From: Veillonella magna DSM 19857
GTDB taxonomy: Bacteria; Bacillota; Negativicutes; Veillonellales; Veillonellaceae
Direction: 5' to 3'
NCBI RefSeq assembly: GCF_000428745.1
Contig: NZ_KE386795.1
Span: 22,692 to 86,691, forward strand
Length of the DNA stretch: 64,000 bases
Shown here: positions 1 to 64,000 of the stretch, piece after piece
How the letters are laid out: every line of letters starts with the position of its first letter
Position numbering within the stretch: position 1 is the stretch's first letter
Position numbers and translations under genes: made by a program
Notes under the pieces: model-generated
Database searches by the model: none
What the model saw: the letters and a program-made list of their open reading frames with translations, nothing else
What the model was told of the DNA's origin: nothing

Positions 1-95
1 TTAAATTCTACTTTAGTAACAACTGAAGGTTGCACGCAAAAAGCAATGTAACTTTGATAGTTTTCATTTAAATTCTACTTTAGTAACAACTGAAG
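1..95 (-). CRISPR. CRISPR array 1, right end (partial)
   Basis: Two copies of a 30-bp repeat lie at 1-28 (its first two bases are cut off by the window edge) and 66-95, separated by a 37-bp spacer (29-65). The repeat reads ATTTAAATTCTAC, then TTT, then AGTAACAACTGAAG. Read on the minus strand it ends in GAATTTAAAT, as in many type I-B repeats whose 3' end becomes the crRNA 5' handle, so I infer minus-strand transcription with the leader to the right. More units probably lie left of the window. Confidence 0.85.
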
Positions 96-174
96 GCTAA
101 CACTCATATTGTAGTGGCAGTGCAGATAAAAATAAGCATTTCTGTCGGACTGCTACTCTTAAGTATTCTGATGA

Positions 175-372
175 AATAATTATGCTATAAATTTTTCATA
201 TTTACAAGTCATTGATCCATTGTCGATAGAAGGGAAAATAGATCATACTAAGGGTCGACAGAGATTGTTTAGTGAGGCTGTGTCTGAATGATACTACTTG
301 GTGTGTACTCCAAGTGATGAAGGCAAAGATGCTATATATAATCAGATGCATGTGATATACTGGGACTGGTAA
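175..372 (+). pseudogene. possible relic ORF between the two CRISPR arrays
   Basis: A frame open from 175 to a TAA at 370-372 is broken by a single in-frame TGA at 289-291. Its last 26 codons read YYLVCTPSDEGKD then AIYNQMHVIYWDW, which has protein-like composition. No start codon with a ribosome binding site is visible and I do not recognise a family. It may be the decayed 3' end of a gene that once separated the arrays, or chance. The rest of 96-483 shows no other feature and no obvious similarity to the region right of array 2. Confidence 0.25.
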
Positions 373-483
373 TAGCTGGTAGAAAATTGCATAATAAAAG
401 AGATTTTTTTATGATATACCAGGTATGTATAAAAAGTGACGATAGGAGTTTGTAACAGGGTAAAGCACATCAAGTCAAATATA

Positions 484-710
484 ATTTGAACTTCATTATA
501 GTAACAACTGAAGTCGTTTTCGGTTTTCCGAATGCTCTTGTCAAAAAAATTTTAAATTCTACTGTAGTAACAACTGAAGGCCGTCATCGGATACAACGCC
601 TTCATAACATCCCGATTTAAATTCTACTGTAGTAACAACTGAAGCAGGATAAAATAGCTAGAAAATTTCTAGCACACTAAATTTAAATTCTACGGCAGTA
701 ACAACTCGAG
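484..710 (-). CRISPR. CRISPR array 2, four repeats and three spacers
   Basis: Repeats lie at 484-513, 550-579, 615-644 and 681-710 with spacers of 36, 35 and 36 bp. The two inner repeats match array 1 except that the variable centre is TGT rather than TTT. The 484 repeat is degenerate in its left half (ATTTGAACTTCATTA). The 681 repeat has GGC in the centre and ends in CTCGAG rather than CTGAAG. With transcription on the minus strand, decay at 484 fits the leader-distal end, and the leader would be at 711-1015, next to the cas promoter. Confidence 0.92.
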
Positions 711-1015
711 TTTGTTTACGCTGCGATAGAGAGAGTAATCTCTTTTATTTATATTTTACTATTGTTGGCACAGAAGTGAGAAATTAATCCATAGTGGAAT
801 GTAAATTTCTACATATCATTGTGTCATGGCATATATTTGTGTATCAGTAATTCCAGAGTGGAATTAAAAAGTGAAACTTTTATATACTTAGTGTACTAAT
901 AATATTCTTAATAGCTAATTGCTTCGATACAATTAAAGGAAGAATTTAATCTTTGCATAGCGTTTACAATATATGAGATTATTGCATGTAATCTATGAAA
1001 TATATTTATTTTTAC
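711..1015. promoter_or_regulatory. putative CRISPR leader / cas upstream region with two dyads
   Basis: This AT-rich, gene-free stretch lies between array 2 and the cas promoter. It contains two related inverted repeats of the form TCCA-N3-TGGA: TCCATAGTGGA at 788-798 and TTCCAGAGTGGAA at 851-863, 64 bp apart start to start (about six helical turns). They could be binding sites for a dimeric regulator of the arrays or the cas operon. Leader function is inferred from position only. Confidence 0.5.
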
Positions 1016-1043
1016 TTGACAGAACAAAATTTAAGAGTAATAA
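1016..1043 (+). promoter_or_regulatory. candidate cas operon promoter
   Basis: TTGACA at 1016-1021 is followed after 16 bp by TAATAA (1038-1043), a fair -10. It would give a 5' leader of about 55 nt before cas6, whose Shine-Dalgarno AGAAAGGGTG lies at 1084-1093. Confidence 0.5.
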
Positions 1044-1103
1044 TTAATTTATAAATAAAGTAATTCCATGTTAAAATATATATAGAAAGGGTGAAACGTA
1101 TAA

Positions 1104-1832
1104 ATGCGTTTTTCGTTGTATTTCACGCTGGCGCATAATCGGCTTCCTACAGAGTTACGGCGTTCTATCATTAGCTTTATCAAAAATGCATTGACAGAAG
1201 CCAATGATGGAAGATACTTCACATCGTTTTTTCAAAATACAATCAATAAGTGCTATACATTTTCGGTGGTATTAGACAAGCCGGTGTTCAGCAGCGAATG
1301 CATTACTATTGAAAAACCTCGTATGAAGGTTAGTGTTTCGGCAACGGACGAGTCCAATGGGTTAGGTCGAATTTTCTTGAATTGTTTAATAAAACAAAAG
1401 CATAAAACATATCCGTTGGCGTTACAAAATCAGATGACCTTGGATCGTATTCAACTGGAACGAGAACAGAAAGTAGTAAGTGATCAAGTCTTGGTACGTA
1501 CAAGTCCCGGTGGTGGACTGGTAGTTCGTAATCATGATAGAGACACGAACAAAGATAGCTACTATTGCTGTGATGATGCCGATTTTGTAACGGAGTTGGA
1601 GCGTTCGCTGTCCGATCAGTTAGATCGAGCCGGCTTTAAGGACACGGCCATTACAGTTACAGTGGCGGAAGCAAAAAAAGTTATTGTGTCACATTTTGGT
1701 CTTAAATTACCTATAACAGTGGGATATTTCATTCTTTCCGGTAATCGATTTACTCTTCAATATTTGCTTGACGCAGGGATTGGCAGTCGACGGTCGCAGG
1801 GGTTTGGCAAAATTGACAAAGTACAGGTATAA
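1104..1832 (+). CDS. cas6: CRISPR pre-crRNA endoribonuclease Cas6
   Basis: A 242-aa RAMP protein that should cut the repeat RNA into crRNAs for the type I-B effector complex. The C-terminal glycine-rich loop typical of Cas6, GIGSRRSQGFGKI, is at residues 225-237. Length is normal for the family. The ATG at 1104 follows a clear ribosome binding site, AGAAAGGGTG. It is the first gene of the cas operon, with 72 bp before cas8b. I cannot assign catalytic residues with certainty. The repeats have only a weak central hairpin (TACT/AGTA), so recognition may depend more on sequence than on a strong stem. Confidence 0.92.
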   Translation: MRFSLYFTLAHNRLPTELRRSIISFIKNALTEANDGRYFTSFFQNTINKCYTFSVVLDKPVFSSECITIEKPRMKVSVSATDESNGLGRIFLNCLIKQKHKTYPLALQNQMTLDRIQLEREQKVVSDQVLVRTSPGGGLVVRNHDRDTNKDSYYCCDDADFVTELERSLSDQLDRAGFKDTAITVTVAEAKKVIVSHFGLKLPITVGYFILSGNRFTLQYLLDAGIGSRRSQGFGKIDKVQV

Positions 1833-1904
1833 AAAGATAGAAGGTGTAAAGGCATAGCCTACAAGTTACTTGTGAAAGATATATAGCTTGGAAGGAGGGA
1901 TACT

Positions 1905-3389
1905 GTGTTAATACATAATCCGGAAGGGAGTCAATTTGATACGTCAATCTTTGCTTCCGACTGGCGTTATTCTGCAGCCATTATAGGCTTACGCGAATAT
2001 TTGGAGTCGTGTGGCGTTGAGTACAATGAGGATGCCAGGGCATACAATCCGGTTATCGATTGTGAAGATGAATGTTTTCAGTTTAACATGACAGATATTA
2101 CGGAAGAACAATATATTCAGTTTGTCGGTGAATTTTTCGGCCCCTTGTTACAGCCTTGCCAATTAGAGAGAAAATTACGCGAAGCAGCTCCGCTTAGTGA
2201 AGACGACTTAAAAGAATGCAATGACTTGTTGACAGGGCAAGGGTCCAATACGATTCTTAAGAAAATATTTAATAAAGAAAAGATTAGCGAGGAAAATCGT
2301 GCGGAGATTCTTGATACCTTGCGGGCCCATAAGCAAGAGCTGGTACTAGAAACATATCGCAATAAGAAAAATCTTTATGCTAACTATGCCAACACGAATA
2401 TGCTGCTCAAAGAGGCCGGAGAGGCATGTCGGTTAAACGGTTATTATCTTGATGTACCTAAAAAGGGAAAATCACAAGGGTATGGCTTTGATAAGGGGAG
2501 AATCGACAGTACGGACAGTATTATTTTTGATTTTATTCCCTTTGCGTTTTCTGGTGGACGAATCAAGTATTTTATTAATAACAGCTATAGTATTAAGCAG
2601 ATGATAGCCGTGGCAGGAATCCTACGGGGGATTAAAGGTGATGAGGAGAGGAAAGGACGCCGGTTAACAGATACGCAGGTGTTGTGGAAATTTTTAATCC
2701 ATATCATAAAGCATAATCCGGGAGATATTGAAATCATTGTTAAGGATCAAGACAAGGGATTTTTTGAAACAGTATATGTTCGCGAGAAAGCGATGAAAAT
2801 ATTAGAAGGCATGGAAAAGACCTTTACTATGGATGATCATGCCAATCCGGGACAAAAGAAAGAAGTAACTTTTTATCAGGCGCTATCGCGGATTTATAAG
2901 AGCGACAGTAGTCAAGATTATATCGATATTCAAAAAGAGGTACTCAAAGCCGTTTTACAAGATACGTTACTGGATAAATGGATTGAATTTTTTCTTAAGG
3001 AAAATGAATTTACGGCCAATGCGCATGTAAAGGCAGTGATTCATCGACTGATAGAAATAAACTTACAAATTAGAACTGGAGGGGATACGATGAAGAAAGC
3101 AGCAAAGCAAGCTTGGGCCTGTGCACAAGAAGTGCGAAAAAGCCCGGCTGTTAAGGAAAATAAACTACGAACCTATCGGACGAAATTGCTCAGTGCGATA
3201 GTCGGGCATAACTATGATAAAGCCAGCCAAATACTACTTCATTTATCGATTTACAGTGGTATATATTTCCCCTTTGCCAGTGAAATATTTGCTGATTTTG
3301 AACAGAATAAGGACGTATTTTACACCTTTATCGAAGCATTAGGGGCACCGGAAAAAGTAGAAGCATCGTCATCGGGTGTCAATGAATAA
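1905..3389 (+). CDS. cas8b: type I-B Cascade large subunit Cas8b (Cst1 type)
   Basis: A 494-aa protein placed between cas6 and the Cst2-type cas7, the usual position of the Cst1/Cas8b large subunit, which recognises the PAM and helps load target DNA. The N-terminus (FDTSIFASDWRYSAAIIGLR) resembles the start of Cst1 proteins. Large subunits diverge quickly, so identification rests partly on context. The start is the GTG at 1905, preceded by GGAAGGAGGG at 1890-1899. The gene is followed after 16 bp by cas7, with a TAAGGAGGAG binding site in the gap, consistent with one transcript. Confidence 0.82.
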   Translation: MLIHNPEGSQFDTSIFASDWRYSAAIIGLREYLESCGVEYNEDARAYNPVIDCEDECFQFNMTDITEEQYIQFVGEFFGPLLQPCQLERKLREAAPLSEDDLKECNDLLTGQGSNTILKKIFNKEKISEENRAEILDTLRAHKQELVLETYRNKKNLYANYANTNMLLKEAGEACRLNGYYLDVPKKGKSQGYGFDKGRIDSTDSIIFDFIPFAFSGGRIKYFINNSYSIKQMIAVAGILRGIKGDEERKGRRLTDTQVLWKFLIHIIKHNPGDIEIIVKDQDKGFFETVYVREKAMKILEGMEKTFTMDDHANPGQKKEVTFYQALSRIYKSDSSQDYIDIQKEVLKAVLQDTLLDKWIEFFLKENEFTANAHVKAVIHRLIEINLQIRTGGDTMKKAAKQAWACAQEVRKSPAVKENKLRTYRTKLLSAIVGHNYDKASQILLHLSIYSGIYFPFASEIFADFEQNKDVFYTFIEALGAPEKVEASSSGVNE

Positions 3390-3405
3390 GTAAGGAGGAG
3401 AACCA

Positions 3406-4308
3406 ATGAAAGCAGTAACGATAACAGTCATTGCTAACATGACATCAAATTATTCGGAAGGATTGGGGAATATTTCAACGGTGCAAAAGGTAGTTCGTAA
3501 TCAGCGCAGTTATGCTATCCGAAGCCGAGAAAGTTTAAAGAATGCGCTTATGGTGCAAAGCGGTTGGTATGATGAATTAGCCACCACTGTTGACGGCGCC
3601 GTGCAAAAGGCTGTATCCGAAGTAAAAAATGCGGCTACCTGCCGCGCTCTCGATGCAGGCTATATGAATACGAATGTTAAGGTAGCCGGTGATAAGGGAA
3701 AGGCTACGTATATCCGCAAGAGTTCTTTTTTTCTAACCGATGCCATTTCGGTGGACCCCTTTGCCGATGAAACGCGATTCCATAATAATTTGTATTTAGC
3801 CACTATCGAAGCCAAACAGCAGGGGCTGAATGTACAAAACAGTGCTGATAAGGTAGGTCTTATGCCCTATCAATATGAATATGATAAATCCTATAAAGTA
3901 TACAGCTTAACTATCGACTTGGAACAGCTGGGGCGAGATGATAATTTTAATGCCGAGGCGCCTAAAGAAGAAAAAATTGCTCGTATTAATGCGCTGTTAG
4001 ATGCTGTCCGCGATTTGAATTTAGTTGTCAAAGGTAATCTGGATAATGCAGAACCTATTTTTGTAGTCGGAGGGATTAGTCCGCGTCGTACACACTATTT
4101 TGAAAATGTAGTTCACATGAAGAATGGGGCGTTACAGCTTACGGAAGATTTAAAGAATAAATTAGACCAAGGCTTCCATTGCGGATTCTTAGAAGGTGGC
4201 GGATTTACCAATGAAGAAGAGGTTAAAGCAGTATTAAAACCGCAATCGGTAAGTGCCTTCTTTGATAGGGTCAAAGCTGATGTAGCTGCGTACTATGAAG
4301 GAAAGTAG
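3406..4308 (+). CDS. cas7: type I-B Cascade backbone protein Cas7 (Cst2/DevR)
   Basis: A 300-aa Cas7-family RAMP that should polymerise along the crRNA to form the Cascade backbone. The N-terminus (MKAVTITVIANMTSNYSEG) and the following NQRSYAIRSRESLKNALM segment are typical of the Cst2/DevR group. Length fits the family. The ATG at 3406 is preceded by AAGGAGGAG. Cas5 starts 12 bp after its stop, so the two subunits are translated together. Confidence 0.92.
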   Translation: MKAVTITVIANMTSNYSEGLGNISTVQKVVRNQRSYAIRSRESLKNALMVQSGWYDELATTVDGAVQKAVSEVKNAATCRALDAGYMNTNVKVAGDKGKATYIRKSSFFLTDAISVDPFADETRFHNNLYLATIEAKQQGLNVQNSADKVGLMPYQYEYDKSYKVYSLTIDLEQLGRDDNFNAEAPKEEKIARINALLDAVRDLNLVVKGNLDNAEPIFVVGGISPRRTHYFENVVHMKNGALQLTEDLKNKLDQGFHCGFLEGGGFTNEEEVKAVLKPQSVSAFFDRVKADVAAYYEGK

Positions 4309-4320
4309 GAGGAAATCACA

Positions 4321-5394
4321 ATGAAAGCGGTACGATTGCACGTAACGCAGCCGGTGGCCCACTATCATCGCGGTGAATCCATTGATAACCGCATGACATA
4401 TCCCTTACCGCAGCCGTCGACCGTCATCGGGGCGTTACATGCGGCGTGTGGGTATAACTCCTATCATCCTATGGATGTGAGTATCCAAGGAAGATTCGGT
4501 TCGTTGCAGAAAGAAATTTTTACGAGCCATTGCTTTTTGAATACAGTTATGGATGACCGTGGTATGTTGGTTAAGGTGCCGAACGGTGAGTTTTTATCCG
4601 GACAATATATTCCGGTAGCCAAGGCAAAGAAATCGCAAGGGAATAGCTTCAAGAAGGGGATTACCATTGACGTTCTTAACGAAGAGCTATTGGAAGAATA
4701 TCGGGCATTGCTGAGAAAAAAGGATGCCTTTGATGAGGAAAAGAAAGGGCGCCTTGCCGATGTATGCAATCCTTTGGAGAAGGAAGCCAAAGAATTACTG
4801 GTAGCGGCTAAGAAAGCAGGCAAAGAAGAAGCGAAGGCGCTAAAAGAAAAAGCAAAGGCATTAAAAGCAGAAGCAAAAGCGTACAAGGATGAGTTTAAGG
4901 ATCGCGAAGAGCGCGAATACACGCTACCGATGAGCTGTTATAAGGATTTAACCACCATTCCTCAGTACTATGAAACCTTGTACGAAGTAGAGCTTGTTAT
5001 TCATGTTCGGGCTGATGAAGACATATTACGCGATATTATGGATCATATAGATAATGTATCATGCATTGGTCGCAGCGAAGATTTTGTTACGATTGAGGAT
5101 TGTCGGATGGTGGAATTATCCATCAACGAAACTGAAAAAGAGATACAATCACCATACACCATGTATGTATATAGTCCTGATTTTGACGAAATCATAAAGG
5201 CAACAGGATATCGTACAAAGTATTATGTATCTAAGGTATATCATCTGGAAGAGAAAACGGGAAAACGTATTTTTTCGAAGGTACCGGTTATACTTACATC
5301 ATCGCCTTCGGTTGATGTTGAATGTGATGAAGACGGACGCACGTTTATTGATATAACGGAAGCAGATATGCCGTTGGTAGTTAATTTTTTATAG
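4321..5394 (+). CDS. cas5: type I-B Cascade subunit Cas5 (Cas5t type) with a Lys/Ala/Glu-rich insert
   Basis: Cas5 caps the crRNA 5' handle in Cascade. Residues 1-45 carry the Cas5 N-terminal strand and the QPSTVIGALHAACGY segment expected of the family. At 357 aa it is far longer than usual Cas5 proteins (about 220-260 aa). The extra length comes from residues 117-198, a charged segment with repeats such as KALKEKAKALKAEAKAYK that should form a long helix or coiled coil. The reading frame is continuous and the flanking Cas5-like parts look intact. The ATG at 4321 has AGGAGGAAAT just before it. A terminator-like hairpin follows the gene. Confidence 0.88.
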   Translation: MKAVRLHVTQPVAHYHRGESIDNRMTYPLPQPSTVIGALHAACGYNSYHPMDVSIQGRFGSLQKEIFTSHCFLNTVMDDRGMLVKVPNGEFLSGQYIPVAKAKKSQGNSFKKGITIDVLNEELLEEYRALLRKKDAFDEEKKGRLADVCNPLEKEAKELLVAAKKAGKEEAKALKEKAKALKAEAKAYKDEFKDREEREYTLPMSCYKDLTTIPQYYETLYEVELVIHVRADEDILRDIMDHIDNVSCIGRSEDFVTIEDCRMVELSINETEKEIQSPYTMYVYSPDFDEIIKATGYRTKYYVSKVYHLEEKTGKRIFSKVPVILTSSPSVDVECDEDGRTFIDITEADMPLVVNFL

Positions 5395-5410
5395 CAGTGA
5401 CCGGTTAGTT

Positions 5411-5457
5411 CGCCGTTATGGCACGTTGATTAATGGCGTGTCATGCGGCGATTTTTT
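5411..5457 (+). terminator. terminator-like hairpin between cas5 and cas3
   Basis: CGCCG at 5411 and the CGGCG ending at 5450 frame an imperfect stem (GGCACG opposite CGTGTC inside), followed by ATTTTTTAG. It lies 17 bp after the cas5 stop and 18 bp before cas3. It may reduce read-through from the Cascade genes into cas3 and the adaptation genes. Confidence 0.6.
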
Positions 5458-5474
5458 AGTATTGAGGAGTCGGT

Positions 5475-8147
5475 ATGGAGATAACAATAGCAAATAATGT
5501 ACGCATGGATATTGATGTATTGTTCGAACGGCTATGCGAAGCCATTGCCACGGAAGAATTGTCACACTACTATGCAAAAGGTAAAGGACGTGGCACTCAC
5601 GATACTACGGCTTGGCAATCATTAAGGAGTCACCTGAAAGCAGTGGCAAGTAAAGCGAAGCAATTAATAGAGATTGGCGTACTTCCCGATGGCACAATGG
5701 AGATTGTTGCAGGAAAAGGACAAACAGTGTATAAAAAGCATCCGGCGCTTATCGTTCTTTTGGCTGCTTTTTTCCACGACATGGGAAAATGTAATGAACA
5801 GTTTCAAGAACGGGTTAAAAGTCAGAAGAAGACATATTTTAACAGTGCAGAAGAATTGCCCCACAATTATTTGTCTATTTTTTGTACTCGCCAAGCGATA
5901 GACGGTGTGTATGCATTGGAGGATGCTGAATGGCAGGATTTAGTGTATGCGATAGCGCATCATCACTTTCTCTTTGATGACATGGCTAAACGCATTGATA
6001 AGAGTGCCGTTTTAGAAGAGGTTAAAGAAAAGTTTTTACAGCAATTCTGCGCAAAGGCAACAAAAGTAAAAAAGAGAACGCTACGGGATGGTCTTGATCG
6101 TACTAATGTAAAAATTCCCATTGAAATTTGGAATTATCGCGATTATATTACGGGACTGCTCATGTTATGTGATTATGCGGCCAGCGGCGATCGAGAGGTA
6201 GCTTACGCCAATGAATTTTTGGAAGAGACCATGGAGCATGTGGTGACAACGTGGCGAGAAAAAAATCCGGACGCCGAATGGAACGACTTACAGCGATATT
6301 GTAAAGATCATCGCAATGCGAATGTCATGATTACCGGTGAAACGGGGATGGGAAAGACGGAAGGTGCACTTTTATGGATTGGCAATGAGAAGGGGCTATT
6401 CTTTCTGCCGCTACGTACAGCGATTAATGCAATTCATAATCGTGTGGTGGAATATGTAACGGCATATTACCGCTCCAAAGGATATGAAGACTATCGGCAA
6501 CGTGTGCATGAGAGCACATCATTACTTCACTCTACCGGTTTATATCACTTGATGAAGACGGAAATCGAGGAGAGTCAAGAAGTAGACATGGCTGCATCGA
6601 ATGCGTCGGAACTCTTTTATGAATTACTGGAGTGGCGTGAACGAGCTAAACAATTTTCATTGCCCCTAATTATATCTACGGTTGACCAGCTCTTTGACTT
6701 TGTATTTCGCTTAAAAGGGTACCAGCGAAAAATGGCAACCGTAGCTATTTCTAAAGTAGTAATTGATGAAATTCAGATGTATGACCCCAGACTGTTGGCC
6801 TATTTAATTTACGGTTTGGAGTGTGCCGTGCAATTAGGAGGAAAAGTCGCTATCATAACAGCGACTATGCCACCATTCATTCGCGATTTATTGGTACAGC
6901 ATATACCCTTTGACGGGGTAGATACCGAACCGGGACGTATTGTTGATGGTCGTAGACAGCTTCATGCACTAGGAAACCCGTCGTTTTTCAAAGCAAAGCC
7001 ACCGCGCCATTCGGTATGCATACGACCTTGTAAGATCTCGGCCGAGGATATTTTGACTTGTTATCGTCGAAACGAAACGAAGGGTAACAGCAATAAAATT
7101 TTAGTTATATGTAATACCATTGCCGATGCACAGCGTATGTATATTACTTTGCGCCAAGAAGTGGGTGAGGCGGTATCTATTTTTCACAGTCGGTTTACCG
7201 GTGTCGATCGAGCTAAAAAAGAAAGCCAGATTATGTCCTTTGGCAGGACGGAGCATAGTGGATCCGGCATTTGGGTAACGACTTCGATTTGTGAAGCCTC
7301 GCTAGACATTGACTTTGATGTATTGTTTACGGAGTTATCTTATATAACATCGTTATTGCAGCGATTGGGACGGTGTAATCGGAAAGGCAATAAGCCGATT
7401 GATGTATGTAATTGTTATATTTATACGGACATTGAAGATGCCTATTTAACAGAGTCGTACGAGGCAGGCGACAGGAAAAAGGGATTCATCGACCGAGATT
7501 TGTATGAAGCGTCGAAGGACGTATTGTTAACACTCGTGGATGATACGATGGATCCGTGTTCTATCGGAGTGTGTGCGGGCATACCGATGACGGAAGAAGA
7601 AAAATTAGCCTGGATTGAGACGGCATTCACCATGGATAGGGTGAAGGACAGTCGATTTATGAAGGCATATCGCGAGGAATATAGCGCGATACGAAACGGT
7701 GAGCTGGCCATTATTAAGAGTACAAATGATACGCCTGATGCAGTGATGGCGCGCAAGCTGCGGGATATTGATTCTATTGATGTGATTCCCGAAAAGGAAA
7801 TTCTCTGTCATGACAGCCTTGATACCGATACATATGCGGCTATGGAGGCGGCCAAAGAGGTCCTTAATGATGGCAATGCTTCGGCAGCGGATAAGGAACG
7901 AGCAAGGCAAACTATTCAGCAGCATACCGTATCGGTACCGGGGAGTATTCGGTATCCAAGAAAAGATGGTACATTGGCAATAAGTAAATTATGTTATGAG
8001 GTTACACCGTATTGGAAAATTCCCAGAACCACACTGTACTATGACAATACCATTGGTTTAATTATGAAGGATGATATAGCTAGCGCCTATGAGGCTATGC
8101 TATCTCATACCGACGATGAAGCAAGCGGGAGAAATAATATGCTGTAA
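5475..8147 (+). CDS. cas3: CRISPR-associated helicase-nuclease Cas3 (HD + DExD/H helicase)
   Basis: An 890-aa fusion of an N-terminal HD nuclease and a superfamily-2 helicase, the enzyme that Cascade recruits to unwind and degrade target DNA. Visible motifs: FFHDMGKCNEQF with the HD pair at 101-102, further histidines in AIAHHHF (near 160-165), Walker A GETGMGKTE at 288-296, the Walker B box as DEIQ at 431-434 rather than DEAH, TAT at 462-464, and QRLGRCNRKG as motif VI in the C-terminal RecA lobe. ATG at 5475 follows TTGAGGAGT. The hairpin upstream suggests semi-separate expression from cas6-cas5. Confidence 0.95.
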   Translation: MEITIANNVRMDIDVLFERLCEAIATEELSHYYAKGKGRGTHDTTAWQSLRSHLKAVASKAKQLIEIGVLPDGTMEIVAGKGQTVYKKHPALIVLLAAFFHDMGKCNEQFQERVKSQKKTYFNSAEELPHNYLSIFCTRQAIDGVYALEDAEWQDLVYAIAHHHFLFDDMAKRIDKSAVLEEVKEKFLQQFCAKATKVKKRTLRDGLDRTNVKIPIEIWNYRDYITGLLMLCDYAASGDREVAYANEFLEETMEHVVTTWREKNPDAEWNDLQRYCKDHRNANVMITGETGMGKTEGALLWIGNEKGLFFLPLRTAINAIHNRVVEYVTAYYRSKGYEDYRQRVHESTSLLHSTGLYHLMKTEIEESQEVDMAASNASELFYELLEWRERAKQFSLPLIISTVDQLFDFVFRLKGYQRKMATVAISKVVIDEIQMYDPRLLAYLIYGLECAVQLGGKVAIITATMPPFIRDLLVQHIPFDGVDTEPGRIVDGRRQLHALGNPSFFKAKPPRHSVCIRPCKISAEDILTCYRRNETKGNSNKILVICNTIADAQRMYITLRQEVGEAVSIFHSRFTGVDRAKKESQIMSFGRTEHSGSGIWVTTSICEASLDIDFDVLFTELSYITSLLQRLGRCNRKGNKPIDVCNCYIYTDIEDAYLTESYEAGDRKKGFIDRDLYEASKDVLLTLVDDTMDPCSIGVCAGIPMTEEEKLAWIETAFTMDRVKDSRFMKAYREEYSAIRNGELAIIKSTNDTPDAVMARKLRDIDSIDVIPEKEILCHDSLDTDTYAAMEAAKEVLNDGNASAADKERARQTIQQHTVSVPGSIRYPRKDGTLAISKLCYEVTPYWKIPRTTLYYDNTIGLIMKDDIASAYEAMLSHTDDEASGRNNML

Positions 8148-8167
8148 GCGCAGGGAGGTGAACGGTG

Positions 8168-8671
8168 ATGAGTACATCGAATATACGGGTTACCGGCGTT
8201 ATGCTTTACTACTATCTGGTGTGCCCGCGTAAGCTTTGGTATTTTGCTAACGGAATTACATTGGAGCAAGATAATGAATTGGTACAAATCGGGCGCGTTA
8301 TCGATGAACAAACTTTTGCCAAAGAGGATAAGCATATCGAGATTGATGCGGTGATTAACATTGATTTTATTAAATCTAAGAAGGAGATTCACGAAGTAAA
8401 GAAAAGTCGTGCGGTGGAAGAGGCATCTATTTGGCAAATCAAATATTATTTGTATTATTTGAAAGAGCGCGGCGCTACAGGCCTTAGTGGTGTCATTAAT
8501 TACCCGTTATTAAAAAAGAAAGAATACGTCACATTGACAGCGGATGATGAGCAGGTGCTTGACGATATGCTGGTAGATATTCGGCGTATTGTGACAGACA
8601 CGAAACCACCGGAGCTAACAACTAAAAAAATTTGTAACGCCTGTGCGTACTATGATTTGTGCTATTTGTAA
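8168..8671 (+). CDS. cas4: CRISPR adaptation exonuclease Cas4
   Basis: Cas4 is an Fe-S RecB-like nuclease that trims and PAM-selects prespacers with Cas1-Cas2. Here the first cysteine is in LVCPRKLWYFANG near the N-terminus and the other three are in the C-terminal ICNACAYYDLC, the usual cluster arrangement. The nuclease core shows EIDAVI, then EIHEVKKSR. Length (167 aa) is normal. I prefer the ATG at 8168, nine bases after AGGGAGG; a GTG at 8165 in the same frame is possible. Cas1 starts 11 bp after the stop. Confidence 0.92.
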   Translation: MSTSNIRVTGVMLYYYLVCPRKLWYFANGITLEQDNELVQIGRVIDEQTFAKEDKHIEIDAVINIDFIKSKKEIHEVKKSRAVEEASIWQIKYYLYYLKERGATGLSGVINYPLLKKKEYVTLTADDEQVLDDMLVDIRRIVTDTKPPELTTKKICNACAYYDLCYL

Positions 8672-8682
8672 GAGGTGGGATT

Positions 8683-9675
8683 ATGAAACAGAGCTTTTAC
8701 ATCTATTCGGCAGGGCGCTTGGAACGTAAGGATAATACGGTTCACTTTGTAACGGCAGAAGGCAAGGGGAGATACCTTCCTATTGAAACGATTAGTGATT
8801 TATATATTATGGGAGAAGTAGATGTTAACAGTCGGTGTTTAAACTTTCTGGGGGCAGCTAATGTGGCCGTTCATTTTTTTAATTATTATAGCTTTTATAC
8901 AGGTTCTTTTTATCCGCGAGAAAAACAAGTAGCAGGAAAATTATTGGTTAAACAGGTGGAGCATTACCAAGAAGCAGATAAACGATTGACCTTGGCTAAG
9001 GCGTTTGTTCAAGGGGCTATGGACAGTATGTATAGAAATCTACGCTATTACAACAGTCGCGGTAAGGATGTGTCATCTATGATGGGAGAAATAAAAGCGA
9101 TGGAAAGACCATTGTCGCGGGCCATAACAATTCAAGAGGTTATGGGCTGTGAGGGGATGGCACGTAAAGCATATTACAGCGCATGGAATACCATCGTAGA
9201 TCAAGAAATTAATTTTACGAAACGAGAAAAACGGCCACCGACTACTATGATTAACTCCCTGATATCATACGTTAATATGTTGATTTACACGAAGGCACTA
9301 GGCGAAATATATCATACAGCACTAAATCCGACGATTAGCTATTTACATGAGCCGGGAGAGAGACGCTTTTCTTTGTGCCTTGATATTACGGAAATATTTA
9401 AGCCACTTATCGGTGATCGTTTGATTTTCCGTCTGCTAAACAAGAAGCAGATTACGCAGAAAAGTTTTACGGAGGGACTAAATTACCTGCATCTGAAGCC
9501 TGAAGCATCACGGCTGATTGCCGGTGAACTGGAGGAAAGCTTGAAGAAAACTATTATGCATAAGGACTTGGGTCGCCAGGTATCTTATCAATATTTGATG
9601 CGGTTGGAATGCTTTAAGTTAACGAAGCATTTTATTGGTGAAAAGAATTACGAGCCCTTTGTTATCTGGTGGTAG
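8683..9675 (+). CDS. cas1: CRISPR integrase Cas1
   Basis: Cas1 is the metal-dependent integrase that inserts new spacers. The expected catalytic residues are seen: Glu in GCEGMARKAYY, His in ISYLHEPGE, and Asp in LCLDITEIFKP. An upstream in-frame start (8659) would overlap cas4, but AAGAGGTGGG at 8670-8679 points to the ATG at 8683 (330 aa, normal length). It lies directly before cas2, as is usual for type I-B. Confidence 0.96.
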   Translation: MKQSFYIYSAGRLERKDNTVHFVTAEGKGRYLPIETISDLYIMGEVDVNSRCLNFLGAANVAVHFFNYYSFYTGSFYPREKQVAGKLLVKQVEHYQEADKRLTLAKAFVQGAMDSMYRNLRYYNSRGKDVSSMMGEIKAMERPLSRAITIQEVMGCEGMARKAYYSAWNTIVDQEINFTKREKRPPTTMINSLISYVNMLIYTKALGEIYHTALNPTISYLHEPGERRFSLCLDITEIFKPLIGDRLIFRLLNKKQITQKSFTEGLNYLHLKPEASRLIAGELEESLKKTIMHKDLGRQVSYQYLMRLECFKLTKHFIGEKNYEPFVIWW

Positions 9676-9744
9676 TACTGATGTGTGATAGGATAGCGTT
9701 AGAGCGATAGGTGTAATATTGGCTATCATCGCAGGAGGTATAAT

Positions 9745-10023
9745 ATGTATGTTATTTTAGTGTATGACATTGCTAAGGATGAGAATGGTGCAAAAGCATG
9801 GCGGCGGATTTATTCTATTTCTAAACAATATTTACATCATGTGCAAAACTCTGTTTTTGAAGGCGAATTGACAGAGTCAGGCATTGTTAAATTGCGAGCA
9901 GAACTAAAACAATGGATTCGCGATGATCTTGATTCTGTGTTGCTTTTTAAGAGCAGTGGGTCCAGATGGCTCAAAAAAGAGGTGTGGGGAAAGGAAGATA
10001 AAGCAACATCTAATTTTTTATAG
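9745..10023 (+). CDS. cas2: CRISPR adaptation protein Cas2
   Basis: A 92-aa ferredoxin-like protein that forms the scaffold of the Cas1-Cas2 integrase. The first strand, MYVILVYDIAK, carries the conserved Asp at position 8, and the HHVQNSVFEGEL segment is typical of the family. ATG at 9745 follows GCAGGAGGT. It is the last cas gene, 69 bp after cas1, and is followed by a perfect 17-bp stem. Confidence 0.95.
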   Translation: MYVILVYDIAKDENGAKAWRRIYSISKQYLHHVQNSVFEGELTESGIVKLRAELKQWIRDDLDSVLLFKSSGSRWLKKEVWGKEDKATSNFL

Positions 10024-10052
10024 ATATCTTTATTTATGAAGAGAATAGAAAT

Positions 10053-10123
10053 AGAGAGGTTCATATATCATATGAGTGTCATTTGCTAGACTTGACCGCT
10101 AGGATATATGAACCTCTCTGTTC
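10053..10123. terminator. hairpin downstream of cas2 (likely bidirectional terminator)
   Basis: A perfect 17-bp inverted repeat (AGAGAGGTTCATATATC at 10053-10069 against 10103-10119) with a 33-nt loop, followed by GTTCTT. It separates the convergent cas operon and the alsT-type gene. The loop is unusually long for a simple terminator. Confidence 0.6.
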
Positions 10124-10166
10124 TTATGCGATTAAATTGCCGAGGTATAAGGAAGCCTTTTGGGAA

Positions 10167-11543
10167 TTACATCTTTACTGTTTCCCCTTCTAAAGCCGCT
10201 TCCGCTTCTTCTTGCTTTACATAGTCGAAGTAGCGTTTGGTTTCGGCAACGATAACGCCGGTTAAACCAAGAAGCGCGATTAGGTTAGGAATTGCCATGA
10301 GACCGTTGACGATATCGGCCAATACCCAGATAGCTTCCAATTTGAGGAAGGGACCGCAAGCGATAAGACCGATAAAGATCAACCGATACGGGAGAATAGC
10401 TTTCACGCCTAACAGGTATTCGATACAGCGTTCACCATAGTAATTCCAACCGAGAATAGTGGTGAAGGCGAATAGGGAAAGTCCAATCATGAGGAGAAGA
10501 CTGCCCAGATTGCCATATACGGAAACGAATGCTTGCTGTGTCATAGCGGCGCCGTTAAATTCGCCGGACCAAGCTCCGGTTACGATAAGCGATAAACCGG
10601 TAAGCGTACAGATGATAATAGTATCGATGAAGGTACCTGTCATGGAGATGAGACCTTGTTCGGCAGGCCATTTTGTTTTTGCTGCAGCAGCTACAATAGG
10701 TGCACTGCCGAGGCCGGATTCGTTGGAGAATACACCGCGAGCTACACCGTTGCGAAGCGCCATCATTACCGTGGCACCGAGGAAACCGCCGGTAGCAGCT
10801 GTAGGTGTGAACGCACTTTCAATGACGGAAGCAATAGCTGCCGGTAGGGCATCGATATTAAAAATGAGGATGCCCATAGTAATTAGTAAATATAATAGAG
10901 CCATAGTCGGCACGAGTTTACCGGCTACACGAGCAATGGATTTCAACCCGCCAAGGGTAATAGAGGCGACCAAGACAGTGAGCACTATACCGGTATATTC
11001 CACAGGGATACCGGCTGCTAGCTGAGTAATTTCAACGATGGAGTTTACCTGGGCAAAGGTACCGATGCCAAAGTAGGCACAAAGTACGCCGAATAAAGCG
11101 AAGAGCACAGCTAAGGGGCGATACTTTTCTCCGAGTCCTTTTTCAATATAGTACATAGGACCGCCGGCAATATTGCCATTTTTATCAACGCTGCGGTATT
11201 TCACGGCTAAGAGACCTTCCGCATACTTGGTGGCCATACCGAAGAATGCTGCCAGCCACATCCAAAAGAGGGCACCGGGACCACCGGCTTTCAGTGCCGT
11301 AGCTACGCCAACGATATTACCGGTGCCGACGGTAGCAGCTAAGGCGGTCATCAGTGATTGAAAGCTGTTCACATCGCCGGACCCATCATTTTTAGAAGTG
11401 AAAATTAAGGTAAGGGCACGAGGCAGACGGACAACCTGCAATACACCGAGCCGTACGGTCAGCCAGATACCGGTGCCGACTAATAACATAAGAAGGGGTG
11501 GGCCCCATACAAACGAATCAATTTGGTTGAGTATATCTAACAT
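10167..11543 (-). CDS. alanine/glycine:cation symporter (AGCS family, AlsT/DagA type)
   Basis: A 458-aa multi-pass membrane protein with AGCS signatures: SFQSLMTALAATVGTGNIVG near residue 60, GPGALFWMWLAAFFGMATKYAEG, and GVARGVFSNESGLGSAPI. It should take up alanine or glycine with sodium. The ATG at 11543 (minus strand) has AGGAGATG upstream. The leader carries a tandem glycine riboswitch and an intrinsic terminator, which points to glycine as a physiological substrate. Confidence 0.92.
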   Translation of the reverse strand: MLDILNQIDSFVWGPPLLMLLVGTGIWLTVRLGVLQVVRLPRALTLIFTSKNDGSGDVNSFQSLMTALAATVGTGNIVGVATALKAGGPGALFWMWLAAFFGMATKYAEGLLAVKYRSVDKNGNIAGGPMYYIEKGLGEKYRPLAVLFALFGVLCAYFGIGTFAQVNSIVEITQLAAGIPVEYTGIVLTVLVASITLGGLKSIARVAGKLVPTMALLYLLITMGILIFNIDALPAAIASVIESAFTPTAATGGFLGATVMMALRNGVARGVFSNESGLGSAPIVAAAAKTKWPAEQGLISMTGTFIDTIIICTLTGLSLIVTGAWSGEFNGAAMTQQAFVSVYGNLGSLLLMIGLSLFAFTTILGWNYYGERCIEYLLGVKAILPYRLIFIGLIACGPFLKLEAIWVLADIVNGLMAIPNLIALLGLTGVIVAETKRYFDYVKQEEAEAALEGETVKM

Positions 11544-11597
11544 ACATACATCTCCTTTTTCTCAAACAGTAGGAAATAAGAGGGTGTTTTTGGTAAT

Positions 11598-11632
11598 AAA
11601 AAAAACACCGGAATATGGAATATACTCTGGTG
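11598..11632 (-). terminator. riboswitch expression-platform terminator
   Basis: On the minus strand, CACC...CGGTG closes an imperfect AT-rich hairpin (11606-11632) followed by eight T residues (11598-11605). It lies between the glycine riboswitch and the symporter start, as expected for transcription control by ligand. Confidence 0.75.
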
Positions 11633-11795
11633 CAAACGAAGTCGTTACTATGGTGGCTTGTCACGCCGGGCTGCAGCCTACCGGGATGATAAGATACCAA
11701 TATAAGCAATAAAAGGCAAATGTATAAAAAGCAAATGTATCACCACGGGTAATATCTACATTGCCGCGTATTACTTGGTTGTAACAATTTACGAT

Positions 11796-11990
11796 GAGCT
11801 CTGTCCTTTGGCCTGAGAGATAAGGGATTGATTCGTAACTGACATTCCAATGATGGTTTATCGTGTTACATCGATCAGTCCCGTGCACCTTCGGCGCCCA
11901 TTTAAGGGACTCTCCAGAGTTGTGTCCGCATACGGTTCCGCTCTTGTGAGCACCTGAGAGTTTTGCTCCTTCGGTAGGTAATCCTTCTCC
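11796..11990 (-). ncRNA. tandem glycine riboswitch
   Basis: On the minus strand two aptamer-like modules follow one another. The first (11990 to about 11911) has ACCGAAGGAGCAA, CTCTCAGGT and ACTCTGGAGAG. The second (about 11910 to 11796) has GCGCCGAAGG, a long variable arm, CTCTCAGGC and AAAGGACAGAGC. These are the conserved glycine-aptamer elements in the cooperative tandem arrangement. With the downstream terminator and the symporter gene this is probably a glycine-responsive leader; the direction of control (on or off) cannot be read with certainty. Confidence 0.92.
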
Positions 11991-12029
11991 CATATGTTTC
12001 ATCCACGCCATATTGATTTGATGGACCTA

Positions 12030-12058
12030 ATTATAACGAGGTCAATGAAAAAAAGCAA
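12030..12058 (-). promoter_or_regulatory. promoter of the riboswitch-symporter transcript
   Basis: On the minus strand TTGCTT (12058-12053) and a perfect TATAAT (12035-12030) are separated by 17 bp. Transcription should start near 12023, just upstream of the first aptamer. Confidence 0.75.
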
Positions 12059-12069
12059 GAGGTTTGCAC

Positions 12070-12117
12070 AAAAAAAATCTACATACAAGAGAAGAGTGTA
12101 TCTTGTATGTAGATTTT
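12070..12117 (-). terminator. terminator after the PPOX-like gene
   Basis: A perfect 17-bp stem (12074-12090 against 12101-12117) with a 10-nt loop. On the minus strand it is followed by a run of T residues, right after the stop codon of the gene ending at 12119. Confidence 0.85.
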
Positions 12118-12118
12118 C

Positions 12119-12616
12119 TTAGTCGCGTAGTCGTGTCAGCTCAATACATTCCTTGCCGGTAAGCTGCTCAATATCCATGACTAACATGTGCATGGACGGG
12201 CCACCGGTGGCGATTTCTTGTTCGCGTCGATCCATGGTAACCAAAGATTCCGGAGCGTAACGATCGGCCAGGATATGAGCTGCCGCCATAAATTCTTCCT
12301 TGTCGGTAATGATGCGCACACGTCCGAAGGCAATCGCACTGCGGTACAAGGTGGTAAATTTATGAGGGATAACAAGGTCGCTGTCGATGACGGTAAAGCT
12401 GGCTTTGTCATTTGCTGTAAGAGCATCGATTTTATGCCCTGAAAGAGCGGAGTGAAAATAGAGTTTATTATTTTTATAGGCATAGCTGATGGGAACGCCG
12501 TAAGGATATCCACCATCGCCAATGACAGAGAGTACACCGGAAGTGTTCTGCTGTAAAATAGCTTCGGTTTCACTCATGGGAAGCTGTTGTTTGTGGCGGC
12601 GCATAGAACGGAACAT
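12119..12616 (-). CDS. pyridoxamine 5'-phosphate oxidase family protein (NimA-like)
   Basis: A 165-aa protein of the small flavin/heme-binding split-barrel group. The N-terminal MFRSMRRHKQQLPMSE, then GVLSVIGDGGYPYGVPISY and LYFHSALSGHK, match the NimA-like branch of the PPOX family, which contains FMN-dependent reductases and nitroimidazole-resistance proteins. The substrate cannot be told from sequence. It is transcribed alone, divergently from the gene at 12713, and ends in a strong terminator. Confidence 0.8.
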   Translation of the reverse strand: MFRSMRRHKQQLPMSETEAILQQNTSGVLSVIGDGGYPYGVPISYAYKNNKLYFHSALSGHKIDALTANDKASFTVIDSDLVIPHKFTTLYRSAIAFGRVRIITDKEEFMAAAHILADRYAPESLVTMDRREQEIATGGPSMHMLVMDIEQLTGKECIELTRLRD

Positions 12617-12649
12617 AGACTCATCCTTTCTGTAGAAAATGTATAATCA

Positions 12650-12678
12650 TTGCCTATCGACCAATACCATTATATACT
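12650..12678 (+). promoter_or_regulatory. promoter of the DUF1638-like gene
   Basis: TTGCCT (12650-12655) and TATACT (12673-12678) with 17 bp between them, about 35 bp before the ATG at 12713. This supports the later start over an in-frame codon at 12650. Confidence 0.65.
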
Positions 12679-12712
12679 GAGGATAACAAAAAGAGAATGG
12701 AGGAAAGGTATA

Positions 12713-13474
12713 ATGAGCGTAGGCAAGACATATATTCTCTGTTGTCCCACATTAAAGCGTGAACTATTGGCCGCCTTAGGTGAGGAGGAAGATAAGGTAA
12801 CTAATAAAAAGGCAACGGCTACTGTGAGGGCCGGCGAGTTAAGTAAACCAACGGCTACTATGAGGGCCGATGAGTTAAGTACACCAATGGTAATTTATTT
12901 ACCTGCCGGATTGCACAGTGATCCTGAGAAACTGCAGCGCTATGTACAAGAGCAGATTGATAAGTTGACCGATGCAATGCGTATCATCGTTTGTCCATCC
13001 GGTTGTGGCGGAGGCACTATTGGTTTGCGTGCAACACATGGTGAGCTGATTCTACCGCGCACGCGTGATTGTCTTGATATTCTTCTTAGCGGTGAAAGTC
13101 TTACTACGTTGCAACGACCTAAGCACAGTATTTTTTTAACAGCTGATTGGGCTGATTACATGAAGCAGTCTACTCTTGACTTGGATAGTCTCGTGAAGAG
13201 TAAAGGCCGTGAAGCGGCGGAAACATTTTTGCGACAGATTTATAAGGACTTCAAGGATTTTTACATTATCGACACGGGTACGTATAACACAAAAGAAGTA
13301 GAAGAGTATATCCGTCCGTTGGTGAATGTACTGGATGGGCGGATCCTAAGCGTCAAGGGAACATATGGTGTGTTACGTAAAATTGCACGACAGCAATTTG
13401 ATGATGACTTCTTGATTGTACCGAAAGGCGGAGAAGTGCCGCCATCATACTATACGATAGATACGGATCTTTAA
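12713..13474 (+). CDS. DUF1638-like protein of unknown function
   Basis: A 253-aa protein. VCPSGCGGGTIGLRATHGEL and the Cys of LILPRTRDCLDI resemble the conserved core of DUF1638 proteins, whose function is not established. The start at 12713 follows TGGAGGAAAGG and lies downstream of a good promoter. Residues 35-58 are two copies of a 12-aa unit (36-bp tandem duplication at 12815-12886), a recent-looking insertion in a linker. TenA starts 25 bp after the stop, so the two are probably co-transcribed. Confidence 0.65.
   Translation: MSVGKTYILCCPTLKRELLAALGEEEDKVTNKKATATVRAGELSKPTATMRADELSTPMVIYLPAGLHSDPEKLQRYVQEQIDKLTDAMRIIVCPSGCGGGTIGLRATHGELILPRTRDCLDILLSGESLTTLQRPKHSIFLTADWADYMKQSTLDLDSLVKSKGREAAETFLRQIYKDFKDFYIIDTGTYNTKEVEEYIRPLVNVLDGRILSVKGTYGVLRKIARQQFDDDFLIVPKGGEVPPSYYTIDTDL
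12815..12886 (+). repeat. in-frame 36-bp tandem duplication
   Basis: Two 36-bp copies (12815-12850 and 12851-12886) differ at four positions and encode TATVRAGELSKP and TATMRADELSTP. The duplication keeps the frame of the DUF1638-like gene. Confidence 0.9.
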
Positions 13475-13499
13475 GTACAGACGTGAAGGCGGGGTGTGA

Positions 13500-14159
13500 A
13501 TGAAACAGTCTACATTGTTTATTGATAAGGCAATCTCGGCGGCGGATTCCTATTGGAAGGCATACAGTAAGGTACCGTTTTTGGTTGCTATGGAGAAAGG
13601 AACACTTTCGCAGGATGCGTTTAGAAATTATATAGTGCAGGACAGCCTGTATTTACGTGCCTATTTAAAATGTTTTGGTTATGCAGTAGCGAAGAGTCGA
13701 ACGCTTCGCGAAATGCAGCTTTTTTATGAAGCCCTCGGTTATGTAAGTGACGGAGAAAATAAAACGAGGTTAGCATATTTAGAAGAGTTTGGACTTAGTG
13801 ATGCTGATATCGATGAGATGACACTAAAACCGGTGGGTAAGGCATATGCTGAGTTTTTGTTGACTACGGCAAAACAGGGAACAGTAGAGGATATTGTCAT
13901 GGTCACCATGCCGTGTCTCATGGGCTATTATGATGTATTTACAACATTGGTAGGGCAGTCGCCACATTTGGCACATGGGTATTACGCGCCGATGGTTGCC
14001 GATTATACATCATCACGTTATGCTGCCTATATTGAAAGCTGGCGACAGGAGGTAGAGCGCCTGTGTGCTGGACTTGATAATGAAAGACAAGCGGCTCTCA
14101 TTGATTTGTTTGTTGAGGCTAGTCGGCATGAGTTGGCCTTTTGGAAGATGTTATTGTGA
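13500..14159 (+). CDS. tenA: TenA/thiaminase II family protein
   Basis: A 219-aa all-helical protein of the TenA family, which hydrolyses aminopyrimidine breakdown products of thiamine for salvage. FRNYIVQDSLYLRAYLK near residues 40-56 and VTMPCLMGYYDVF with the cysteine at the catalytic position of the family are visible. Length is typical. It follows the DUF1638-like gene by 25 bp with GAAGGCGGGG before the ATG at 13500. No thiamine gene or TPP riboswitch is visible nearby, so the substrate is inferred from the family only. Confidence 0.85.
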   Translation: MKQSTLFIDKAISAADSYWKAYSKVPFLVAMEKGTLSQDAFRNYIVQDSLYLRAYLKCFGYAVAKSRTLREMQLFYEALGYVSDGENKTRLAYLEEFGLSDADIDEMTLKPVGKAYAEFLLTTAKQGTVEDIVMVTMPCLMGYYDVFTTLVGQSPHLAHGYYAPMVADYTSSRYAAYIESWRQEVERLCAGLDNERQAALIDLFVEASRHELAFWKMLL

Positions 14160-14248
14160 TTTCATAAAAAGTAGTAATATCTTAATTTAATAAAATTGGT
14201 AGATATTAATAGATACTAACTACCTTGCAGTCTTTTTTACACTGACAA

Positions 14249-14277
14249 TTGTGTGTAATAGACTCTCGTGATATAAT
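14249..14277 (+). promoter_or_regulatory. promoter with extended -10
   Basis: TTGTGT (14249-14254), 17 bp, then TGATATAAT with TATAAT at 14272-14277. It would give a leader of about 110 nt before the cyclase-family gene. I see no known riboswitch in that leader. Confidence 0.7.
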
Positions 14278-14394
14278 AAGTCAACTCCTGGCCATATAAG
14301 GCATTAGCGGTGTATATTAAGTGCAGATACATATGTTGTCATTGATAGGAGAGATTTGAGAGAAAGAGTATATGTAAAAGAGAGAGGTGTTATT

Positions 14395-15162
14395 ATGGCA
14401 CAAAATTTATGGAATCTAGTGACAGAACTAAAATCTGATGCTTATGAATGGGTTGGACTTAGTCATAGGCTGAACAATGAAAGTCCGGTGTGGTCCGGTA
14501 TTCCCAAAGGCTCCGTTGAACTTGGAAAGCCTTGCTTTGATTGGGATAACGATATTTTGGAATGCCAGATTCAAACGTTTAAGTTCCCCGGACAGTTTGG
14601 TACGCATATCGACTTTCCCGGACACTTTGTACGCGGTGCAGCATTAGCGGAAGCCTTTGGACCTTATGATATGGTATATCCGTTGGTGGTAATCAATGTG
14701 GCGGATAAGGTAGCGAAGGATCAAGAGTATGCCGTGACGGTAGAAGATATTAAAGCCTTCGAAGCCGAGTATGGTCAAATTCCGGAAGGTGCTTTCGTAG
14801 CATTGCGTACGGATTGGTATAAGCATTGGCCAAATATGGATTTACTCAGCGGGGTTGATGCGGATGGGGTTGAGCATGCGCCGGGGTGGTCACTGGAGGC
14901 ACTGCGCTATATTTATGAGGAACGCAATGCTGCCGGTAATGGTCATGAAACACTAGATACCGATGCATCGTATATAGTACGTGAACATGGCGATTTGGTT
15001 TGTGAACGCTATGTATTGTCTAAAGGCAAAATTCAGATAGAGTTACTGGCTAATCTTGATAGGGTAGCACCTACCGGTGCGGTGTTGTTTGCGGCGTGGG
15101 CTAATATTGAGGGAGCCAATGGATTACCGGTACGAGCTGTGGCAGTGCAGCCAAAACGCTAG
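14395..15162 (+). CDS. cyclase family metal-dependent hydrolase (kynurenine formamidase-like)
   Basis: A 255-aa protein. FGTHIDFPGHFVRG carries the HxGTHxDxPxHF-like metal site of the cyclase/kynurenine formamidase family, and LSHRLNNESPVWSG is its usual N-terminal strand. Members hydrolyse amides or lactones; the substrate is unknown here and no tryptophan-degradation genes are near. The ATG at 14395, eight bases after AGAGAGGTG, is preferred over an in-frame upstream start. The phosphatase gene begins 17 bp after the stop, with GAAAGGAATTAG between them. Confidence 0.82.
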   Translation: MAQNLWNLVTELKSDAYEWVGLSHRLNNESPVWSGIPKGSVELGKPCFDWDNDILECQIQTFKFPGQFGTHIDFPGHFVRGAALAEAFGPYDMVYPLVVINVADKVAKDQEYAVTVEDIKAFEAEYGQIPEGAFVALRTDWYKHWPNMDLLSGVDADGVEHAPGWSLEALRYIYEERNAAGNGHETLDTDASYIVREHGDLVCERYVLSKGKIQIELLANLDRVAPTGAVLFAAWANIEGANGLPVRAVAVQPKR

Positions 15163-15179
15163 AAAGGAATTAGTAAAAG

Positions 15180-15683
15180 ATGATCAATATTCTGTTCGTC
15201 TGCCACGGCAATATTTGCCGGTCACCAATGGCAGAGTTCGTTATGCAAAAGTTAGTAAATGAAGCGGGGCTTAGTGATCAGTTTCATATTGCGTCGGCAG
15301 CAACGTCTCGTGAAGAAATAGGAAACGATGTTCATTATGGGACAAAGCAAAAAATGGCAGAGATGGGCGTGCCGATATGGCGACGTGAAGCGCGGCAGAT
15401 GACGAAGCAAGATTATCTTTCCTATGAGTATGTTATCTTGATGGATGACAATAATTGGCGCAACACAATGCGAATTATTGGTAAGGATCGGGATAATAAG
15501 GTGTATAAGGCTATGTATTTTACAACACCGGACGTGTCGCTACAGGCAGATGAAGGTCAGCGGCGAGCTCCACGTGACGTGAAGGATCCATGGTACACAG
15601 GGAATTTTGATGAAACCTATGATGATGTCATTGTAAGCTGTACAAATTTGCTGGCGGCCATTCGGCACAAGCATGGAATATAA
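15180..15683 (+). CDS. low-molecular-weight protein tyrosine phosphatase
   Basis: A 167-aa phosphatase with the N-terminal CX5R loop in LFVCHGNICRSPMAEF (Cys at residue 8) and the general-acid segment VKDPWYTGNFDETYDDV. These residues are diagnostic for the family, which removes phosphate from protein tyrosines or small phosphoesters. Length is normal. It is probably co-transcribed with the cyclase-family gene and ends in a strong terminator that overlaps its stop codon. Confidence 0.93.
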   Translation: MINILFVCHGNICRSPMAEFVMQKLVNEAGLSDQFHIASAATSREEIGNDVHYGTKQKMAEMGVPIWRREARQMTKQDYLSYEYVILMDDNNWRNTMRIIGKDRDNKVYKAMYFTTPDVSLQADEGQRRAPRDVKDPWYTGNFDETYDDVIVSCTNLLAAIRHKHGI

Positions 15684-15735
15684 AAAGAAGGTTCTTCTAT
15701 GAGCACGGATAGTGTCATAGGAGAACCTTCTTTTT
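15682..15735. terminator. bidirectional terminator
   Basis: AAAAAGAAGGTTCT...TATGA pairs with TCATA...AGAACCTTCTTTTT around a short loop. Its U-rich arms serve the tyrosine phosphatase gene on the plus strand and possibly the XRE gene on the minus strand. Confidence 0.88.
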
Positions 15736-15825
15736 ATAGATTTTATAGATTTATAGACTTACGAAACACTTCTGTATGACTACGATAGGAGAGTAGTTTT
15801 TTGTAATCCAAATGACAATATAAAA

Positions 15826-16242
15826 TTAATCTGTTCCCACTCTTTCGGTGGTGTGAATACGTGTTGCATGATGCGTACGACGGCACTCGCGATAGGAAAG
15901 GCTGCGCTTTATATCTTGCGTAGTGATGGTAAATAAATCGGAAAGTTCATAGTCAAGGGCAAAGGCGACTAAGCATAATTGACTCATAGTGATGCCGCCG
16001 GCTCTTTCACCTCGCTCGAGGCTACTGATATAGCTTACGCTTAGACCGGTAATATGGGCCAAGCTTTTTTGTGACACGTCTAACGAATAGCGGCGAAAGG
16101 CTAACTTTCTTCCCACACAAAGGGCCAGTTCATCAATTTTCTCTTCCGGGTTTGAAAGAGTCTCGAACAGACGATCATCCAAGGAATTTTTTTCTTGTAA
16201 GAAAAGGTGGGCTATTTCTTTGAGTGAAAATAGCTTTTCCAA
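15826..16242 (-). CDS. XRE-family HTH transcriptional regulator (copy A)
   Basis: A 138-aa protein with a Cro/C1 helix-turn-helix in the middle: SQKSLAHITGLSVSYISSLERG around residues 57-78. It is a paralog of the next gene upstream: both share GRKLA.RRY, SYIS..E.G, GIT, LFTI/LFSI and DI.R...Y..C. The N-terminal 40 residues and the basic C-terminal tail differ. No target is visible; the two regulators sit head to tail, 60 bp apart. Confidence 0.82.
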   Translation of the reverse strand: MEKLFSLKEIAHLFLQEKNSLDDRLFETLSNPEEKIDELALCVGRKLAFRRYSLDVSQKSLAHITGLSVSYISSLERGERAGGITMSQLCLVAFALDYELSDLFTITTQDIKRSLSYRECRRTHHATRIHTTERVGTD

Positions 16243-16302
16243 TAGTTGTGTACATCTTCTTTCTTTGGTTAGATTCTTCGCTTGTTGGAAAGCAAAGGGG
16301 TA

Positions 16303-16794
16303 TTAGCGATTTTGGTAATCACACCTGTCATAATAATACAAGCGCTCAATATCTTTTAAGGAAATGCTGAAGAGTTCACCGAGCTGAAAGTTTACAGCAT
16401 GGGCGATGGTCCATAAAATTTGTAAGGTAATGCCGGAGCAGTTGCGGCCACACTCGATTTTACTGATGTAGCTGGTGCTGACACCGGCGCGTTTTCCAAG
16501 CTCCTTTTGTGATAAATTCATGTTATAGCGACGTTCGGCCAATTTTCGCCCTATACAGCGGAATACGATGAGTAGTGTTTCCTTACTTTTTTCAGGATCA
16601 AAGTGGAATAAACAGTTATACGCACCGTCAATGAGTCCCTTTTCGTTAGCAAGCGATATATGGCTAGATGGTTCGGTAGGGGATGAATTATTCGGTGACT
16701 TCTTAGAATTTGATGTGTGAGAAAGATTGGCGGATATACTCTGTGTACTTCCTTCCGGTTCTTCTGAATTTGATACTAACACTGGCTTTTTCAT
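16303..16794 (-). CDS. XRE-family HTH transcriptional regulator (copy B)
   Basis: A 163-aa paralog of the 15826-16242 gene with the same HTH (SQKELGKRAGVSTSYISKIECG, about residues 95-116) and the same C-terminal LFSISLKDIERLYYYDRC pattern. The first 50 residues are Ser/Asn/Pro-rich and probably disordered. It precedes copy A in the same direction. A tandem duplication followed by divergence is the simplest origin. Confidence 0.82.
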   Translation of the reverse strand: MKKPVLVSNSEEPEGSTQSISANLSHTSNSKKSPNNSSPTEPSSHISLANEKGLIDGAYNCLFHFDPEKSKETLLIVFRCIGRKLAERRYNMNLSQKELGKRAGVSTSYISKIECGRNCSGITLQILWTIAHAVNFQLGELFSISLKDIERLYYYDRCDYQNR

Positions 16795-17162
16795 TACTTA
16801 GACACTCCTTAATAAAAATATTTAAAATAAAAACATATATTATCTTACTATTTGCAGATATAAAAGTAAATAATTTGTGATAAATTGAAATAATGAATTT
16901 ATAGATACGTCAAATAATTAAGAGTATATATTGGTTGAAATGAAACGGCGTCGTCTGTATAGGTTGTATAATTGTAAGATGATTGCAGATACAGATGTGA
17001 TTTATAAATTCGGAGTCTTTTGCGATAAAATAGGATAGAGGTTGTAAGGAGAAAGCTAAGTTTGATACAATCTACATACTGGTGGTTGTGTAACAGTGGG
17101 TATACCAACGATTGTTGCGTATACCGGTGTTTATATAGATGTGAGTAGAGTAGGAGATATAG
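16795..17162. other. AT-rich intergenic region, no gene seen
   Basis: About 370 bp between the divergent XRE pair and the HAD gene. An open frame on the minus strand here is low-complexity and has no ribosome binding site, so I do not call it. Two GTATACC motifs (near 17100 and 17120) precede the HAD gene and could be a promoter or operator. Confidence 0.5.
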
Positions 17163-18017
17163 ATGGCAGTACAAACTATGAAAGAAATACGATTAATTGT
17201 CAGTGATGTTGATGGAACATTAGTGAATAATAAAAAGAAGATAACCCCGGGGACGATGGCTGCCGTAACAAAGGCGCAAGCTGCCGGTATTCGTTTTGCT
17301 ATTGCCTCGGGACGAGCATGGGGCGAAATGGATGAGATTTTAACTACATTACCTATGGTGGAGGATTTTATTTGTAGTAACGGTGCATTGGTTGTTCACT
17401 ATCGTGAGGGAAAGGAAACTACGTTGTTTCGCGAGTCTTTCAGCAGGGAACAGACAAAGGCTATTTTAACGGCGTTGAAAGATTTGGACGTTTATACAGA
17501 GGCTTACTCGGGATCACATATTTATGGTGAAGAGGCGTGTGTGTCTCATTTCAGCGATTATGTCAGTGATACTATCGCTCCGTTGATTATGGCAACGCGG
17601 CAAATGATACCTCATATGATAGACTATGTATTAGAAAAACAACTGCCGATAGAGAAGGTGCAAATTTTTTACGGTACGGAAGGTAAAAAACAACAAGCGA
17701 AGCGTTTGGTGGAAGAGCTCGGTATGTTTACGGTTATTGAGTCCAGTGAAGGCAATTTGGAATTTGTGCTTCCGCAAATCAGCAAAGGACGGGCCGTCAA
17801 AGCATTGGCAGATTCAATGGGAATTACGGCGGCACAGGTTATGACCATTGGCGACAGCAATAATGATTTATCTATGTTGACCTACGCCGGTACATCCTTT
17901 GCTATGGCTAGCGGCGAAGATACGGCCAAGCAGGCGGCTAAATATATAACGGCCTCCAACGAGGAGGATGGTGTAGCACAGGCCATTTATACTGTTTTGG
18001 CGAGGCAAGGGAAATAA
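17163..18017 (+). CDS. Cof-type HAD-IIB family phosphatase
   Basis: A 284-aa haloacid dehalogenase-type hydrolase. Motif I LIVSDVDGTLVNNKK with the nucleophile Asp, GRAWGEM, and the C-terminal motif IV GDSNNDLSMLTYAG define the Cof subfamily of sugar-phosphate and cofactor phosphatases. Substrate is not predictable. ATG at 17163 lies after GTAGGAG; a second ATG at 17181 (MKEIRL) is also possible. A ferredoxin gene starts only 4 bp after the stop. Confidence 0.9.
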   Translation: MAVQTMKEIRLIVSDVDGTLVNNKKKITPGTMAAVTKAQAAGIRFAIASGRAWGEMDEILTTLPMVEDFICSNGALVVHYREGKETTLFRESFSREQTKAILTALKDLDVYTEAYSGSHIYGEEACVSHFSDYVSDTIAPLIMATRQMIPHMIDYVLEKQLPIEKVQIFYGTEGKKQQAKRLVEELGMFTVIESSEGNLEFVLPQISKGRAVKALADSMGITAAQVMTIGDSNNDLSMLTYAGTSFAMASGEDTAKQAAKYITASNEEDGVAQAIYTVLARQGK

Positions 18018-18021
18018 ACAC

Positions 18022-18198
18022 ATGCGACAATTTAGTATAGATAGCGATCGGTGTGTTAAGTGCGGAGCCTGTGCCATGGACTGTCCGGAGCAAATTATCG
18101 AGGAACGGGATGTATCCTTTCATATTGGCGATGGTTGCATCGGCTGTGGCGACTGCTATGAAATTTGCCCTGTAGGGGCTGTGGTAAAGAAGGGGTGA
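18022..18198 (+). CDS. small 2[4Fe-4S] ferredoxin
   Basis: A 58-aa ORF reading MRQFSIDSDRCVKCGACAM at its start. It carries two complete CxxCxxCxxxCP motifs, CVKCGACAMDCP (residues 11-22) and CIGCGDCYEICP (39-50), as in clostridial-type low-potential ferredoxins. It begins 4 bp after the HAD gene and is presumably co-transcribed. The ribosome binding site (CAAGGG) is modest. It is short enough to be missed by length filters, but the spacing of all eight cysteines makes it convincing. Confidence 0.9.
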   Translation: MRQFSIDSDRCVKCGACAMDCPEQIIEERDVSFHIGDGCIGCGDCYEICPVGAVVKKG

Positions 18199-18289
18199 GT
18201 GGGCGTAATACTTTACAAACAGGCCTCTTTTTGGTAAAGTTAATCTATATGTATTTTATATTTTTGGTGTAGAACAAAGAGGGATAGAA

Positions 18290-19519
18290 GTGGCCTTAAT
18301 TGTTAAGAAATTCGGTGGTAGCTCGGTAGCTACGCCGGAAAAGATGTTCAATATTGTAAACCGCGTATTGGCGGGTAAAAAAGAAGACGACAATATTGTA
18401 TTAGTTGTGTCGGCTATGGGCGATACAACAGATGAATTAGTGAGCCTGGCAAAACAGGTGACTTCGCATCCGTATGGCCGTGAAATGGATCGCCTTTTAT
18501 CTACGGGGGAACAGATGTCGATTGCACTTATGGCAATGGCATTTATGGAAAAAGGGCACCCGGCTGTTTCAATGACAGGCGAACAGGCGGGCATTAAGAG
18601 TAGTAATGCTTACGGAAAAGGTCGTATTACGGACATCGATCCGTCGCGTGTGTTTGAAGCGCTTAAGGGCGGCAACATTGTAATTGTAGCCGGTTTCCAG
18701 GGAATTACCGACGATGGTGATATTACTACCTTGGGACGCGGAGGTTCCGATACGACGGCAGTAGCCTTGGCAGGTGCTATGAAGGCTGACGTGTGTGAAA
18801 TTTTTACGGACGTAGAAGGCGTTTATTCTACGGATCCTCGTATTTCTCCCAATGCGGTTAAGCTGGCCGAAATTACCTATGGTGAAATGCTTGAAATGGC
18901 GCGTCTCGGTGCCGGTGTCATGCAGCCGCGGGCAGTAGAAATGGGTAGTCGTTACGGCGTACCGATTCATGTACGTTCTACCTTTAGCGACAATGAAGGG
19001 ACTATTATTCGGGAGGCATATACTATGAGTGCAAATGAACATGTAATTACCGGCGTAGCCGATGATACCAATGTAGCAAAGGTATCTTTGGCCGGTGTTG
19101 AAAATAAGCCGGGCGTGGCGCATACGATTTTCCAGACATTGGCTGATGGCAATGTTGACGTGGATATGATTGTACAAAGCGTACGCACTATCAATGATGC
19201 ATTGACGGATATTGTATTTACAATTACCCGTGATGATGTAGTATTGGCAAAAGATATTTTGGAAAATTTGAAAAAGACCATTCGCATGGATGATTTTGTG
19301 ATTAACGAACACATGGCCAAAGTATCTATCGTTGGTGCGGGCATGCTTGGACAGCCGGGTGTGGCAGCTAAGATGTTTGGTATCCTCAGTGCGGAAGGTA
19401 TTAATATTGAAATTATCAGCACCTCTGAAATCAGTATTTCTTGCTTGATAGCGGAGGATCGCGTAAAAGAAGCGGTGCACGCTATTCATGACAAGCTCGT
19501 ACTTGACGGTCGTGGCTAA
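18290..19519 (+). CDS. lysC: aspartate kinase
   Basis: A 409-aa enzyme that phosphorylates aspartate in the first step of lysine, threonine and methionine synthesis. The N-terminal KKFGGSSVATPEKM, LGRGGSDTTAVAL and FTDVEGVYSTDPR are typical, followed by two ACT regulatory domains from about residue 260. The start is a GTG at 18290. No lysine riboswitch fits in the 91-bp upstream gap; it holds instead a 7-bp dyad, ACTTTAC at 18210-18216 and GTAAAGT at 18234-18240, of unknown meaning. Confidence 0.95.
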   Translation: MALIVKKFGGSSVATPEKMFNIVNRVLAGKKEDDNIVLVVSAMGDTTDELVSLAKQVTSHPYGREMDRLLSTGEQMSIALMAMAFMEKGHPAVSMTGEQAGIKSSNAYGKGRITDIDPSRVFEALKGGNIVIVAGFQGITDDGDITTLGRGGSDTTAVALAGAMKADVCEIFTDVEGVYSTDPRISPNAVKLAEITYGEMLEMARLGAGVMQPRAVEMGSRYGVPIHVRSTFSDNEGTIIREAYTMSANEHVITGVADDTNVAKVSLAGVENKPGVAHTIFQTLADGNVDVDMIVQSVRTINDALTDIVFTITRDDVVLAKDILENLKKTIRMDDFVINEHMAKVSIVGAGMLGQPGVAAKMFGILSAEGINIEIISTSEISISCLIAEDRVKEAVHAIHDKLVLDGRG

Positions 19520-19539
19520 AAATTGTAGGTGTGAAGAAC

Positions 19540-19568
19540 AGGGTTCAAGTGTGACTTGAGCCCTTTTT
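19540..19568 (+). terminator. terminator after lysC
   Basis: AGGGTTCAAGT (19540-19550), a GTG loop, ACTTGAGCCCT (19554-19564) and a T run. Confidence 0.88.
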
Positions 19569-19598
19569 ACATATAATTATGGATGGGAGTTGGCAATT

Positions 19599-22094
19599 AT
19601 GGAGCTTTTGGCACCGGCCGGTACATGGGAAAATTTTTTAGCTGCCTTGGAATCGGGCGCCGATGCAATATATATGGGCGGCAAGGTATTTAATGCACGA
19701 TCGCATGCCGCTAATTTTTCAAGCGAAGAATTGCAGGAAGCGGTACGCCTGGCTCACATCTTGGATGTAGATGTGTATGTGACGGTTAATATTCTTATCG
19801 GCGACGCTGAAATTAATGAGCTCATTGCGTATTTGCAAGAGCTGGAAGCCATTGGCGTTGATGCGATTATCGTGCAGGATTTAGCGGTGGCTCGCTTGGC
19901 ACGACGGGTGGCACCGCGGTTGCATTTGCACGGAAGTACGCAAATGACGGCAGCCAATTTGGGAACCGTACAATTTTTAGAACGGTTGGGCTTTACCCGT
20001 GTTGTACTGGCCAGGGAGCTTAGCTTAGAAGAAATTACCGATATCTGTCGAGCCGCTAAGGCTGAAATTGAAGTGTTTATACATGGGGCTCTTTGCGTAT
20101 GCTATTCGGGACAATGCTTAATGAGTAGTTTCATCGGTGGACGCAGTGGTAACCGAGGCTCTTGTGCGCAACCGTGTCGATTGCCGTACGAACTTTTAAA
20201 TGATGCAGGTGAAGTTGTAAACGCAGCGAACGAAGGCTATATCATGAGTCCCAAGGATCTCAATTACAGCGAATACATGAAAGAATTGATTGAGGCCGGC
20301 GTCGCATCGTTTAAGGTAGAAGGGCGCATGAAAAAGGAGTCCTATGTAAGACAAATCATAGGTACCTATCGTCATATTATTGATGAAGCCGGTGAAGTGA
20401 CAGCAGAGGATACAGCGCGTTTGTCAGAGGGCTTTAATCGAGGGTTTTCGACGGCGTATTTACAAAATACCACGGGGCGTGCCATGATTACGGCGGTGGC
20501 ACCGAATAATCAAGGAAAGGAAATCGGTCATGCTACAGTACGTCACGGTGCTATGCAACTACAACTGACAGAACCCGTACAGCGTGGCGATTTACTAAAG
20601 GTGATTCATCCAGCCGGGCGTATTGCTTATGTAACGGTAGACGAGCAGTGGCCGTTACCGGAAGAGCAGGTAGATGGTAAACAGGCAAAGGCAATCCATA
20701 AGGGACAGCCGAAAAAACAGAAAGCAACGCATAACGGTTTATATATTTATAATGATGTTCGTCCGGAAACGGTGCAAAGTGGCAGGGTTTATTTAGCCGC
20801 TAAGGCAAATAGCGAAGCAAAGCGACGGGGATTGCAAGAGTTTACGCGAAAACACCGTGTCTATGCATATCTGGACGGTGCGGAAGATGCGTATCCGACG
20901 TTGACATTGATGATGGAAAGCGGCGAGGCAGTAACGGTCAGTGTAGACTCGTATACGGTTGCCATTGCTAAAAAAGCACCTACTTCTCCGGAAAAAGTAC
21001 GGGAGCAGTTAGGGCGTTTGGGAAATACCTTATTTGTATTGGCAGAAGTCACCATGCCCGATGCACCGTATATGTGGCCCAGTAGCGTATTAAACGAATT
21101 GCGTCGCAAGGCGGTAGCGGAGTTAGAGCGGCTGATATTAGAACGGCGGCAGCGTAAACAAATGGATGGACAAGCGTATCCGCAGGATAATGACTATTCA
21201 TTTGCCACGCATGAAAATACGACTAGCGAAGCACCTACGGTAACGGTGCAAACAGACGAGCCGGAGCAAGTGGAAGCTGCGCTGTTGGGAGGAGCTGACC
21301 GCATTGTATTTGGTGGCGACCGCTTGCAACGTCGCCCGTATGATACCAATGTGTATAAAGAGGTGGTGGCGTTGTGTCGTAATGCCCGTGTGCCTGTCGT
21401 GGTGGCAACACCGCGTGTAGTACGAGAATCCGAACGAACAGCGTATTATGAAACATTGCGCCATATCGTGGCGGCTAAGCCGGATGCAATCAGTGTTCAC
21501 TTTTTAGGTGCGTTGGAATGGTTACAAGCATTGGGCTATACAGGTGCGGTAGAAGGTGACAGTAGTCTTCAAGTATTTAATTCAGAAGCGGTGTCTATGT
21601 TGGAAGAACTGGGATTATCCGGCGTTGTGGCTTCGCAGGAGGCTACTTTACAGCAAGTCGGTGTGATGGCAAAGTGTTCACGGATTCCGATTAGCTGTAT
21701 TGTGCAAGGCTATACGGAGCTGATGATTTCCGAGTATTGTGTTATTAATGCCTTTGCCGGTATTGGCTGTAAAACAAATTGTCCGGCTCCGTGCCTAACA
21801 GGACGGTATCGTCTAAGAGATCGCAAGGGTGTAGAATTTCCGTTGCGAACCGATCCGTATTGCCGGATGCACATTATGAACAGTCGCGAATTGGATATGC
21901 GCGCCTATGTGCCGGAACTGTTGCGCAAGGGTGTGGCAGATTTTCGTATTGATGCGCGGCAACGCAATGTGAAATGGGTAACGGATATTGTTACCGAATA
22001 TAAGGCACTCATAGCCGGACAAAAACAGGCTCCGCCGAAGAGTGCCGGCGCGGATGTAATTACGCGCGGTCATTACTTTAAGGGAATCTTTTAA
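19599..22094 (+). CDS. U32 family peptidase-like protein (RlhA type, with DUF3656-like region)
   Basis: An 831-aa protein. The N-terminal half is a U32 domain: ELLAPAGTWENFLAALESGADAIY, FIHGALCVCYSGQCLMSS and GNRGSCAQPCRLPY, whose cysteines should hold an iron-sulfur cluster. A second U32-like module follows in the C-terminal third (IVQGYTELMISEYCVINAF, CKTNCPAPC). Members of this group hydroxylate 23S rRNA (RlhA in E. coli) rather than cleave protein. I prefer the ATG at 19599, nine bases after GGGAG, to a TTG at 19590. It is followed after 20 bp by mutS2. Confidence 0.85.
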   Translation: MELLAPAGTWENFLAALESGADAIYMGGKVFNARSHAANFSSEELQEAVRLAHILDVDVYVTVNILIGDAEINELIAYLQELEAIGVDAIIVQDLAVARLARRVAPRLHLHGSTQMTAANLGTVQFLERLGFTRVVLARELSLEEITDICRAAKAEIEVFIHGALCVCYSGQCLMSSFIGGRSGNRGSCAQPCRLPYELLNDAGEVVNAANEGYIMSPKDLNYSEYMKELIEAGVASFKVEGRMKKESYVRQIIGTYRHIIDEAGEVTAEDTARLSEGFNRGFSTAYLQNTTGRAMITAVAPNNQGKEIGHATVRHGAMQLQLTEPVQRGDLLKVIHPAGRIAYVTVDEQWPLPEEQVDGKQAKAIHKGQPKKQKATHNGLYIYNDVRPETVQSGRVYLAAKANSEAKRRGLQEFTRKHRVYAYLDGAEDAYPTLTLMMESGEAVTVSVDSYTVAIAKKAPTSPEKVREQLGRLGNTLFVLAEVTMPDAPYMWPSSVLNELRRKAVAELERLILERRQRKQMDGQAYPQDNDYSFATHENTTSEAPTVTVQTDEPEQVEAALLGGADRIVFGGDRLQRRPYDTNVYKEVVALCRNARVPVVVATPRVVRESERTAYYETLRHIVAAKPDAISVHFLGALEWLQALGYTGAVEGDSSLQVFNSEAVSMLEELGLSGVVASQEATLQQVGVMAKCSRIPISCIVQGYTELMISEYCVINAFAGIGCKTNCPAPCLTGRYRLRDRKGVEFPLRTDPYCRMHIMNSRELDMRAYVPELLRKGVADFRIDARQRNVKWVTDIVTEYKALIAGQKQAPPKSAGADVITRGHYFKGIF

Positions 22095-22114
22095 AGGAAG
22101 AAGGAATTACATAT

Positions 22115-24487
22115 ATGCATAGTGAAGCACTGCTGGATTTCGGCAGTATTCGGGAGCGCTTGGCAGAGCATTGTTCGTCGGTTATTGCCAAAGAATTGGC
22201 AATGCAGCTGGAACCGATGCGTGATGCGGTGAAGATAAAGGAAGCTCTCGACGAAACGGTAGAGGCAATGCAATCATTGCAAACCGAAATAGAACAGCCT
22301 TTGGGAGGCACGCGTGATATTCGGAGTGCCTGCGCCAAAAGCCGTAAGGAAATCGTTCTCAGTCGCGAAGAATTGTGGGATATATATACGACGCTCGGTG
22401 CGTATCGACGAATGTATACGTTCTTTCGAGAAAAGTATGCGCAGTATCCTTTGTTAACGCTGTGGGCGCAAGATATTCCGTCTCATGAAAAGTTGGAACG
22501 ACGGTTTGAACGCATTTTTGACAAAAAGGGGGAATTGATGGATTCGGCCAGCCCGAAGCTACAACATCTTCGCTCGACTATTGTCAAGACAAAGGAACGT
22601 ATAAAAAATGATTTACAGGCTATTCTTCACGATAAGGATAACCAAAAATATTTTCAGGAGGCTATCGTAACACAGCGTAATAATCGGTATGTAATTCCTG
22701 TAAAACAGGAATATCGATATGCCTTTGAAGGCTTGATTCACGATCGTTCGGCTACGGGGGCTACCTTATATATCGAACCGATGCGGCTGGTTAATCTCAA
22801 CAATGATTTGCAGGAAGCCGTTATGGAGGAAGAGCAGGAAGTACTGCGCATTTATCGTGAGCTGTCGGGGTTGGTACGCCAGAATAGCAATACGCTTATG
22901 GATGCATGTGATCGAGTGTCGCATATTGAGTTTGTTTATGGTAAAGCGAATTTAGCATTGGCCATGAAAGCGGTACCGGCTGTATTGAGCGGAGCACGCG
23001 AAGTTAATTTGATACATGCTCGTCATCCTTTGATTCCGGCTAATGTTGTCGTACCGACGACGATTACACTGGGGACTTCGTACAGAATCCTTTTGATTAC
23101 CGGCTCCAACACCGGCGGGAAAACAGTGGCACTAAAAACATTGGGGTTGTTGAGTCTGATGAATCAGGCAGGGCTTTGTATTCCGGCGGAAGCAGGTTCG
23201 GTACTGCCTATCTTCAACACAATCTATGCTGATATCGGCGATGAACAAAGTATCGAGGCCAGCCTCAGTACATTCTCTGCCCATATGACGCAGGTAGTAT
23301 CTATTCTTAAAGCGGTGGGCAGTAAGGACTTGGTATTGCTTGACGAATTGGGGTCCGGTACCGATCCTGAAGAAGGCAGTGCCTTAGCGATGGCTATATT
23401 GGAATATTTCCGTAAAAGCGGTGCTCTTCTTATGGTAAGTACACATTATAATGAATTAAAACGGTATGCCTATGATACGGATGATATTGAAAACGGTCAC
23501 GTGGAATTTGACGAGAGAACCCTGCGCCCTACCTATCGCCTGCATATCGGTGTTGCCGGCAGCAGTCACGCACTGAGTATTGCTGCGCGGTTAGGATTGC
23601 CGCGTGAAGTGATTGATATGGCGAAGGCGAATAAGGACGGTTCGGCCAACCGTGATATGGAAGCCGTTCTCAGTGATTTGAATGAACAACTGCGACGGAC
23701 GCGAGAACGAGAACGAGCACTGAAAAAAGAATTAGAAGATACACGACGCATTAAGGCATCGGTAGAACGCGAAAAGAAGCAGATGAATGAACGGCGCAAA
23801 GCTATTCTGACAAAGGCCCAGGAAGAGGCGCAAAATTTGAAGCGATCTATTCGTATCGAAGGGGAACAGATTATAAAAGAATTGAAATCACAGTTCTCTG
23901 AAGGGGATAAGCAAAAACGGCAGGATGCTATTACGCAGGCAAGAAAATCAATTGCCGGTGTACAGATTCCCGAGGCACCTACGGATGAACGACGTCGTAT
24001 AGAAGCTAAAGAGGTTGTAGAGGGAATGCCTGTCTTTGTAGATTCTCTCGGTCAGTTAGGTACCGTGTTGGCAGTGCAGGGGAAACGCGTGCAGGTGGAT
24101 GTTAACGGGTTAACGGCAACGGTCAAATTGGCAGATCTTCGTGAAGCATCACGACAAGAGGCCGGTAATTTACGACGTAAGAATGAGGCACCGCAACCGA
24201 AGGCGCGCAAACGGTCGGGAACGGCAGTATTGCGACAGCAGCAGGCTACGACGGAATTGAATGTCATCGGCCAAACGGTAGATGAAGCTACGGTGACGGT
24301 AGGACGTTTTATCGATCAGGCGATCTTGGCCGGCATTTCGCCGGTACGCATTGTACACGGCAAGGGCACGGGCGCATTACGCGCAGGTATTCAGCAATAT
24401 CTTAAGCATCTGCCGCAGGTTAAGCATTATGAAATTGCAGGTCTTGACGAAGGTGGTGCCGGTGCTACCATCGTGTATTTGAAATGA
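22115..24487 (+). CDS. mutS2: endonuclease MutS2
   Basis: A 790-aa MutS2 protein, linked to recombination control and to rescue of collided ribosomes. The core ATPase shows Walker A ITGSNTGGKTVALKT near residue 330 and LVLLDELGSGTDPEEGSA. A long charged coiled coil (about 515-615) is followed by a C-terminal Smr domain (last 80 residues, ELNVIGQTVDEATV and IVHGKGTGALR). There is no N-terminal mismatch-recognition domain, as expected for MutS2. ATG at 22115 after AAGGAAGAAGGA. Confidence 0.95.
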   Translation: MHSEALLDFGSIRERLAEHCSSVIAKELAMQLEPMRDAVKIKEALDETVEAMQSLQTEIEQPLGGTRDIRSACAKSRKEIVLSREELWDIYTTLGAYRRMYTFFREKYAQYPLLTLWAQDIPSHEKLERRFERIFDKKGELMDSASPKLQHLRSTIVKTKERIKNDLQAILHDKDNQKYFQEAIVTQRNNRYVIPVKQEYRYAFEGLIHDRSATGATLYIEPMRLVNLNNDLQEAVMEEEQEVLRIYRELSGLVRQNSNTLMDACDRVSHIEFVYGKANLALAMKAVPAVLSGAREVNLIHARHPLIPANVVVPTTITLGTSYRILLITGSNTGGKTVALKTLGLLSLMNQAGLCIPAEAGSVLPIFNTIYADIGDEQSIEASLSTFSAHMTQVVSILKAVGSKDLVLLDELGSGTDPEEGSALAMAILEYFRKSGALLMVSTHYNELKRYAYDTDDIENGHVEFDERTLRPTYRLHIGVAGSSHALSIAARLGLPREVIDMAKANKDGSANRDMEAVLSDLNEQLRRTRERERALKKELEDTRRIKASVEREKKQMNERRKAILTKAQEEAQNLKRSIRIEGEQIIKELKSQFSEGDKQKRQDAITQARKSIAGVQIPEAPTDERRRIEAKEVVEGMPVFVDSLGQLGTVLAVQGKRVQVDVNGLTATVKLADLREASRQEAGNLRRKNEAPQPKARKRSGTAVLRQQQATTELNVIGQTVDEATVTVGRFIDQAILAGISPVRIVHGKGTGALRAGIQQYLKHLPQVKHYEIAGLDEGGAGATIVYLK

Positions 24488-24518
24488 GTGACATATACCA
24501 TAATGATACCGGCTGTGG

Positions 24519-24524
24519 TATAAT
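24519..24524 (+). promoter_or_regulatory. extended -10 promoter of the PBP gene
   Basis: TGG directly precedes a perfect TATAAT at 24519-24524; the -35 region 17 bp upstream is weak. The site is 57 bp before the PBP1A start. Confidence 0.55.
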
Positions 24525-24580
24525 GGACACAACATGGCATAGTTTTATAATCTATGTACTGACTAACAGAGAGGTGTCGT

Positions 24581-26698
24581 ATGAGCTTAAGGGGTTCGTC
24601 TCAAAAGAGACGACAAACTACAATGAGTACGCCTAAATCGACGAAAAAGAAAACTTCACCGGTTCGCCGATTTTTATGGATTGTATCCATACTTTTATTT
24701 TTGATTATTGCCGGCGCCGGTTGCGGATTCACATTTGCTACTATGTCCAGCTTGCCCGATGTAGCGAATGTAAAGCCACCGGTATCGTCACAAATTTATG
24801 ATGTGCACGGGGATTTAATCACTACGGTGCATTCAACGGAAAATCGCTTGCCCGTTAAATTGAGCCAGGTGCCTAAAAATCTTCAGAATGCTTTTATCGC
24901 TACGGAAGATTCACGCTTCTATAGTCATCATGGCATCGATCCTATCGGTATTCTGCGTGCTATCTGGGTAAATATTGCTCATGATGGAGTGGCCGAAGGG
25001 GGCAGCACCATCACTCAGCAGTTGGCGCGTAATGCATTCTTGACGCAGGATCGAACGCTGAAGCGTAAATTGATGGAAGCCATGTTGGCGATTAAAATTG
25101 AACAGCACTACACTAAAAATGAAATTCTTGAAATGTATATGAATCAGATTTACTTCGGACAGGGAGCCTATGGCGTACAGGCTGCCTCCCATGTATACTT
25201 TGGTAAAGATGTAGGCGAGTTGAATCTGGCACAGTGTGCTATACTGGCCGGGTTACCACAGAGTCCAAACTATTACTCTCCCTTCAACAACTTGAAGGCC
25301 GGCAAAGCACGTCAAGCCATTGTATTGGGACAGATGGTAAAATACGGTTATATCGATCAAGCAACGGCCGATCAAGCGAAGGATGCCGATTTAAAATTAA
25401 TGAATAAAGCAGATGTGGCCCATGACGATTCGAAAGCATCGTATTTCATTAATTATGTTATTTCGCAGGTAGCCGAAAAGTACGGTGACAATGCCGTTTA
25501 CAAGGATGGCTTGAAGATTTATACCACACTGGATATGAAGGCTCAGGAAGCAGCTGTTAAAGCCATGGATAACTTACCGACCTTCTACACAGATAAGAAC
25601 GGGTTACATCAGCCGCAAGGCGCATTGGTAGCCATTAATCCGCATAACGGACACATTGTTGCCATGGTCGGCGGGCGCGGTACGGATTCCTTTAACCGTG
25701 CAGTCATGGCAGAACGTCAGCCGGGATCGGCATTCAAGCCGTTTGTTTACTTGGCTGCTATTCAGGACGGTATGACACCGGGGGATATTATTGAGGATAA
25801 ACCGGTTACTTATAATGGTTGGAGTCCGCAGAACTATGAACGTACTTTCTCCGGAAGTATGACATTGCGTTATGCATTGCAACATTCCGTTAACGTACCG
25901 GCTGTAGAATTAGCTGATAAGGTGGGCATGCGCAAGGTTCTTGATTTGGCGGAAAGCTTGGGTATCAGCACATTGGTGCGTAAAGGCGATACGACAGACA
26001 ATAACTTGGCAGCTGCATTAGGTGGTTTGACTCATGGGGTACGACCGATTGACATGGCTGTGGCATACGGTACGTTGGCTAACGGCGGTGTTAAAGTAAA
26101 GCCGGTAGCGATTACGAAGATTATCGATCGCAACGGTCAAATCGTGGAAGAAGCATCTATGGATGAAAAGCGCGTTGTCAGTGAAAAAGATGCGTACATT
26201 ATTACTAATATGCTCGAATCGGTTATTACCGGCGGTACCGGTGGCGGTGCGGCTATCGGTAGACCGGCAGCAGGTAAAACGGGGACAACCGATGAATCCA
26301 AGGATGCCTGGTTTGTAGGCTATACGCCGGATTTGGTAGCGGCCGTATGGATGGGTGACGACTTTGGTGTAGAAACCTTGAACGGCACTACAGGTGGTAC
26401 TATCCCTGCACATATTTGGAGTGACTTTATGCGCGTTGCATTGGCGGATACGCCGGCATCGGACTTTACGGCACCGCCGGGAGCAGCGGCCATTGCTAAC
26501 CAGGGGTATGAAGCGCCTAAACCGAAGGAAGATCCTAAAGCAAAGGATGAAGACAAAGATAAGTCTAAAGATAAAGACGGTGTTAAAAAGGATGACGGTG
26601 CTACCGTTGAAGATGGTGATGATGGTGGCTCCAAAGACAGTGGCGAAACTAAATCGTCAAATGGTAAATCATCCGGTAAAAAGTCTAAATCAGAATAG
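24581..26698 (+). CDS. bifunctional penicillin-binding protein 1A (class A PBP)
   Basis: A 705-aa peptidoglycan glycosyltransferase-transpeptidase. A membrane anchor spans about 31-52 after a basic N-terminus. The GT51 domain shows ATEDSRFYSHHG (catalytic Glu 109) and GGSTITQQLARN. The transpeptidase has GSAFKPF (active Ser 383), SVN and AGKTGTT. The last 65 residues are a Lys/Asp/Ser-rich, low-complexity tail. ATG at 24581 follows GAGAGGTG; a later ATG at 24623 is less well placed. Confidence 0.95.
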   Translation: MSLRGSSQKRRQTTMSTPKSTKKKTSPVRRFLWIVSILLFLIIAGAGCGFTFATMSSLPDVANVKPPVSSQIYDVHGDLITTVHSTENRLPVKLSQVPKNLQNAFIATEDSRFYSHHGIDPIGILRAIWVNIAHDGVAEGGSTITQQLARNAFLTQDRTLKRKLMEAMLAIKIEQHYTKNEILEMYMNQIYFGQGAYGVQAASHVYFGKDVGELNLAQCAILAGLPQSPNYYSPFNNLKAGKARQAIVLGQMVKYGYIDQATADQAKDADLKLMNKADVAHDDSKASYFINYVISQVAEKYGDNAVYKDGLKIYTTLDMKAQEAAVKAMDNLPTFYTDKNGLHQPQGALVAINPHNGHIVAMVGGRGTDSFNRAVMAERQPGSAFKPFVYLAAIQDGMTPGDIIEDKPVTYNGWSPQNYERTFSGSMTLRYALQHSVNVPAVELADKVGMRKVLDLAESLGISTLVRKGDTTDNNLAAALGGLTHGVRPIDMAVAYGTLANGGVKVKPVAITKIIDRNGQIVEEASMDEKRVVSEKDAYIITNMLESVITGGTGGGAAIGRPAAGKTGTTDESKDAWFVGYTPDLVAAVWMGDDFGVETLNGTTGGTIPAHIWSDFMRVALADTPASDFTAPPGAAAIANQGYEAPKPKEDPKAKDEDKDKSKDKDGVKKDDGATVEDGDDGGSKDSGETKSSNGKSSGKKSKSE

Positions 26699-26710
26699 AT
26701 AATTTTATGT

Positions 26711-26744
26711 AAAAGCATCTCTCGATTAACGGGAGGTGCTTTTA
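26711..26744 (+). terminator. terminator after the PBP gene
   Basis: AAAAGCATCTCTCG and CGGGAGGTGCTTTT form a stem with a few mismatches around a short loop, ending in TTTTA. Confidence 0.75.
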
Positions 26745-26770
26745 TATGTGCATAATTTCTAAATCTTGTG

Positions 26771-26776
26771 TATAAT
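26771..26776 (+). promoter_or_regulatory. -10 element of tyrS
   Basis: A perfect TATAAT at 26771-26776 in the 70-bp gap before tyrS. No T-box leader is present, so amino-acid control at this gene is unlikely. Confidence 0.5.
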
Positions 26777-26813
26777 AGGGAGCAAAGGTTAATTTTAAGG
26801 AGGATGTACGAGG

Positions 26814-28022
26814 ATGAAAACAGTGGAAGAACAACTGCGCCTGATTAAACATGGTGTAGATACTATACTTCCGGAAGAAGAGCTAAAGAAAAAGCTGGAA
26901 GAATCTATGACTAAGAATAAGCCTTTGGTGGTAAAATTGGGTCTTGATCCGACAGCACCGGATATTCATTTAGGTCATACGGTAGTACTTCGTAAGCTAA
27001 AAACGTTCCAGGATTTGGGACATCAGATTGTAATCCTTATCGGCGATTTCACGGCTCGCATCGGTGATCCTACCGGTAAGAGTGCTACACGTCCGCCGCT
27101 GGATGAAGAAGCAGTTCTTCGTAATGCAGCTACCTATAAGGAACAAATTTTTAAAGTATTGGATGAAAAGAAAACCATCGTTCGTTACAACAGTGAATGG
27201 CTTAGCAAATTAAGCTTTGAAGATGTATTAAAGTTAGCAGCTAAATACACAGTAGCACGTATGTTGGAACGCGATGATTTCCACAAGCGCTATACGGAAG
27301 GGCGTGCCATCGGGGTGCATGAATTTATGTATCCTCTCATGCAGGGGTATGACTCGGTAGCACTCCATGCTGATATTGAATTTGGCGGTACCGATCAGAC
27401 CTTTAATGTGTTGATGGGGCGTCATTTACAACAGGAATTCGGACAGGAGCCGCAGGTTGTTATTACCATGCCTATCTTGGAAGGCCTTGACGGTGTGCAG
27501 AAAATGAGTAAATCCTTAGGCAACTATATTGGTATCAGTGAAGCACCGGAAGAAATGTACGGTAAAGCAATGTCGATTCCTGACGAATTGATGATGCGCT
27601 ATTTCATGTTGGTAACGGATATGTCCATTGAAGAGCAGGAAGCTTTGGAAAAAGCCTTGGCTGATGGCACGGCACATCCGCGTGATACGAAGATGAAGTT
27701 GGCACATACGATTGTGCGCTTGTATCATGGCGAAGAAGCAGCCAATCGTGCACAGGCTCATTTCGTTCAAATTTTCCAAAAGCATGCATTGCCGACCGAT
27801 ATTCCGGAGTATGCTATGGAAGCTCCGTCGGAAGCTGTGTATGTACCGCAGTTATTAACGGATGCCGGGCTTACGGCCAGCAACAGTGAAGCACGTCGCT
27901 CTATTAAGGCAGGGGCTTTTAAGATTGACGGTGAAAAATGCAGTGAAGAAAATATCGAGCTCACCGAGGGTATGGTATTACAGGTGGGCAAGCGGAAGTT
28001 CATCAAAATAGCATTTAAGTAA
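26814..28022 (+). CDS. tyrS: tyrosine--tRNA ligase
   Basis: A 402-aa class I aminoacyl-tRNA synthetase. [20 protein letters not shown] holds the HIGH-type motif as HLGH at 52-55, and [12 protein letters not shown] is the KMSKS loop near 230. The C-terminal 65 residues form an S4-like RNA-binding domain ([18 protein letters not shown]). The ATG at 26814 follows TTAAGGAGG. Confidence 0.97.
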
Positions 28023-28064
28023 TAAAAGAGCTAGGATGTAGCTTAGCCATATACATACTATAAG

Positions 28065-28117
28065 AGCACCTAACGGTTGCGTCTATTGAAGACACATATC
28101 GATAGGTGCTTTTTATG
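28065..28117 (+). terminator. terminator after tyrS
   Basis: AGCACCTA (28065-28072) pairs with TAGGTGCT (28103-28110), followed by TTTTAT. A small inner GTCT/AGAC hairpin lies in the loop. Confidence 0.8.
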
Positions 28118-28213
28118 TGGAGCAGATGGGACATACTGTATGTTCTATAGAGTAATTGCAGGGATGTAATTGAAAGCTTCTTCTTTGTTATGTGACACAT
28201 AGTTCAATGATGT

Positions 28214-28255
28214 ACACTAAATAGTGTTGACATTTCCAGATAAGTGTTATACTAT
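28214..28255 (+). promoter_or_regulatory. ppsA promoter with a palindromic operator candidate
   Basis: A perfect palindrome ACACTA-AA-TAGTGT (28214-28227) overlaps the first base of TTGACA (28227-28232). The -10 is either TATACT (28248, 15-bp spacer) or TACTAT (28250, 17-bp spacer). A half copy, AAATAGTGT, recurs at 28283-28291. The leader to ppsA would be over 200 nt. The rest of 28118-28468 is AT-rich with no gene seen. Confidence 0.6.
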
Positions 28256-28468
28256 TTAAGAGAAATAAGTCATATGAATTTGAAATAGTGTGTATAGTAT
28301 GGCATATGTGCATGTAAGATCGTATGTTAGATATACATTATGTCGTTATATTGCATATTATTTGGCGATTATATTATTTTGCGCATGGAATGATATAAGG
28401 CAATCAAATTCATAATAAGCAAAATGAGTTACTTGTTAGGTTACACGTTAGTGTAGGAGGTTACCAGT

Positions 28469-30853
28469 ATGAATCGCGAGAATGCGTATGTGCTTTGGTT
28501 TGATGAATTACGTCGTGAAGACGTTGCGTTAGTTGGCGGTAAGTCTTCATCTCTCGGTGAAATGACTTCGTCTACAAATGTTCCGGTTCCTTACGGATTT
28601 GCAACTACGGCACACGGGTATCGTTATTTTATGGAACAGACCGGATTGGAAAGCCGTATTAAAGCTGAGTTGGATAAGTTGGATGACGTAGAAAACTCTG
28701 CTTTATTGCGCGAAGTATGCCAGAACATTCGCGATATGATTTGCAAAGAGGAGATGCCCGCAGATTTAGCACAAGCTATTCGTGATGGCTATGCAGAATT
28801 GGGCAAGAAAGTCGGCGAAGATAATCCGTTCGTAGCGGTTCGTTCCAGTGCGACAGCCGAAGATTTACCGGATGCCAGCTTTGCCGGTCAGCAGGACACC
28901 TACCTCAATGTACGCGGCGCAGATGTTATCATTCAGAAGGTAAAGGAATGCTATGCATCTACATTCACCGATCGTGCTACCTACTATCGTGTAAAACAGG
29001 GCTTTGATCATATGACGGTTGCTTTGAGTGCGGCCATTCAAATGATGGTATTCTCCAAAGCAGCCGGTGTTATGTTCACCGTTGATCTTGTTACAGGCAA
29101 TGACGAAAATATTTTGATTGAAGGTTCTTGGGGCCTTGGCGAATATGTTGTACAGGGAACGGTTACGCCGGATAACTTCACGGTCAATAAGAAAGATATG
29201 AAGATTATCAATCGTATGATTAATGATAAAAACATTTCCTTGGTACGTCGTCCGGAAGGGGATTGCGTAGAAGAAATCGTACCGCCGGAAAAAGCTAAAT
29301 CTCAGGTAATTACCGATGAACAGGTATTGGAATTGGCTACCTATGCTAAGGCTATCGAAAAGCATTACGGTTGCTATATGGATATGGAATGGGGCGTTGA
29401 TGAACGCGACGGTAAGATTTGGATTTTACAGGCTCGTCCGGAAACCGTTTGGTCCCGTAAAAATAAGGATGCTAAACCGGCAGTTGAAGAAACCGCGGCA
29501 CCGACGACAACGACACGTGAAATTGTTGTAAAAGGCTTGCCGGCCAGCCCGGGACGTGCGGCAGGTAAGGCACATGTTATTCTTGATCCGGCAGATATTG
29601 ATAGTTTCAAGGAAGGCGAAATTTTGGTAACCACCATGACTGCGCCTGACTGGGTTCCGGCTATGAAGAAAGCTAAAGCTATCGTTACCGATGCCGGCGG
29701 TATGACTTGTCATGCTTCCATTGTAAGCCGCGAATTGGGCATTCCTTGTATCGTGGGTACCAAGAGCCGCAGTGAAGAAGGCACCAAACGCATTTCCGAT
29801 GGTCAGTTGATTACGGTAGATGCCACTAACGGTATCGTTTACGACGGCATGTTGGAAGAAGTACAGAAGAAAGCAGAACAGCCGGCAGCACAGCAGGTTG
29901 TGGAAAATGTGCCGGTAACGGGCACGAAAGTGTATATGAATTTAGGCGATCCTGATTTAGCGGAAAAATACGGTGTTCTTCCGTGCGATGGCATTGGCTT
30001 GATGCGCGAAGAATTTATTTGGACTACTTTTATTCACGAACATCCGTTACATTTGATTGAAACCGGTCGCAGTGATTTTGCGGTAGATACCTTGGCTGAA
30101 GGTATGCGCAAGGTGTGTCAGGCCTTGGCTCCGCGTCAGGTAGTTGTTCGCCTTAGCGACTTCAAATCCAGCGAGTATCGCGATCTTAAAGGTGGCGATA
30201 CATATGAACCACATGAATCCAGTGCATTGCTCGGATGGCGCGGTGCTTCTCGTTACTATGATCCGAAATATGCGCCGGCCTTCTTGTTGGAATTACAGGC
30301 CATTCGCAAGGTCCGTGAAGAGTATGGCTTCAAGAATTTGCAGGTTATGATTCCTTTCTGCCGTACAGTAAAAGAGGCCGAAGAAGTAACGCGTATTATG
30401 GCTGAAAACGGATTAGCACGCAGTGCCGATTTCAAAGTATGGTTGATGGCAGAAATTCCGGCAAATATTATTTTGGCAGATCAATTCAATAAGTTTGTAG
30501 ATGGATACTCTATTGGCTCCAATGATTTGACGATGTTGATTTTAGGCTGTGACCGTGATAATGAAACAGTACAGCATATTTACGATGAACGTAACTTGGC
30601 AGTGCGTCGTGCGATTCGTCATCTTATCGAAGTAGCGCATAAGGATGGTAAGACGGTATCTATTTGCGGTCAGGCGCCTAGTGTATATCCTGAGTTCTGC
30701 GAATTCCTCGTAAAGAGCGGTATCGATTCTATTTCCGTAAACCCTGATGCGGTTGTATCTACTAAGAAAATGGTAGCACAGCTGGAACAGCGCATTTTGT
30801 TAGATGCGGTAACCGGTCGTGGTCGTGTAGACAATAACGAATTGGAATGGTAA
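28469..30853 (+). CDS. ppsA: phosphoenolpyruvate synthase (pyruvate, water dikinase)
   Basis: A 794-aa enzyme making PEP from pyruvate and ATP, the entry to gluconeogenesis from lactate or pyruvate. Domains in order: ATP-grasp (VGGKSSSLGEM, FVAVRSSATAEDLPDASFAG), the swivelling phosphohistidine domain with TDAGGMTCHASIVS (His 415), and the C-terminal PEP-binding barrel (GLMREEF, GSNDLTMLILGCDRD, SICGQAPS). Sequence and length fit PpsA better than pyruvate phosphate dikinase. The ccpN-like and ppsR genes follow, so both transcriptional and post-translational control of PEP synthesis sit in one place. Start ATG 28469 after GTAGGAGGT. Confidence 0.93.
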   Translation: MNRENAYVLWFDELRREDVALVGGKSSSLGEMTSSTNVPVPYGFATTAHGYRYFMEQTGLESRIKAELDKLDDVENSALLREVCQNIRDMICKEEMPADLAQAIRDGYAELGKKVGEDNPFVAVRSSATAEDLPDASFAGQQDTYLNVRGADVIIQKVKECYASTFTDRATYYRVKQGFDHMTVALSAAIQMMVFSKAAGVMFTVDLVTGNDENILIEGSWGLGEYVVQGTVTPDNFTVNKKDMKIINRMINDKNISLVRRPEGDCVEEIVPPEKAKSQVITDEQVLELATYAKAIEKHYGCYMDMEWGVDERDGKIWILQARPETVWSRKNKDAKPAVEETAAPTTTTREIVVKGLPASPGRAAGKAHVILDPADIDSFKEGEILVTTMTAPDWVPAMKKAKAIVTDAGGMTCHASIVSRELGIPCIVGTKSRSEEGTKRISDGQLITVDATNGIVYDGMLEEVQKKAEQPAAQQVVENVPVTGTKVYMNLGDPDLAEKYGVLPCDGIGLMREEFIWTTFIHEHPLHLIETGRSDFAVDTLAEGMRKVCQALAPRQVVVRLSDFKSSEYRDLKGGDTYEPHESSALLGWRGASRYYDPKYAPAFLLELQAIRKVREEYGFKNLQVMIPFCRTVKEAEEVTRIMAENGLARSADFKVWLMAEIPANIILADQFNKFVDGYSIGSNDLTMLILGCDRDNETVQHIYDERNLAVRRAIRHLIEVAHKDGKTVSICGQAPSVYPEFCEFLVKSGIDSISVNPDAVVSTKKMVAQLEQRILLDAVTGRGRVDNNELEW

Positions 30854-30863
30854 TAGATAACAG

Positions 30864-30890
30864 AGGAGGCTCTACGGAGCCTCCTTTTTT
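30864..30890 (+). terminator. terminator between ppsA and the ccpN-like gene
   Basis: AGGAGGCTC (30864-30872), loop TACG, GAGCCTCCT (30877-30885), then T residues. Strong enough to make ppsA mostly a separate transcript. Confidence 0.9.
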
Positions 30891-30916
30891 CATAGTAAAG
30901 GTAAAGGGGTGAGACT

Positions 30917-31546
30917 GTGAAGCTGTCAAAGCGACAAGAAACAATTGCGGCTATGGTAAAGGCGGACGGGCCCATTACCGGCAAGGAAATCGCAGCGCGT
31001 TTACATGTAACGCGTTCGGCCTTGCGTTCGGATTTAACGGTATTGACTATGACGGGATTGTTAGATGCGCGCCCTAAAGTAGGTTATTATTATGTGGGAA
31101 CGAACCGACCGGATCCGGCGGCGGAAGAAATCAACCGGTATAAGGTATCGCAAGTAATGGCACAGGCGGTGGCTGTTACACCAAGCATGAGTTTGTATGA
31201 TACAATTGTTATGATGTTTACGGAAGACGTTGGTACTCTCTTGGTGTGTGAAGACGGATATTTGGTAGGTCTGGTATCGCGTAAGGATTTATTGCGTGCA
31301 GCTATTGGACAAAACGATCCCAACACGATGCCTATATCCATGGTGATGACACCGGCCAGCAAGGTTATTTGGGTTGGACCGGAGGATAGTGTGGTAGATG
31401 CGGCGCAACGTATGATAGACTATGAAATAGATTGTGTTCCCGTTATCGAACGAGAGGATGTAGACGGGCGGCGTAAATTAAAAGTGGTCGGTCGCGTATC
31501 GAAGACATCCATTGTAAAAGTATTTCTTGAATGTGGCTTAAAATAA
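30917..31546 (+). CDS. ccpN: CcpN-like HTH-CBS transcriptional repressor
   Basis: A 209-aa protein with an N-terminal winged HTH (GPITGKEIAARLHVTRSALRSDL, residues 17-39) and two CBS domains (about 75-205). This is the architecture of CcpN, the Bacillus repressor of gluconeogenic genes that senses adenine nucleotides and glycolytic intermediates. The neighbour ppsR is the usual partner (ccpN-yqfL in Bacillus). The start is a GTG at 30917 preceded by AAAGGGGTGA. The palindrome at the ppsA promoter is its most likely local target, by inference. Confidence 0.85.
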   Translation: MKLSKRQETIAAMVKADGPITGKEIAARLHVTRSALRSDLTVLTMTGLLDARPKVGYYYVGTNRPDPAAEEINRYKVSQVMAQAVAVTPSMSLYDTIVMMFTEDVGTLLVCEDGYLVGLVSRKDLLRAAIGQNDPNTMPISMVMTPASKVIWVGPEDSVVDAAQRMIDYEIDCVPVIEREDVDGRRKLKVVGRVSKTSIVKVFLECGLK

Positions 31547-31558
31547 GTGAGGTGCACT

Positions 31559-32377
31559 ATGGCAAATAAAATTATTTTTGCTATTTCGGATTCTTTGGGG
31601 GAGACGGCAGAGTCGGTGGCAAGGGCAACGGCCAGTCAATTCGATCAAGAAAATATAGATATTGTACGTATTCCGTATATTAATCAGGAATCGCAAATTA
31701 CGGATATACTAAAGGAAGCGGCCGGTGGTAAACATATTATTTGTCATACCATCGTGTCGCCGACATTGCGCAAATTTTTACATGAACAAGCGACGGTTAT
31801 GGGCGTGCAAGCTGTTGATATTATGGGACCGGTATTGGATGCGGTAGGTACAGTGGCAGACACAAAACCGCGCCTTACAGCCGGTATGGTACATAAGCTT
31901 GACCAAGAATACTTTAAAAAGGTAGAAGCTATTGAGTTTGCCGTAAAATATGATGACGGTAAAAATCCACAGGGCTTTGAAAAAGCTGATATCGTTATTA
32001 TTGGGGTGTCCCGTACAAGTAAAACACCGTTATCTATGTTCTTGGCATATAAAAAGATAAAGGCAGCCAATTTACCGCTAGTGCCGGAAGTACCGTTGCC
32101 GGAAGAATTATTTAAAATTCCGCCAAAGAAGGTAGTGGGTCTTGTTATCGATCCGTATAAATTAAATAATATTCGTAGCGAACGGTTGCGTACGATGGGC
32201 TTAGACGGTGAAGCAAACTATGCAACAATCGCGCGCATTGAAGAAGAACTGGAATATGCTCGTGCCGTTATGCGTCGAGTACATTGCCCGGTACTGGATG
32301 TAACAAACAAATCTATCGAAGAAACAGCTTCCTTCGTTATGCAAATTATCGATCGCAATCGCTTGCAGGAGGCGTAA
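31559..32377 (+). CDS. ppsR: PEP synthase regulatory kinase/pyrophosphorylase (DUF299)
   Basis: A 272-aa regulator that inactivates PEP synthase or PPDK by ADP-dependent threonine phosphorylation and reactivates it by phosphorolysis. FAISDSLGETAESVARA at the N-terminus and the P-loop-like GVSRTSKTPLS at 149-159 are characteristic. GTGAGGTG at 31547-31554 is the ribosome binding site, so the ATG at 31559 is the start rather than the GTG inside it. It follows the ccpN-like gene by 12 bp. Confidence 0.94.
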   Translation: MANKIIFAISDSLGETAESVARATASQFDQENIDIVRIPYINQESQITDILKEAAGGKHIICHTIVSPTLRKFLHEQATVMGVQAVDIMGPVLDAVGTVADTKPRLTAGMVHKLDQEYFKKVEAIEFAVKYDDGKNPQGFEKADIVIIGVSRTSKTPLSMFLAYKKIKAANLPLVPEVPLPEELFKIPPKKVVGLVIDPYKLNNIRSERLRTMGLDGEANYATIARIEEELEYARAVMRRVHCPVLDVTNKSIEETASFVMQIIDRNRLQEA

Positions 32378-32470
32378 TACGAGTAGCTTACCCTTTACTT
32401 GTTTGTAATAAAAAGTGAATTATTATAGGTCTGAACTCGTAGTTACTGGGGGATACGGAGGCTGTTGTAT

Positions 32471-33463
32471 ATGAAGATGCGCATACGAGAAGAGATTGAA
32501 GAACGAGAAGAGGCGATACTGTCGCCGTTGGCAGCTAAAAGCAGTCGGGCGGAACGCGATCGATATGAACCGAAGGATCCGCTGCGCACTGCCTTTCAAC
32601 GTGATAGAGATCGTATTATTCATAGCAAATGTTTTCGGCGTTTGAAGCATAAAACACAGGTATATATTGCTCCCGGCGATCATTATCGAACGAGGATGAC
32701 GCACACCTTGGAAGTGGGACAGATTGGCCGGACCGTTGCGCGGGCGCTGCGGTTGAATGAGGATTTGGTCGAAGCCATTGCTATGGGACATGATGTAGGA
32801 CATACGCCATTTGGGCATGTAGGTGAATTTGCATTGCGTGATATGGTAGGACATTTTAATCATAACGAGCAAAGCCTGCGCATGGTGGAAGTCATCGAAA
32901 AAAACGGCTGCGGTCTTAATCTTACGAAAGAGGTACGTGACGGTATTCTGGGACACACCGGTACACATATACCGTATACCTTGGAAGGACAAATTATACG
33001 AACCGCTGACCGCATTGCGTATTTATGCCATGACTTTGACGATGCACAGCGGGCAGGTATGCTGGATAGTCGGGCCCTTCCTATAGAAGTTCGGGAGTAT
33101 TTGGGTATAACGCCATCGGAGATGATTACCAGTATGGTAAAGGACATGGTAGAAAGTTCTATGGATCAGGCAGCGATTAAAATGTCGCCTGTCATTACGG
33201 AAGTAATGAATAGTTTTCGCCGTTTTATGTTTACGAATGTATATCTGGCCCCTTCCATGATTCCGGAGCGAGAGAAAGCGGCCTATGTAGTTAAGCATTT
33301 GTTTACGTATTATTTGGAACATCCCGAGGCATTACGTCATGAGGTGGGGCATAATCGGATTGTCAGCGTTACGGACATTGTTGATTATGTGGCCGGATTG
33401 ACAGATCAGTATGCTATTAAGTTGTTTAAAGAATTTCATATTCCTCACATTTGGGATGCGTAG
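32471..33463 (+). CDS. dgt: deoxyguanosinetriphosphate triphosphohydrolase-like protein (HD)
   Basis: A 330-aa HD-domain dNTP triphosphohydrolase of the Dgt type. KHKTQVYIAPGDHYRTRMTH, EAIAMGHDVGHTPFGHVGE and the later RTADRIAYLCHDFDDA carry the metal-binding histidines and aspartates. The family controls dNTP pools. I place the start at the ATG 32471, nine bases after ACGGAGG, rather than a TTG at 32465. It stands alone between ppsR and a convergent helicase gene. Confidence 0.92.
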   Translation: MKMRIREEIEEREEAILSPLAAKSSRAERDRYEPKDPLRTAFQRDRDRIIHSKCFRRLKHKTQVYIAPGDHYRTRMTHTLEVGQIGRTVARALRLNEDLVEAIAMGHDVGHTPFGHVGEFALRDMVGHFNHNEQSLRMVEVIEKNGCGLNLTKEVRDGILGHTGTHIPYTLEGQIIRTADRIAYLCHDFDDAQRAGMLDSRALPIEVREYLGITPSEMITSMVKDMVESSMDQAAIKMSPVITEVMNSFRRFMFTNVYLAPSMIPEREKAAYVVKHLFTYYLEHPEALRHEVGHNRIVSVTDIVDYVAGLTDQYAIKLFKEFHIPHIWDA

Positions 33464-33467
33464 GAAA

Positions 33468-33541
33468 GTAAAAAGCCTATTCGCTATTGTTCATCTATCG
33501 TTATTGAGTAACGATGATGATATAGTGAATAGGCTTTTTGT
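33468..33541. terminator. large bidirectional terminator between convergent genes
   Basis: AAAAAGCCTATTCGCTAT on the left pairs with ATAGTGAATAGGCTTTTT on the right (one G-T wobble). Inside, CATC.TATCGTTA and TAACGAT.GATG form a second stem, giving a nearly continuous long hairpin with A/T runs at both ends. Confidence 0.9.
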
Positions 33542-33551
33542 ATTATTGGTA

Positions 33552-34841
33552 TTATCGGCGACCGCGGCGTCCCCCGGAAGATCCGGTGCGTCGTTGCCGT
33601 GTATTACTTCCTTTGTGACCGCGAGCTTTATGTGCCTTGGCTTTGGTGGCCTGATACGTAGAGGTGATGGTTGTTTTTTTCGAAGTTGTTACTTTCTTGG
33701 GAGCCTGCTTACTGCCCTTGGTTTTAATTTGTCCATCCTTTGTATATTTTGTTAAGGTAGCCTCGATGGCTCGTTCGATGCGACGGAGCCAAATTTCTTC
33801 GTCCGGTGAAGCAAAGGTAACTGCAACGCCGGTGGTACCGGCACGACCGGTACGGCCGATACGATGGATATAGTAGTCTACGTCATGAGGTACTTCATAA
33901 TTGTAGATGTGACTGATACCTTCAATGTCAATACCGCGTGCTGCAATATCGGTAGCCACCAAAATCTGCGTGCGAGCACGTGCAAATTCTCGTAATACCT
34001 GTGTACGTCGGCCTTGTGTCATATCGCCATGCATTTCTCCGATAGTAAATCCGGCTGCGGTTAATTCATAGGAAAGTCGGATGGCACTTTCACGAGTATT
34101 ACAGAAGACGATAGCCAGATACGGATTATCTTCCCGAATCATTTCGGTGAGGCGCGGCAATTTATCCTTGGTATCCATCATATAGACTCGTTGATCAATG
34201 GTATCTAAGGTAATATGCTCACCTTTGACCGTAACAGACATAGGCTTTTTCATATAGCTTTTAGCTAAGGCGCGAATGCGGTCGGGGATGGTAGCGGAGA
34301 AAAGAAGAAGCTGTCGATTGGCATCGGTACGATCGATTAATGTTTCTACATCCGGCAAGAATCCCATATGTAGCATTTGATCGGCTTCGTCTAAAACAAC
34401 GCGACGTACTGTGTCAAGGTGAAGAGAGCCGCGCTCAGCATGATCCAACAGACGTCCCGGTGTACCGAGGATGACTTGTGGGCGTCGTCCGAGTTGTTGT
34501 AATTGTCCTTCTATAGTACGACCACCTGTTAAGGGGAGCACATCAACGCCGAGAATATCTCCAATGTATTTCGCTTCGTCGGCTAATTGACGAACTAACT
34601 CACGGGTAGGAGCGATAATAAGTGCTTGTTCTTGATGGAGATCAATATGGATACGTTGAATAATAGGCAGTAAGAACGCCAATGTTTTGCCCGTACCTGT
34701 TTGGGCTTTAGCAATGACATCGTGACCCTTGAAAATAGGGGGGATAGCCTGCGCTTGAATCGGTGTTGGTTCTTTGATTCCTTTTTTTAGTAGTGCATCT
34801 TGTAATTGAGGGAGGACCCCTAATGGTTGAAATGTTTTCAT
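33552..34841 (-). CDS. DEAD-box RNA helicase
   Basis: A 430-aa ATP-dependent RNA helicase. Motifs in order: Q motif (GIKEPTPIQAQAIPPI), AKAQTGTGKTLAF, PTRELV, VVLDEADQMLHMGF, FSATIPD, and HRIGRTGRAG. The C-terminal 60 residues are Lys/Arg/Gly/Ser-rich and probably bind RNA, as in CshA-like proteins. On the minus strand AAGGA lies seven bases before the ATG at 34841, so I prefer this start to those at 34859 or 34871. Involvement in ribosome assembly or mRNA decay is likely but not specific. Confidence 0.93.
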   Translation of the reverse strand: MKTFQPLGVLPQLQDALLKKGIKEPTPIQAQAIPPIFKGHDVIAKAQTGTGKTLAFLLPIIQRIHIDLHQEQALIIAPTRELVRQLADEAKYIGDILGVDVLPLTGGRTIEGQLQQLGRRPQVILGTPGRLLDHAERGSLHLDTVRRVVLDEADQMLHMGFLPDVETLIDRTDANRQLLLFSATIPDRIRALAKSYMKKPMSVTVKGEHITLDTIDQRVYMMDTKDKLPRLTEMIREDNPYLAIVFCNTRESAIRLSYELTAAGFTIGEMHGDMTQGRRTQVLREFARARTQILVATDIAARGIDIEGISHIYNYEVPHDVDYYIHRIGRTGRAGTTGVAVTFASPDEEIWLRRIERAIEATLTKYTKDGQIKTKGSKQAPKKVTTSKKTTITSTYQATKAKAHKARGHKGSNTRQRRTGSSGGRRGRR

Positions 34842-35174
34842 AGCAGTTTCCTTGGTCATAATAAATAACAAAATATAAAATAAAATCTTATAAATGAGAT
34901 GTCATCATGTGCCCTAGGTGATATATACAAATCAATGTACATTCTTGTTTTATCAATTAGTAGAGAAAATACTGAGGCTGAGACATCTATTAATTGAAAA
35001 TATCCTTTTTTTAAATTATACAGGAAAGTTATAGGGGAGAGCAAATAAATACCTTGTTTACGTGATGTGGGCAACATAAATAGAGAAAGTGAAAATATAA
35101 ATGAGAAAATATGGACATTAAAACGCATGGCTATAAATAATTTTGATAAAATTTCTCAATTTTAAAAGAGGTAG
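34842..35174. other. AT-rich intergenic region, no gene seen
   Basis: An open frame on the minus strand (34856-35128) is hydrophobic low-complexity sequence without a ribosome binding site and is not called. The region should hold the helicase promoter on the minus strand; no clear box stands out. Confidence 0.5.
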
Positions 35175-35194
35175 ATTATCATGTAAATGATAAT
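35175..35194. promoter_or_regulatory. upstream dyad of the feo promoter
   Basis: A perfect inverted repeat ATTATCAT-gtaa-ATGATAAT, built from the GATAAT-type hexamers used by Fur-family regulators but in the outward orientation. It lies about 110 bp upstream of the feo -35 box. Confidence 0.5.
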
Positions 35195-35287
35195 GGGCAG
35201 AGTGGATGATGATAGGTATAAAGAGGATAATTAAGCTATTTTTAGATATTATCTAAAATATTCTAAGTGTATCGAAAATATTAAATA

Positions 35288-35329
35288 TTGATAATGGTTA
35301 TTGAAATATTGGAAGAAGGCTGTTATAAT
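35288..35329 (+). promoter_or_regulatory. feo promoter with Fur-like operator
   Basis: TTGAAA (35301-35306) and TGTTATAAT (extended -10, TATAAT at 35324-35329) are spaced by exactly 17 bp. A Fur-like dyad, TTGATAATGGTTATTGAA (35288-35305), covers the -35 box. Iron repression of feoAB at this site is therefore likely. Confidence 0.72.
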
Positions 35330-35397
35330 TGAGTTGCAATTATTTATCATTTAAGTAGCAAGGCTGTTTGTGAGTGTCTTGCATAGGAGGTGTAGTT

Positions 35398-35631
35398 ATG
35401 GCTACGAAGACATTGGCACAGATGAAACCAAATGATGAAGGGATCATCGTTGCTCTTCGTGGTACCGGCAACATCAAGCATCGTCTTATCGATATGGGAC
35501 TGGTGCCGGGGACGAAGGTTCGTGTGATGAAGTTTGCTCCTTTGGGGGATCCGGTGGAGATTAAAGTTAAAAACTTTGATTTAGCACTGCGTGTAAGTGA
35601 GGCAGCAACAATAGATGTAGAGGCTGATTAG
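35398..35631 (+). CDS. feoA: ferrous iron transport protein FeoA
   Basis: A 77-aa SH3-like cytoplasmic protein that supports FeoB. MKPNDEGIIVALRGTGNIKHRLIDMGLVPGTKVRVMKFAP spans the standard FeoA core. The ATG at 35398 follows a strong GGAGGTG; a GTG at 35374 in frame is rejected because it would put that binding site inside the gene. FeoB begins 11 bp after the stop. Confidence 0.95.
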   Translation: MATKTLAQMKPNDEGIIVALRGTGNIKHRLIDMGLVPGTKVRVMKFAPLGDPVEIKVKNFDLALRVSEAATIDVEAD

Positions 35632-35642
35632 GAGGAAGTGTA

Positions 35643-38036
35643 ATGGCAGACAGTAAGGCCAACAGCATCCGGATTGCGTTAGCCGGCAACCCGAACTGCG
35701 GCAAGACTACTATTTTTAACAATATAACAGGTTCTAAACAGCATGTGGGTAACTATCCCGGTGTAACTGTTGAAAAGAAGGAAGGCGAATGTACCTATAA
35801 AGGACAAGAGATGATGCTCATCGACTTGCCGGGGACGTACAGCTTAACGGCACGGTCACTAGATGAATTAGTGGCTCGTAATACAATTATTAACGACGAA
35901 CCGGATGTAATCATCAATGTATTGGATGCATCCAACCTCGAACGAAATTTATATTTAGCGGCACAGCTCTTAGAATTAGAACGCCCTTTGGTTATGGCCC
36001 TTAATATGGCGGACGTAGCTAAGGAAATGGGCATTGATATCGACATCAGAAAATTGAGCGAAATGACCGGTGCCACAATTGTCAGCACGGTAGGCAGAAA
36101 TAATGTAGGAACTAAGGACCTACTTGATGCTGTTATCGATGTAGCAAGAGAGCAAAAGAAACCGGGTATTACCATTAATTACGGTGATGTACTGGAACCG
36201 GCTATTCAAGAGTTGGTAGCAGAAATCGAAAAGGCCGGTAGTATTACGTATCCGATTCGTTGGGTGGCTATTAAGCTGCTTGAAAATGATGCGGATGTAG
36301 CTAAAAAGGTACGGGTCTTTGAAAATACGGAGAGGGTATTAGCTAAGGCTGAAGAGCTTCGTAACACATTGAAAGATAAGGTGGATTTGGAAGTTGTATT
36401 CCAAGAATTCCGTCACCGTTATGCAGTAGCTACGTATACGGCTTCTCTTAAGGGGGAAGCAAAAATGCAGGATACCCAGTCTGATAAGTTAGATAAAATT
36501 TTGACACATCGAGTATTGGGGCTTCCGATTTTCCTTTTTGTTATGTGGCTCATGTTTAACTTAGTTAATGAAATCGGTGCCTATCCGCAGGGCTGGATTG
36601 AAGATGGTGTGGCAGCGTTGGGAGAATGGGCGAAGACCGTTATTCCGGCCGGACAATTACAATCGTTGGTTGTTGACGGGATTATCGGTGGTGTTGGTGC
36701 CGTTCTTAGCTTTGTACCGTTGATTGTCTTGTTATTCTTAGGCATCTCCTTCTTGGAGGACACTGGATATATGGCACGCGCAGCGTTTGTTATGGACCGT
36801 GTCATGCGTGCGTGCGGTTTACACGGCAAATCCTTTATTCCGTTGCTTCTTGGTTTTGGGTGCAGTATCCCGGCCATTATGGGTGCGCGTATCTTGGATA
36901 ATCGCCGAGATCGGATGATTACGATTCTGGTATCGCAGCTCATGAGCTGCAGTGCTCGCTTGCCGGTATATACTTTGTTTATCGGAGCCTTTTTCCCGGT
37001 TGCGCAGCGAGGGACAGCACTTTTTGCAGTATATATTGCAGGTGTTATTTTGGCCGTTGTTATGTCTAAGATTTTCCGTAAGTTTTTATTCCCCGGCGAA
37101 TCTGAACCGTTTGTTATGGAAATGCCACCGTATCATATGCCTACACTAAAAAATGTATTAATGCATATGTGGGAACGGGCTTGGTTATATATTAAAAAGG
37201 CCGGTACGTTTATTTTGGCTGCATCCGTATTGATTTGGTTCCTGGCCACTTATCCGCAGGATGTTCAATATTCCCAAGACTTTGATGCGGCTCGCGAACA
37301 GGTGACCCAAACGTTTGATGCTAAGGATGATGCGCTGTTAGCTCAGTTCGGTATCAACACATCTGACGGCAAGGATGCTGTTATGGCCATTGTTGATGAA
37401 ATGACGGCAGCTACGGAAGAAGCCGAAGCGGCTGCCGAAGAGGAAGGCGATGATGAAGAGACAGCAACGGCAGAGGAAGTCACTGATGAAAAAACAGTAG
37501 AAGTGCTTGAATATATGTCCTCTATCCGCGCTAACGCTAATGATAAATTCGATGTAGCTTGGGCTATTTATTTGAATAATCAAGAACGTGATGAACAGAT
37601 TAGTCTCTTGGATCAGCAGGAAGCGTCTGAAAAGATTCAAGGCTCCTATGCAGCGATGATTGGTAAAGCGATTGAACCAATTATGAAACCGCTTGGTTTT
37701 GATTGGAAGATGAGTGTATCCTTGGTAACTGCCTTAGCTGCTAAGGAAGTTATGGTAAGTACACTGGGGACGATTTATGCGGTAGCTGCTGATGAAGATA
37801 ATGAAGCACCGCTTCAGGTATATCTCCAGCAGGATCCGTCGTTCAGTCCTTTGGTAGCAGTTGGGTTAATGACGTTTGTTCTTATTTATCCGCCTTGCTT
37901 TGCAGCAATGGCTGTGTTTAAACGTGAAGCCGGCGGATGGAAATGGTTAGCCTTCTTCTTTGTGTATGCTAATGTGTTGGCTTGGGTTTGTACCTTTGCC
38001 GTATATCGCATTGGTTTGCTCATGGGCTTCCATTAA
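35643..38036 (+). CDS. feoB: ferrous iron transporter FeoB
   Basis: A 797-aa membrane transporter with an N-terminal G domain: G1 GNPNCGKTT at 15-23, G3 DLPGTYSL, G4 ALNMADVA. The membrane part contains the two Gate motifs around GISFLEDTGYMARAAFVMDR and GCSIPAIMGARILD. Between membrane segments, at about residues 580-616, lies an acidic stretch (EEAEAAAEEEGDDEETATAEE) not expected in shorter FeoB proteins. The transporter uses the Fur-like promoter upstream of feoA. Confidence 0.96.
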   Translation: MADSKANSIRIALAGNPNCGKTTIFNNITGSKQHVGNYPGVTVEKKEGECTYKGQEMMLIDLPGTYSLTARSLDELVARNTIINDEPDVIINVLDASNLERNLYLAAQLLELERPLVMALNMADVAKEMGIDIDIRKLSEMTGATIVSTVGRNNVGTKDLLDAVIDVAREQKKPGITINYGDVLEPAIQELVAEIEKAGSITYPIRWVAIKLLENDADVAKKVRVFENTERVLAKAEELRNTLKDKVDLEVVFQEFRHRYAVATYTASLKGEAKMQDTQSDKLDKILTHRVLGLPIFLFVMWLMFNLVNEIGAYPQGWIEDGVAALGEWAKTVIPAGQLQSLVVDGIIGGVGAVLSFVPLIVLLFLGISFLEDTGYMARAAFVMDRVMRACGLHGKSFIPLLLGFGCSIPAIMGARILDNRRDRMITILVSQLMSCSARLPVYTLFIGAFFPVAQRGTALFAVYIAGVILAVVMSKIFRKFLFPGESEPFVMEMPPYHMPTLKNVLMHMWERAWLYIKKAGTFILAASVLIWFLATYPQDVQYSQDFDAAREQVTQTFDAKDDALLAQFGINTSDGKDAVMAIVDEMTAATEEAEAAAEEEGDDEETATAEEVTDEKTVEVLEYMSSIRANANDKFDVAWAIYLNNQERDEQISLLDQQEASEKIQGSYAAMIGKAIEPIMKPLGFDWKMSVSLVTALAAKEVMVSTLGTIYAVAADEDNEAPLQVYLQQDPSFSPLVAVGLMTFVLIYPPCFAAMAVFKREAGGWKWLAFFFVYANVLAWVCTFAVYRIGLLMGFH

Positions 38037-38186
38037 TTGTAAAATTCAAGGAAAGCTTTCAACTTTCTAATTGAAAATCAATAATTATCTACGGAGTGAT
38101 AAAGTCATTTAACATATAGGGATTTATATATTTCCTTACATGTGCATGTTAATATCTAATTGATAATAGAAAGAAGATGGTTTATA

Positions 38187-38369
38187 ATGATGGAAACAAT
38201 GATAGTCTACTTAATCGGGCTTTTGGCAGTGCTGTATGTAGCGAGAAAAGCGTATCGTAGTTGGCAGGGAAAAGGCGGCTGTGGTAGTTGTGGCGGTTGC
38301 GGCGCAAGTAAGGCAGAGTCTTCCTCCGGTTGCGGTGGATGTAGCAGTATGATGGAAGCAAAAAAATAA
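38187..38369 (+). CDS. FeoB-associated Cys-rich membrane protein
   Basis: A 60-aa protein with one N-terminal membrane helix (MIVYLIGLLAVLYVARKAYR) and a Gly/Cys-rich tail with five cysteines (GGCGSCGGCG and SGCGGCSS). It matches the FeoB-associated Cys-rich family that takes the place of FeoC in many Bacillota. Role in iron or Fe-S handling at FeoB is inferred. ATG at 38187 (or 38190) after AGAAAGAAG. A terminator follows at 38428. Confidence 0.85.
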   Translation: MMETMIVYLIGLLAVLYVARKAYRSWQGKGGCGSCGGCGASKAESSSGCGGCSSMMEAKK

Positions 38370-38427
38370 ATGGTAGGATGTTGTTGTTCGTAAGGGTTTG
38401 TATATCTATTGGGTAGTTACAAAGGGG

Positions 38428-38465
38428 GCCGAAGAAGTAAGTGATTATTTCTTCGGCTCTTTTTG
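38428..38465 (+). terminator. terminator of the feo operon
   Basis: GCCGAAGAAGTAA (38428-38440), loop GTGA, TTATTTCTTCGGC (38445-38457), then TCTTTTT. Confidence 0.9.
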
Positions 38466-38538
38466 CTACATATATACATGGGATTTGTTTAAAGCGGGCA
38501 TCTATACTGATGCCAAGTAATGAAAGGTGGTTTTCATA

Positions 38539-38817
38539 ATGATGAAATTCAACAAGAACAAGGTACAAAACGCAAACTTCTTTATGTCCGGATTGGCTTT
38601 AGGCACGTTGGGCCTCAAAGTATTGACCAGTAAGGATGCGCGTAAAGTGTATGCAAATGTTGTAGCGGCAGGATTACGTGCTAAGGAAAGCATTATGCAG
38701 ACAGCAGAAAAAGTACAGGCCAGCAGCGGTGACATTTTAGCGGAAGCTAAAGAAATTAACGAAGCACGCAGTGAAGAGTTGTTTAAAGAAGTTACCGAAG
38801 AAGTAAAGGAAAAATAA
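38539..38817 (+). CDS. small protein of the DUF6110 type, possible ferrosome-associated FezA/FezX analogue
   Basis: A 92-aa protein. NANFFMSGLALGTLGLKVL is a weakly hydrophobic segment (about 13-31), followed by TSKDARKVYANVVAAGLRAK and a charged C-terminal helix. I recognise the pattern as that of DUF6110-like proteins found next to P-type ATPases, though I cannot confirm the family here. ATG at 38539 follows GAAAGGTGG. It is one base from the ATPase gene, so the two form a unit. A role in ferrosome formation is a hypothesis from the neighbours. Confidence 0.6.
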   Translation: MMKFNKNKVQNANFFMSGLALGTLGLKVLTSKDARKVYANVVAAGLRAKESIMQTAEKVQASSGDILAEAKEINEARSEELFKEVTEEVKEK

Positions 38818-38818
38818 T

Positions 38819-40933
38819 ATGATACGCTTTTCTGTAATCAGACGATTGCGCCGCCGGTTGCATGTGAAATGTACAGGGTGGCTATTTACTGATGCACAGG
38901 CTGCTTACATAGAAGAGATGCTGGAACGAACGGACGCTATTGAAAAGGCACAGTTTTTTACACGCTCCGGTGAAGTTGTGGTGGCACATAACGGTGATGA
39001 AGCGGCGGTTAAGGCGGCGATTTTATCTATACGTGATTTGGATTTAACAAAGGCTCCGGCATTAACAGAGTATTCGCCGCGCCTGGTGAACAAGCGTTAT
39101 CGAGAAGATATGATCAATCAAACGCTTTTGTATGTAGGAAAGCGTTTACTTTTACCTATGCCATTGCGTACGGCTTGGTCGTGGGTGAGTGCAGTTAAGT
39201 TTGTTGGCAAGGCTGTAAAAGCCTTGTGGAAACGGCGATTGACAGTGGATGTGTTGGATGGTGTCGCTATTACGGTATCGTTGTTACGTGGGGATGTATC
39301 AACGGCAGGCGCAGTTATGTATTTGCTGGGAATCGGCGAAACCTTGGAAGAATGGACTCTTAGAAAATCCGTTTTAAATTTGGCGGAAAGTATGTCGCTT
39401 AACGTCGATAAAGTGTGGGTAAAGGTTGATGGTACGGAAATCAGTCGTCCTGTAGCCGAAGTAGGCGAAGGTGATTTAGTAGTTTTGCGGCAAGGTGAGG
39501 TTGTGCCTGTTGATGGTGTTGTCGTTGATGGTGTAGTCCTGGTAAATGAAAGTTCTATGACCGGTGAACCTGTACCGGTAAGACGCGATGCGGAATCATC
39601 TGTCTACGCGGGTACGGTAATCGAGGAAGGCGAGTGTACCATCGAAGTGCGAGGGAATTCGAAGAGCTCTCGGTATGAAAAAATCGTAGCACTCATCGAG
39701 GAGTCGGAACAGATGAAGTCAGGTATGGAGCAGAAGGCATTCCACATGGCGGATCGATTAGTTCCCCTCAGCTTTGCCGGCACCCTTTTAACATATTTAC
39801 TAACGCGCAATACTATGAAAGCACTTTCGTTCCTAATGGTGGATTTTTCTTGTGCGCTTAAACTAAGTATTCCGTTGGCGGTACTATCGGCTATGCAAGA
39901 GGCTTCACGACGAGGAATTACGGTGAAGGGCGGTAAATTCCTGGAGCAAATTGCGGCGGCAGATATGGTTGTCTTTGATAAAACTGGAACATTGACGAAA
40001 GCAGAGCCTGTGTTTGAACAGATAATTCCATTTGATGGACGCGATGCGGATGAAATGCTAATGCTCGCTGCTTGTTTGGAAGAGCATTTCCCTCATTCTA
40101 TGGCAAAGGCCGTTGTTAATGCGGCGACACAGCATAACTTACCTCATAAAGAGCTTCACTCTAAGGTGGAATATATTGTAGCGCATGGTATCGCATCGCG
40201 GGTAAGTCGCTATCGATGCCGTATTGGCAGTGCGCATTTTATTTTCGAGGATGAAAAAACAGTTATTCCGGAAGATGAAATAGATAAATTTAATGCACTG
40301 CCCAACACGTCATCCCATCTGTACTTAGCAATTCGCGGTCGCTTGGCAGCGGTTATCTGCATTAAAGATCCGGTGCGCGAAGAAGCGGCACAGGTAGTTC
40401 GCGAACTTCACGAACTGGGTGTAAAAAAAGTGGTTATGATGACCGGCGATAGTAAACGCAATGCGGAACGGGTGGCAGCGGATATTGGTATCGATGAAGT
40501 GTATGCCGAGGTGTTACCCGGTGATAAGGCAGCCTTTGTTAAGCAGGCAAAAGAGGATGGTTATACGGTTATGATGGTTGGCGATGGCATTAACGATTCT
40601 CCGGCACTGTCGGAAGCGCATGTGGGCGTTGCCATGAATGAAGGTGCACCTATTGCACAAAAAATTGCTAACGTCACTATTTCATCGAATAATCTGCAAG
40701 CTCTTGTCGATTTGCGTCGAATTTCCATGGCGTTGATGAAGCGCATTCATTTTAATTACAATTCGATTGTCGGTGTCAACGGTGGCTTAGTAGGACTTGG
40801 TGTATTTGAAATATTGACACCGAGTACTACGGCATGGCTGCATAATTTATTTACGCTGGGAATAGGATTACGGAGTATGACTCCGTTGCTACCGGATACT
40901 TGCGCTGAACAAAATAGAGAGGTTAACCGGTAA
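38819..40933 (+). CDS. P1B-type metal ATPase, FezB-like candidate
   Basis: A 704-aa heavy-metal P-type ATPase. ATPase motifs: SSMTGEPVPV, phosphorylation site VFDKTGTLTKAE (Asp 387), HFPHSMAKAV and MVGDGINDSPALSEA. The membrane metal site is DFSCALKLSIP (Cys 345) rather than CPC, which excludes ordinary copper pumps. The N-terminus is unusual: MIRFSVIRRLRRRLHVK is Arg-rich and leads into an HMA2-like domain without CxxC. P1B-6 ATPases with an Arg-rich N-terminus (FezB) build iron storage organelles called ferrosomes in other anaerobes. Location just behind feoAB supports iron as the metal; the assignment remains inference. Confidence 0.75.
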   Translation: MIRFSVIRRLRRRLHVKCTGWLFTDAQAAYIEEMLERTDAIEKAQFFTRSGEVVVAHNGDEAAVKAAILSIRDLDLTKAPALTEYSPRLVNKRYREDMINQTLLYVGKRLLLPMPLRTAWSWVSAVKFVGKAVKALWKRRLTVDVLDGVAITVSLLRGDVSTAGAVMYLLGIGETLEEWTLRKSVLNLAESMSLNVDKVWVKVDGTEISRPVAEVGEGDLVVLRQGEVVPVDGVVVDGVVLVNESSMTGEPVPVRRDAESSVYAGTVIEEGECTIEVRGNSKSSRYEKIVALIEESEQMKSGMEQKAFHMADRLVPLSFAGTLLTYLLTRNTMKALSFLMVDFSCALKLSIPLAVLSAMQEASRRGITVKGGKFLEQIAAADMVVFDKTGTLTKAEPVFEQIIPFDGRDADEMLMLAACLEEHFPHSMAKAVVNAATQHNLPHKELHSKVEYIVAHGIASRVSRYRCRIGSAHFIFEDEKTVIPEDEIDKFNALPNTSSHLYLAIRGRLAAVICIKDPVREEAAQVVRELHELGVKKVVMMTGDSKRNAERVAADIGIDEVYAEVLPGDKAAFVKQAKEDGYTVMMVGDGINDSPALSEAHVGVAMNEGAPIAQKIANVTISSNNLQALVDLRRISMALMKRIHFNYNSIVGVNGGLVGLGVFEILTPSTTAWLHNLFTLGIGLRSMTPLLPDTCAEQNREVNR

Positions 40934-40947
40934 ATTTATTTGATACT

Positions 40948-40990
40948 AAGGCTGTTATCGTTGAGAACATTGACGATAACAGCCTTTTCC
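40948..40990 (+). terminator. terminator after the P-type ATPase gene
   Basis: A perfect 14-bp stem, AAGGCTGTTATCGT (40948-40961) against 40973-40986, with an 11-nt loop, then TTCC. Confidence 0.85.
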
Positions 40991-41079
40991 TATGTGTTAT
41001 GCTTGTCTGGGAGCCATAGATATAGTAGAATGAGAAGAGTTGAGTTTGCATGACGAGTATGTATGACAAGGGGGTTATC

Positions 41080-41481
41080 ATGAAGGTTCTTACCGACATA
41101 TTAGGACGGACGCTATTCATGAGCTTTTTTATTATTTTATTGCCCATAGGTGCGTATACCATACACAATGGATCGAGTGCGATGGCAGCCGCGTTTAGCT
41201 ATGCGGTACTGTCCGTGTGTATTCCTTTTTTTTATCTTACTTCATCGCGTAGTGGCTTTGGCCCGGCAGAAAAACGCGCTAATCGTTGGGTGTATATCTT
41301 AATGTGGTTTCTCATTCAAGTAGGCACATATGGAATTTTTATGGCCTTTGATTTAACGTGGTTGTGGGAATTACCGACTATCGGCCGTGATATTGTCTTT
41401 ATACTGATCATGTATTGTCAGGTGGCGATGGGACTGTGGCTGGCGTATGGTGTTTCCGGTTTAGTAAGAGGTGAACAGTAA
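41080..41481 (+). CDS. membrane protein of unknown function (about four helices)
   Basis: A 133-aa protein with hydrophobic stretches around FMSFFIILLPIGAYTI, FSYAVLSVCIPFFYL, WVYILMWFLIQVGTYGIF and IVFILIMYCQVAMGLWLAYG. I do not recognise the family. The ATG at 41080 follows AAGGGGG; an upstream in-frame ATG (41050) has no binding site. Its stop codon overlaps the next start by one base (TAATG), so the pair is translationally coupled and probably forms one complex. Confidence 0.7.
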   Translation: MKVLTDILGRTLFMSFFIILLPIGAYTIHNGSSAMAAAFSYAVLSVCIPFFYLTSSRSGFGPAEKRANRWVYILMWFLIQVGTYGIFMAFDLTWLWELPTIGRDIVFILIMYCQVAMGLWLAYGVSGLVRGEQ

Positions 41482-42380
41482 TGGTGCAAGGTATGCTGCG
41501 ATTTAGTGCACTGTCGGCGTTGGGATGTATTCCCTTTTCTCTGCTGGCCGGTATGGGGCATTTAACAGGTACATCCGTGTTGGTGTTTGTGCTATTGGCA
41601 CTGGTTGTGCCGGTGTTGGTATATCGTAATATGCATGTACGCTTAGGCATGGAGTTTCCTTGGCGCACAGGAATGTATGTATATAGCTGGTTGGGGTGGA
41701 ATGTATTTTTCCTAGCCGGTAATGGCTTGGTACCTTTATCGGTCACGTTAACAGCACCGTGGCAGATTACGATTGTGTGGGCAGCGGTGATGCTACTGGC
41801 TATTGTGCTAATGGTAGGAACAGCTTCACTGTTAACGGCGTTTTTTAATCGACCGCGCCAATTTGGATTGGTTGATGAAACACTGGATATTGCGGTGTAT
41901 AGTTTACCTTTGCCTATGCTGCTGCTTGGTGATTTATTGGTGCTGGACGTAAGTGACCCGTTGGTAGCCATGCAAATCAGCAACACTGTGTTTGGTATGC
42001 TGGCTCTTGTTGTGTATGCACTGGTGATCTTGACGATGGCTACGATTGCTTTGTATTTATATCCGCGGCACGGAGAGAATAAGGCCGTTAGGTTATGTCG
42101 TATTTTGGTTACGGCTGCAGTATGGTTGGCTATTAACGGCCATATGCTATACGGCTGGAAGCCAGAGTGGTCATATATGGTGCTTGATTTCTTGCTTCCG
42201 GTATTCCGTGGTAGCTATTTAGTATATGTAACGCCCGGCCTTTTTGAAGTTGTTGTACTATATATTTCTATGTGGCTTGGCAGATGGGTAGAAACTATTT
42301 GGGAGCGTAGACAAAATCAGAAAGAAAAGATAGCCAATGTAGACATCATTATGCCATCTAAAAATAATAATGATAAGTGA
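41481..42380 (+). CDS. membrane protein of unknown function (multi-pass)
   Basis: A 299-aa protein with about eight hydrophobic segments, among them VLVFVLLALVVPVLVY, IVWAAVMLLAIVLMVGT and MLALVVYALVILTMATIALYL, and a short charged C-terminus. No family is recognised. It is coupled to the gene before it. The pair lies between the iron region and an ECF S component but shares no visible regulatory site with either. Confidence 0.7.
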   Translation: MVQGMLRFSALSALGCIPFSLLAGMGHLTGTSVLVFVLLALVVPVLVYRNMHVRLGMEFPWRTGMYVYSWLGWNVFFLAGNGLVPLSVTLTAPWQITIVWAAVMLLAIVLMVGTASLLTAFFNRPRQFGLVDETLDIAVYSLPLPMLLLGDLLVLDVSDPLVAMQISNTVFGMLALVVYALVILTMATIALYLYPRHGENKAVRLCRILVTAAVWLAINGHMLYGWKPEWSYMVLDFLLPVFRGSYLVYVTPGLFEVVVLYISMWLGRWVETIWERRQNQKEKIANVDIIMPSKNNNDK

Positions 42381-42411
42381 TAACTAAATAAATGAATATA
42401 TTGATAGCGGC

Positions 42412-42443
42412 TTGACAAATGCAGGTCGCTATATTAGTATACT
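42412..42443 (+). promoter_or_regulatory. candidate promoter of the ECF S-component gene
   Basis: TTGACA at 42412-42417. Two -10 candidates follow: TAGTAT at 42435 (17-bp spacer) and TATACT at 42438 (20-bp spacer). Confidence 0.5.
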
Positions 42444-42530
42444 AGATGATTTTGTGATCTCTCAATGTCTGTATCTTTTTGAACAGAACGGAAGAAGGCA
42501 TGTACGAAATCATCTTTTTATTTTTTTATT
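42444..42530 (+). promoter_or_regulatory. leader hairpin with U-rich tail (possible attenuator or riboswitch)
   Basis: AGATGATTT (42444-42452) and AAATCATCT (42507-42515) are perfect complements, 54 nt apart, and the second arm runs straight into a T-rich tract (42515-42531) typical of an intrinsic terminator. It lies between the promoter and the S-component gene, so it could stop transcription conditionally. The 54-nt insert matches no aptamer I know. Confidence 0.5.
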
Positions 42531-42572
42531 TCGACTTATATCCCGTGGGGAATAAGAACGGAGGAATTACAC

Positions 42573-43184
42573 ATGGCAAAAGAACAGACAATGGATGTAA
42601 AGGCACCGTACGCGAAAAAACGATTTTCGCTTCGGCAAATTGCGGTGGTAGGTTTACTTTCGGCACTGACCGTAGTGCTCAGCGTAACCGGTTTGGGATT
42701 TATCCCTATTCCGCCGATTAATGCTACCATATTGCATATTCCGACTTTGATAGGGGCTCTCGTAGAAGGTCCTAAGGTAGGGATGGTGATTGGTTTTGTT
42801 TTCGGTGCGTATAGTATGCTACAAAATATTATGGCACCAAACATTATGTCCTTTGCATTTTTAAATCCTTTGGTAGCGGTAGTCCCGCGTATGTTAATTG
42901 GACCGGCAGCATATGTAATCTATAAATATATGCCGATAAAACGAGCAGCGATAAAAGTGGCAATTTCGCTTTTCTTAGGAACGATGATCCATACTATTTT
43001 GGTTATGGGGATGATTTATCTCATTTATGCGGAACCTTATGCGGCAGCGCAAGGAATTCCGGTAAGTAATGTTCTTAACATTGTAATCGGAGTGGCTTTA
43101 TTCCATGGACCGTTGGAAGGTTTAGCAGCAACCGCTATCGGTACTCCGGTAGTGATGGCATTACGTGCAAAGTTGAAGAAATAA
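42573..43184 (+). CDS. ECF transporter S component, vitamin-type substrate unknown
   Basis: A 203-aa membrane protein with six likely helices. FIPIPPINATILHIPTLIGA, GPKVGMVIGFVFGAYSMLQ and FAFLNPLVAVVPRMLIG are typical of substrate-binding S subunits of energy-coupling-factor transporters. No vitamin synthesis gene or known riboswitch identifies the ligand, and the shared EcfAAT module is not in the window. ATG at 42573 after ACGGAGGAAT. A terminator follows at 43221. Confidence 0.85.
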   Translation: MAKEQTMDVKAPYAKKRFSLRQIAVVGLLSALTVVLSVTGLGFIPIPPINATILHIPTLIGALVEGPKVGMVIGFVFGAYSMLQNIMAPNIMSFAFLNPLVAVVPRMLIGPAAYVIYKYMPIKRAAIKVAISLFLGTMIHTILVMGMIYLIYAEPYAAAQGIPVSNVLNIVIGVALFHGPLEGLAATAIGTPVVMALRAKLKK

Positions 43185-43220
43185 TATCGTAGACGGTATT
43201 GTTTACAGAAAATATATACA

Positions 43221-43248
43221 TGGCACTTCGCAAGAAGTGCCATTTTAT
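43221..43248 (+). terminator. terminator after the S-component gene
   Basis: TGGCACTTC (43221-43229), loop GCAA, GAAGTGCCA (43234-43242), then TTTTATT. Confidence 0.9.
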
Positions 43249-43392
43249 TATGTATCTTTAGATTGTTGAAGTTCCGTTAGGAGTCGAAATAATAAATTAC
43301 CGCTAGTCGGGTGCGAAAAAGATTGTGTCCATATATTTTCATAGATGGTATAACATCTGTCAATATAAATTAGTAAAAATTATAGAGTCAAT

Positions 43393-43421
43393 TTGACAAT
43401 ATTAATATTTTTAGATATAAT
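43393..43421 (+). promoter_or_regulatory. perfect consensus promoter of the 65-aa ORF
   Basis: TTGACA (43393-43398), exactly 17 bp, then TATAAT (43416-43421). This is the best sigma-A-type promoter in the window and predicts strong expression. Confidence 0.88.
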
Positions 43422-43447
43422 GGATTATGTTATTGAAAATGAATAAC

Positions 43448-43501
43448 CTACGGAGCTAACCCATCCGTAGTCCGCAACTTGATATAACCCGATCGTGTTG
43501 C
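43448..43501 (+). promoter_or_regulatory. structured leader of the 65-aa ORF
   Basis: Two hairpins lie in the leader: CTACGGA/TCCGTAG (43448-43454 with 43464-43470) and GCAAC/GTTGC (43474-43478 with 43497-43501). Neither matches a riboswitch class I recognise. They may stabilise the RNA or control translation. Region 43249-43392 upstream shows no gene. Confidence 0.45.
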
Positions 43502-43528
43502 AGTACGTTTTATAAAGGAGGTTCGATT

Positions 43529-43726
43529 ATGAGCAGAATCAGAACGTTATCGAACCGCTTATCAGTGCTGGGATATAGTGGTTTCGAAATTTCGCATATT
43601 ATTAATAATGCCGCCGGCGGAAAGCATTTACATGCGTTGACGCACTCACAGTTGCATGAGGTAGCACGGCAGTTAGAAGAATATGTAGCGCTGGGTACGG
43701 AATACGTAGCGTCTTACAGTAAATAA
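43529..43726 (+). CDS. 65-aa protein of unknown function
   Basis: A 65-aa, mostly helical protein with a basic N-terminus (MSRIRTLSNRLSVLGYSG), a central HIINNAAGGKHL and a C-terminal helix. I do not recognise it. Support for expression is strong: a perfect consensus promoter, a full AAAGGAGGT ribosome binding site seven bases from the ATG, and a clean terminator 12 bp after the stop. It stands alone as a monocistronic unit. The basic N-terminus could bind nucleic acid, but that is a guess. Confidence 0.8.
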   Translation: MSRIRTLSNRLSVLGYSGFEISHIINNAAGGKHLHALTHSQLHEVARQLEEYVALGTEYVASYSK

Positions 43727-43737
43727 TGACTAGTAAA

Positions 43738-43768
43738 AGAGACTATCGATGGATAGTCTCTTTTTTCT
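43738..43768 (+). terminator. terminator of the 65-aa gene
   Basis: AGAGACTATC (43738-43747), loop GATG, GATAGTCTCT (43752-43761), then T6. Confidence 0.92.
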
Positions 43769-43846
43769 TATATATGGATAGTATATAATAGATAAGATAT
43801 AACAACTATGAGCGCGTAGTACTAAAGAAATATACTAGGAGGAATT

Positions 43847-44557
43847 ATGATAAAAAGGCACGCAGATAAACGAAAAAAACGTGCTTCCGCGACAGCCTAT
43901 GCGGCGGGAGAGAATGCACACGCCGTTGTAATTAAGGCAAACAGTACCAAAAAATTATATAAAAATAAAAAAAAGAAATCCGGTGTGACAGGTCGTGGTC
44001 GCAGTAATGTGAAACAAAGTGGCGGAGCACCGTTGGGAATAAAGTCAAATAGTGCTCGGCAAGGAAATCGCACATTACGGTATACTCGTCAAGACAATCC
44101 TATAGCTACGAAAAAGACAACACACATGAGTATGTCTGTTAAATGCATGGTATTCTGTGATGGCGAAGTACTTCTATTGCAAAAGAAAGATAGAGAAGGG
44201 TTGCGTCCGTGGGAATTTCCCGGCGGTGGTTTGGAGTTTGGTGAAGACTTGCGAGCGGCGGCTATTCGCGAGGTCCGCGAAGAAACAGGTCTGTCTGTCC
44301 AAGTGTTAGATGTGGCCGGCTTGTGGTCGTTTGCTCGAACGAAAACCAGTTTTTTAACAGGTGTTATATTCGTAGCAGAAACAACATCAAAGAGGGTACG
44401 TTTATCACATGAACATACGGACTATGCCTGGGTGCGTCCGGCAGATTTTCATCGGTATCACTTACAAAAATCATTGCGTACAGCATTGGAGGCTATTCGG
44501 GATACAAGTCCTCGCGGTGATGAGTTACGACATTATTTTGTAGAAACATTTCGCTAG
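43847..44557 (+). CDS. Nudix hydrolase with a basic N-terminal extension
   Basis: A 236-aa protein. The Nudix box is complete: GGGLEFGED...REVREETGL at about residues 125-148, within a domain from residue 95 on. The first 94 residues are rich in Lys, Arg, Ser and Asn (KKLYKNKKKKSGVTGRGR) and look disordered; usual single-domain Nudix enzymes lack this. An internal ATG at 44128 (MSMSVKCMVF) could give the short form, but AGGAGGAATT before 43847 supports the long one. The tail may tether the enzyme to RNA or ribosomes. Substrate unknown. The decarboxylase starts 8 bp later. Confidence 0.85.
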   Translation: MIKRHADKRKKRASATAYAAGENAHAVVIKANSTKKLYKNKKKKSGVTGRGRSNVKQSGGAPLGIKSNSARQGNRTLRYTRQDNPIATKKTTHMSMSVKCMVFCDGEVLLLQKKDREGLRPWEFPGGGLEFGEDLRAAAIREVREETGLSVQVLDVAGLWSFARTKTSFLTGVIFVAETTSKRVRLSHEHTDYAWVRPADFHRYHLQKSLRTALEAIRDTSPRGDELRHYFVETFR

Positions 44558-44565
44558 GAGGTTGC

Positions 44566-46185
44566 ATGAGCGAAGAGAGTAATAGGCAAGGATGTGCAGT
44601 GGATGACATGTCGACACAGGATGAGGGAAACATAGGTTGCCATAGAGAAAACGATGTACGGGCGAAGGGGAATCAAAATGATATGCCCTATGTGCGTATG
44701 CTGGAAGAATATGTGTCGCAACACTATGTACCGTTCCATACACCGGGACACAAAATAGGTAAGTCTGCCCCGGTCTTGTTACAACATTGGATGGGGCCGG
44801 CCTTACCGTATGATTTGGGTGTCATGTATGCCCTGGATGATTTACATGAGCCGGAGGGACCATTAAAAGAAGCGCAGGAGTTGGCAGCGCAGCTGTACGG
44901 CGCAGAGCATACTTGGTTTTCTATTAACGGCACCACAGCAATTATTCAAGCTATGATTCTAGGGACAGTTGGCGAAGGGGATGCGATAATTGTTCCTAGA
45001 GAGGCACATCGCTCGGTAATAGGCGGTCTTGTATTAAGCGGCGCGCGGCCTATTTATATGGAAGGACGATTTAGTGAACGATGGGGTGTTCCTTTGGGAG
45101 CTTCTGTTGATGAAGTATGTCGGACGATGGATGCGCATCCTGAGGCTAAAGCGTTGCTATTGGTACATCCTAATTATTATGGTATCGGTGTAGCTATAGA
45201 GGACATTGTTGAGGAGGCTCACCGTCGAGGAGTGATAGTTCTTGTCGATGAGGCACATGGACCGCACTTACCTTTTGGTAAAACCATGCCGCTAGAAGCA
45301 ATCGCTGCCGGTGCTGATGTAGTGGCACAGAGTACGCATAAGCTAGCAGGATCCTTGACGCAGACCTCTATGTTACACGCACAAGGTAAATTGGTGGATT
45401 ACCGACGTATTACACAAGCGCATCAATTACTACAAAGTACCAGTCCGAATTATATTTTTATAGCTTCTTTGGATATGGCACGTCATCAATTAGCTACGGA
45501 AGGTAGGCAATTGGTAGCGGCTACGGAACGCTTGTCCGTTTCCGTGCGGCATCGGTTGCGTACTATTACAGGTATAGCGGTGCCGGAAGCTAACGACTTT
45601 GGCGGCGATGGCGGACTTGACTGCACAAAAATTCTTATTGATTTTAAAGGGCTACAGTTATCAGGTCGTGAGGCGGAACAGCGATTGCGCAAGCATCGCA
45701 TTGAAGTTGAATTGGTGCAGGGCTATCATGTGCTCATATTGTTGACAATCGGTGATGATGAAACATCAGCTAATGCCTTAGTACAGGCGGTGGCGGCTGT
45801 TAGCAAGGAGCGACTTGACGAATTACATAGAATGAATATAGAGGGTGTACAAGGTAAGCATAGTGATCCTGCTCATGAGCTAGGGAGAGAGGCAATTACG
45901 GCCCTCGCAGGTTCGGAGGTGCGATTGCCTAAACCTGATGTGGTGTTGACACCGCGCCAAGCCTGGCAGGCAAAGAGAGAAAACGTAGCATTGACGGATG
46001 CGATAGGTCGTATTAGTGGCGAAACCATCAGCTATTATCCGCCGGGAATTCCCTTTTTGGGGATGGGAGAACGGATTACACCGGATGTAGTAGCGTATAT
46101 AAAACGACGTCGTTCCCTGGGATATGTACCGAATGGTGCCAAGGATGAAAGCTTACAGACGATAGTGGTGTGCAATGAGGAGTAA
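44566..46185 (+). CDS. Orn/Lys/Arg decarboxylase family, PLP-dependent
   Basis: A 539-aa fold-type I PLP enzyme of the SpeA/YaaO group. HTPGHKIG, FSINGTTAIIQAMI, VDEAHGPHLPFG and AQSTHKLAGSLTQTSM (PLP-binding Lys in STHK) are visible. The group makes cadaverine, putrescine or agmatine; the substrate is not clear. The first 40 residues are a polar extension. ATG at 44566 is supported by GGAGGTTGC; an internal ATG at 44683 is possible. As in Bacillus (yaaO-tmk), it directly precedes tmk, 3 bp away. Confidence 0.9.
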   Translation: MSEESNRQGCAVDDMSTQDEGNIGCHRENDVRAKGNQNDMPYVRMLEEYVSQHYVPFHTPGHKIGKSAPVLLQHWMGPALPYDLGVMYALDDLHEPEGPLKEAQELAAQLYGAEHTWFSINGTTAIIQAMILGTVGEGDAIIVPREAHRSVIGGLVLSGARPIYMEGRFSERWGVPLGASVDEVCRTMDAHPEAKALLLVHPNYYGIGVAIEDIVEEAHRRGVIVLVDEAHGPHLPFGKTMPLEAIAAGADVVAQSTHKLAGSLTQTSMLHAQGKLVDYRRITQAHQLLQSTSPNYIFIASLDMARHQLATEGRQLVAATERLSVSVRHRLRTITGIAVPEANDFGGDGGLDCTKILIDFKGLQLSGREAEQRLRKHRIEVELVQGYHVLILLTIGDDETSANALVQAVAAVSKERLDELHRMNIEGVQGKHSDPAHELGREAITALAGSEVRLPKPDVVLTPRQAWQAKRENVALTDAIGRISGETISYYPPGIPFLGMGERITPDVVAYIKRRRSLGYVPNGAKDESLQTIVVCNEE

Positions 46186-46188
46186 TAT

Positions 46189-46863
46189 ATGGGACGATTG
46201 ATTATTATTGAAGGTGGCGATGGTAGCGGTAAGGCCACGCAAACAAAGGTATTGGCACAGCGTTTACGTAGTGAAGGGTATGCGGTTAAGACTATAAGTT
46301 TTCCTAATTATGATAGTCCGGCAGCTATGCCTGTTAAGATGTACTTAGCCGGTGACTTTGGTAAATCTCCTGATGCTGTCAATCCCTATGTGGCCAGTTC
46401 TTTCTATGCGGTAGATCGATTTGCTTCCTTTCGCCAAGACTGGCAAGAAGCTTATGAAGGTGACGCGATTATTTTGGCAGATAGGTATACTACGTCAAAC
46501 ATGATTCATCAGATGGTAAAATATGATAATCCTGCAGAGCGCAGAGCCTTCTTAGATTGGTTGGAGGACTTTGAGTTTAATAAATTTGGATTGCCGCAGC
46601 CTGACGCGGTATGTTTATTGGATATGCCTTTATCTGTAAGCGAAGCGCTGATGGCAGACCGTGTAGCTAAAACGGGTGGTGCTACCGGTGATATTCACGA
46701 AAATAATCACGCATATCTCAAGGCGGTTCATGCTGCTTATGATGAGTTGGTAGCACGATATGGTTGGCATAGGATTGCTTGTTGCAATCAGAAGAATCAA
46801 TTGCGTAGTATTGCCTCGATTCATGAAGAATTGTATGCGGCGATACAATCCGTAATTCTTTAA
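46189..46863 (+). CDS. tmk: thymidylate kinase
   Basis: A 224-aa dTMP kinase. The P-loop is IIEGGDGSGKATQTKVL (residues 5-21), with Ala where most have Thr after the Lys. VDRFASF holds the DR(Y/F) motif and LADRYTTSNMIHQ the substrate-binding Arg. It makes dTDP for DNA synthesis. It opens the conserved tmk-to-rsmA order. The start codon lies within the GAGGAGTAAT binding site region of the decarboxylase stop. Confidence 0.93.
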   Translation: MGRLIIIEGGDGSGKATQTKVLAQRLRSEGYAVKTISFPNYDSPAAMPVKMYLAGDFGKSPDAVNPYVASSFYAVDRFASFRQDWQEAYEGDAIILADRYTTSNMIHQMVKYDNPAERRAFLDWLEDFEFNKFGLPQPDAVCLLDMPLSVSEALMADRVAKTGGATGDIHENNHAYLKAVHAAYDELVARYGWHRIACCNQKNQLRSIASIHEELYAAIQSVIL

Positions 46864-46939
46864 AATATCCTCTTTTTAGTATATAATATAGATACTTACG
46901 CACAGTAGGAACAGTACTTGTATATAGGGAGGAAGGCGG

Positions 46940-47983
46940 ATGTCATATTTTTCACAGGTAGTGGGACAGCAATCGATTATCAATCATTTGACTACGCTCG
47001 TTACACGAAATATGCTACCGCATAGTCTGCTATTTTATGGCGAATCTGGTTTAGGAAAATTAAATACGGCTATCGGATTGGCTTCTCTTTTAATTGGCAG
47101 ACAGGCACTCAGTCCCGATCGAGGTGAAACCTTTTTGCAACAGGTGCACGAAGCAAGGCGACAAGATGGTGAGTCTGAAAAGAAGGCATCCGAAGAAGGT
47201 TTGCCCATTTATGTTGACGGTGGAACTGTCTTTTGGATCCGGCCGACGAAGACCGTGCTAAAAGTAGAGCAATGGTATCGTTTGTTGCAGGAATACATGG
47301 GACGCGCCGGTGATGGTAACCGTGTGGTAATTGTGGAGGATTTTCAGACGGCGAATGCAATTATGGCTAATGCCATGTTAAAGACGATTGAAGAGCCGCC
47401 ACCGAATGTGTATTTTATTATTATTACTACACAGCTTTCTTCTGTCTTACCGACAATTCGGTCCCGCTGTATGGCAGTAGGATTTGGAGCTGTTGATGAT
47501 GACAGTATACGACAGGCTATGAAGCAAAGAGGCTATCACGGTGATTTGACAGAGGCGTTGGCAGCGGGACACGGAAATCCCTTATTGGTGCAAAAATTAG
47601 CCGAAGAAGGGGTACCTAAACAATTAGAAATAGCTGTTACCGTATTGGAATTGTTAGGTGAACGTCGATTTTTTACACGTATTTCTTTATTGTTGGAATC
47701 GCTGGATAGGGAAACGCTGCGAGAGGTGTTTCGCTGGATGCGCGTTTTGGGACGTGATATGATGGTACTCCGTGCCGGTGGTGCCCATAGTTTGTTGCAG
47801 TGTCCCTTATATGAGGAACGACTGTTGCGTATGTTACACGGATGGAGCACGCGATCATTGGTAGTACTGCAGCGAGAGCTGTTGGATGCGGATGATGCGT
47901 TACGATTATATGTGAAAGCCGCCTTGGTGGTAGATGGAGTCATTATTGCTCTGCGCCGAGCGGTGAAGGAGGATATACGGTGA
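46940..47983 (+). CDS. holB: DNA polymerase III subunit delta prime
   Basis: A 347-aa AAA+ clamp-loader subunit. VVGQQSIINHL and LPHSLLFYGESGLGKLNTAI lie at the N-terminus; the P-loop (GESGLGKLNT, 34-43) lacks the Ser/Thr after Lys, consistent with a delta prime subunit that does not hydrolyse ATP. MLKTIEEPPPNVYFIIIT and the SRC arginine-finger motif (TIRSRC) follow. The usual zinc-binding cysteines are not seen between them. Its stop overlaps the next GTG start by 4 bp. Confidence 0.92.
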   Translation: MSYFSQVVGQQSIINHLTTLVTRNMLPHSLLFYGESGLGKLNTAIGLASLLIGRQALSPDRGETFLQQVHEARRQDGESEKKASEEGLPIYVDGGTVFWIRPTKTVLKVEQWYRLLQEYMGRAGDGNRVVIVEDFQTANAIMANAMLKTIEEPPPNVYFIIITTQLSSVLPTIRSRCMAVGFGAVDDDSIRQAMKQRGYHGDLTEALAAGHGNPLLVQKLAEEGVPKQLEIAVTVLELLGERRFFTRISLLLESLDRETLREVFRWMRVLGRDMMVLRAGGAHSLLQCPLYEERLLRMLHGWSTRSLVVLQRELLDADDALRLYVKAALVVDGVIIALRRAVKEDIR

Positions 47984-48822
47984 TTACCATTGTAGGTATT
48001 CGATTTAAAAAAGCCGGGAAGATTTACTATTTTTCTCCCGGTGGTGCCGATTTGGCATTGGGCGACGGCGTTATTGTCGAGACGGCGCGCGGTGTTGAAT
48101 TCGGTGATGTTGTTATTGCGCCGCGGCAAGTAGACGATGATTCTGTGGTACAGCCGCTGAAAAGTGTTATTCGCAAAGCGACGGCTAAAGATTATAAGCA
48201 GGTAGAAAAAAATAAACAGCGTGAGAAGAAAGCCTTTGATATCGGTTTGGAAAAAATTGCACATCGAGGCTTGCCCATGAAACTTATTAATGTAGAGTAT
48301 ACATTTGACATGAGCAAAATTATTTTCTTCTTTACTGCCGACGGTCGTATCGATTTCCGCGAGTTAGTTAAGGACTTAGCCACTGTATTCCGTACACGTA
48401 TTGAATTGCGTCAGGTCGGTGTGCGTGATGAAGCAAAAATTATTAACAGTATCGGAGCCTGCGGACGGCCGCTGTGTTGTTCTACATTTTTGGGAGACTT
48501 CACACCCGTGTCAATCCGAATGGCTAAGGATCAGAATTTAAGCTTAAATCCAACTAAAATTTCCGGCGTTTGCGGCCGTTTGATGTGTTGCTTGAATTAT
48601 GAAAACGATTTGTACGCCAAGGGTGGCGATTTATATACGGAAAAAACAAAACAGGCGCCGGTTATTACAGAACCACCCGGTGTGGGTAAAGAAGTAGTTA
48701 CCGATGAAGGGCTTGGAAAAGTTGTTCGTATTAATCGTAACAAGAAAATGGTCAAGGTACAATTTGATGGAGGTCGTACTGTTGATTTGCCGTGGTCGGA
48801 GGTAGCTTTGCCGGATGACTGA
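47980..48822 (+). CDS. ricT: PSP1-domain protein RicT (YaaT)
   Basis: A 280-aa PSP1-domain protein. FYFSPGG-type N-terminal strand, then ELRQVGVRDEAKIINSIGAC, GRPLCCSTFLGDF and GVCGRLMCCLNYEN hold the conserved cysteines that bind an Fe-S cluster in the Bacillus Ric complex, where it affects RNase Y processing. Start is GTG at 47980, overlapping holB (GTGA). It overlaps trmN6 by 8 bp. The partners ricA and ricF are not in the window. Confidence 0.92.
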   Translation: MITIVGIRFKKAGKIYYFSPGGADLALGDGVIVETARGVEFGDVVIAPRQVDDDSVVQPLKSVIRKATAKDYKQVEKNKQREKKAFDIGLEKIAHRGLPMKLINVEYTFDMSKIIFFFTADGRIDFRELVKDLATVFRTRIELRQVGVRDEAKIINSIGACGRPLCCSTFLGDFTPVSIRMAKDQNLSLNPTKISGVCGRLMCCLNYENDLYAKGGDLYTEKTKQAPVITEPPGVGKEVVTDEGLGKVVRINRNKKMVKVQFDGGRTVDLPWSEVALPDD

Positions 48823-49579
48823 GCATGTGAAAGAACGGTTAGTGGATCTTTTAATCGACGATTTGAAAATTTGGCAACGACCCGATGAATTTTGTTTTTC
48901 GTTAGATACGGTTATTCTTACCTATTTTGCTACCGTGCATAGCAAACGAAGGTATATTGATTTAGGGACCGGAACGGCAGCTATCCCCTTGCTGTTGACA
49001 TCAAGGGGGGCCGGTACGGTTACTGCGGTAGAAATAAATCCGGTTATGGCTGACTTGGCCAGGCGGAATGTGAAGATGAATGAACGCGAGCATCGTATTA
49101 CCGTAATAGAGGGAGATTATCGCGATCGTACGCTACTTGCGGCGGAAGCCTTTGACGGTGTCATTGTGAATCCGCCGTATTTTTCTGTAGGCAGTGGGCG
49201 TGTAGCAACCGGTGTTGGACGGGCTATGGCTCGCCATGAAACGGTGACGGCATTGGATGATGTCTTGGAGTCGTCCTACCGTCTGGTCAAGTTTCATGGA
49301 CATGTGTGGTTGATTTATAGGGCGGAACGATTGGCAGAGCTACTCGTCGGTATGGAGCGATATAGGCTTACACCGAAACGATTGCGAATGATACATAGTT
49401 TAGTAGGGCGTCCGGCGAAGTTGGTTGTGGTGGAAGGTCGTAAGGGGGCTGCGGCCGGTATGGAAGTGGAGCCTCCTTTATACGTATATGAAACGTCTGG
49501 TGTGTATAGTGAGGAGGTAATGAGCTGGTATGGAGGAAAAGACTGGCATACTGTATCTTGTGCCAACACCCATCGGTAA
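48815..49579 (+). CDS. trmN6: tRNA1(Val) A37 N6-methyltransferase-like protein
   Basis: A 254-aa SAM-dependent methyltransferase (YabB/YfiC group). RYIDLGTGTAAIPLLL is the SAM-binding loop, AVEINPVMADLARRN the acidic strand, and VIVNPPYFSVG the NPPY catalytic motif for adenine N6. FCFSLDTVILTYFA at the N-terminus is typical. The gene overlaps ricT by 8 bp and rsmI by 50 bp. Confidence 0.9.
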   Translation: MTEHVKERLVDLLIDDLKIWQRPDEFCFSLDTVILTYFATVHSKRRYIDLGTGTAAIPLLLTSRGAGTVTAVEINPVMADLARRNVKMNEREHRITVIEGDYRDRTLLAAEAFDGVIVNPPYFSVGSGRVATGVGRAMARHETVTALDDVLESSYRLVKFHGHVWLIYRAERLAELLVGMERYRLTPKRLRMIHSLVGRPAKLVVVEGRKGAAAGMEVEPPLYVYETSGVYSEEVMSWYGGKDWHTVSCANTHR

Positions 49580-50435
49580 CATGGAGGATATGACGTACCG
49601 CGCCGTTAGAACGTTGGCAGAGGTAGATTATATTGCTGCCGAAGATACAAGACACAGTGGTATTTTATTATCTCATTTTGATATTCATACACCGATGATA
49701 TCCTATCATGAGCATAATAAGGCGGAAAAAGGAACGCAGCTGTTGACGATGCTGCAAGAGGGTAAATCTATAGCGGTCATCAGTGATGCGGGCATGCCGG
49801 CAATCTCTGATCCCGGTGCGGACATTGCACGGCGGGCGCTGGAAGTCGGAATTCGGGTTGTTCCTTTGCCGGGAGCCAATGCGGGACTGACGGCACTTAT
49901 TGCTTCCGGTCGGGATACGACGGGATTCTGCTTTATCGGTTTCTTACCGAAAAAGGGACGACATCGCCTCGAGGTATTAACGCGCGTCGGCGCCTATGAA
50001 GAAACACTGATCTTCTATGAAGCACCGCACCGAATCCGCGAAGTATTGAGTGATATGAAGATGGTGTTGGGAAATCGTCCGGTTGCTATTGCCCGCGAGC
50101 TAACCAAACGTTTCGAGGAATTTACGTATACCGATCTTGCATCTGTTGTAGCCGATGAGGAGAGTTTAACCTTGAAAGGTGAGTTTGTTATTATCATTGG
50201 CGGAGTTAAAACGCGACTTGATGAAGATAACGCTGAGGGGTATACTAATATAAATGACCTATCCTACGAGGAAGAGGTTGGAGAACTGATGGCAAAGGGT
50301 ATCGCCAAAAAAGAAGCCATACGCGAAGTGGCGAAGCGGCGCGGTGTATCTCGCCGTGGGGTATACAATGCCGTTGAACGAGCGAATCAAACTAATAGTG
50401 AGGTTCGGAGCCAAGCCGAGGAGGAACAAGAATGA
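49530..50435 (+). CDS. rsmI: 16S rRNA (cytidine1402-2'-O)-methyltransferase
   Basis: A 301-aa tetrapyrrole-methylase-fold enzyme. ILYLVPTPIGNMEDMTYRAV, AAEDTRHSGILLSHF, VISDAGMPAISDPGADI and the GANAGLTALIASG segment are diagnostic. The ATG at 49530 lies inside the trmN6 gene (50-bp overlap in another frame) with GAGGAGGT at 49511-49518 as its binding site; the conserved N-terminus requires this start. The C-terminal 40 residues form a small helical domain. It ends in a 4-bp overlap (ATGA) with metG. Confidence 0.95.
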   Translation: MEEKTGILYLVPTPIGNMEDMTYRAVRTLAEVDYIAAEDTRHSGILLSHFDIHTPMISYHEHNKAEKGTQLLTMLQEGKSIAVISDAGMPAISDPGADIARRALEVGIRVVPLPGANAGLTALIASGRDTTGFCFIGFLPKKGRHRLEVLTRVGAYEETLIFYEAPHRIREVLSDMKMVLGNRPVAIARELTKRFEEFTYTDLASVVADEESLTLKGEFVIIIGGVKTRLDEDNAEGYTNINDLSYEEEVGELMAKGIAKKEAIREVAKRRGVSRRGVYNAVERANQTNSEVRSQAEEEQE

Positions 50436-52378
50436 CAGAGAAGAAAAAAACGTTTTATATTACGACACCGATATATTATCCCAGTGCGAAGCTGCATATT
50501 GGGCATACTTATTGCACGGCTATTGCTGATACAATTGCTCGATATAAACGCCGTGCCGGATTTGATGTACGCTTTTTGACTGGATCTGATGAACATGGTC
50601 AAAAAATTCAGCGCATTGCCGAAGCTATGGGAATTACTCCTTTGGAATATACCACTGATATTGTTAAAGGTTTCCAAAATCTGTGGAAGAAAATGAATAT
50701 CTCCAATGACGACTTCATCCGGACGACGGAACCTCGTCATGAAAAAGTGGTGCAGGAGCTATTCCAAAAGGCCTACGATAAGGGAGATATTTATAAATCT
50801 ACTTATGAAGGTTGGTATTGCACACCGTGCGAAACCTTTTGGACAGAACAAAAGCTGGGAGACAATCATACCTGCCCGGATTGCGGTCGCCCCGTAGAAC
50901 GCATTCAAGAAGAAAGTTATTTCTTTAAGATGAATAAATACGCCGATCGTTGGCTGAAGTTTATCGAGGACAATCCGGACTTTATTCAGCCGGAATCGCG
51001 CCGCAATGAAATGATTCAATTTGTAAAGCAGGGTCTGGAAGACCTATGCGTATCCCGCACTAGTTTTGATTGGGGGATTAAGGTGCCCTTCGATCCGAAG
51101 CATGTTGTTTATGTATGGTTCGATGCGTTGGTTAACTATATCAGTGCGCTGGCACCGGATGATCCTACCAGTGATTTGTACGAACGGTTCTGGCCGGCTG
51201 ATTTACACTTGGTTGGTAAGGAAATTGTTCGATTCCATTCTATTATTTGGCCGATTATGCTTATGAGTTTGGAGTTGCCATTGCCTAAAAAGGTATATGG
51301 TCATGGCTGGCTTATTGTTGACGGCACCAAAATGAGTAAATCCTTGGGGAATGTGATTGATCCGATTCCGCTTATCGATACCTATGGTTCGGATGCACTG
51401 CGTTATTATTTGCTCAGTGAAATTCAGTTGGGCCATGATGGTAACTTTACATTGCCGAATTTTGTACAGCGTGTCAACTCTGATTTAGCTAATGATTTAG
51501 GTAATCTGTTAAATCGTACGGTAGCTATGATTGAAAAATATCATGGTGGTGTGATTACGGCTATGCCGTCGGTTAGTGAATTTGATATCTCCTTAAAAGA
51601 AATGGCAGAAGAAACGGTGTCTACCTATGAACAATGCATGGAAAACTATGAATTGAACCGTGCATTGAAAGCGGTATGGGCATTTATCGGTCGCACGAAT
51701 AAGTATATTGATGAAACTATGCCGTGGGTATTGGCGAAGGGTGCTAACGAAGGAGATGCAGAACGTCTGCAAACAGTTATGTATCACTTAGCCGAAGCAT
51801 TGCGCATTATCGCTGTATTGGTAGACCCGGTAATTCCGACAGGCGCACCGAAAATTTGGGAACAGCTTGGTCTTTCCGGATTTGAGACAGCATCACTTGA
51901 TGATGTACGTGCTTGGGGCGGATTGGCCAGCGGTACTAAGGTACAGAAGGGACAACCGATTTACCCTCGTTTTGATATGCCTGAAATGGTAGAAGCAACA
52001 CCGGTTGAAGAACCGGCACAGGAAGAGGAAGCTCAGGATATTCCACCGATTAAAGAAAACATTGAATATGATGATTTCGCTAAACTTGATTTACGAGTAG
52101 CTACAGTGTTGACCTGTGAAAAGGTGAAAAAATCTAGGAAGTTGTTAAAATTCACGTTAGACGTAGGTGTCGAAGAACGTACGGTAGTAAGCGGCATTTC
52201 GCAATATTATGAACCGGAACAGTTGATTGGTAAAAAGGTAATTTATTTGGCTAACCTGGCACCGAAAAAATTGATGGGCATTGAGTCGTATGGTATGATT
52301 TTGTCCGCATCAGATTTTGCGGATAATTTGGAAGTAACAAACATTGATTCCTTGCCGGCAGGAAGTCTGGTGAAATAA
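50432..52378 (+). CDS. metG: methionine--tRNA ligase
   Basis: A 648-aa class I synthetase. YYPSAKLHIGHTYC holds the HIGH motif near residue 20, CTPCETFW and TCPDCGRP (about 129-152) form the zinc knuckle, and [11 protein letters not shown] the KMSKS loop. The last 110 residues are an EMAP-like tRNA-binding domain (FAKLDLRVATVLTCEKVKKS), joined by a Glu-rich linker, as in dimeric MetRS. No T-box precedes it; it is translated from the rsmI transcript. TatD follows after one base. Confidence 0.97.
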   Translation: MTEKKKTFYITTPIYYPSAKLHIGHTYCTAIADTIARYKRRAGFDVRFLTGSDEHGQKIQRIAEAMGITPLEYTTDIVKGFQNLWKKMNISNDDFIRTTEPRHEKVVQELFQKAYDKGDIYKSTYEGWYCTPCETFWTEQKLGDNHTCPDCGRPVERIQEESYFFKMNKYADRWLKFIEDNPDFIQPESRRNEMIQFVKQGLEDLCVSRTSFDWGIKVPFDPKHVVYVWFDALVNYISALAPDDPTSDLYERFWPADLHLVGKEIVRFHSIIWPIMLMSLELPLPKKVYGHGWLIVDGTKMSKSLGNVIDPIPLIDTYGSDALRYYLLSEIQLGHDGNFTLPNFVQRVNSDLANDLGNLLNRTVAMIEKYHGGVITAMPSVSEFDISLKEMAEETVSTYEQCMENYELNRALKAVWAFIGRTNKYIDETMPWVLAKGANEGDAERLQTVMYHLAEALRIIAVLVDPVIPTGAPKIWEQLGLSGFETASLDDVRAWGGLASGTKVQKGQPIYPRFDMPEMVEATPVEEPAQEEEAQDIPPIKENIEYDDFAKLDLRVATVLTCEKVKKSRKLLKFTLDVGVEERTVVSGISQYYEPEQLIGKKVIYLANLAPKKLMGIESYGMILSASDFADNLEVTNIDSLPAGSLVK

Positions 52379-52379
52379 T

Positions 52380-53150
52380 ATGCGTTTATTCGATACTCAT
52401 GCGCATGTTAATGAGGAGCGCTTTGATAATGATCGTACCGAAATGTTGGACGCTTGTTTTGCGGCAGGGGTAGAATATATTATGTGCCCTGCTGTGGATA
52501 GGGCTACGGCAGAGTCAGCCATCGCCTTGGCAGATCAGTATGAACAAATTTATGCAGCGGTGGGTGTACATCCTCATGAATCGAAGGATGTTACCGAAGA
52601 AGATTACGAATATTTTAAAGATATGGCATTACATCATGATAAGGTAAAGGCCATTGGTGAAATCGGATTAGATTATTACTATGATTTCTCTGATTGTGAA
52701 ACACAAATGAAAGAGTTTAAGCGTCAGTTAGCGCTGGCTCGTGAAGTCGATTTACCTATCATTATTCACGATCGTGATGCACACGGTGATATTCTTGATA
52801 CACTGCGTACGTATGGCAAAGGAAATTTCGGTATTTTCCATTGCTATTCCGGTAGTTGGGAAATGGCTAAAGAGTGTATGAAGCTGGGATATTATATTTC
52901 GTTTGCAGGACCGGTAGTATTTCCGAAGTCCACACGACTAAAAGAAGTAGCACAGCAAGTGCCGTTGGACCGGATTTTGATTGAAACAGATTCGCCATAC
53001 TTGACGCCGCCACCGTTCCGCGGTCGCCGCAACGATCCGACAAAGACACAATTTGTAGCAGAAGAGATTGCGCGATTGAAAGGAATAACAGCAGATGAAC
53101 TGGCTGAAATTGCGTTGGAAAACGGTAAACGTCTCTTTGGCATTCAGTAG
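52380..53150 (+). CDS. tatD: TatD family metal-dependent DNase
   Basis: A 256-aa TIM-barrel hydrolase. LFDTHAHVNEERF carries the HxH metal site, AIGEIGLDYYYDFS the Glu, IHCYSG-type segment GIFHCYSGSW another His, and LIETDSPYLTPPPFRGRRNDP the catalytic Asp. Members are 3'-5' nucleases. It ends the first part of the tmk-rsmA cluster; the terminator at 53214 follows. Confidence 0.95.
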   Translation: MRLFDTHAHVNEERFDNDRTEMLDACFAAGVEYIMCPAVDRATAESAIALADQYEQIYAAVGVHPHESKDVTEEDYEYFKDMALHHDKVKAIGEIGLDYYYDFSDCETQMKEFKRQLALAREVDLPIIIHDRDAHGDILDTLRTYGKGNFGIFHCYSGSWEMAKECMKLGYYISFAGPVVFPKSTRLKEVAQQVPLDRILIETDSPYLTPPPFRGRRNDPTKTQFVAEEIARLKGITADELAEIALENGKRLFGIQ

Positions 53151-53213
53151 ATGATTTCACTGATTCGTTAATGTTGATTACTGACAATTTTGCGAATGAT
53201 AAACTTATAAAGG

Positions 53214-53262
53214 AAAGCGTCGCTTTTTATGGGAAAATCCTATTGAAGGCGACGCTTTTTTG
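53214..53262 (+). terminator. terminator after tatD
   Basis: AAAGCGTCGC (53214-53223) pairs with GCGACGCTTT (53249-53258), extended inside by partly paired A/T-rich sequence, and runs into T6. Confidence 0.88.
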
Positions 53263-53312
53263 TGGTTAGACTTGAAAAGAATGTCTGCATTGGGTAAGAT
53301 TGAAGTAGATCG

Positions 53313-53350
53313 TCTACCGCAATACGGTAGATTTTACTTACCATAGGTAA
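53313..53350 (+). promoter_or_regulatory. two dyads upstream of the polyphosphate operon
   Basis: TCTACCG-caata-CGGTAGA (53313-53331, followed by TTTT) and TTACC-ATA-GGTAA (53338-53350) lie 40-80 bp before the first ppx gene. The first may be a small hairpin or terminator and the second an operator. No clear promoter box is seen between them and the gene. Confidence 0.5.
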
Positions 53351-53391
53351 TGCAATTAGTATCGAGCAGTGAATTATTATAGGGGGATGCG

Positions 53392-54930
53392 ATGAAGCGA
53401 GTTTCATTTATAGATTTGGGTTCTAACTCCGTACGATTTGTAATTATGGAAATTGCAGATAACGGTAGTTATCAGTTGATTTATCAACAGAAGGAGAGTA
53501 TCCGCCTAAGCGAGAATATGTGGACACATAACCGTCTTACGGAAGAGGCGATTCAACGTGCGTTGAGTAGTATGAAAGCCTTTTCTCATATGGCAGAGGC
53601 GATGGACAGTCATGAAATTTACGCGGTTGCGACGGCAGCGGTGCGGTTAGCGCATAACGGCGGTGAATTTATCGATCGGGTAAAAGAAGAAACAGGAATT
53701 GATTTGGTTTGTATCAGCGGTGAGGAGGAAGCGCATCTTGGGTTCCTCGGTGTCATTAACACAATCGGTTTACGAGATTTTGTGTTGTTTGACTTGGGCG
53801 GTGCCAGCGTGGAAGTGACATTGGTACGAGATAGACAGGCTTTGCGATCGGTTAGTCTTCCCATGGGGGCACTAACATTAACCGGTAAATTTCAAAGTGG
53901 TAAAGAGATGTCCGGTGAAGAGCGGCTGCGCATGCAAGCATATATTCAGGAGCTGTTGTCGGATGAAGAATGGCTAGCCGGAGTGGGATTACCTTTGGTA
54001 GGTATCGGCGGTACGGCACGTAACCTAGCAAAGATGGACCAGCGTGCTCATGAATATCCTATAGCCAAACTTCATAATTACGAATTGACGAGAGAGCGGT
54101 TGGAGGCTATTTATCGTCAAGTATGTAATAAAACATTGGCACAGCGGCGCAAGATTTCAGGATTATCACAGGAACGGGCCGACATTATTATTGCCGGTAC
54201 GGCATTAATCATGGAATTGATGGATTACACCAAAGCATCAGCTATGCGTGTTAGCGGATGTGGTTTACGTGAAGGTTTGTTTTATCGATATTACGGCGAG
54301 AATTTCATGAATCCTGACGGTATCATTGATAATATTTTGCTTCATTCGGCAGAAAATGTATTGTTGGGAATGCCGCAAAACGATTTGATTCACGCGAAAT
54401 ACATTGCACGTTTAACGGATATGCTCTACGAGCAGTGGCAAAGTTTGCACGGCGGTGATGATCGAATGCGCGAACTGCTCCGGGTAGCTGCGCTACTGCA
54501 TGATATCGGTAAACGAATTAATTATTACAGCCATGCGCGGCATAGTGCGTATATGATTGTCAACAGTAATTTGTATGGAATCTCCCATTACGAACAAGCA
54601 ATGTGCTCTTTTATGGCCGCCGATTCTCACGGAGCTAATAGCAAATATATGAAGACTAGTCCTTATGGTCGTCTGCTCAGTGATGATGACAAAGGTGTGG
54701 TACATCGTATATCTATGATGTTGGCGCTGGCGGAGGCCATTGATGAAAGCCATGAACAGGCTACCGTGTCTGTATCGACAGTCATCAAGGACGACGCGGT
54801 AGAGTTGACTGTATGGACTAAGCATGGTGTAAATACATCGATTGCGGAAGTGGCAGTTAATAAATTGTTGAAGCAATTTAAGAAAGAATACAAGAGAACA
54901 TTACATGTTAAATGGTGCGAAGCCTTGTAA
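53392..54930 (+). CDS. ppx: exopolyphosphatase / guanosine pentaphosphatase (Ppx/GppA) with HD domain
   Basis: A 512-aa protein. The N-terminal ASKHA-fold phosphatase has the expected loops: FIDLGSNSVRFVI (8-20), ISGEEEAHLGF with the catalytic Glu region (108-118), FDLGGASVEV (133-142) and LVGIGGTARNLAK. A C-terminal HD domain follows: ALLHDIGKRINYYSHARHSAYMI (His 370-Asp 371). It should degrade polyphosphate or pppGpp. It starts a three-gene operon with the paralog at 54943 (12 bp away) and ppk1. ATG at 53392 after TAGGGGGATG. Confidence 0.92.
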   Translation: MKRVSFIDLGSNSVRFVIMEIADNGSYQLIYQQKESIRLSENMWTHNRLTEEAIQRALSSMKAFSHMAEAMDSHEIYAVATAAVRLAHNGGEFIDRVKEETGIDLVCISGEEEAHLGFLGVINTIGLRDFVLFDLGGASVEVTLVRDRQALRSVSLPMGALTLTGKFQSGKEMSGEERLRMQAYIQELLSDEEWLAGVGLPLVGIGGTARNLAKMDQRAHEYPIAKLHNYELTRERLEAIYRQVCNKTLAQRRKISGLSQERADIIIAGTALIMELMDYTKASAMRVSGCGLREGLFYRYYGENFMNPDGIIDNILLHSAENVLLGMPQNDLIHAKYIARLTDMLYEQWQSLHGGDDRMRELLRVAALLHDIGKRINYYSHARHSAYMIVNSNLYGISHYEQAMCSFMAADSHGANSKYMKTSPYGRLLSDDDKGVVHRISMMLALAEAIDESHEQATVSVSTVIKDDAVELTVWTKHGVNTSIAEVAVNKLLKQFKKEYKRTLHVKWCEAL

Positions 54931-54942
54931 GGAGGTAACGAT

Positions 54943-56496
54943 ATGGCCTTACAAAAGCCCTTGCTTTACGGAATTTTACATCTGGGAGCAAGTAGTATGA
55001 GTATGACTATCGTTGAATACACAACGTTAGACCAAGTAAAAATAATCGAATATGCCAGTCGTGATGTTACGTTTGGGGAAGAACTGTTTCAGAATCATCG
55101 CCTTTCCTTTGACACGATTGAAGAAATTTGTCGTGTGTTGAAGGGATATAAACGATTGATGAAGGAGTACGGCGTAACGGAGTATAAGGTGTATGGCACG
55201 GCGATTGTTCGAGAAGCAGATAATAGAAGAAGTATTCTGGATCAGATTTTTATCCAAACCGGATTTACCGTTGAAGTTGTGGATATGCCGAAAGAAATTT
55301 ATTATAAATACTTTGGACTGTACTATCATATGACAAAGGAAGGGTTTACCGATACAAAGGATGCTGCTTTGTTTTTGGATATCACTTCGGGCGGTGTAGG
55401 CATCACTGTATGGCAAGGCGGTGCTATGCTCTTTCAAGAAAATGTACATATCGGTACCTTGCGTGTTATGGAATCGTTTAATCGGAATCAAAGATCGTCG
55501 TTATCGTTTCCTGATGCGGTAGGCGAATACCTTTATAGCATGTTATCGCCGGTGCGTGATGAAGTAAGTCGTTTTAATGTAAAATATGTTATTTTGTCCG
55601 GGGACGAAGCAAAACAAATTGCGCGCCTAATGGGTGTTGAGTCTTCGGGAGCAAGAGGAACGGTAGCTATGCTGCCACAACAATTCAATCAATTTGTGGA
55701 TTCCTTTCACGGTGTCACCTCTACAAAACTGATGAATCGTTTCGGCTTACCGGAACACCGCGCTAATATTTTGATGCCTACATTGGTTCTGTATCATGAA
55801 ATATTAAAAATGGTTCACGCTCAAACGTTACTTATCAGTTCATCCGGTTTTGTTAACGGAGTTACTTTGTACTATGGAGCGGAAGTAGAAAATCATCCGT
55901 TTTTATATATGTTGCGTGAACAAAATGTACAACTGGCACGATCGGTAGCACAACGATATCATGTGGATGAGACGCATGCTCGGGAAGCAGAACGGTTTGG
56001 GCTGCAGATTTGTGATGCCTTACGGGATCATGGAATTACAACGCGTATGGCATTTTTATTACGTATAGCAGCCATTCTTTCGGAAGTAGGTAAGTATGTA
56101 AGTCTGCGCAATCACAGTGAACACGGTTATCACATCGTAATGGGAACGGATATTTTCGGACTTTCCGATCGAGAAAAGGAAATTGTGGCCAATGTTGTGT
56201 ATTATCAATATAAGGGAACGCCCGGTGATGACGATGATAATTTTAGGCGCCTTAGAGAATTACAAAAAATTTGTGTCACAAAATTAGTGGCTATTTTACG
56301 TATAGCACGGGCATTGGATGCTAGTCATAAGCATAAGATTGAACGTATTTCATTACATCGCCGTGATAGCAACATCGTGGTAGAAGCCGTAGCACAAGAG
56401 GATGTATCTCTGGAAAAATGGACCTTTGCCCGAGAAGCCGACTATTTCAGCGAAGTGTTCGGCTTATCTATCAAGCTTAAGATTGGAGGCAGATAA
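54943..56496 (+). CDS. Ppx/GppA-HD paralog with degenerate active sites
   Basis: A 517-aa protein of the same two-domain layout as its neighbour, but the conserved residues are altered. Loop 1 is LHLGASSMSM (His for Asp), the GEEEA loop is replaced by VDMPKEIYYKY (112-123), and the second phosphate loop reads LDITSGGVGI in place of DLGGASVEV. The HD pair of the second domain reads SEVGKYVSLRNHSEHG. The frame is intact and the ribosome binding site strong (AAGGAGGT), so it is not a decayed gene. A regulatory partner of Ppx or Ppk, or a binding protein, is more likely than an enzyme. Confidence 0.85.
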   Translation: MALQKPLLYGILHLGASSMSMTIVEYTTLDQVKIIEYASRDVTFGEELFQNHRLSFDTIEEICRVLKGYKRLMKEYGVTEYKVYGTAIVREADNRRSILDQIFIQTGFTVEVVDMPKEIYYKYFGLYYHMTKEGFTDTKDAALFLDITSGGVGITVWQGGAMLFQENVHIGTLRVMESFNRNQRSSLSFPDAVGEYLYSMLSPVRDEVSRFNVKYVILSGDEAKQIARLMGVESSGARGTVAMLPQQFNQFVDSFHGVTSTKLMNRFGLPEHRANILMPTLVLYHEILKMVHAQTLLISSSGFVNGVTLYYGAEVENHPFLYMLREQNVQLARSVAQRYHVDETHAREAERFGLQICDALRDHGITTRMAFLLRIAAILSEVGKYVSLRNHSEHGYHIVMGTDIFGLSDREKEIVANVVYYQYKGTPGDDDDNFRRLRELQKICVTKLVAILRIARALDASHKHKIERISLHRRDSNIVVEAVAQEDVSLEKWTFAREADYFSEVFGLSIKLKIGGR

Positions 56497-56499
56497 GGG

Positions 56500-58623
56500 A
56501 TGTTTACCAATTCGAAATATTATTTTAATCGTGAATTATCCTGGTTAAAGTTTAATCAGCGGGTATTGCAGGAAGCCATCGACAAATCAAATCCACTTAT
56601 GGAAAAATTACGCTTCATTGCTATTACCAGTTCTAACCTGGATGAATTTTTTATGATTCGCGTAGCCGGATTGAGACATCAGGAGGCTAATGGCATTGTT
56701 CGTTACGATGCGGCTCATATGGATGCGAAAGCACAACTCAAGGCAATTGATGAATCGGCTAAGCGCCTAGTGCGCGTACAATATACCTATTTGCGTAATG
56801 TGTTGAGTGCCTTGGAAAAGGAAGGTTTATATTTTGTTACGCCTCAGGACTTAACGGAGAAACAGCAGGCATGGCTGCGAACGTATTTTGAACGAGAGGT
56901 ATATCCTGTAGTAACTCCGTTGGCTGTTGATTCGGGTCACCCGTTTCCGTTCTTGGCAAACAAGACGATGAATACAGTAGTTACGATTCGACATCGTGAG
57001 GGACGTAAAAATAGCACAGTAAATGAAAAAATTGCTATCTTGCCGATACCTTCTGTATTGAATCGCATTGTAGAGCTTCCGTCAGTAGATAAAAATAAAC
57101 GTCAGTTTATGTATTTGGAAGATATCATTACCTATTATGCCGATGCATTTTTTATGGGACACGAAATTGTCAACTCCATGACATTTCGAGTGACTCGTGA
57201 TGCGGATTTGGAAATTGATGAAGAGGAAGCAAAGGACCTTTTGCGGGAAATGGAAGAGTCCCTGCGACGTCGTCGACGGGGGGAAGCTGTTCGCTTGGAA
57301 GTTATGGGGGAAGGTAATAAAGACCTATTGCAATTCATTTTGAACAGTCTTCGTTTACAACCGGGCGATGTATATGAAGTAGGCGGCCATTTAGATTTAT
57401 GCATGTATTTTGGGTTTTGCGATATGCCGGGCTATGAGCATTTACGTTATAAGCCTTTTGAATCGTGCGAACCGGCCGAACTGGTAGGGCATGAGGGAGA
57501 ACGCATTTTTTCAGTAATTCGTCAGGGGGATATCTTCGTTCATCATCCTTTTGAAACGTTTAGGGTAGTAGAAGACTTTGTGGCACAAGCGGCTAACGAT
57601 CCGGATGTGTTGGCCATTAAGCAAACATTGTACCGCGTTAGCGGTGATTCGCCGATTATTTCTTCGTTGGTTAAGGCGGCGGATAATGGCAAACAGGTAA
57701 CGGTTCTTATGGAGGTTAAGGCTCGGTTTGATGAAGCTAATAATATATTAATGGCACGGCGCTTGGAAAAAGCAGGATGCCATGTAATCTATGGCTTGAA
57801 GGGGCTTAAAACACATTCGAAAATTACTATGGTCGTACGTCGTGAAGATGATGTTATTCGTCGTTATGTGCATTTGGCAACAGGGAACTATAATGGGAAA
57901 ACAGCGCGTATGTATACGGACTGTGGGATTTTCACCTGTAATGATGAATACGGCGAAGATGCGTCGGCTTTCTTTAATTTAATTTCCGGCTATTCGGATC
58001 CGCCGATTTGGAATAAATTTATTGTGGCGCCATTAAATCTTCGTGAAAAAATTATGGCAAATATTGATGAAGAAATTGCTTGGGCGGAACGCGGCGAGGA
58101 AGCGTATATCATTGCAAAAATGAATTCGTTACTGGATAAAAAAGTAATTGCTAAGTTGTATGAAGCTTCTTCAAAGGGTGTTACTATTGATTTGATTGTA
58201 CGAGGTATCTGTACATTGCGTCCAGGAATCCCCGGAGTCAGCGAAAATATTCGGGTGCGATCTGTTGTGGGACGTTTTTTGGAGCACCACCGATTATTTT
58301 ACTTCCGCCATGGCGGTAAAGACAGCACATTTTTATCAAGTGCTGATTGGATGCCACGTAATTTAAACGATCGTGTGGAACTAATGATACCTATCGAAGA
58401 AAAACGTCATAAGGATCGCATACGTCGTATTTTGGATTTATACCTAGCGGATAATACAAAGGCGCATGTCATGCGTGCCGATGGTTCTTATCGAAAATTG
58501 GTTACTAAAGAAGATGGTATTAGCGTACAGAAAACGCTGATGAAGGATGCCTTGAAAGCAGTGGAGAAACCATCCATGACAGTTATAGAACGAATGCAAC
58601 CGATGATGAAATCGGACAAATAA
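56500..58623 (+). CDS. ppk1: polyphosphate kinase 1
   Basis: A 707-aa kinase that polymerises the gamma-phosphate of ATP into polyphosphate. YYFNRELSWLKFNQRVLQEA is the N-terminal signature; the two phospholipase-D-like halves carry GLKTHSKITMVVRRE (autophosphorylated His) and LEHHRLFYFRHGGKD. KQTLYRVSGDSPI and ATGNYNGKTARMYTD are also conserved. It follows the second ppx paralog by 3 bp, so synthesis and breakdown of polyphosphate are expressed together. Confidence 0.96.
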   Translation: MFTNSKYYFNRELSWLKFNQRVLQEAIDKSNPLMEKLRFIAITSSNLDEFFMIRVAGLRHQEANGIVRYDAAHMDAKAQLKAIDESAKRLVRVQYTYLRNVLSALEKEGLYFVTPQDLTEKQQAWLRTYFEREVYPVVTPLAVDSGHPFPFLANKTMNTVVTIRHREGRKNSTVNEKIAILPIPSVLNRIVELPSVDKNKRQFMYLEDIITYYADAFFMGHEIVNSMTFRVTRDADLEIDEEEAKDLLREMEESLRRRRRGEAVRLEVMGEGNKDLLQFILNSLRLQPGDVYEVGGHLDLCMYFGFCDMPGYEHLRYKPFESCEPAELVGHEGERIFSVIRQGDIFVHHPFETFRVVEDFVAQAANDPDVLAIKQTLYRVSGDSPIISSLVKAADNGKQVTVLMEVKARFDEANNILMARRLEKAGCHVIYGLKGLKTHSKITMVVRREDDVIRRYVHLATGNYNGKTARMYTDCGIFTCNDEYGEDASAFFNLISGYSDPPIWNKFIVAPLNLREKIMANIDEEIAWAERGEEAYIIAKMNSLLDKKVIAKLYEASSKGVTIDLIVRGICTLRPGIPGVSENIRVRSVVGRFLEHHRLFYFRHGGKDSTFLSSADWMPRNLNDRVELMIPIEEKRHKDRIRRILDLYLADNTKAHVMRADGSYRKLVTKEDGISVQKTLMKDALKAVEKPSMTVIERMQPMMKSDK

Positions 58624-59051
58624 AATGGTTGAAATCGATGAATAGGGTTCTGCCATAAATCACCAACCTTATATGTATAGTGAGATGTATCTATCGTGGA
58701 CATCCATAGGTGGATATAATTCTGCGAATCGTTAAGTTTGGTTGCCGTCGTTTATGGGGAGTTGGAATATGATTTTGATCCAATGAATTATCACTTCAAA
58801 TGAATAATAGATTGAAAAGCCTTGTCCTAAGCGAATTTACAGCTCTTGAAGAATTGTAAATAACTTGACAAGGCTTTGCTATTACTTAAATGAATATAAA
58901 ATGAAGAAATAAAAAGTGATAATATAATTTCAAAAATAAATATTTAGTCAGTGTATTTTTGTAATGGACTTAAAGAGATGAGGGGGAAATAAGAAAAGCA
59001 TGATGAAATAAGAGTTTATCGTGTGCTTGGATGGACGATACTTACCAATGT
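58624..59051 (+). other. intergenic region with a hairpin, no gene seen
   Basis: The only clear structure is AAAGCCTTGTC (58816-58826) paired with GACAAGGCTTT (58867-58877), with an inner TTTACA/TGTAAA stem. The T run after it is short, so it is only a possible terminator of ppk1. The rest is AT-rich. Confidence 0.55.
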
Positions 59052-59080
59052 TTGACGGAGGTATCTCTTTGTGGTAGAAT
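59052..59080 (+). promoter_or_regulatory. promoter of the yabE-like gene
   Basis: TTGACG (59052-59057), 17 bp, TAGAAT (59075-59080) preceded by TGG (extended -10). It is 21 bp before the ATG, so the leader is very short. Confidence 0.8.
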
Positions 59081-59101
59081 ACGTAAGGCAGGAGGGATTA
59101 G

Positions 59102-60082
59102 ATGACAAAATATCTGACAATGCAGAAACGTCATATGACGTTACTGTTAACACTCTTACTTGTCTTACTGATTACCGTTTCCGGCTTTGCTTGGAATGTA
59201 AAAACGGTGACAATCGAAGCCGATGGTCAAACACAGACAATTAAGACACACCTCAACTCTGCTTCCGGAATTTTACGTGATGCAGGTATTTCCATGGGCG
59301 CCAAGGATGCTGTACTTACCAGCACGCAGACCCTACAAGACGGTACCGTAATTACTGTTTTGCGCGCGTTCCCTGTAAACGTAACCGTTAATGGCAAGAC
59401 ATCAACTGTGATGACTGTACAGCATACGGCACGGGGGCTGGCTGATGAGTTGGGATATAAGGCACCTAATTACGTACCTAGTGGTGATGAAGGCGAAGTG
59501 CTTAAAGCAGGCAGTTCTATTTCCATTGCTCATGTGACGAGTCGTTCCGTCAAGGAAACAGAACGACAGATTGATGTGCAAGAGGTACGTCAGCGTGACG
59601 AGACTATGCATATCGGTGAAACTCAGGTAGTGCAGGAAGGAACGCCGGGGGTAGAGCAGGTTCGTGAAGAAGTGCTCTATGAGAACGGCAAAGAAATAAA
59701 ACGACGAATCATACAGAAAACTCCCCTTAAAGAAATGGTGCCAACTATTATTAAGGAGGGAGGCCGTGATTCAATCGAAACATCGCGCGGTAATATGCGA
59801 TATAAAGAAGTGCTGACTATGGAGGCCAGTGCGTATTTACCCGGTGATGGAGACGGTCGAGGTATTACGGCAACCGGTATGGTAGCTCGCCGAGGAGTAG
59901 TGGCGGTTGACCCGGATGTAATCCCATTGGGTACGCGACTTTATATCCCCGGATATGGTGTGGCGATTGCAGCCGATACCGGTGGAGCTATTGTAGGTAA
60001 CAGAATTGATTTGTTAATGGAAGATTATGGCGAAGCAATGAATTTTGGTCGACGTTCGGTAGAGGTCTACATATTACAGTAA
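59102..60082 (+). CDS. YabE-like secreted protein with DUF348, G5 and 3D domains
   Basis: A 326-aa exported protein. A basic start and MTLLLTLLLVLLITVSGFAW form a signal or anchor (12-31). Then come two DUF348 repeats (VTIEADGQTQTIKTHLNSAS; VNVTVNGKTSTVMTV), a G5 domain (IGETQVVQEGTPGVEQV...) and a C-terminal 3D domain with the three Asp of AVDPDVIPLGTRLYIPGYG, AADTGGAI and RIDLL. The layout matches B. subtilis YabE, a putative lytic transglycosylase-like cell wall enzyme related to resuscitation factors. It precedes rnmV and rsmA as in Bacillus. Confidence 0.92.
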   Translation: MTKYLTMQKRHMTLLLTLLLVLLITVSGFAWNVKTVTIEADGQTQTIKTHLNSASGILRDAGISMGAKDAVLTSTQTLQDGTVITVLRAFPVNVTVNGKTSTVMTVQHTARGLADELGYKAPNYVPSGDEGEVLKAGSSISIAHVTSRSVKETERQIDVQEVRQRDETMHIGETQVVQEGTPGVEQVREEVLYENGKEIKRRIIQKTPLKEMVPTIIKEGGRDSIETSRGNMRYKEVLTMEASAYLPGDGDGRGITATGMVARRGVVAVDPDVIPLGTRLYIPGYGVAIAADTGGAIVGNRIDLLMEDYGEAMNFGRRSVEVYILQ

Positions 60083-60165
60083 GTGCATTATAGGTGAATG
60101 TGATATATAGGTTTTGAGGCGTCGGGAGAGAAATGAAATCTCTGTGATGAAATAAGATGCTCGTC

Positions 60166-60230
60166 AAAAGCGACAGACAGAACAGACGATGTGAAAGCTA
60201 CTATCGTTTGACTGTTTGTCGCTTTTCTAT
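60166..60230 (+). terminator. terminator after the yabE-like gene
   Basis: AAAAGCGACAGACAG (60166-60180) pairs with CTGTTTGTCGCTTTT (60212-60226) with one G-T wobble; an inner CGAT/ATCG pair lies in the loop. Confidence 0.8.
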
Positions 60231-60289
60231 TTATGGTAGATTTGCTAAAATAAAAGAGGCAAACTTGTAAGAAAGGCCGGTGATACATT

Positions 60290-60829
60290 ATGTTAAAAGA
60301 AGTGATTGTAGTAGAAGGTAAATCGGATATACAACGCATTGCACAGGCAGTTGAAGCTGACTGCATTGCAACAGAAGGTTTTACACTGCGAGCCGGTGTG
60401 TTGGAACAAATCGAAGCGGCTTATAATAAACGAGGTATTATTATTTTGACGGATCCCGATACGGCGGGAGAACGTATCCGTAGATTTTTATCTAAAAAAT
60501 TTCCTAATGCACAGCATGCATTTGTTGCGCGAGAAGATGCGTTGGCTAATAATGATATCGGCATTGAGCAAGCATCTCCGGAAGCCATTCGTCGTGCATT
60601 AGCTAAGTTGCATACGCAGACAATGACATCATCCGAATTGTTTACGATGCAGGATATGGTCGCTCACGATCTTACAGGCTGTCCGGCGAGTGCGGGCCGC
60701 CGTGCATTGATTGGTGATAAATTGGGAATCGGGTACGGTAATAGCAAACAATTTTTATATCGGTTAAATCATTATGGAATTACGCGTGAAGAGTTTAATG
60801 CTGCCTTGCGCGATGATCAAATCAGTTAA
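60290..60829 (+). CDS. rnmV: ribonuclease M5
   Basis: A 179-aa Toprim nuclease that matures 5S rRNA. VVEGKSDIQRIAQAVEAD holds the Toprim Glu and LTDPDTAGERIRRFL the DxD-type acidic motif. The C-terminal half, DLTGCPASAGRRALIGDKLGIGYGNSKQFLYRLN, is typical of RnmV. ATG at 60290 after GAAAGGCCGGTG. RsmA begins 12 bp downstream. Confidence 0.93.
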   Translation: MLKEVIVVEGKSDIQRIAQAVEADCIATEGFTLRAGVLEQIEAAYNKRGIIILTDPDTAGERIRRFLSKKFPNAQHAFVAREDALANNDIGIEQASPEAIRRALAKLHTQTMTSSELFTMQDMVAHDLTGCPASAGRRALIGDKLGIGYGNSKQFLYRLNHYGITREEFNAALRDDQIS

Positions 60830-60841
60830 CGGAGGAACTGC

Positions 60842-61702
60842 ATGTTAGAATCTATTATAGCCAGTCCGGAAGTCGTACACTATGTCTGCAAGCGGTTTGG
60901 CATACATATGAGTAAGAAACTGGGACAGAATTTCTTAATTCGCCGCTCGGTGGTAGATGAAATTGTAGCTGCTGCGGAACTTACTGCAGGCGAGCCTGTG
61001 TTGGAAATTGGTCCCGGCATTGGTACGCTTACACAAGGCTTGGCGCAAAGTGGGGCAGCAGTGACGGCTGTTGAATTGGATCGTCGCTTGTTAGAAGTTC
61101 TTGATACTACCTTGGCACAGTACAACAACGTTCGTATTATTCATGGTGATGTATTAAAGGTAAATATTCCGGAGATTATGAATCATAAACCATTTAAGGT
61201 GGTTGCTAATTTACCGTATTACATTACAACGCCGATAATAATGTCTTTGTTGGAAATGAAGCTTCCCATAGAACGACTGGTGGTTATGGTACAACGTGAA
61301 GTGGCTGAGCGCATGGTGGCACAACCGGGAACGAAGGCCTATGGGGCGTTATCGGTAGCGGTTCAGTATTATACGGAACCATCTATTGTAATGGATGTGC
61401 CTCCACGGGCGTTTATGCCGGCGCCGGAGGTAACCAGTGCTGTTATTTGCTGCCGCTTGCGGGAGAAACCACCGGTGGAAGTAGCTGATGAAAAATTATT
61501 TTTCCGCGTCGTTAAGGCAGCATTCGCTCAACGTCGAAAAACCTTCAGTAATACGATGAAGACAACCGGTTTGGATAAGGAAACCATCGCATCTGTTTTA
61601 GCGAAAGCTAATATTGACGGCGCGCGGCGGGGAGAAACATTCTCTTTACAAGAATTAGCTGACGTAGCTAATGCATGGTATGTGTTGCTGCAAGATAAAT
61701 AA
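60842..61702 (+). CDS. rsmA: 16S rRNA (adenine1518/1519-N6)-dimethyltransferase
   Basis: A 286-aa KsgA/RsmA methyltransferase. KKLGQNFLIRRSVVDEIV, VLEIGPGIGTLTQGLA, AVELDRRL, HGDVLKVNI and VANLPYYITTPIIM are the standard motifs in order. Length is normal. ATG at 60842 follows ACGGAGGAACTG. It closes the conserved cluster. An IS element has landed 35 bp after its stop without touching the coding region. Confidence 0.96.
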   Translation: MLESIIASPEVVHYVCKRFGIHMSKKLGQNFLIRRSVVDEIVAAAELTAGEPVLEIGPGIGTLTQGLAQSGAAVTAVELDRRLLEVLDTTLAQYNNVRIIHGDVLKVNIPEIMNHKPFKVVANLPYYITTPIIMSLLEMKLPIERLVVMVQREVAERMVAQPGTKAYGALSVAVQYYTEPSIVMDVPPRAFMPAPEVTSAVICCRLREKPPVEVADEKLFFRVVKAAFAQRRKTFSNTMKTTGLDKETIASVLAKANIDGARRGETFSLQELADVANAWYVLLQDK

Positions 61703-61729
61703 TGGTAAGATAATTAATAGTAAGATACG

Positions 61730-61737
61730 TAATGATA
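61730..61737. repeat. target site duplication, left copy
   Basis: TAATGATA directly precedes the left inverted repeat; the identical 8 bp follow the right end at 63074-63081. Eight bp is a usual duplication length for IS256-group elements. Confidence 0.85.
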
Positions 61738-61763
61738 GGGTTATAGGACAAAACGTGTTGGCC

Positions 61764-62876
61764 CTAATCCCAATAAGTAGGAAATTCCGTAGACATATGA
61801 AGCTCGTTCCAAACAATGGCATCGCCCCAGTGTGGAATGCTACGATCAACACGGTATCGCCTATCGGCAACTTGGTAGGCTTTGGCAATGCATGCATCTG
61901 TAGGCATACAACGTAATATATTAGAAGCTGAAAGCGGTCTTGGTGAGTGCATATAGCACCACCAATAGACCGCTTTCAATCGTCTTTCAAGAGATAAACC
62001 ACGGTGGTTTCTCAGCATGGCCCGTAGCTGTGCATTTACACCACCCTCTAATCGGTTATTGTAGGGCGACACTGCAATATCTATGAACTCTAAATAAGTA
62101 AATAAGGTCTCTCGTTTAATAAGTCGAATTAAGGATTTTTCTGCTTTTAAAAGTCGTTCGTGCGTAGAGCGTTGGTTTCCAAATTCATCCATAGTCATTT
62201 CCCGGAGAAAAGCATCATGCCTCATACGCCAGGATTCTAACTCCTCAATCCAGGCGGCAGCTTGGCCGAGGTTGTTAATGCTAAATAGCCTCTTGGATAG
62301 CTCGTACAACTCTCGTCCTGCCACTGTTTTCGGTCGGCCGGTAGTATACCGTTTTACCTGGGTAAAGGCGTGGAATATACAACGTTGGTGGTTCGTATGA
62401 GGCCAGCTTTCACGTAAAGCCTTAGCAAAGCCATAACCACCGTCTGAAATCACCACACGAGGTGCCACTATGCGTTCCATTAAAGCCTTCCATCCCCGGC
62501 TATTTTCATAGCGACACACATACCAACCAAGTACATGTTCATCACTACAGCAGATCAGTACACACAGTTTTCTAGATAGATAAATACCATCTAAATAGAG
62601 CACATCATATTGTTCCTCAATCTTAGGTGGCAGAGGCCATATAGACCAGAATTTAGCTGTTTTGCGCCGAAATGTACGGCCTTTTCCCGGCATGTCTGCC
62701 TGTACCTCCTTGCTGAAAAGCCACCTCAAAAATTGGGTTAATAATTTAGCCGAACTATCTACTTTCTCGGTAAACGTGTTATTACAATTACCACATTTCC
62801 AACGCTGTGTACCAGCTCTTGTTCTTCCATACTTGCTAGACTTTTCTCCACAATAAGGACATTTTATATATCGCAT
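61764..62876 (-). CDS. IS1249 family transposase
   Basis: A 370-aa transposase. An N-terminal zinc ribbon (CPYCGEKSSKYGRT..., KCGNCNNTF) is followed by a DDE domain: LYLDGIYLSRKL (first Asp), VVISDGGYGFAKAL (second Asp), QRCIFHAFTQVKRYTTGRPK, and NNRLEGGVNAQLRAMLRNHRG with the Glu. The WWCYMH segment is typical of IS1249 relatives. It is full length with no frameshift, so the element may be active. The gene stops 2 bp inside the left inverted repeat. Confidence 0.93.
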   Translation of the reverse strand: MRYIKCPYCGEKSSKYGRTRAGTQRWKCGNCNNTFTEKVDSSAKLLTQFLRWLFSKEVQADMPGKGRTFRRKTAKFWSIWPLPPKIEEQYDVLYLDGIYLSRKLCVLICCSDEHVLGWYVCRYENSRGWKALMERIVAPRVVISDGGYGFAKALRESWPHTNHQRCIFHAFTQVKRYTTGRPKTVAGRELYELSKRLFSINNLGQAAAWIEELESWRMRHDAFLREMTMDEFGNQRSTHERLLKAEKSLIRLIKRETLFTYLEFIDIAVSPYNNRLEGGVNAQLRAMLRNHRGLSLERRLKAVYWWCYMHSPRPLSASNILRCMPTDACIAKAYQVADRRYRVDRSIPHWGDAIVWNELHMSTEFPTYWD

Positions 62877-63004
62877 GTGAGTACCTCCAAAACAAAATAC
62901 ACTATTTGAAGATACAACCTTATTGAAAGCAGGTAAATTATGGGCTTATCGTGTCCATGACCAACACATTTTGTCCACCCTCAAAGTTGTCTAAAAAAAG
63001 TTTG

Positions 63005-63045
63005 AGAGCCGATGGCCCCAGTAAAATACTGATTCCATCGGCTCT
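63005..63045 (-). terminator. insulating terminator upstream of the transposase
   Basis: AGAGCCGATGG (63005-63015) and CCATCGGCTCT (63035-63045) form an 11-bp perfect stem. On the minus strand it is followed by CAAACTTTTTTT, so it should stop transcripts entering the element from the right. Confidence 0.8.
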
Positions 63046-63073
63046 TAGACCAACACATTTTGTCCTATAACTC

Positions 63074-63081
63074 TAATGATA
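63074..63081. repeat. target site duplication, right copy
   Basis: TAATGATA, identical to 61730-61737, next to the right inverted repeat. Confidence 0.85.
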
Positions 63082-63108
63082 AGATAAAAAGTAAAGTGAT
63101 GTAAAAGG

Positions 63109-63140
63109 AAAGAGCACTGAATTAAAATTCAGTGCTCTTT
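63109..63140. terminator. bidirectional terminator downstream of gltS
   Basis: AAAGAGCACTGAATT (63109-63123) and its exact complement at 63126-63140 form a long stem between the IS and the minus-strand gltS gene; both flanks are A/T-rich. Confidence 0.85.
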
Positions 63141-63193
63141 CTGTATGTAGGACCAATTATAATGGGTTATACGCTAACCGAATATAATAGGTA

Positions 63194-64000
63194 TTACAGC
63201 ATTTTTGCCATAAAGGTGATTAAGAATGCATTGGTGAAGTCAATGAGGAAAGCCCCAACTAACGATACAACGAGCCATGCTTTAGGAGACGGACCGTGTT
63301 TATCAGCCAAGGAAAGCATATTTACGAGAGCGTTAGGCGTAGCCCCAAGACCGAAACCGATAGCGCCGGTACCGAGCATAACCGCATCGTAATTGCGCTG
63401 GAAAATCCAGAAAATGAGGTAGGCAAAGACAGCAATGGCAACCATCTGGTAGGCAAGAATAGCCAACAGCGGAATAGCCAAATCGATGAGCTGTACCAGT
63501 TTTAAACTGTTAATCGCCATGGTTACGAAGATACTTAACGAAATATTAGATACGGCATCTAATGCAGCGCTGTTAATACGATACGACCCGGTAAGGTCAC
63601 CGTAGTTTCGAATGACAGCGGCGACAATCATGGCACCGATGTAGGCCGGTAACGGACCAACAGCAATAGAAAGGCCATAACTTACAATGGTACCTAGGCC
63701 CAGGGAAATACCAACGATGGCGATGGTATTCATTAACTGTGGCAATGTAAAGCTCTTGCTTTCTTCGTCTTCGTTAGACATATCAATGCCATCTGCCTGT
63801 AGCAGAGAAGGATCTTCGGCAGGTGTCGTTACGTTGTGCATCTTAATAATGCGTTCTCCCACCGGAGCCCCCATAAGCGTACCGGCTACCATACCGAAGG
63901 TGGCTGCCGCGATGGCTGCGGTAGCGATACCGGGCATACCCAACTGTTCTTGGAAGAAGGGACCGAAGGCTCCGGCTGTACCAAGACCACCCATCATAGA
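63194..64000 (-). CDS. gltS: sodium:glutamate symporter GltS, C-terminal part
   Basis: The last 268 residues of a multi-pass membrane protein cut by the window edge. GGLGTAGAFGPFFQE near the visible start corresponds to the first GltS signature region, and GTGAIGFGLGATPNALVNM to the second, which forms the reentrant loop of the inverted-repeat fold. A charged cytoplasmic linker (about 55-80 of the visible part) separates the two halves. It should import glutamate with sodium. The start codon and promoter lie outside the window. Confidence 0.9.
   Translation of the reverse strand, partial: SMMGGLGTAGAFGPFFQEQLGMPGIATAAIAAATFGMVAGTLMGAPVGERIIKMHNVTTPAEDPSLLQADGIDMSNEDEESKSFTLPQLMNTIAIVGISLGLGTIVSYGLSIAVGPLPAYIGAMIVAAVIRNYGDLTGSYRINSAALDAVSNISLSIFVTMAINSLKLVQLIDLAIPLLAILAYQMVAIAVFAYLIFWIFQRNYDAVMLGTGAIGFGLGATPNALVNMLSLADKHGPSPKAWLVVSLVGAFLIDFTNAFLITFMAKML

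Follow-up and report, generated by a model that had tools for sequence, protein, structure and literature searches.

Does the gene pair that follows the ferrous iron uptake genes of Veillonella magna DSM 19857 encode a system for storing iron in ferrosomes, or a metal pump of another kind? Few bacteria have been experimentally shown to make ferrosomes, and their presence in further pathogens or commensals is listed among the questions to be addressed in a 2025 review (PMC12574912). We analyzed a window of 64,000 nucleotides, the whole stretch of DNA presented above, in which a first-pass annotation had placed a candidate fez-like pair at 38539–40933, made up of a gene for a 92-aa protein and one for a P1B ATPase with SCA instead of CPC. 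Both ORFs were re-read, and these coordinates are correct. The locus contains the following features.

35374–35631, + strand: feoA, with a FeoA domain (PF04023, E=4.6e-21); the first gene of the block, kept in 13 family loci
35643–38036, + strand: feoB, ferrous iron transporter (PF02421, PF07670, and PF07664; TIGR00437, E=1e-189)
38187–38369, + strand: gene for a FeoB-associated Cys-rich membrane protein (PF12669, E=1.1e-7, above the cut-off)
38420–38465, + strand: terminator-like hairpin in the gap that separates the pair from the feo genes (21 pairs, a 4-nt loop, and a U-run inside the 3' arm)
38539–38817, + strand: fezA-like gene for a DUF6110 protein of 92 aa (PF19605, E=3.1e-24)
38819–40933, + strand: fezB-like gene for a P1B-6-type ATPase of 704 aa (E1-E2_ATPase and HAD domains; TIGR01525, E=4e-142)
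38834–38869, + strand: Arg-rich N-terminal motif VIRRLRRRLHVK, ATPase residues 6–17, from the translation
39848–39856, + strand: SCA motif in TM4 of the ATPase, residues 344–346, in place of CPC (VDFSCALKL)
40841–40846, + strand: HN motif in TM6 of the ATPase, residues 675–676, invariant in 27 relatives

The fezB-like ORF runs from ATG 38819 to the stop at 40933 and begins 1 base past the stop of the DUF6110 gene, which starts at ATG 38539 or 38542 and, ending at 38817, encodes 92 or 91 aa. The pair had been described as lying behind a feo operon; it does come directly after feoA, feoB, and the FeoB-associated gene, but its membership of the same operon is unclear, as the hairpin intervenes.

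SCA is the motif of P1B-6 ATPases, and an Arg-rich N-terminal motif instead of CxxC is described as defining FezB. Both are present in the window ATPase, as the first-pass annotation had read them: TM4 has SCA where CPC would otherwise stand, and the Arg-rich stretch at residues 6–17 includes RRLRRRLH (residues 8–15), of which R13 is invariant in the 27 relatives, with no CxxC in the first 120 residues. SCA is likewise invariant in the alignment of the relatives, as is HN in TM6, which has been given as a P1B6 feature (PMC9374683). An HMA2-like domain without CxxC had also been claimed; the absence of CxxC stands, but the domain itself is weakly visible in the window protein (HMA_2, E=0.21, below the cut-off). 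The HMA_2 family is matched at E≤0.1 by 13 of the 27 relatives (best 1.7e-8), and the AlphaFold2 model of the window ATPase (mean pLDDT 80) has a predicted strand-strand-helix-strand-strand-helix domain at residues 3–73, ahead of the P1B pump. Fold searches with the whole model gave P1B ATPases as the best solved relatives (top 7r0g, Z 32.0, rmsd 7.3, 596 aligned), which confirms the P1B architecture only; a sequence search of the PDB for a solved P1B-6 ATPase structure found none.

To which pumps the ATPase is related was examined in a 76-row tree and in a 33-row bootstrap tree, the latter including the P1B-4 pump 7qbz, E. coli ZntA and CopA, and CtpC-like (DUF1490-linked) pumps from Mycolicibacterium and Rhodococcus. 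In the 33-row tree, the SCA ATPases make up one side of a branch with support 99/98, which excludes ZntA, CopA, the P1B-4 pump (sCoaT), and the CtpC-like pumps, these last forming a separate CPC clade. The outcome that had been named as speaking against a FezB assignment, a grouping with zinc, cobalt, or manganese exporters, is thus not what the tree gives. The window ATPase falls in a 7-row group (100/99) with its own family, Clostridioides difficile, Coprococcus comes, and Faecalibacterium prausnitzii, and a Desulfovibrio and a Mailhella relative with DUF6110-like partners are also in the SCA clade. With a P1B core, SCA in TM4, HN in TM6, and a position apart from P1B-1, -2, and -4, the window ATPase has the features of a P1B-6 pump.

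Some variation in TM4 was seen among other ATPases. Two from Clostridia (L075 and L082) have CCA (VDFCCALKL) instead of SCA, and a sister P1B clade from cyanobacteria, Obscuribacterales, and Rhodospirillales (L107, L108, L110, and L115) has a TM4 motif without cysteine, such as DYGTGIRV or DFMTGIRV. SCA ATPases also occur in Methanobrevibacter and Methanovirga (L086–L090), some of them with a DUF6110-like partner, and gut methanogens may, judging by these genes, contain ferrosome-type pairs.

In a scan of named genomes, the pair was located in C. difficile strain HC132 (L070), where the DUF6110 protein has 131 aa and the SCA ATPase encoded after it has 699 aa. An ungapped alignment of 692 residues gives 49% identity between the window and C. 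difficile ATPases, and the small proteins in the fezA position are 44% identical over 68 aa, DILAEAKEINE included; the HC132 genome encodes one ATPase of the SCA type (best match 50%, next 31%). The fezAB genes of C. difficile are CD630_05910-05920 (PMC11651100), the products of which are an ATPase and a hypothetical protein; they are upregulated at low iron and in a fur mutant, and a Fur box is marked for CD630_05920 (PMC6311696). Gene order, uniqueness, and annotation together argue strongly that the L070 genes are C. difficile fezA and fezB. Since ferrosomes in C. difficile require FezA and FezB (PMC12574912), the window ATPase would be an orthologue of a ferrosome-required ATPase, the identity of the C. 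difficile locus being drawn from its gene order and the literature. The tree and the gene order support the window ATPase as a P1B-6-type (SCA) pump orthologous to C. difficile FezB, and the proposal of a fez-like gene pair is upheld by the shared clade and by the DUF6110 partner.

That partner is a small DUF6110 membrane protein encoded directly upstream of the ATPase, which is the arrangement of FezA. It has a single membrane helix, marked by the pattern G(x)3G(x)2G, and a long helix containing DILAEAKEIN, and its model (mean pLDDT 79) predicts a membrane-length helix at residues 5–28 and a long helix at residues 31–90. PF19605 is matched by 18 of 18 ATPase partner proteins. Among 57 SCA ATPases for which 450 bp or more of upstream sequence was available, at least 52 have a DUF6110 gene directly upstream, versus 2 of 38 other P1B ATPases; a 53rd is that of L097, where an over-long ORF call hid the partner in the count. 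Both of the non-SCA ATPases with a DUF6110-type neighbor are mycobacterial, and mycobacteria are the group with known DUF1490 partners. The occurrence of DUF6110 beside P1B6 ATPases has already been noted, together with its relationship to DUF1490/PacL, and DUF6110 has been proposed to assist P1B6 ATPases in platform assembly (PMC9374683).

This relationship suggests the main alternative function for the pair, namely a plasma-membrane Fe(II) efflux platform against iron overload, in which the DUF6110 protein would cluster the ATPase without forming organelles, much as PacL1 clusters and stabilizes CtpC (PMC9374683, PMC13043812). We regard such a platform as unlikely: the window small protein does match DUF1490, weakly and under the cut-off (E=4e-4), and a ferritin is available in the genome for storage, but the C. 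difficile orthologues rise in iron starvation and in a fur mutant, the reverse of an overload exporter (PMC6311696), and are required for ferrosomes (PMC12574912). Moreover, the bacterial ATPases known to export Fe(II) are assigned to P1B-4 (PMC7762939), and the CtpC-like pumps lie in their separate CPC clade.

The ferrosome reading also draws on where the pair occurs. Every one of the 28 genomes sampled from the window's family has the ATPase and its partner, versus none of the 33 others of its order. Phylum-wide they are rare: DUF6110 was detected in 5 of 199 genomes, and 6 of 299 gave a match to the ATPase at E≤1e-100. The order feoA, feoB, FeoB-associated gene, DUF6110 gene, ATPase gene was found in all 14 loci inspected (the window and 13 relatives, from four genera), and because it is the same in all 13 family loci, the feo linkage is old within the family. 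Outside the family, feoB is nearby in 5 of 32 SCA loci versus 1 of 31 other P1B loci (p=0.11), so that feo proximity in distant SCA relatives is suggestive and not significant. Viral contigs yielded no relatives, and plasmids yielded none above 60% identity.

If the adjacency to feoAB were incidental, the pump could instead serve another metal, such as zinc, manganese, or cobalt. The sequence gives no certain substrate, and feo proximity in the distant relatives is non-significant when taken alone, but TM4 has SCA, neither CPC nor SPC, the tree sets the ATPase apart from ZntA, sCoaT, and the CtpC-like pumps, and the feo linkage is kept family-wide. The genome, moreover, already encodes two other P1B ATPases, both with CPC and CxxC, which group with P1B-1 and P1B-2 pumps. 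A different metal seems quite improbable.

Immediately after the pair, at 41050–42380, the window encodes two adjoining membrane proteins, 143 and 299 aa long, neither of which matches a Pfam family above the cut-off. Their genes come after the pair in almost every family locus, including those of a genus in which the next gene, for an ECF transporter, was not found, and they could either be additional components of the system or reflect synteny alone. The genome also encodes LpxC (E=5e-97) and so looks like that of a diderm member of the Bacillota; taken with the layout of the order, this suggests Negativicutes and probably Veillonellaceae, and the relatives searched at phylum level include Clostridia-type genomes.

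The gap between the uptake genes and the pair has a strong predicted structure, with an RNA fold of 38400–38540 at -49 kcal/mol (z=-6.57), and the hairpin at 38420–38465 was not listed by a simple terminator scan. By inspection, inverted repeats of differing sequence occupy the same position between the feo and DUF6110 genes in most family loci (L043–L050 and L053–L055), and this common position suggests that attenuation or processing of the transcript at the junction of the uptake genes and the fez pair is conserved. When Fur boxes were sought with TGATAATNATTATCA, allowing up to 3 mismatches, the window had 3 matches versus 7.3 expected. Upstream of feoA there is a family-conserved AT-rich block, TGATAATnnTTrTTGA, which is not enriched genome-wide (61 versus 64 in the control). 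Upstream of the pair there was no convincing Fur box, nor any above chance before feoA. The pair may be co-expressed with feo; the fuller scenario, in which it is read through from the feo promoter past the hairpin, Feo import directly feeds the organelles, and ferrosomes are a trait of the whole family, is possible but rather unlikely.

Two motifs resembling the block before feoA (2 mismatches each) lie 85 bp apart before a rubrerythrin-like gene elsewhere in the genome (L174 and L175; G000:C2 near 134877–134977). These copies are possible Fur or PerR sites.

Other genes of the genome also bear on iron storage. An FtnA-like ferritin is encoded, which rules out the pair as the only iron store, and because ferritin is present, storage is not an unmet need. 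A PF00210 match is absent from 3 of the 28 family genomes, all three of which have the pair. The polyphosphate genes ppx, ppx-like, and ppk1 were confirmed at 53392–58623 as two tandem Ppx/GppA-type proteins followed by polyphosphate kinase 1; the suggested link between these genes and the pair is unsupported, as they lie 12.5 kb downstream with many unrelated genes between. A search for the FezC cytochrome (DUF4405-like), as expected of a Desulfovibrio-type ferrosome system, gave no match at the locus and two sub-threshold matches elsewhere in the genome; for C. difficile ferrosomes, no component beyond FezA and FezB is described as necessary (PMC12574912). At 1104–9675, the window contains what by reading appears to be a type I CRISPR-Cas operon-like region (Cas6, Cas8, Cas7, Cas5, Cas3, and Cas1-like).

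We consider it probable that the two genes form a fezAB-type pair involved in ferrosome-type storage of iron in internal membrane compartments. The FezB-like P1B-6 ATPase would drive the export of a transition metal, most likely Fe(II), from the cytosol across a membrane at the expense of ATP, and the destination could be an internal compartment or the cell exterior, which are topologically alike. The FezA-like DUF6110 protein, which combines a glycine-patterned helix in the membrane with a second, long helix, probably clusters and stabilizes the pump, as PacL1 does for CtpC. Based on orthology with C. difficile, the clustered pumps, presumably located in vesicle membranes, would load iron into ferrosomes, to be kept for later iron shortage. 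Storage is favored over efflux because C. difficile needs the orthologous pair for its ferrosomes and induces it when iron is short, whereas an overload exporter would behave in the opposite way, and because the family pair sits with ferrous uptake genes; its placement behind feoAB would fit storage supplied by the uptake system. Counted against the ferrosome reading are the presence of ferritin, the hairpin before the pair, the lack of a convincing Fur box, the absence of a FezC match above the cut-off, and the fact that PacL1, the relative of DUF6110 studied in most detail, serves an exporter.

On the evidence of its genes, the window pair adds a well-supported case to the known fezAB/P1B6-DUF6110 pairs, and both its presence and its place next to feoAB are fixed in one bacterial family. 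Iron-granule organelles in the window's family are now testable, and the distribution (28 of 28 family genomes versus none of 33 in the rest of the order) provides a clean candidate set with sister-group controls. The feo-linked arrangement is relevant to the question of how ferrosomes acquire their iron, and to whether DUF6110 and DUF1490 proteins build organelles or efflux platforms.

The locus can be compared with four known systems. Proteobacterial SCA ATPase clusters (an Azospirillum plasmid record, Rhodomicrobium, and Hahella) share an SCA ATPase of the same wider clade; in Azospirillum, the neighboring genes encode an HMA2 protein, a cation transporter, and a YtxH protein, and DUF6110 was looked for beside the Rhodomicrobium and Hahella ATPases and was not found. 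The mycobacterial PacL1 (DUF1490)-CtpC zinc efflux platform also has a gene for a small one-helix membrane protein just before that of a P1B ATPase with HN in TM6. However, CtpC has CPC in TM4 and belongs to a separate clade, and the C-terminal metal-binding motif of PacL1 is absent from DUF6110 proteins; the window pair, with SCA and a sub-cut-off DUF1490 match, does not have the CPC motif and DUF1490 partner of such a platform. C. difficile fezA-fezB (CD630_05920-05910, in this order) resembles the window pair in having a DUF6110 gene followed by an SCA ATPase gene, HN in TM6, and an Arg-rich N-terminus without CxxC. It differs in its neighbors, a nitroreductase and a TetR gene, whereas the pair of the window's family lies behind feoAB and the FeoB-associated gene, and the small C. 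difficile protein has a tail of ~40 residues that is absent from its window counterpart. The window pair belongs with the P1B6 ATPase and DUF6110 pairs of Firmicutes, archaea, and others (PMC9374683), from which no functional difference was seen; in the window's family, the linkage to feo is fixed.
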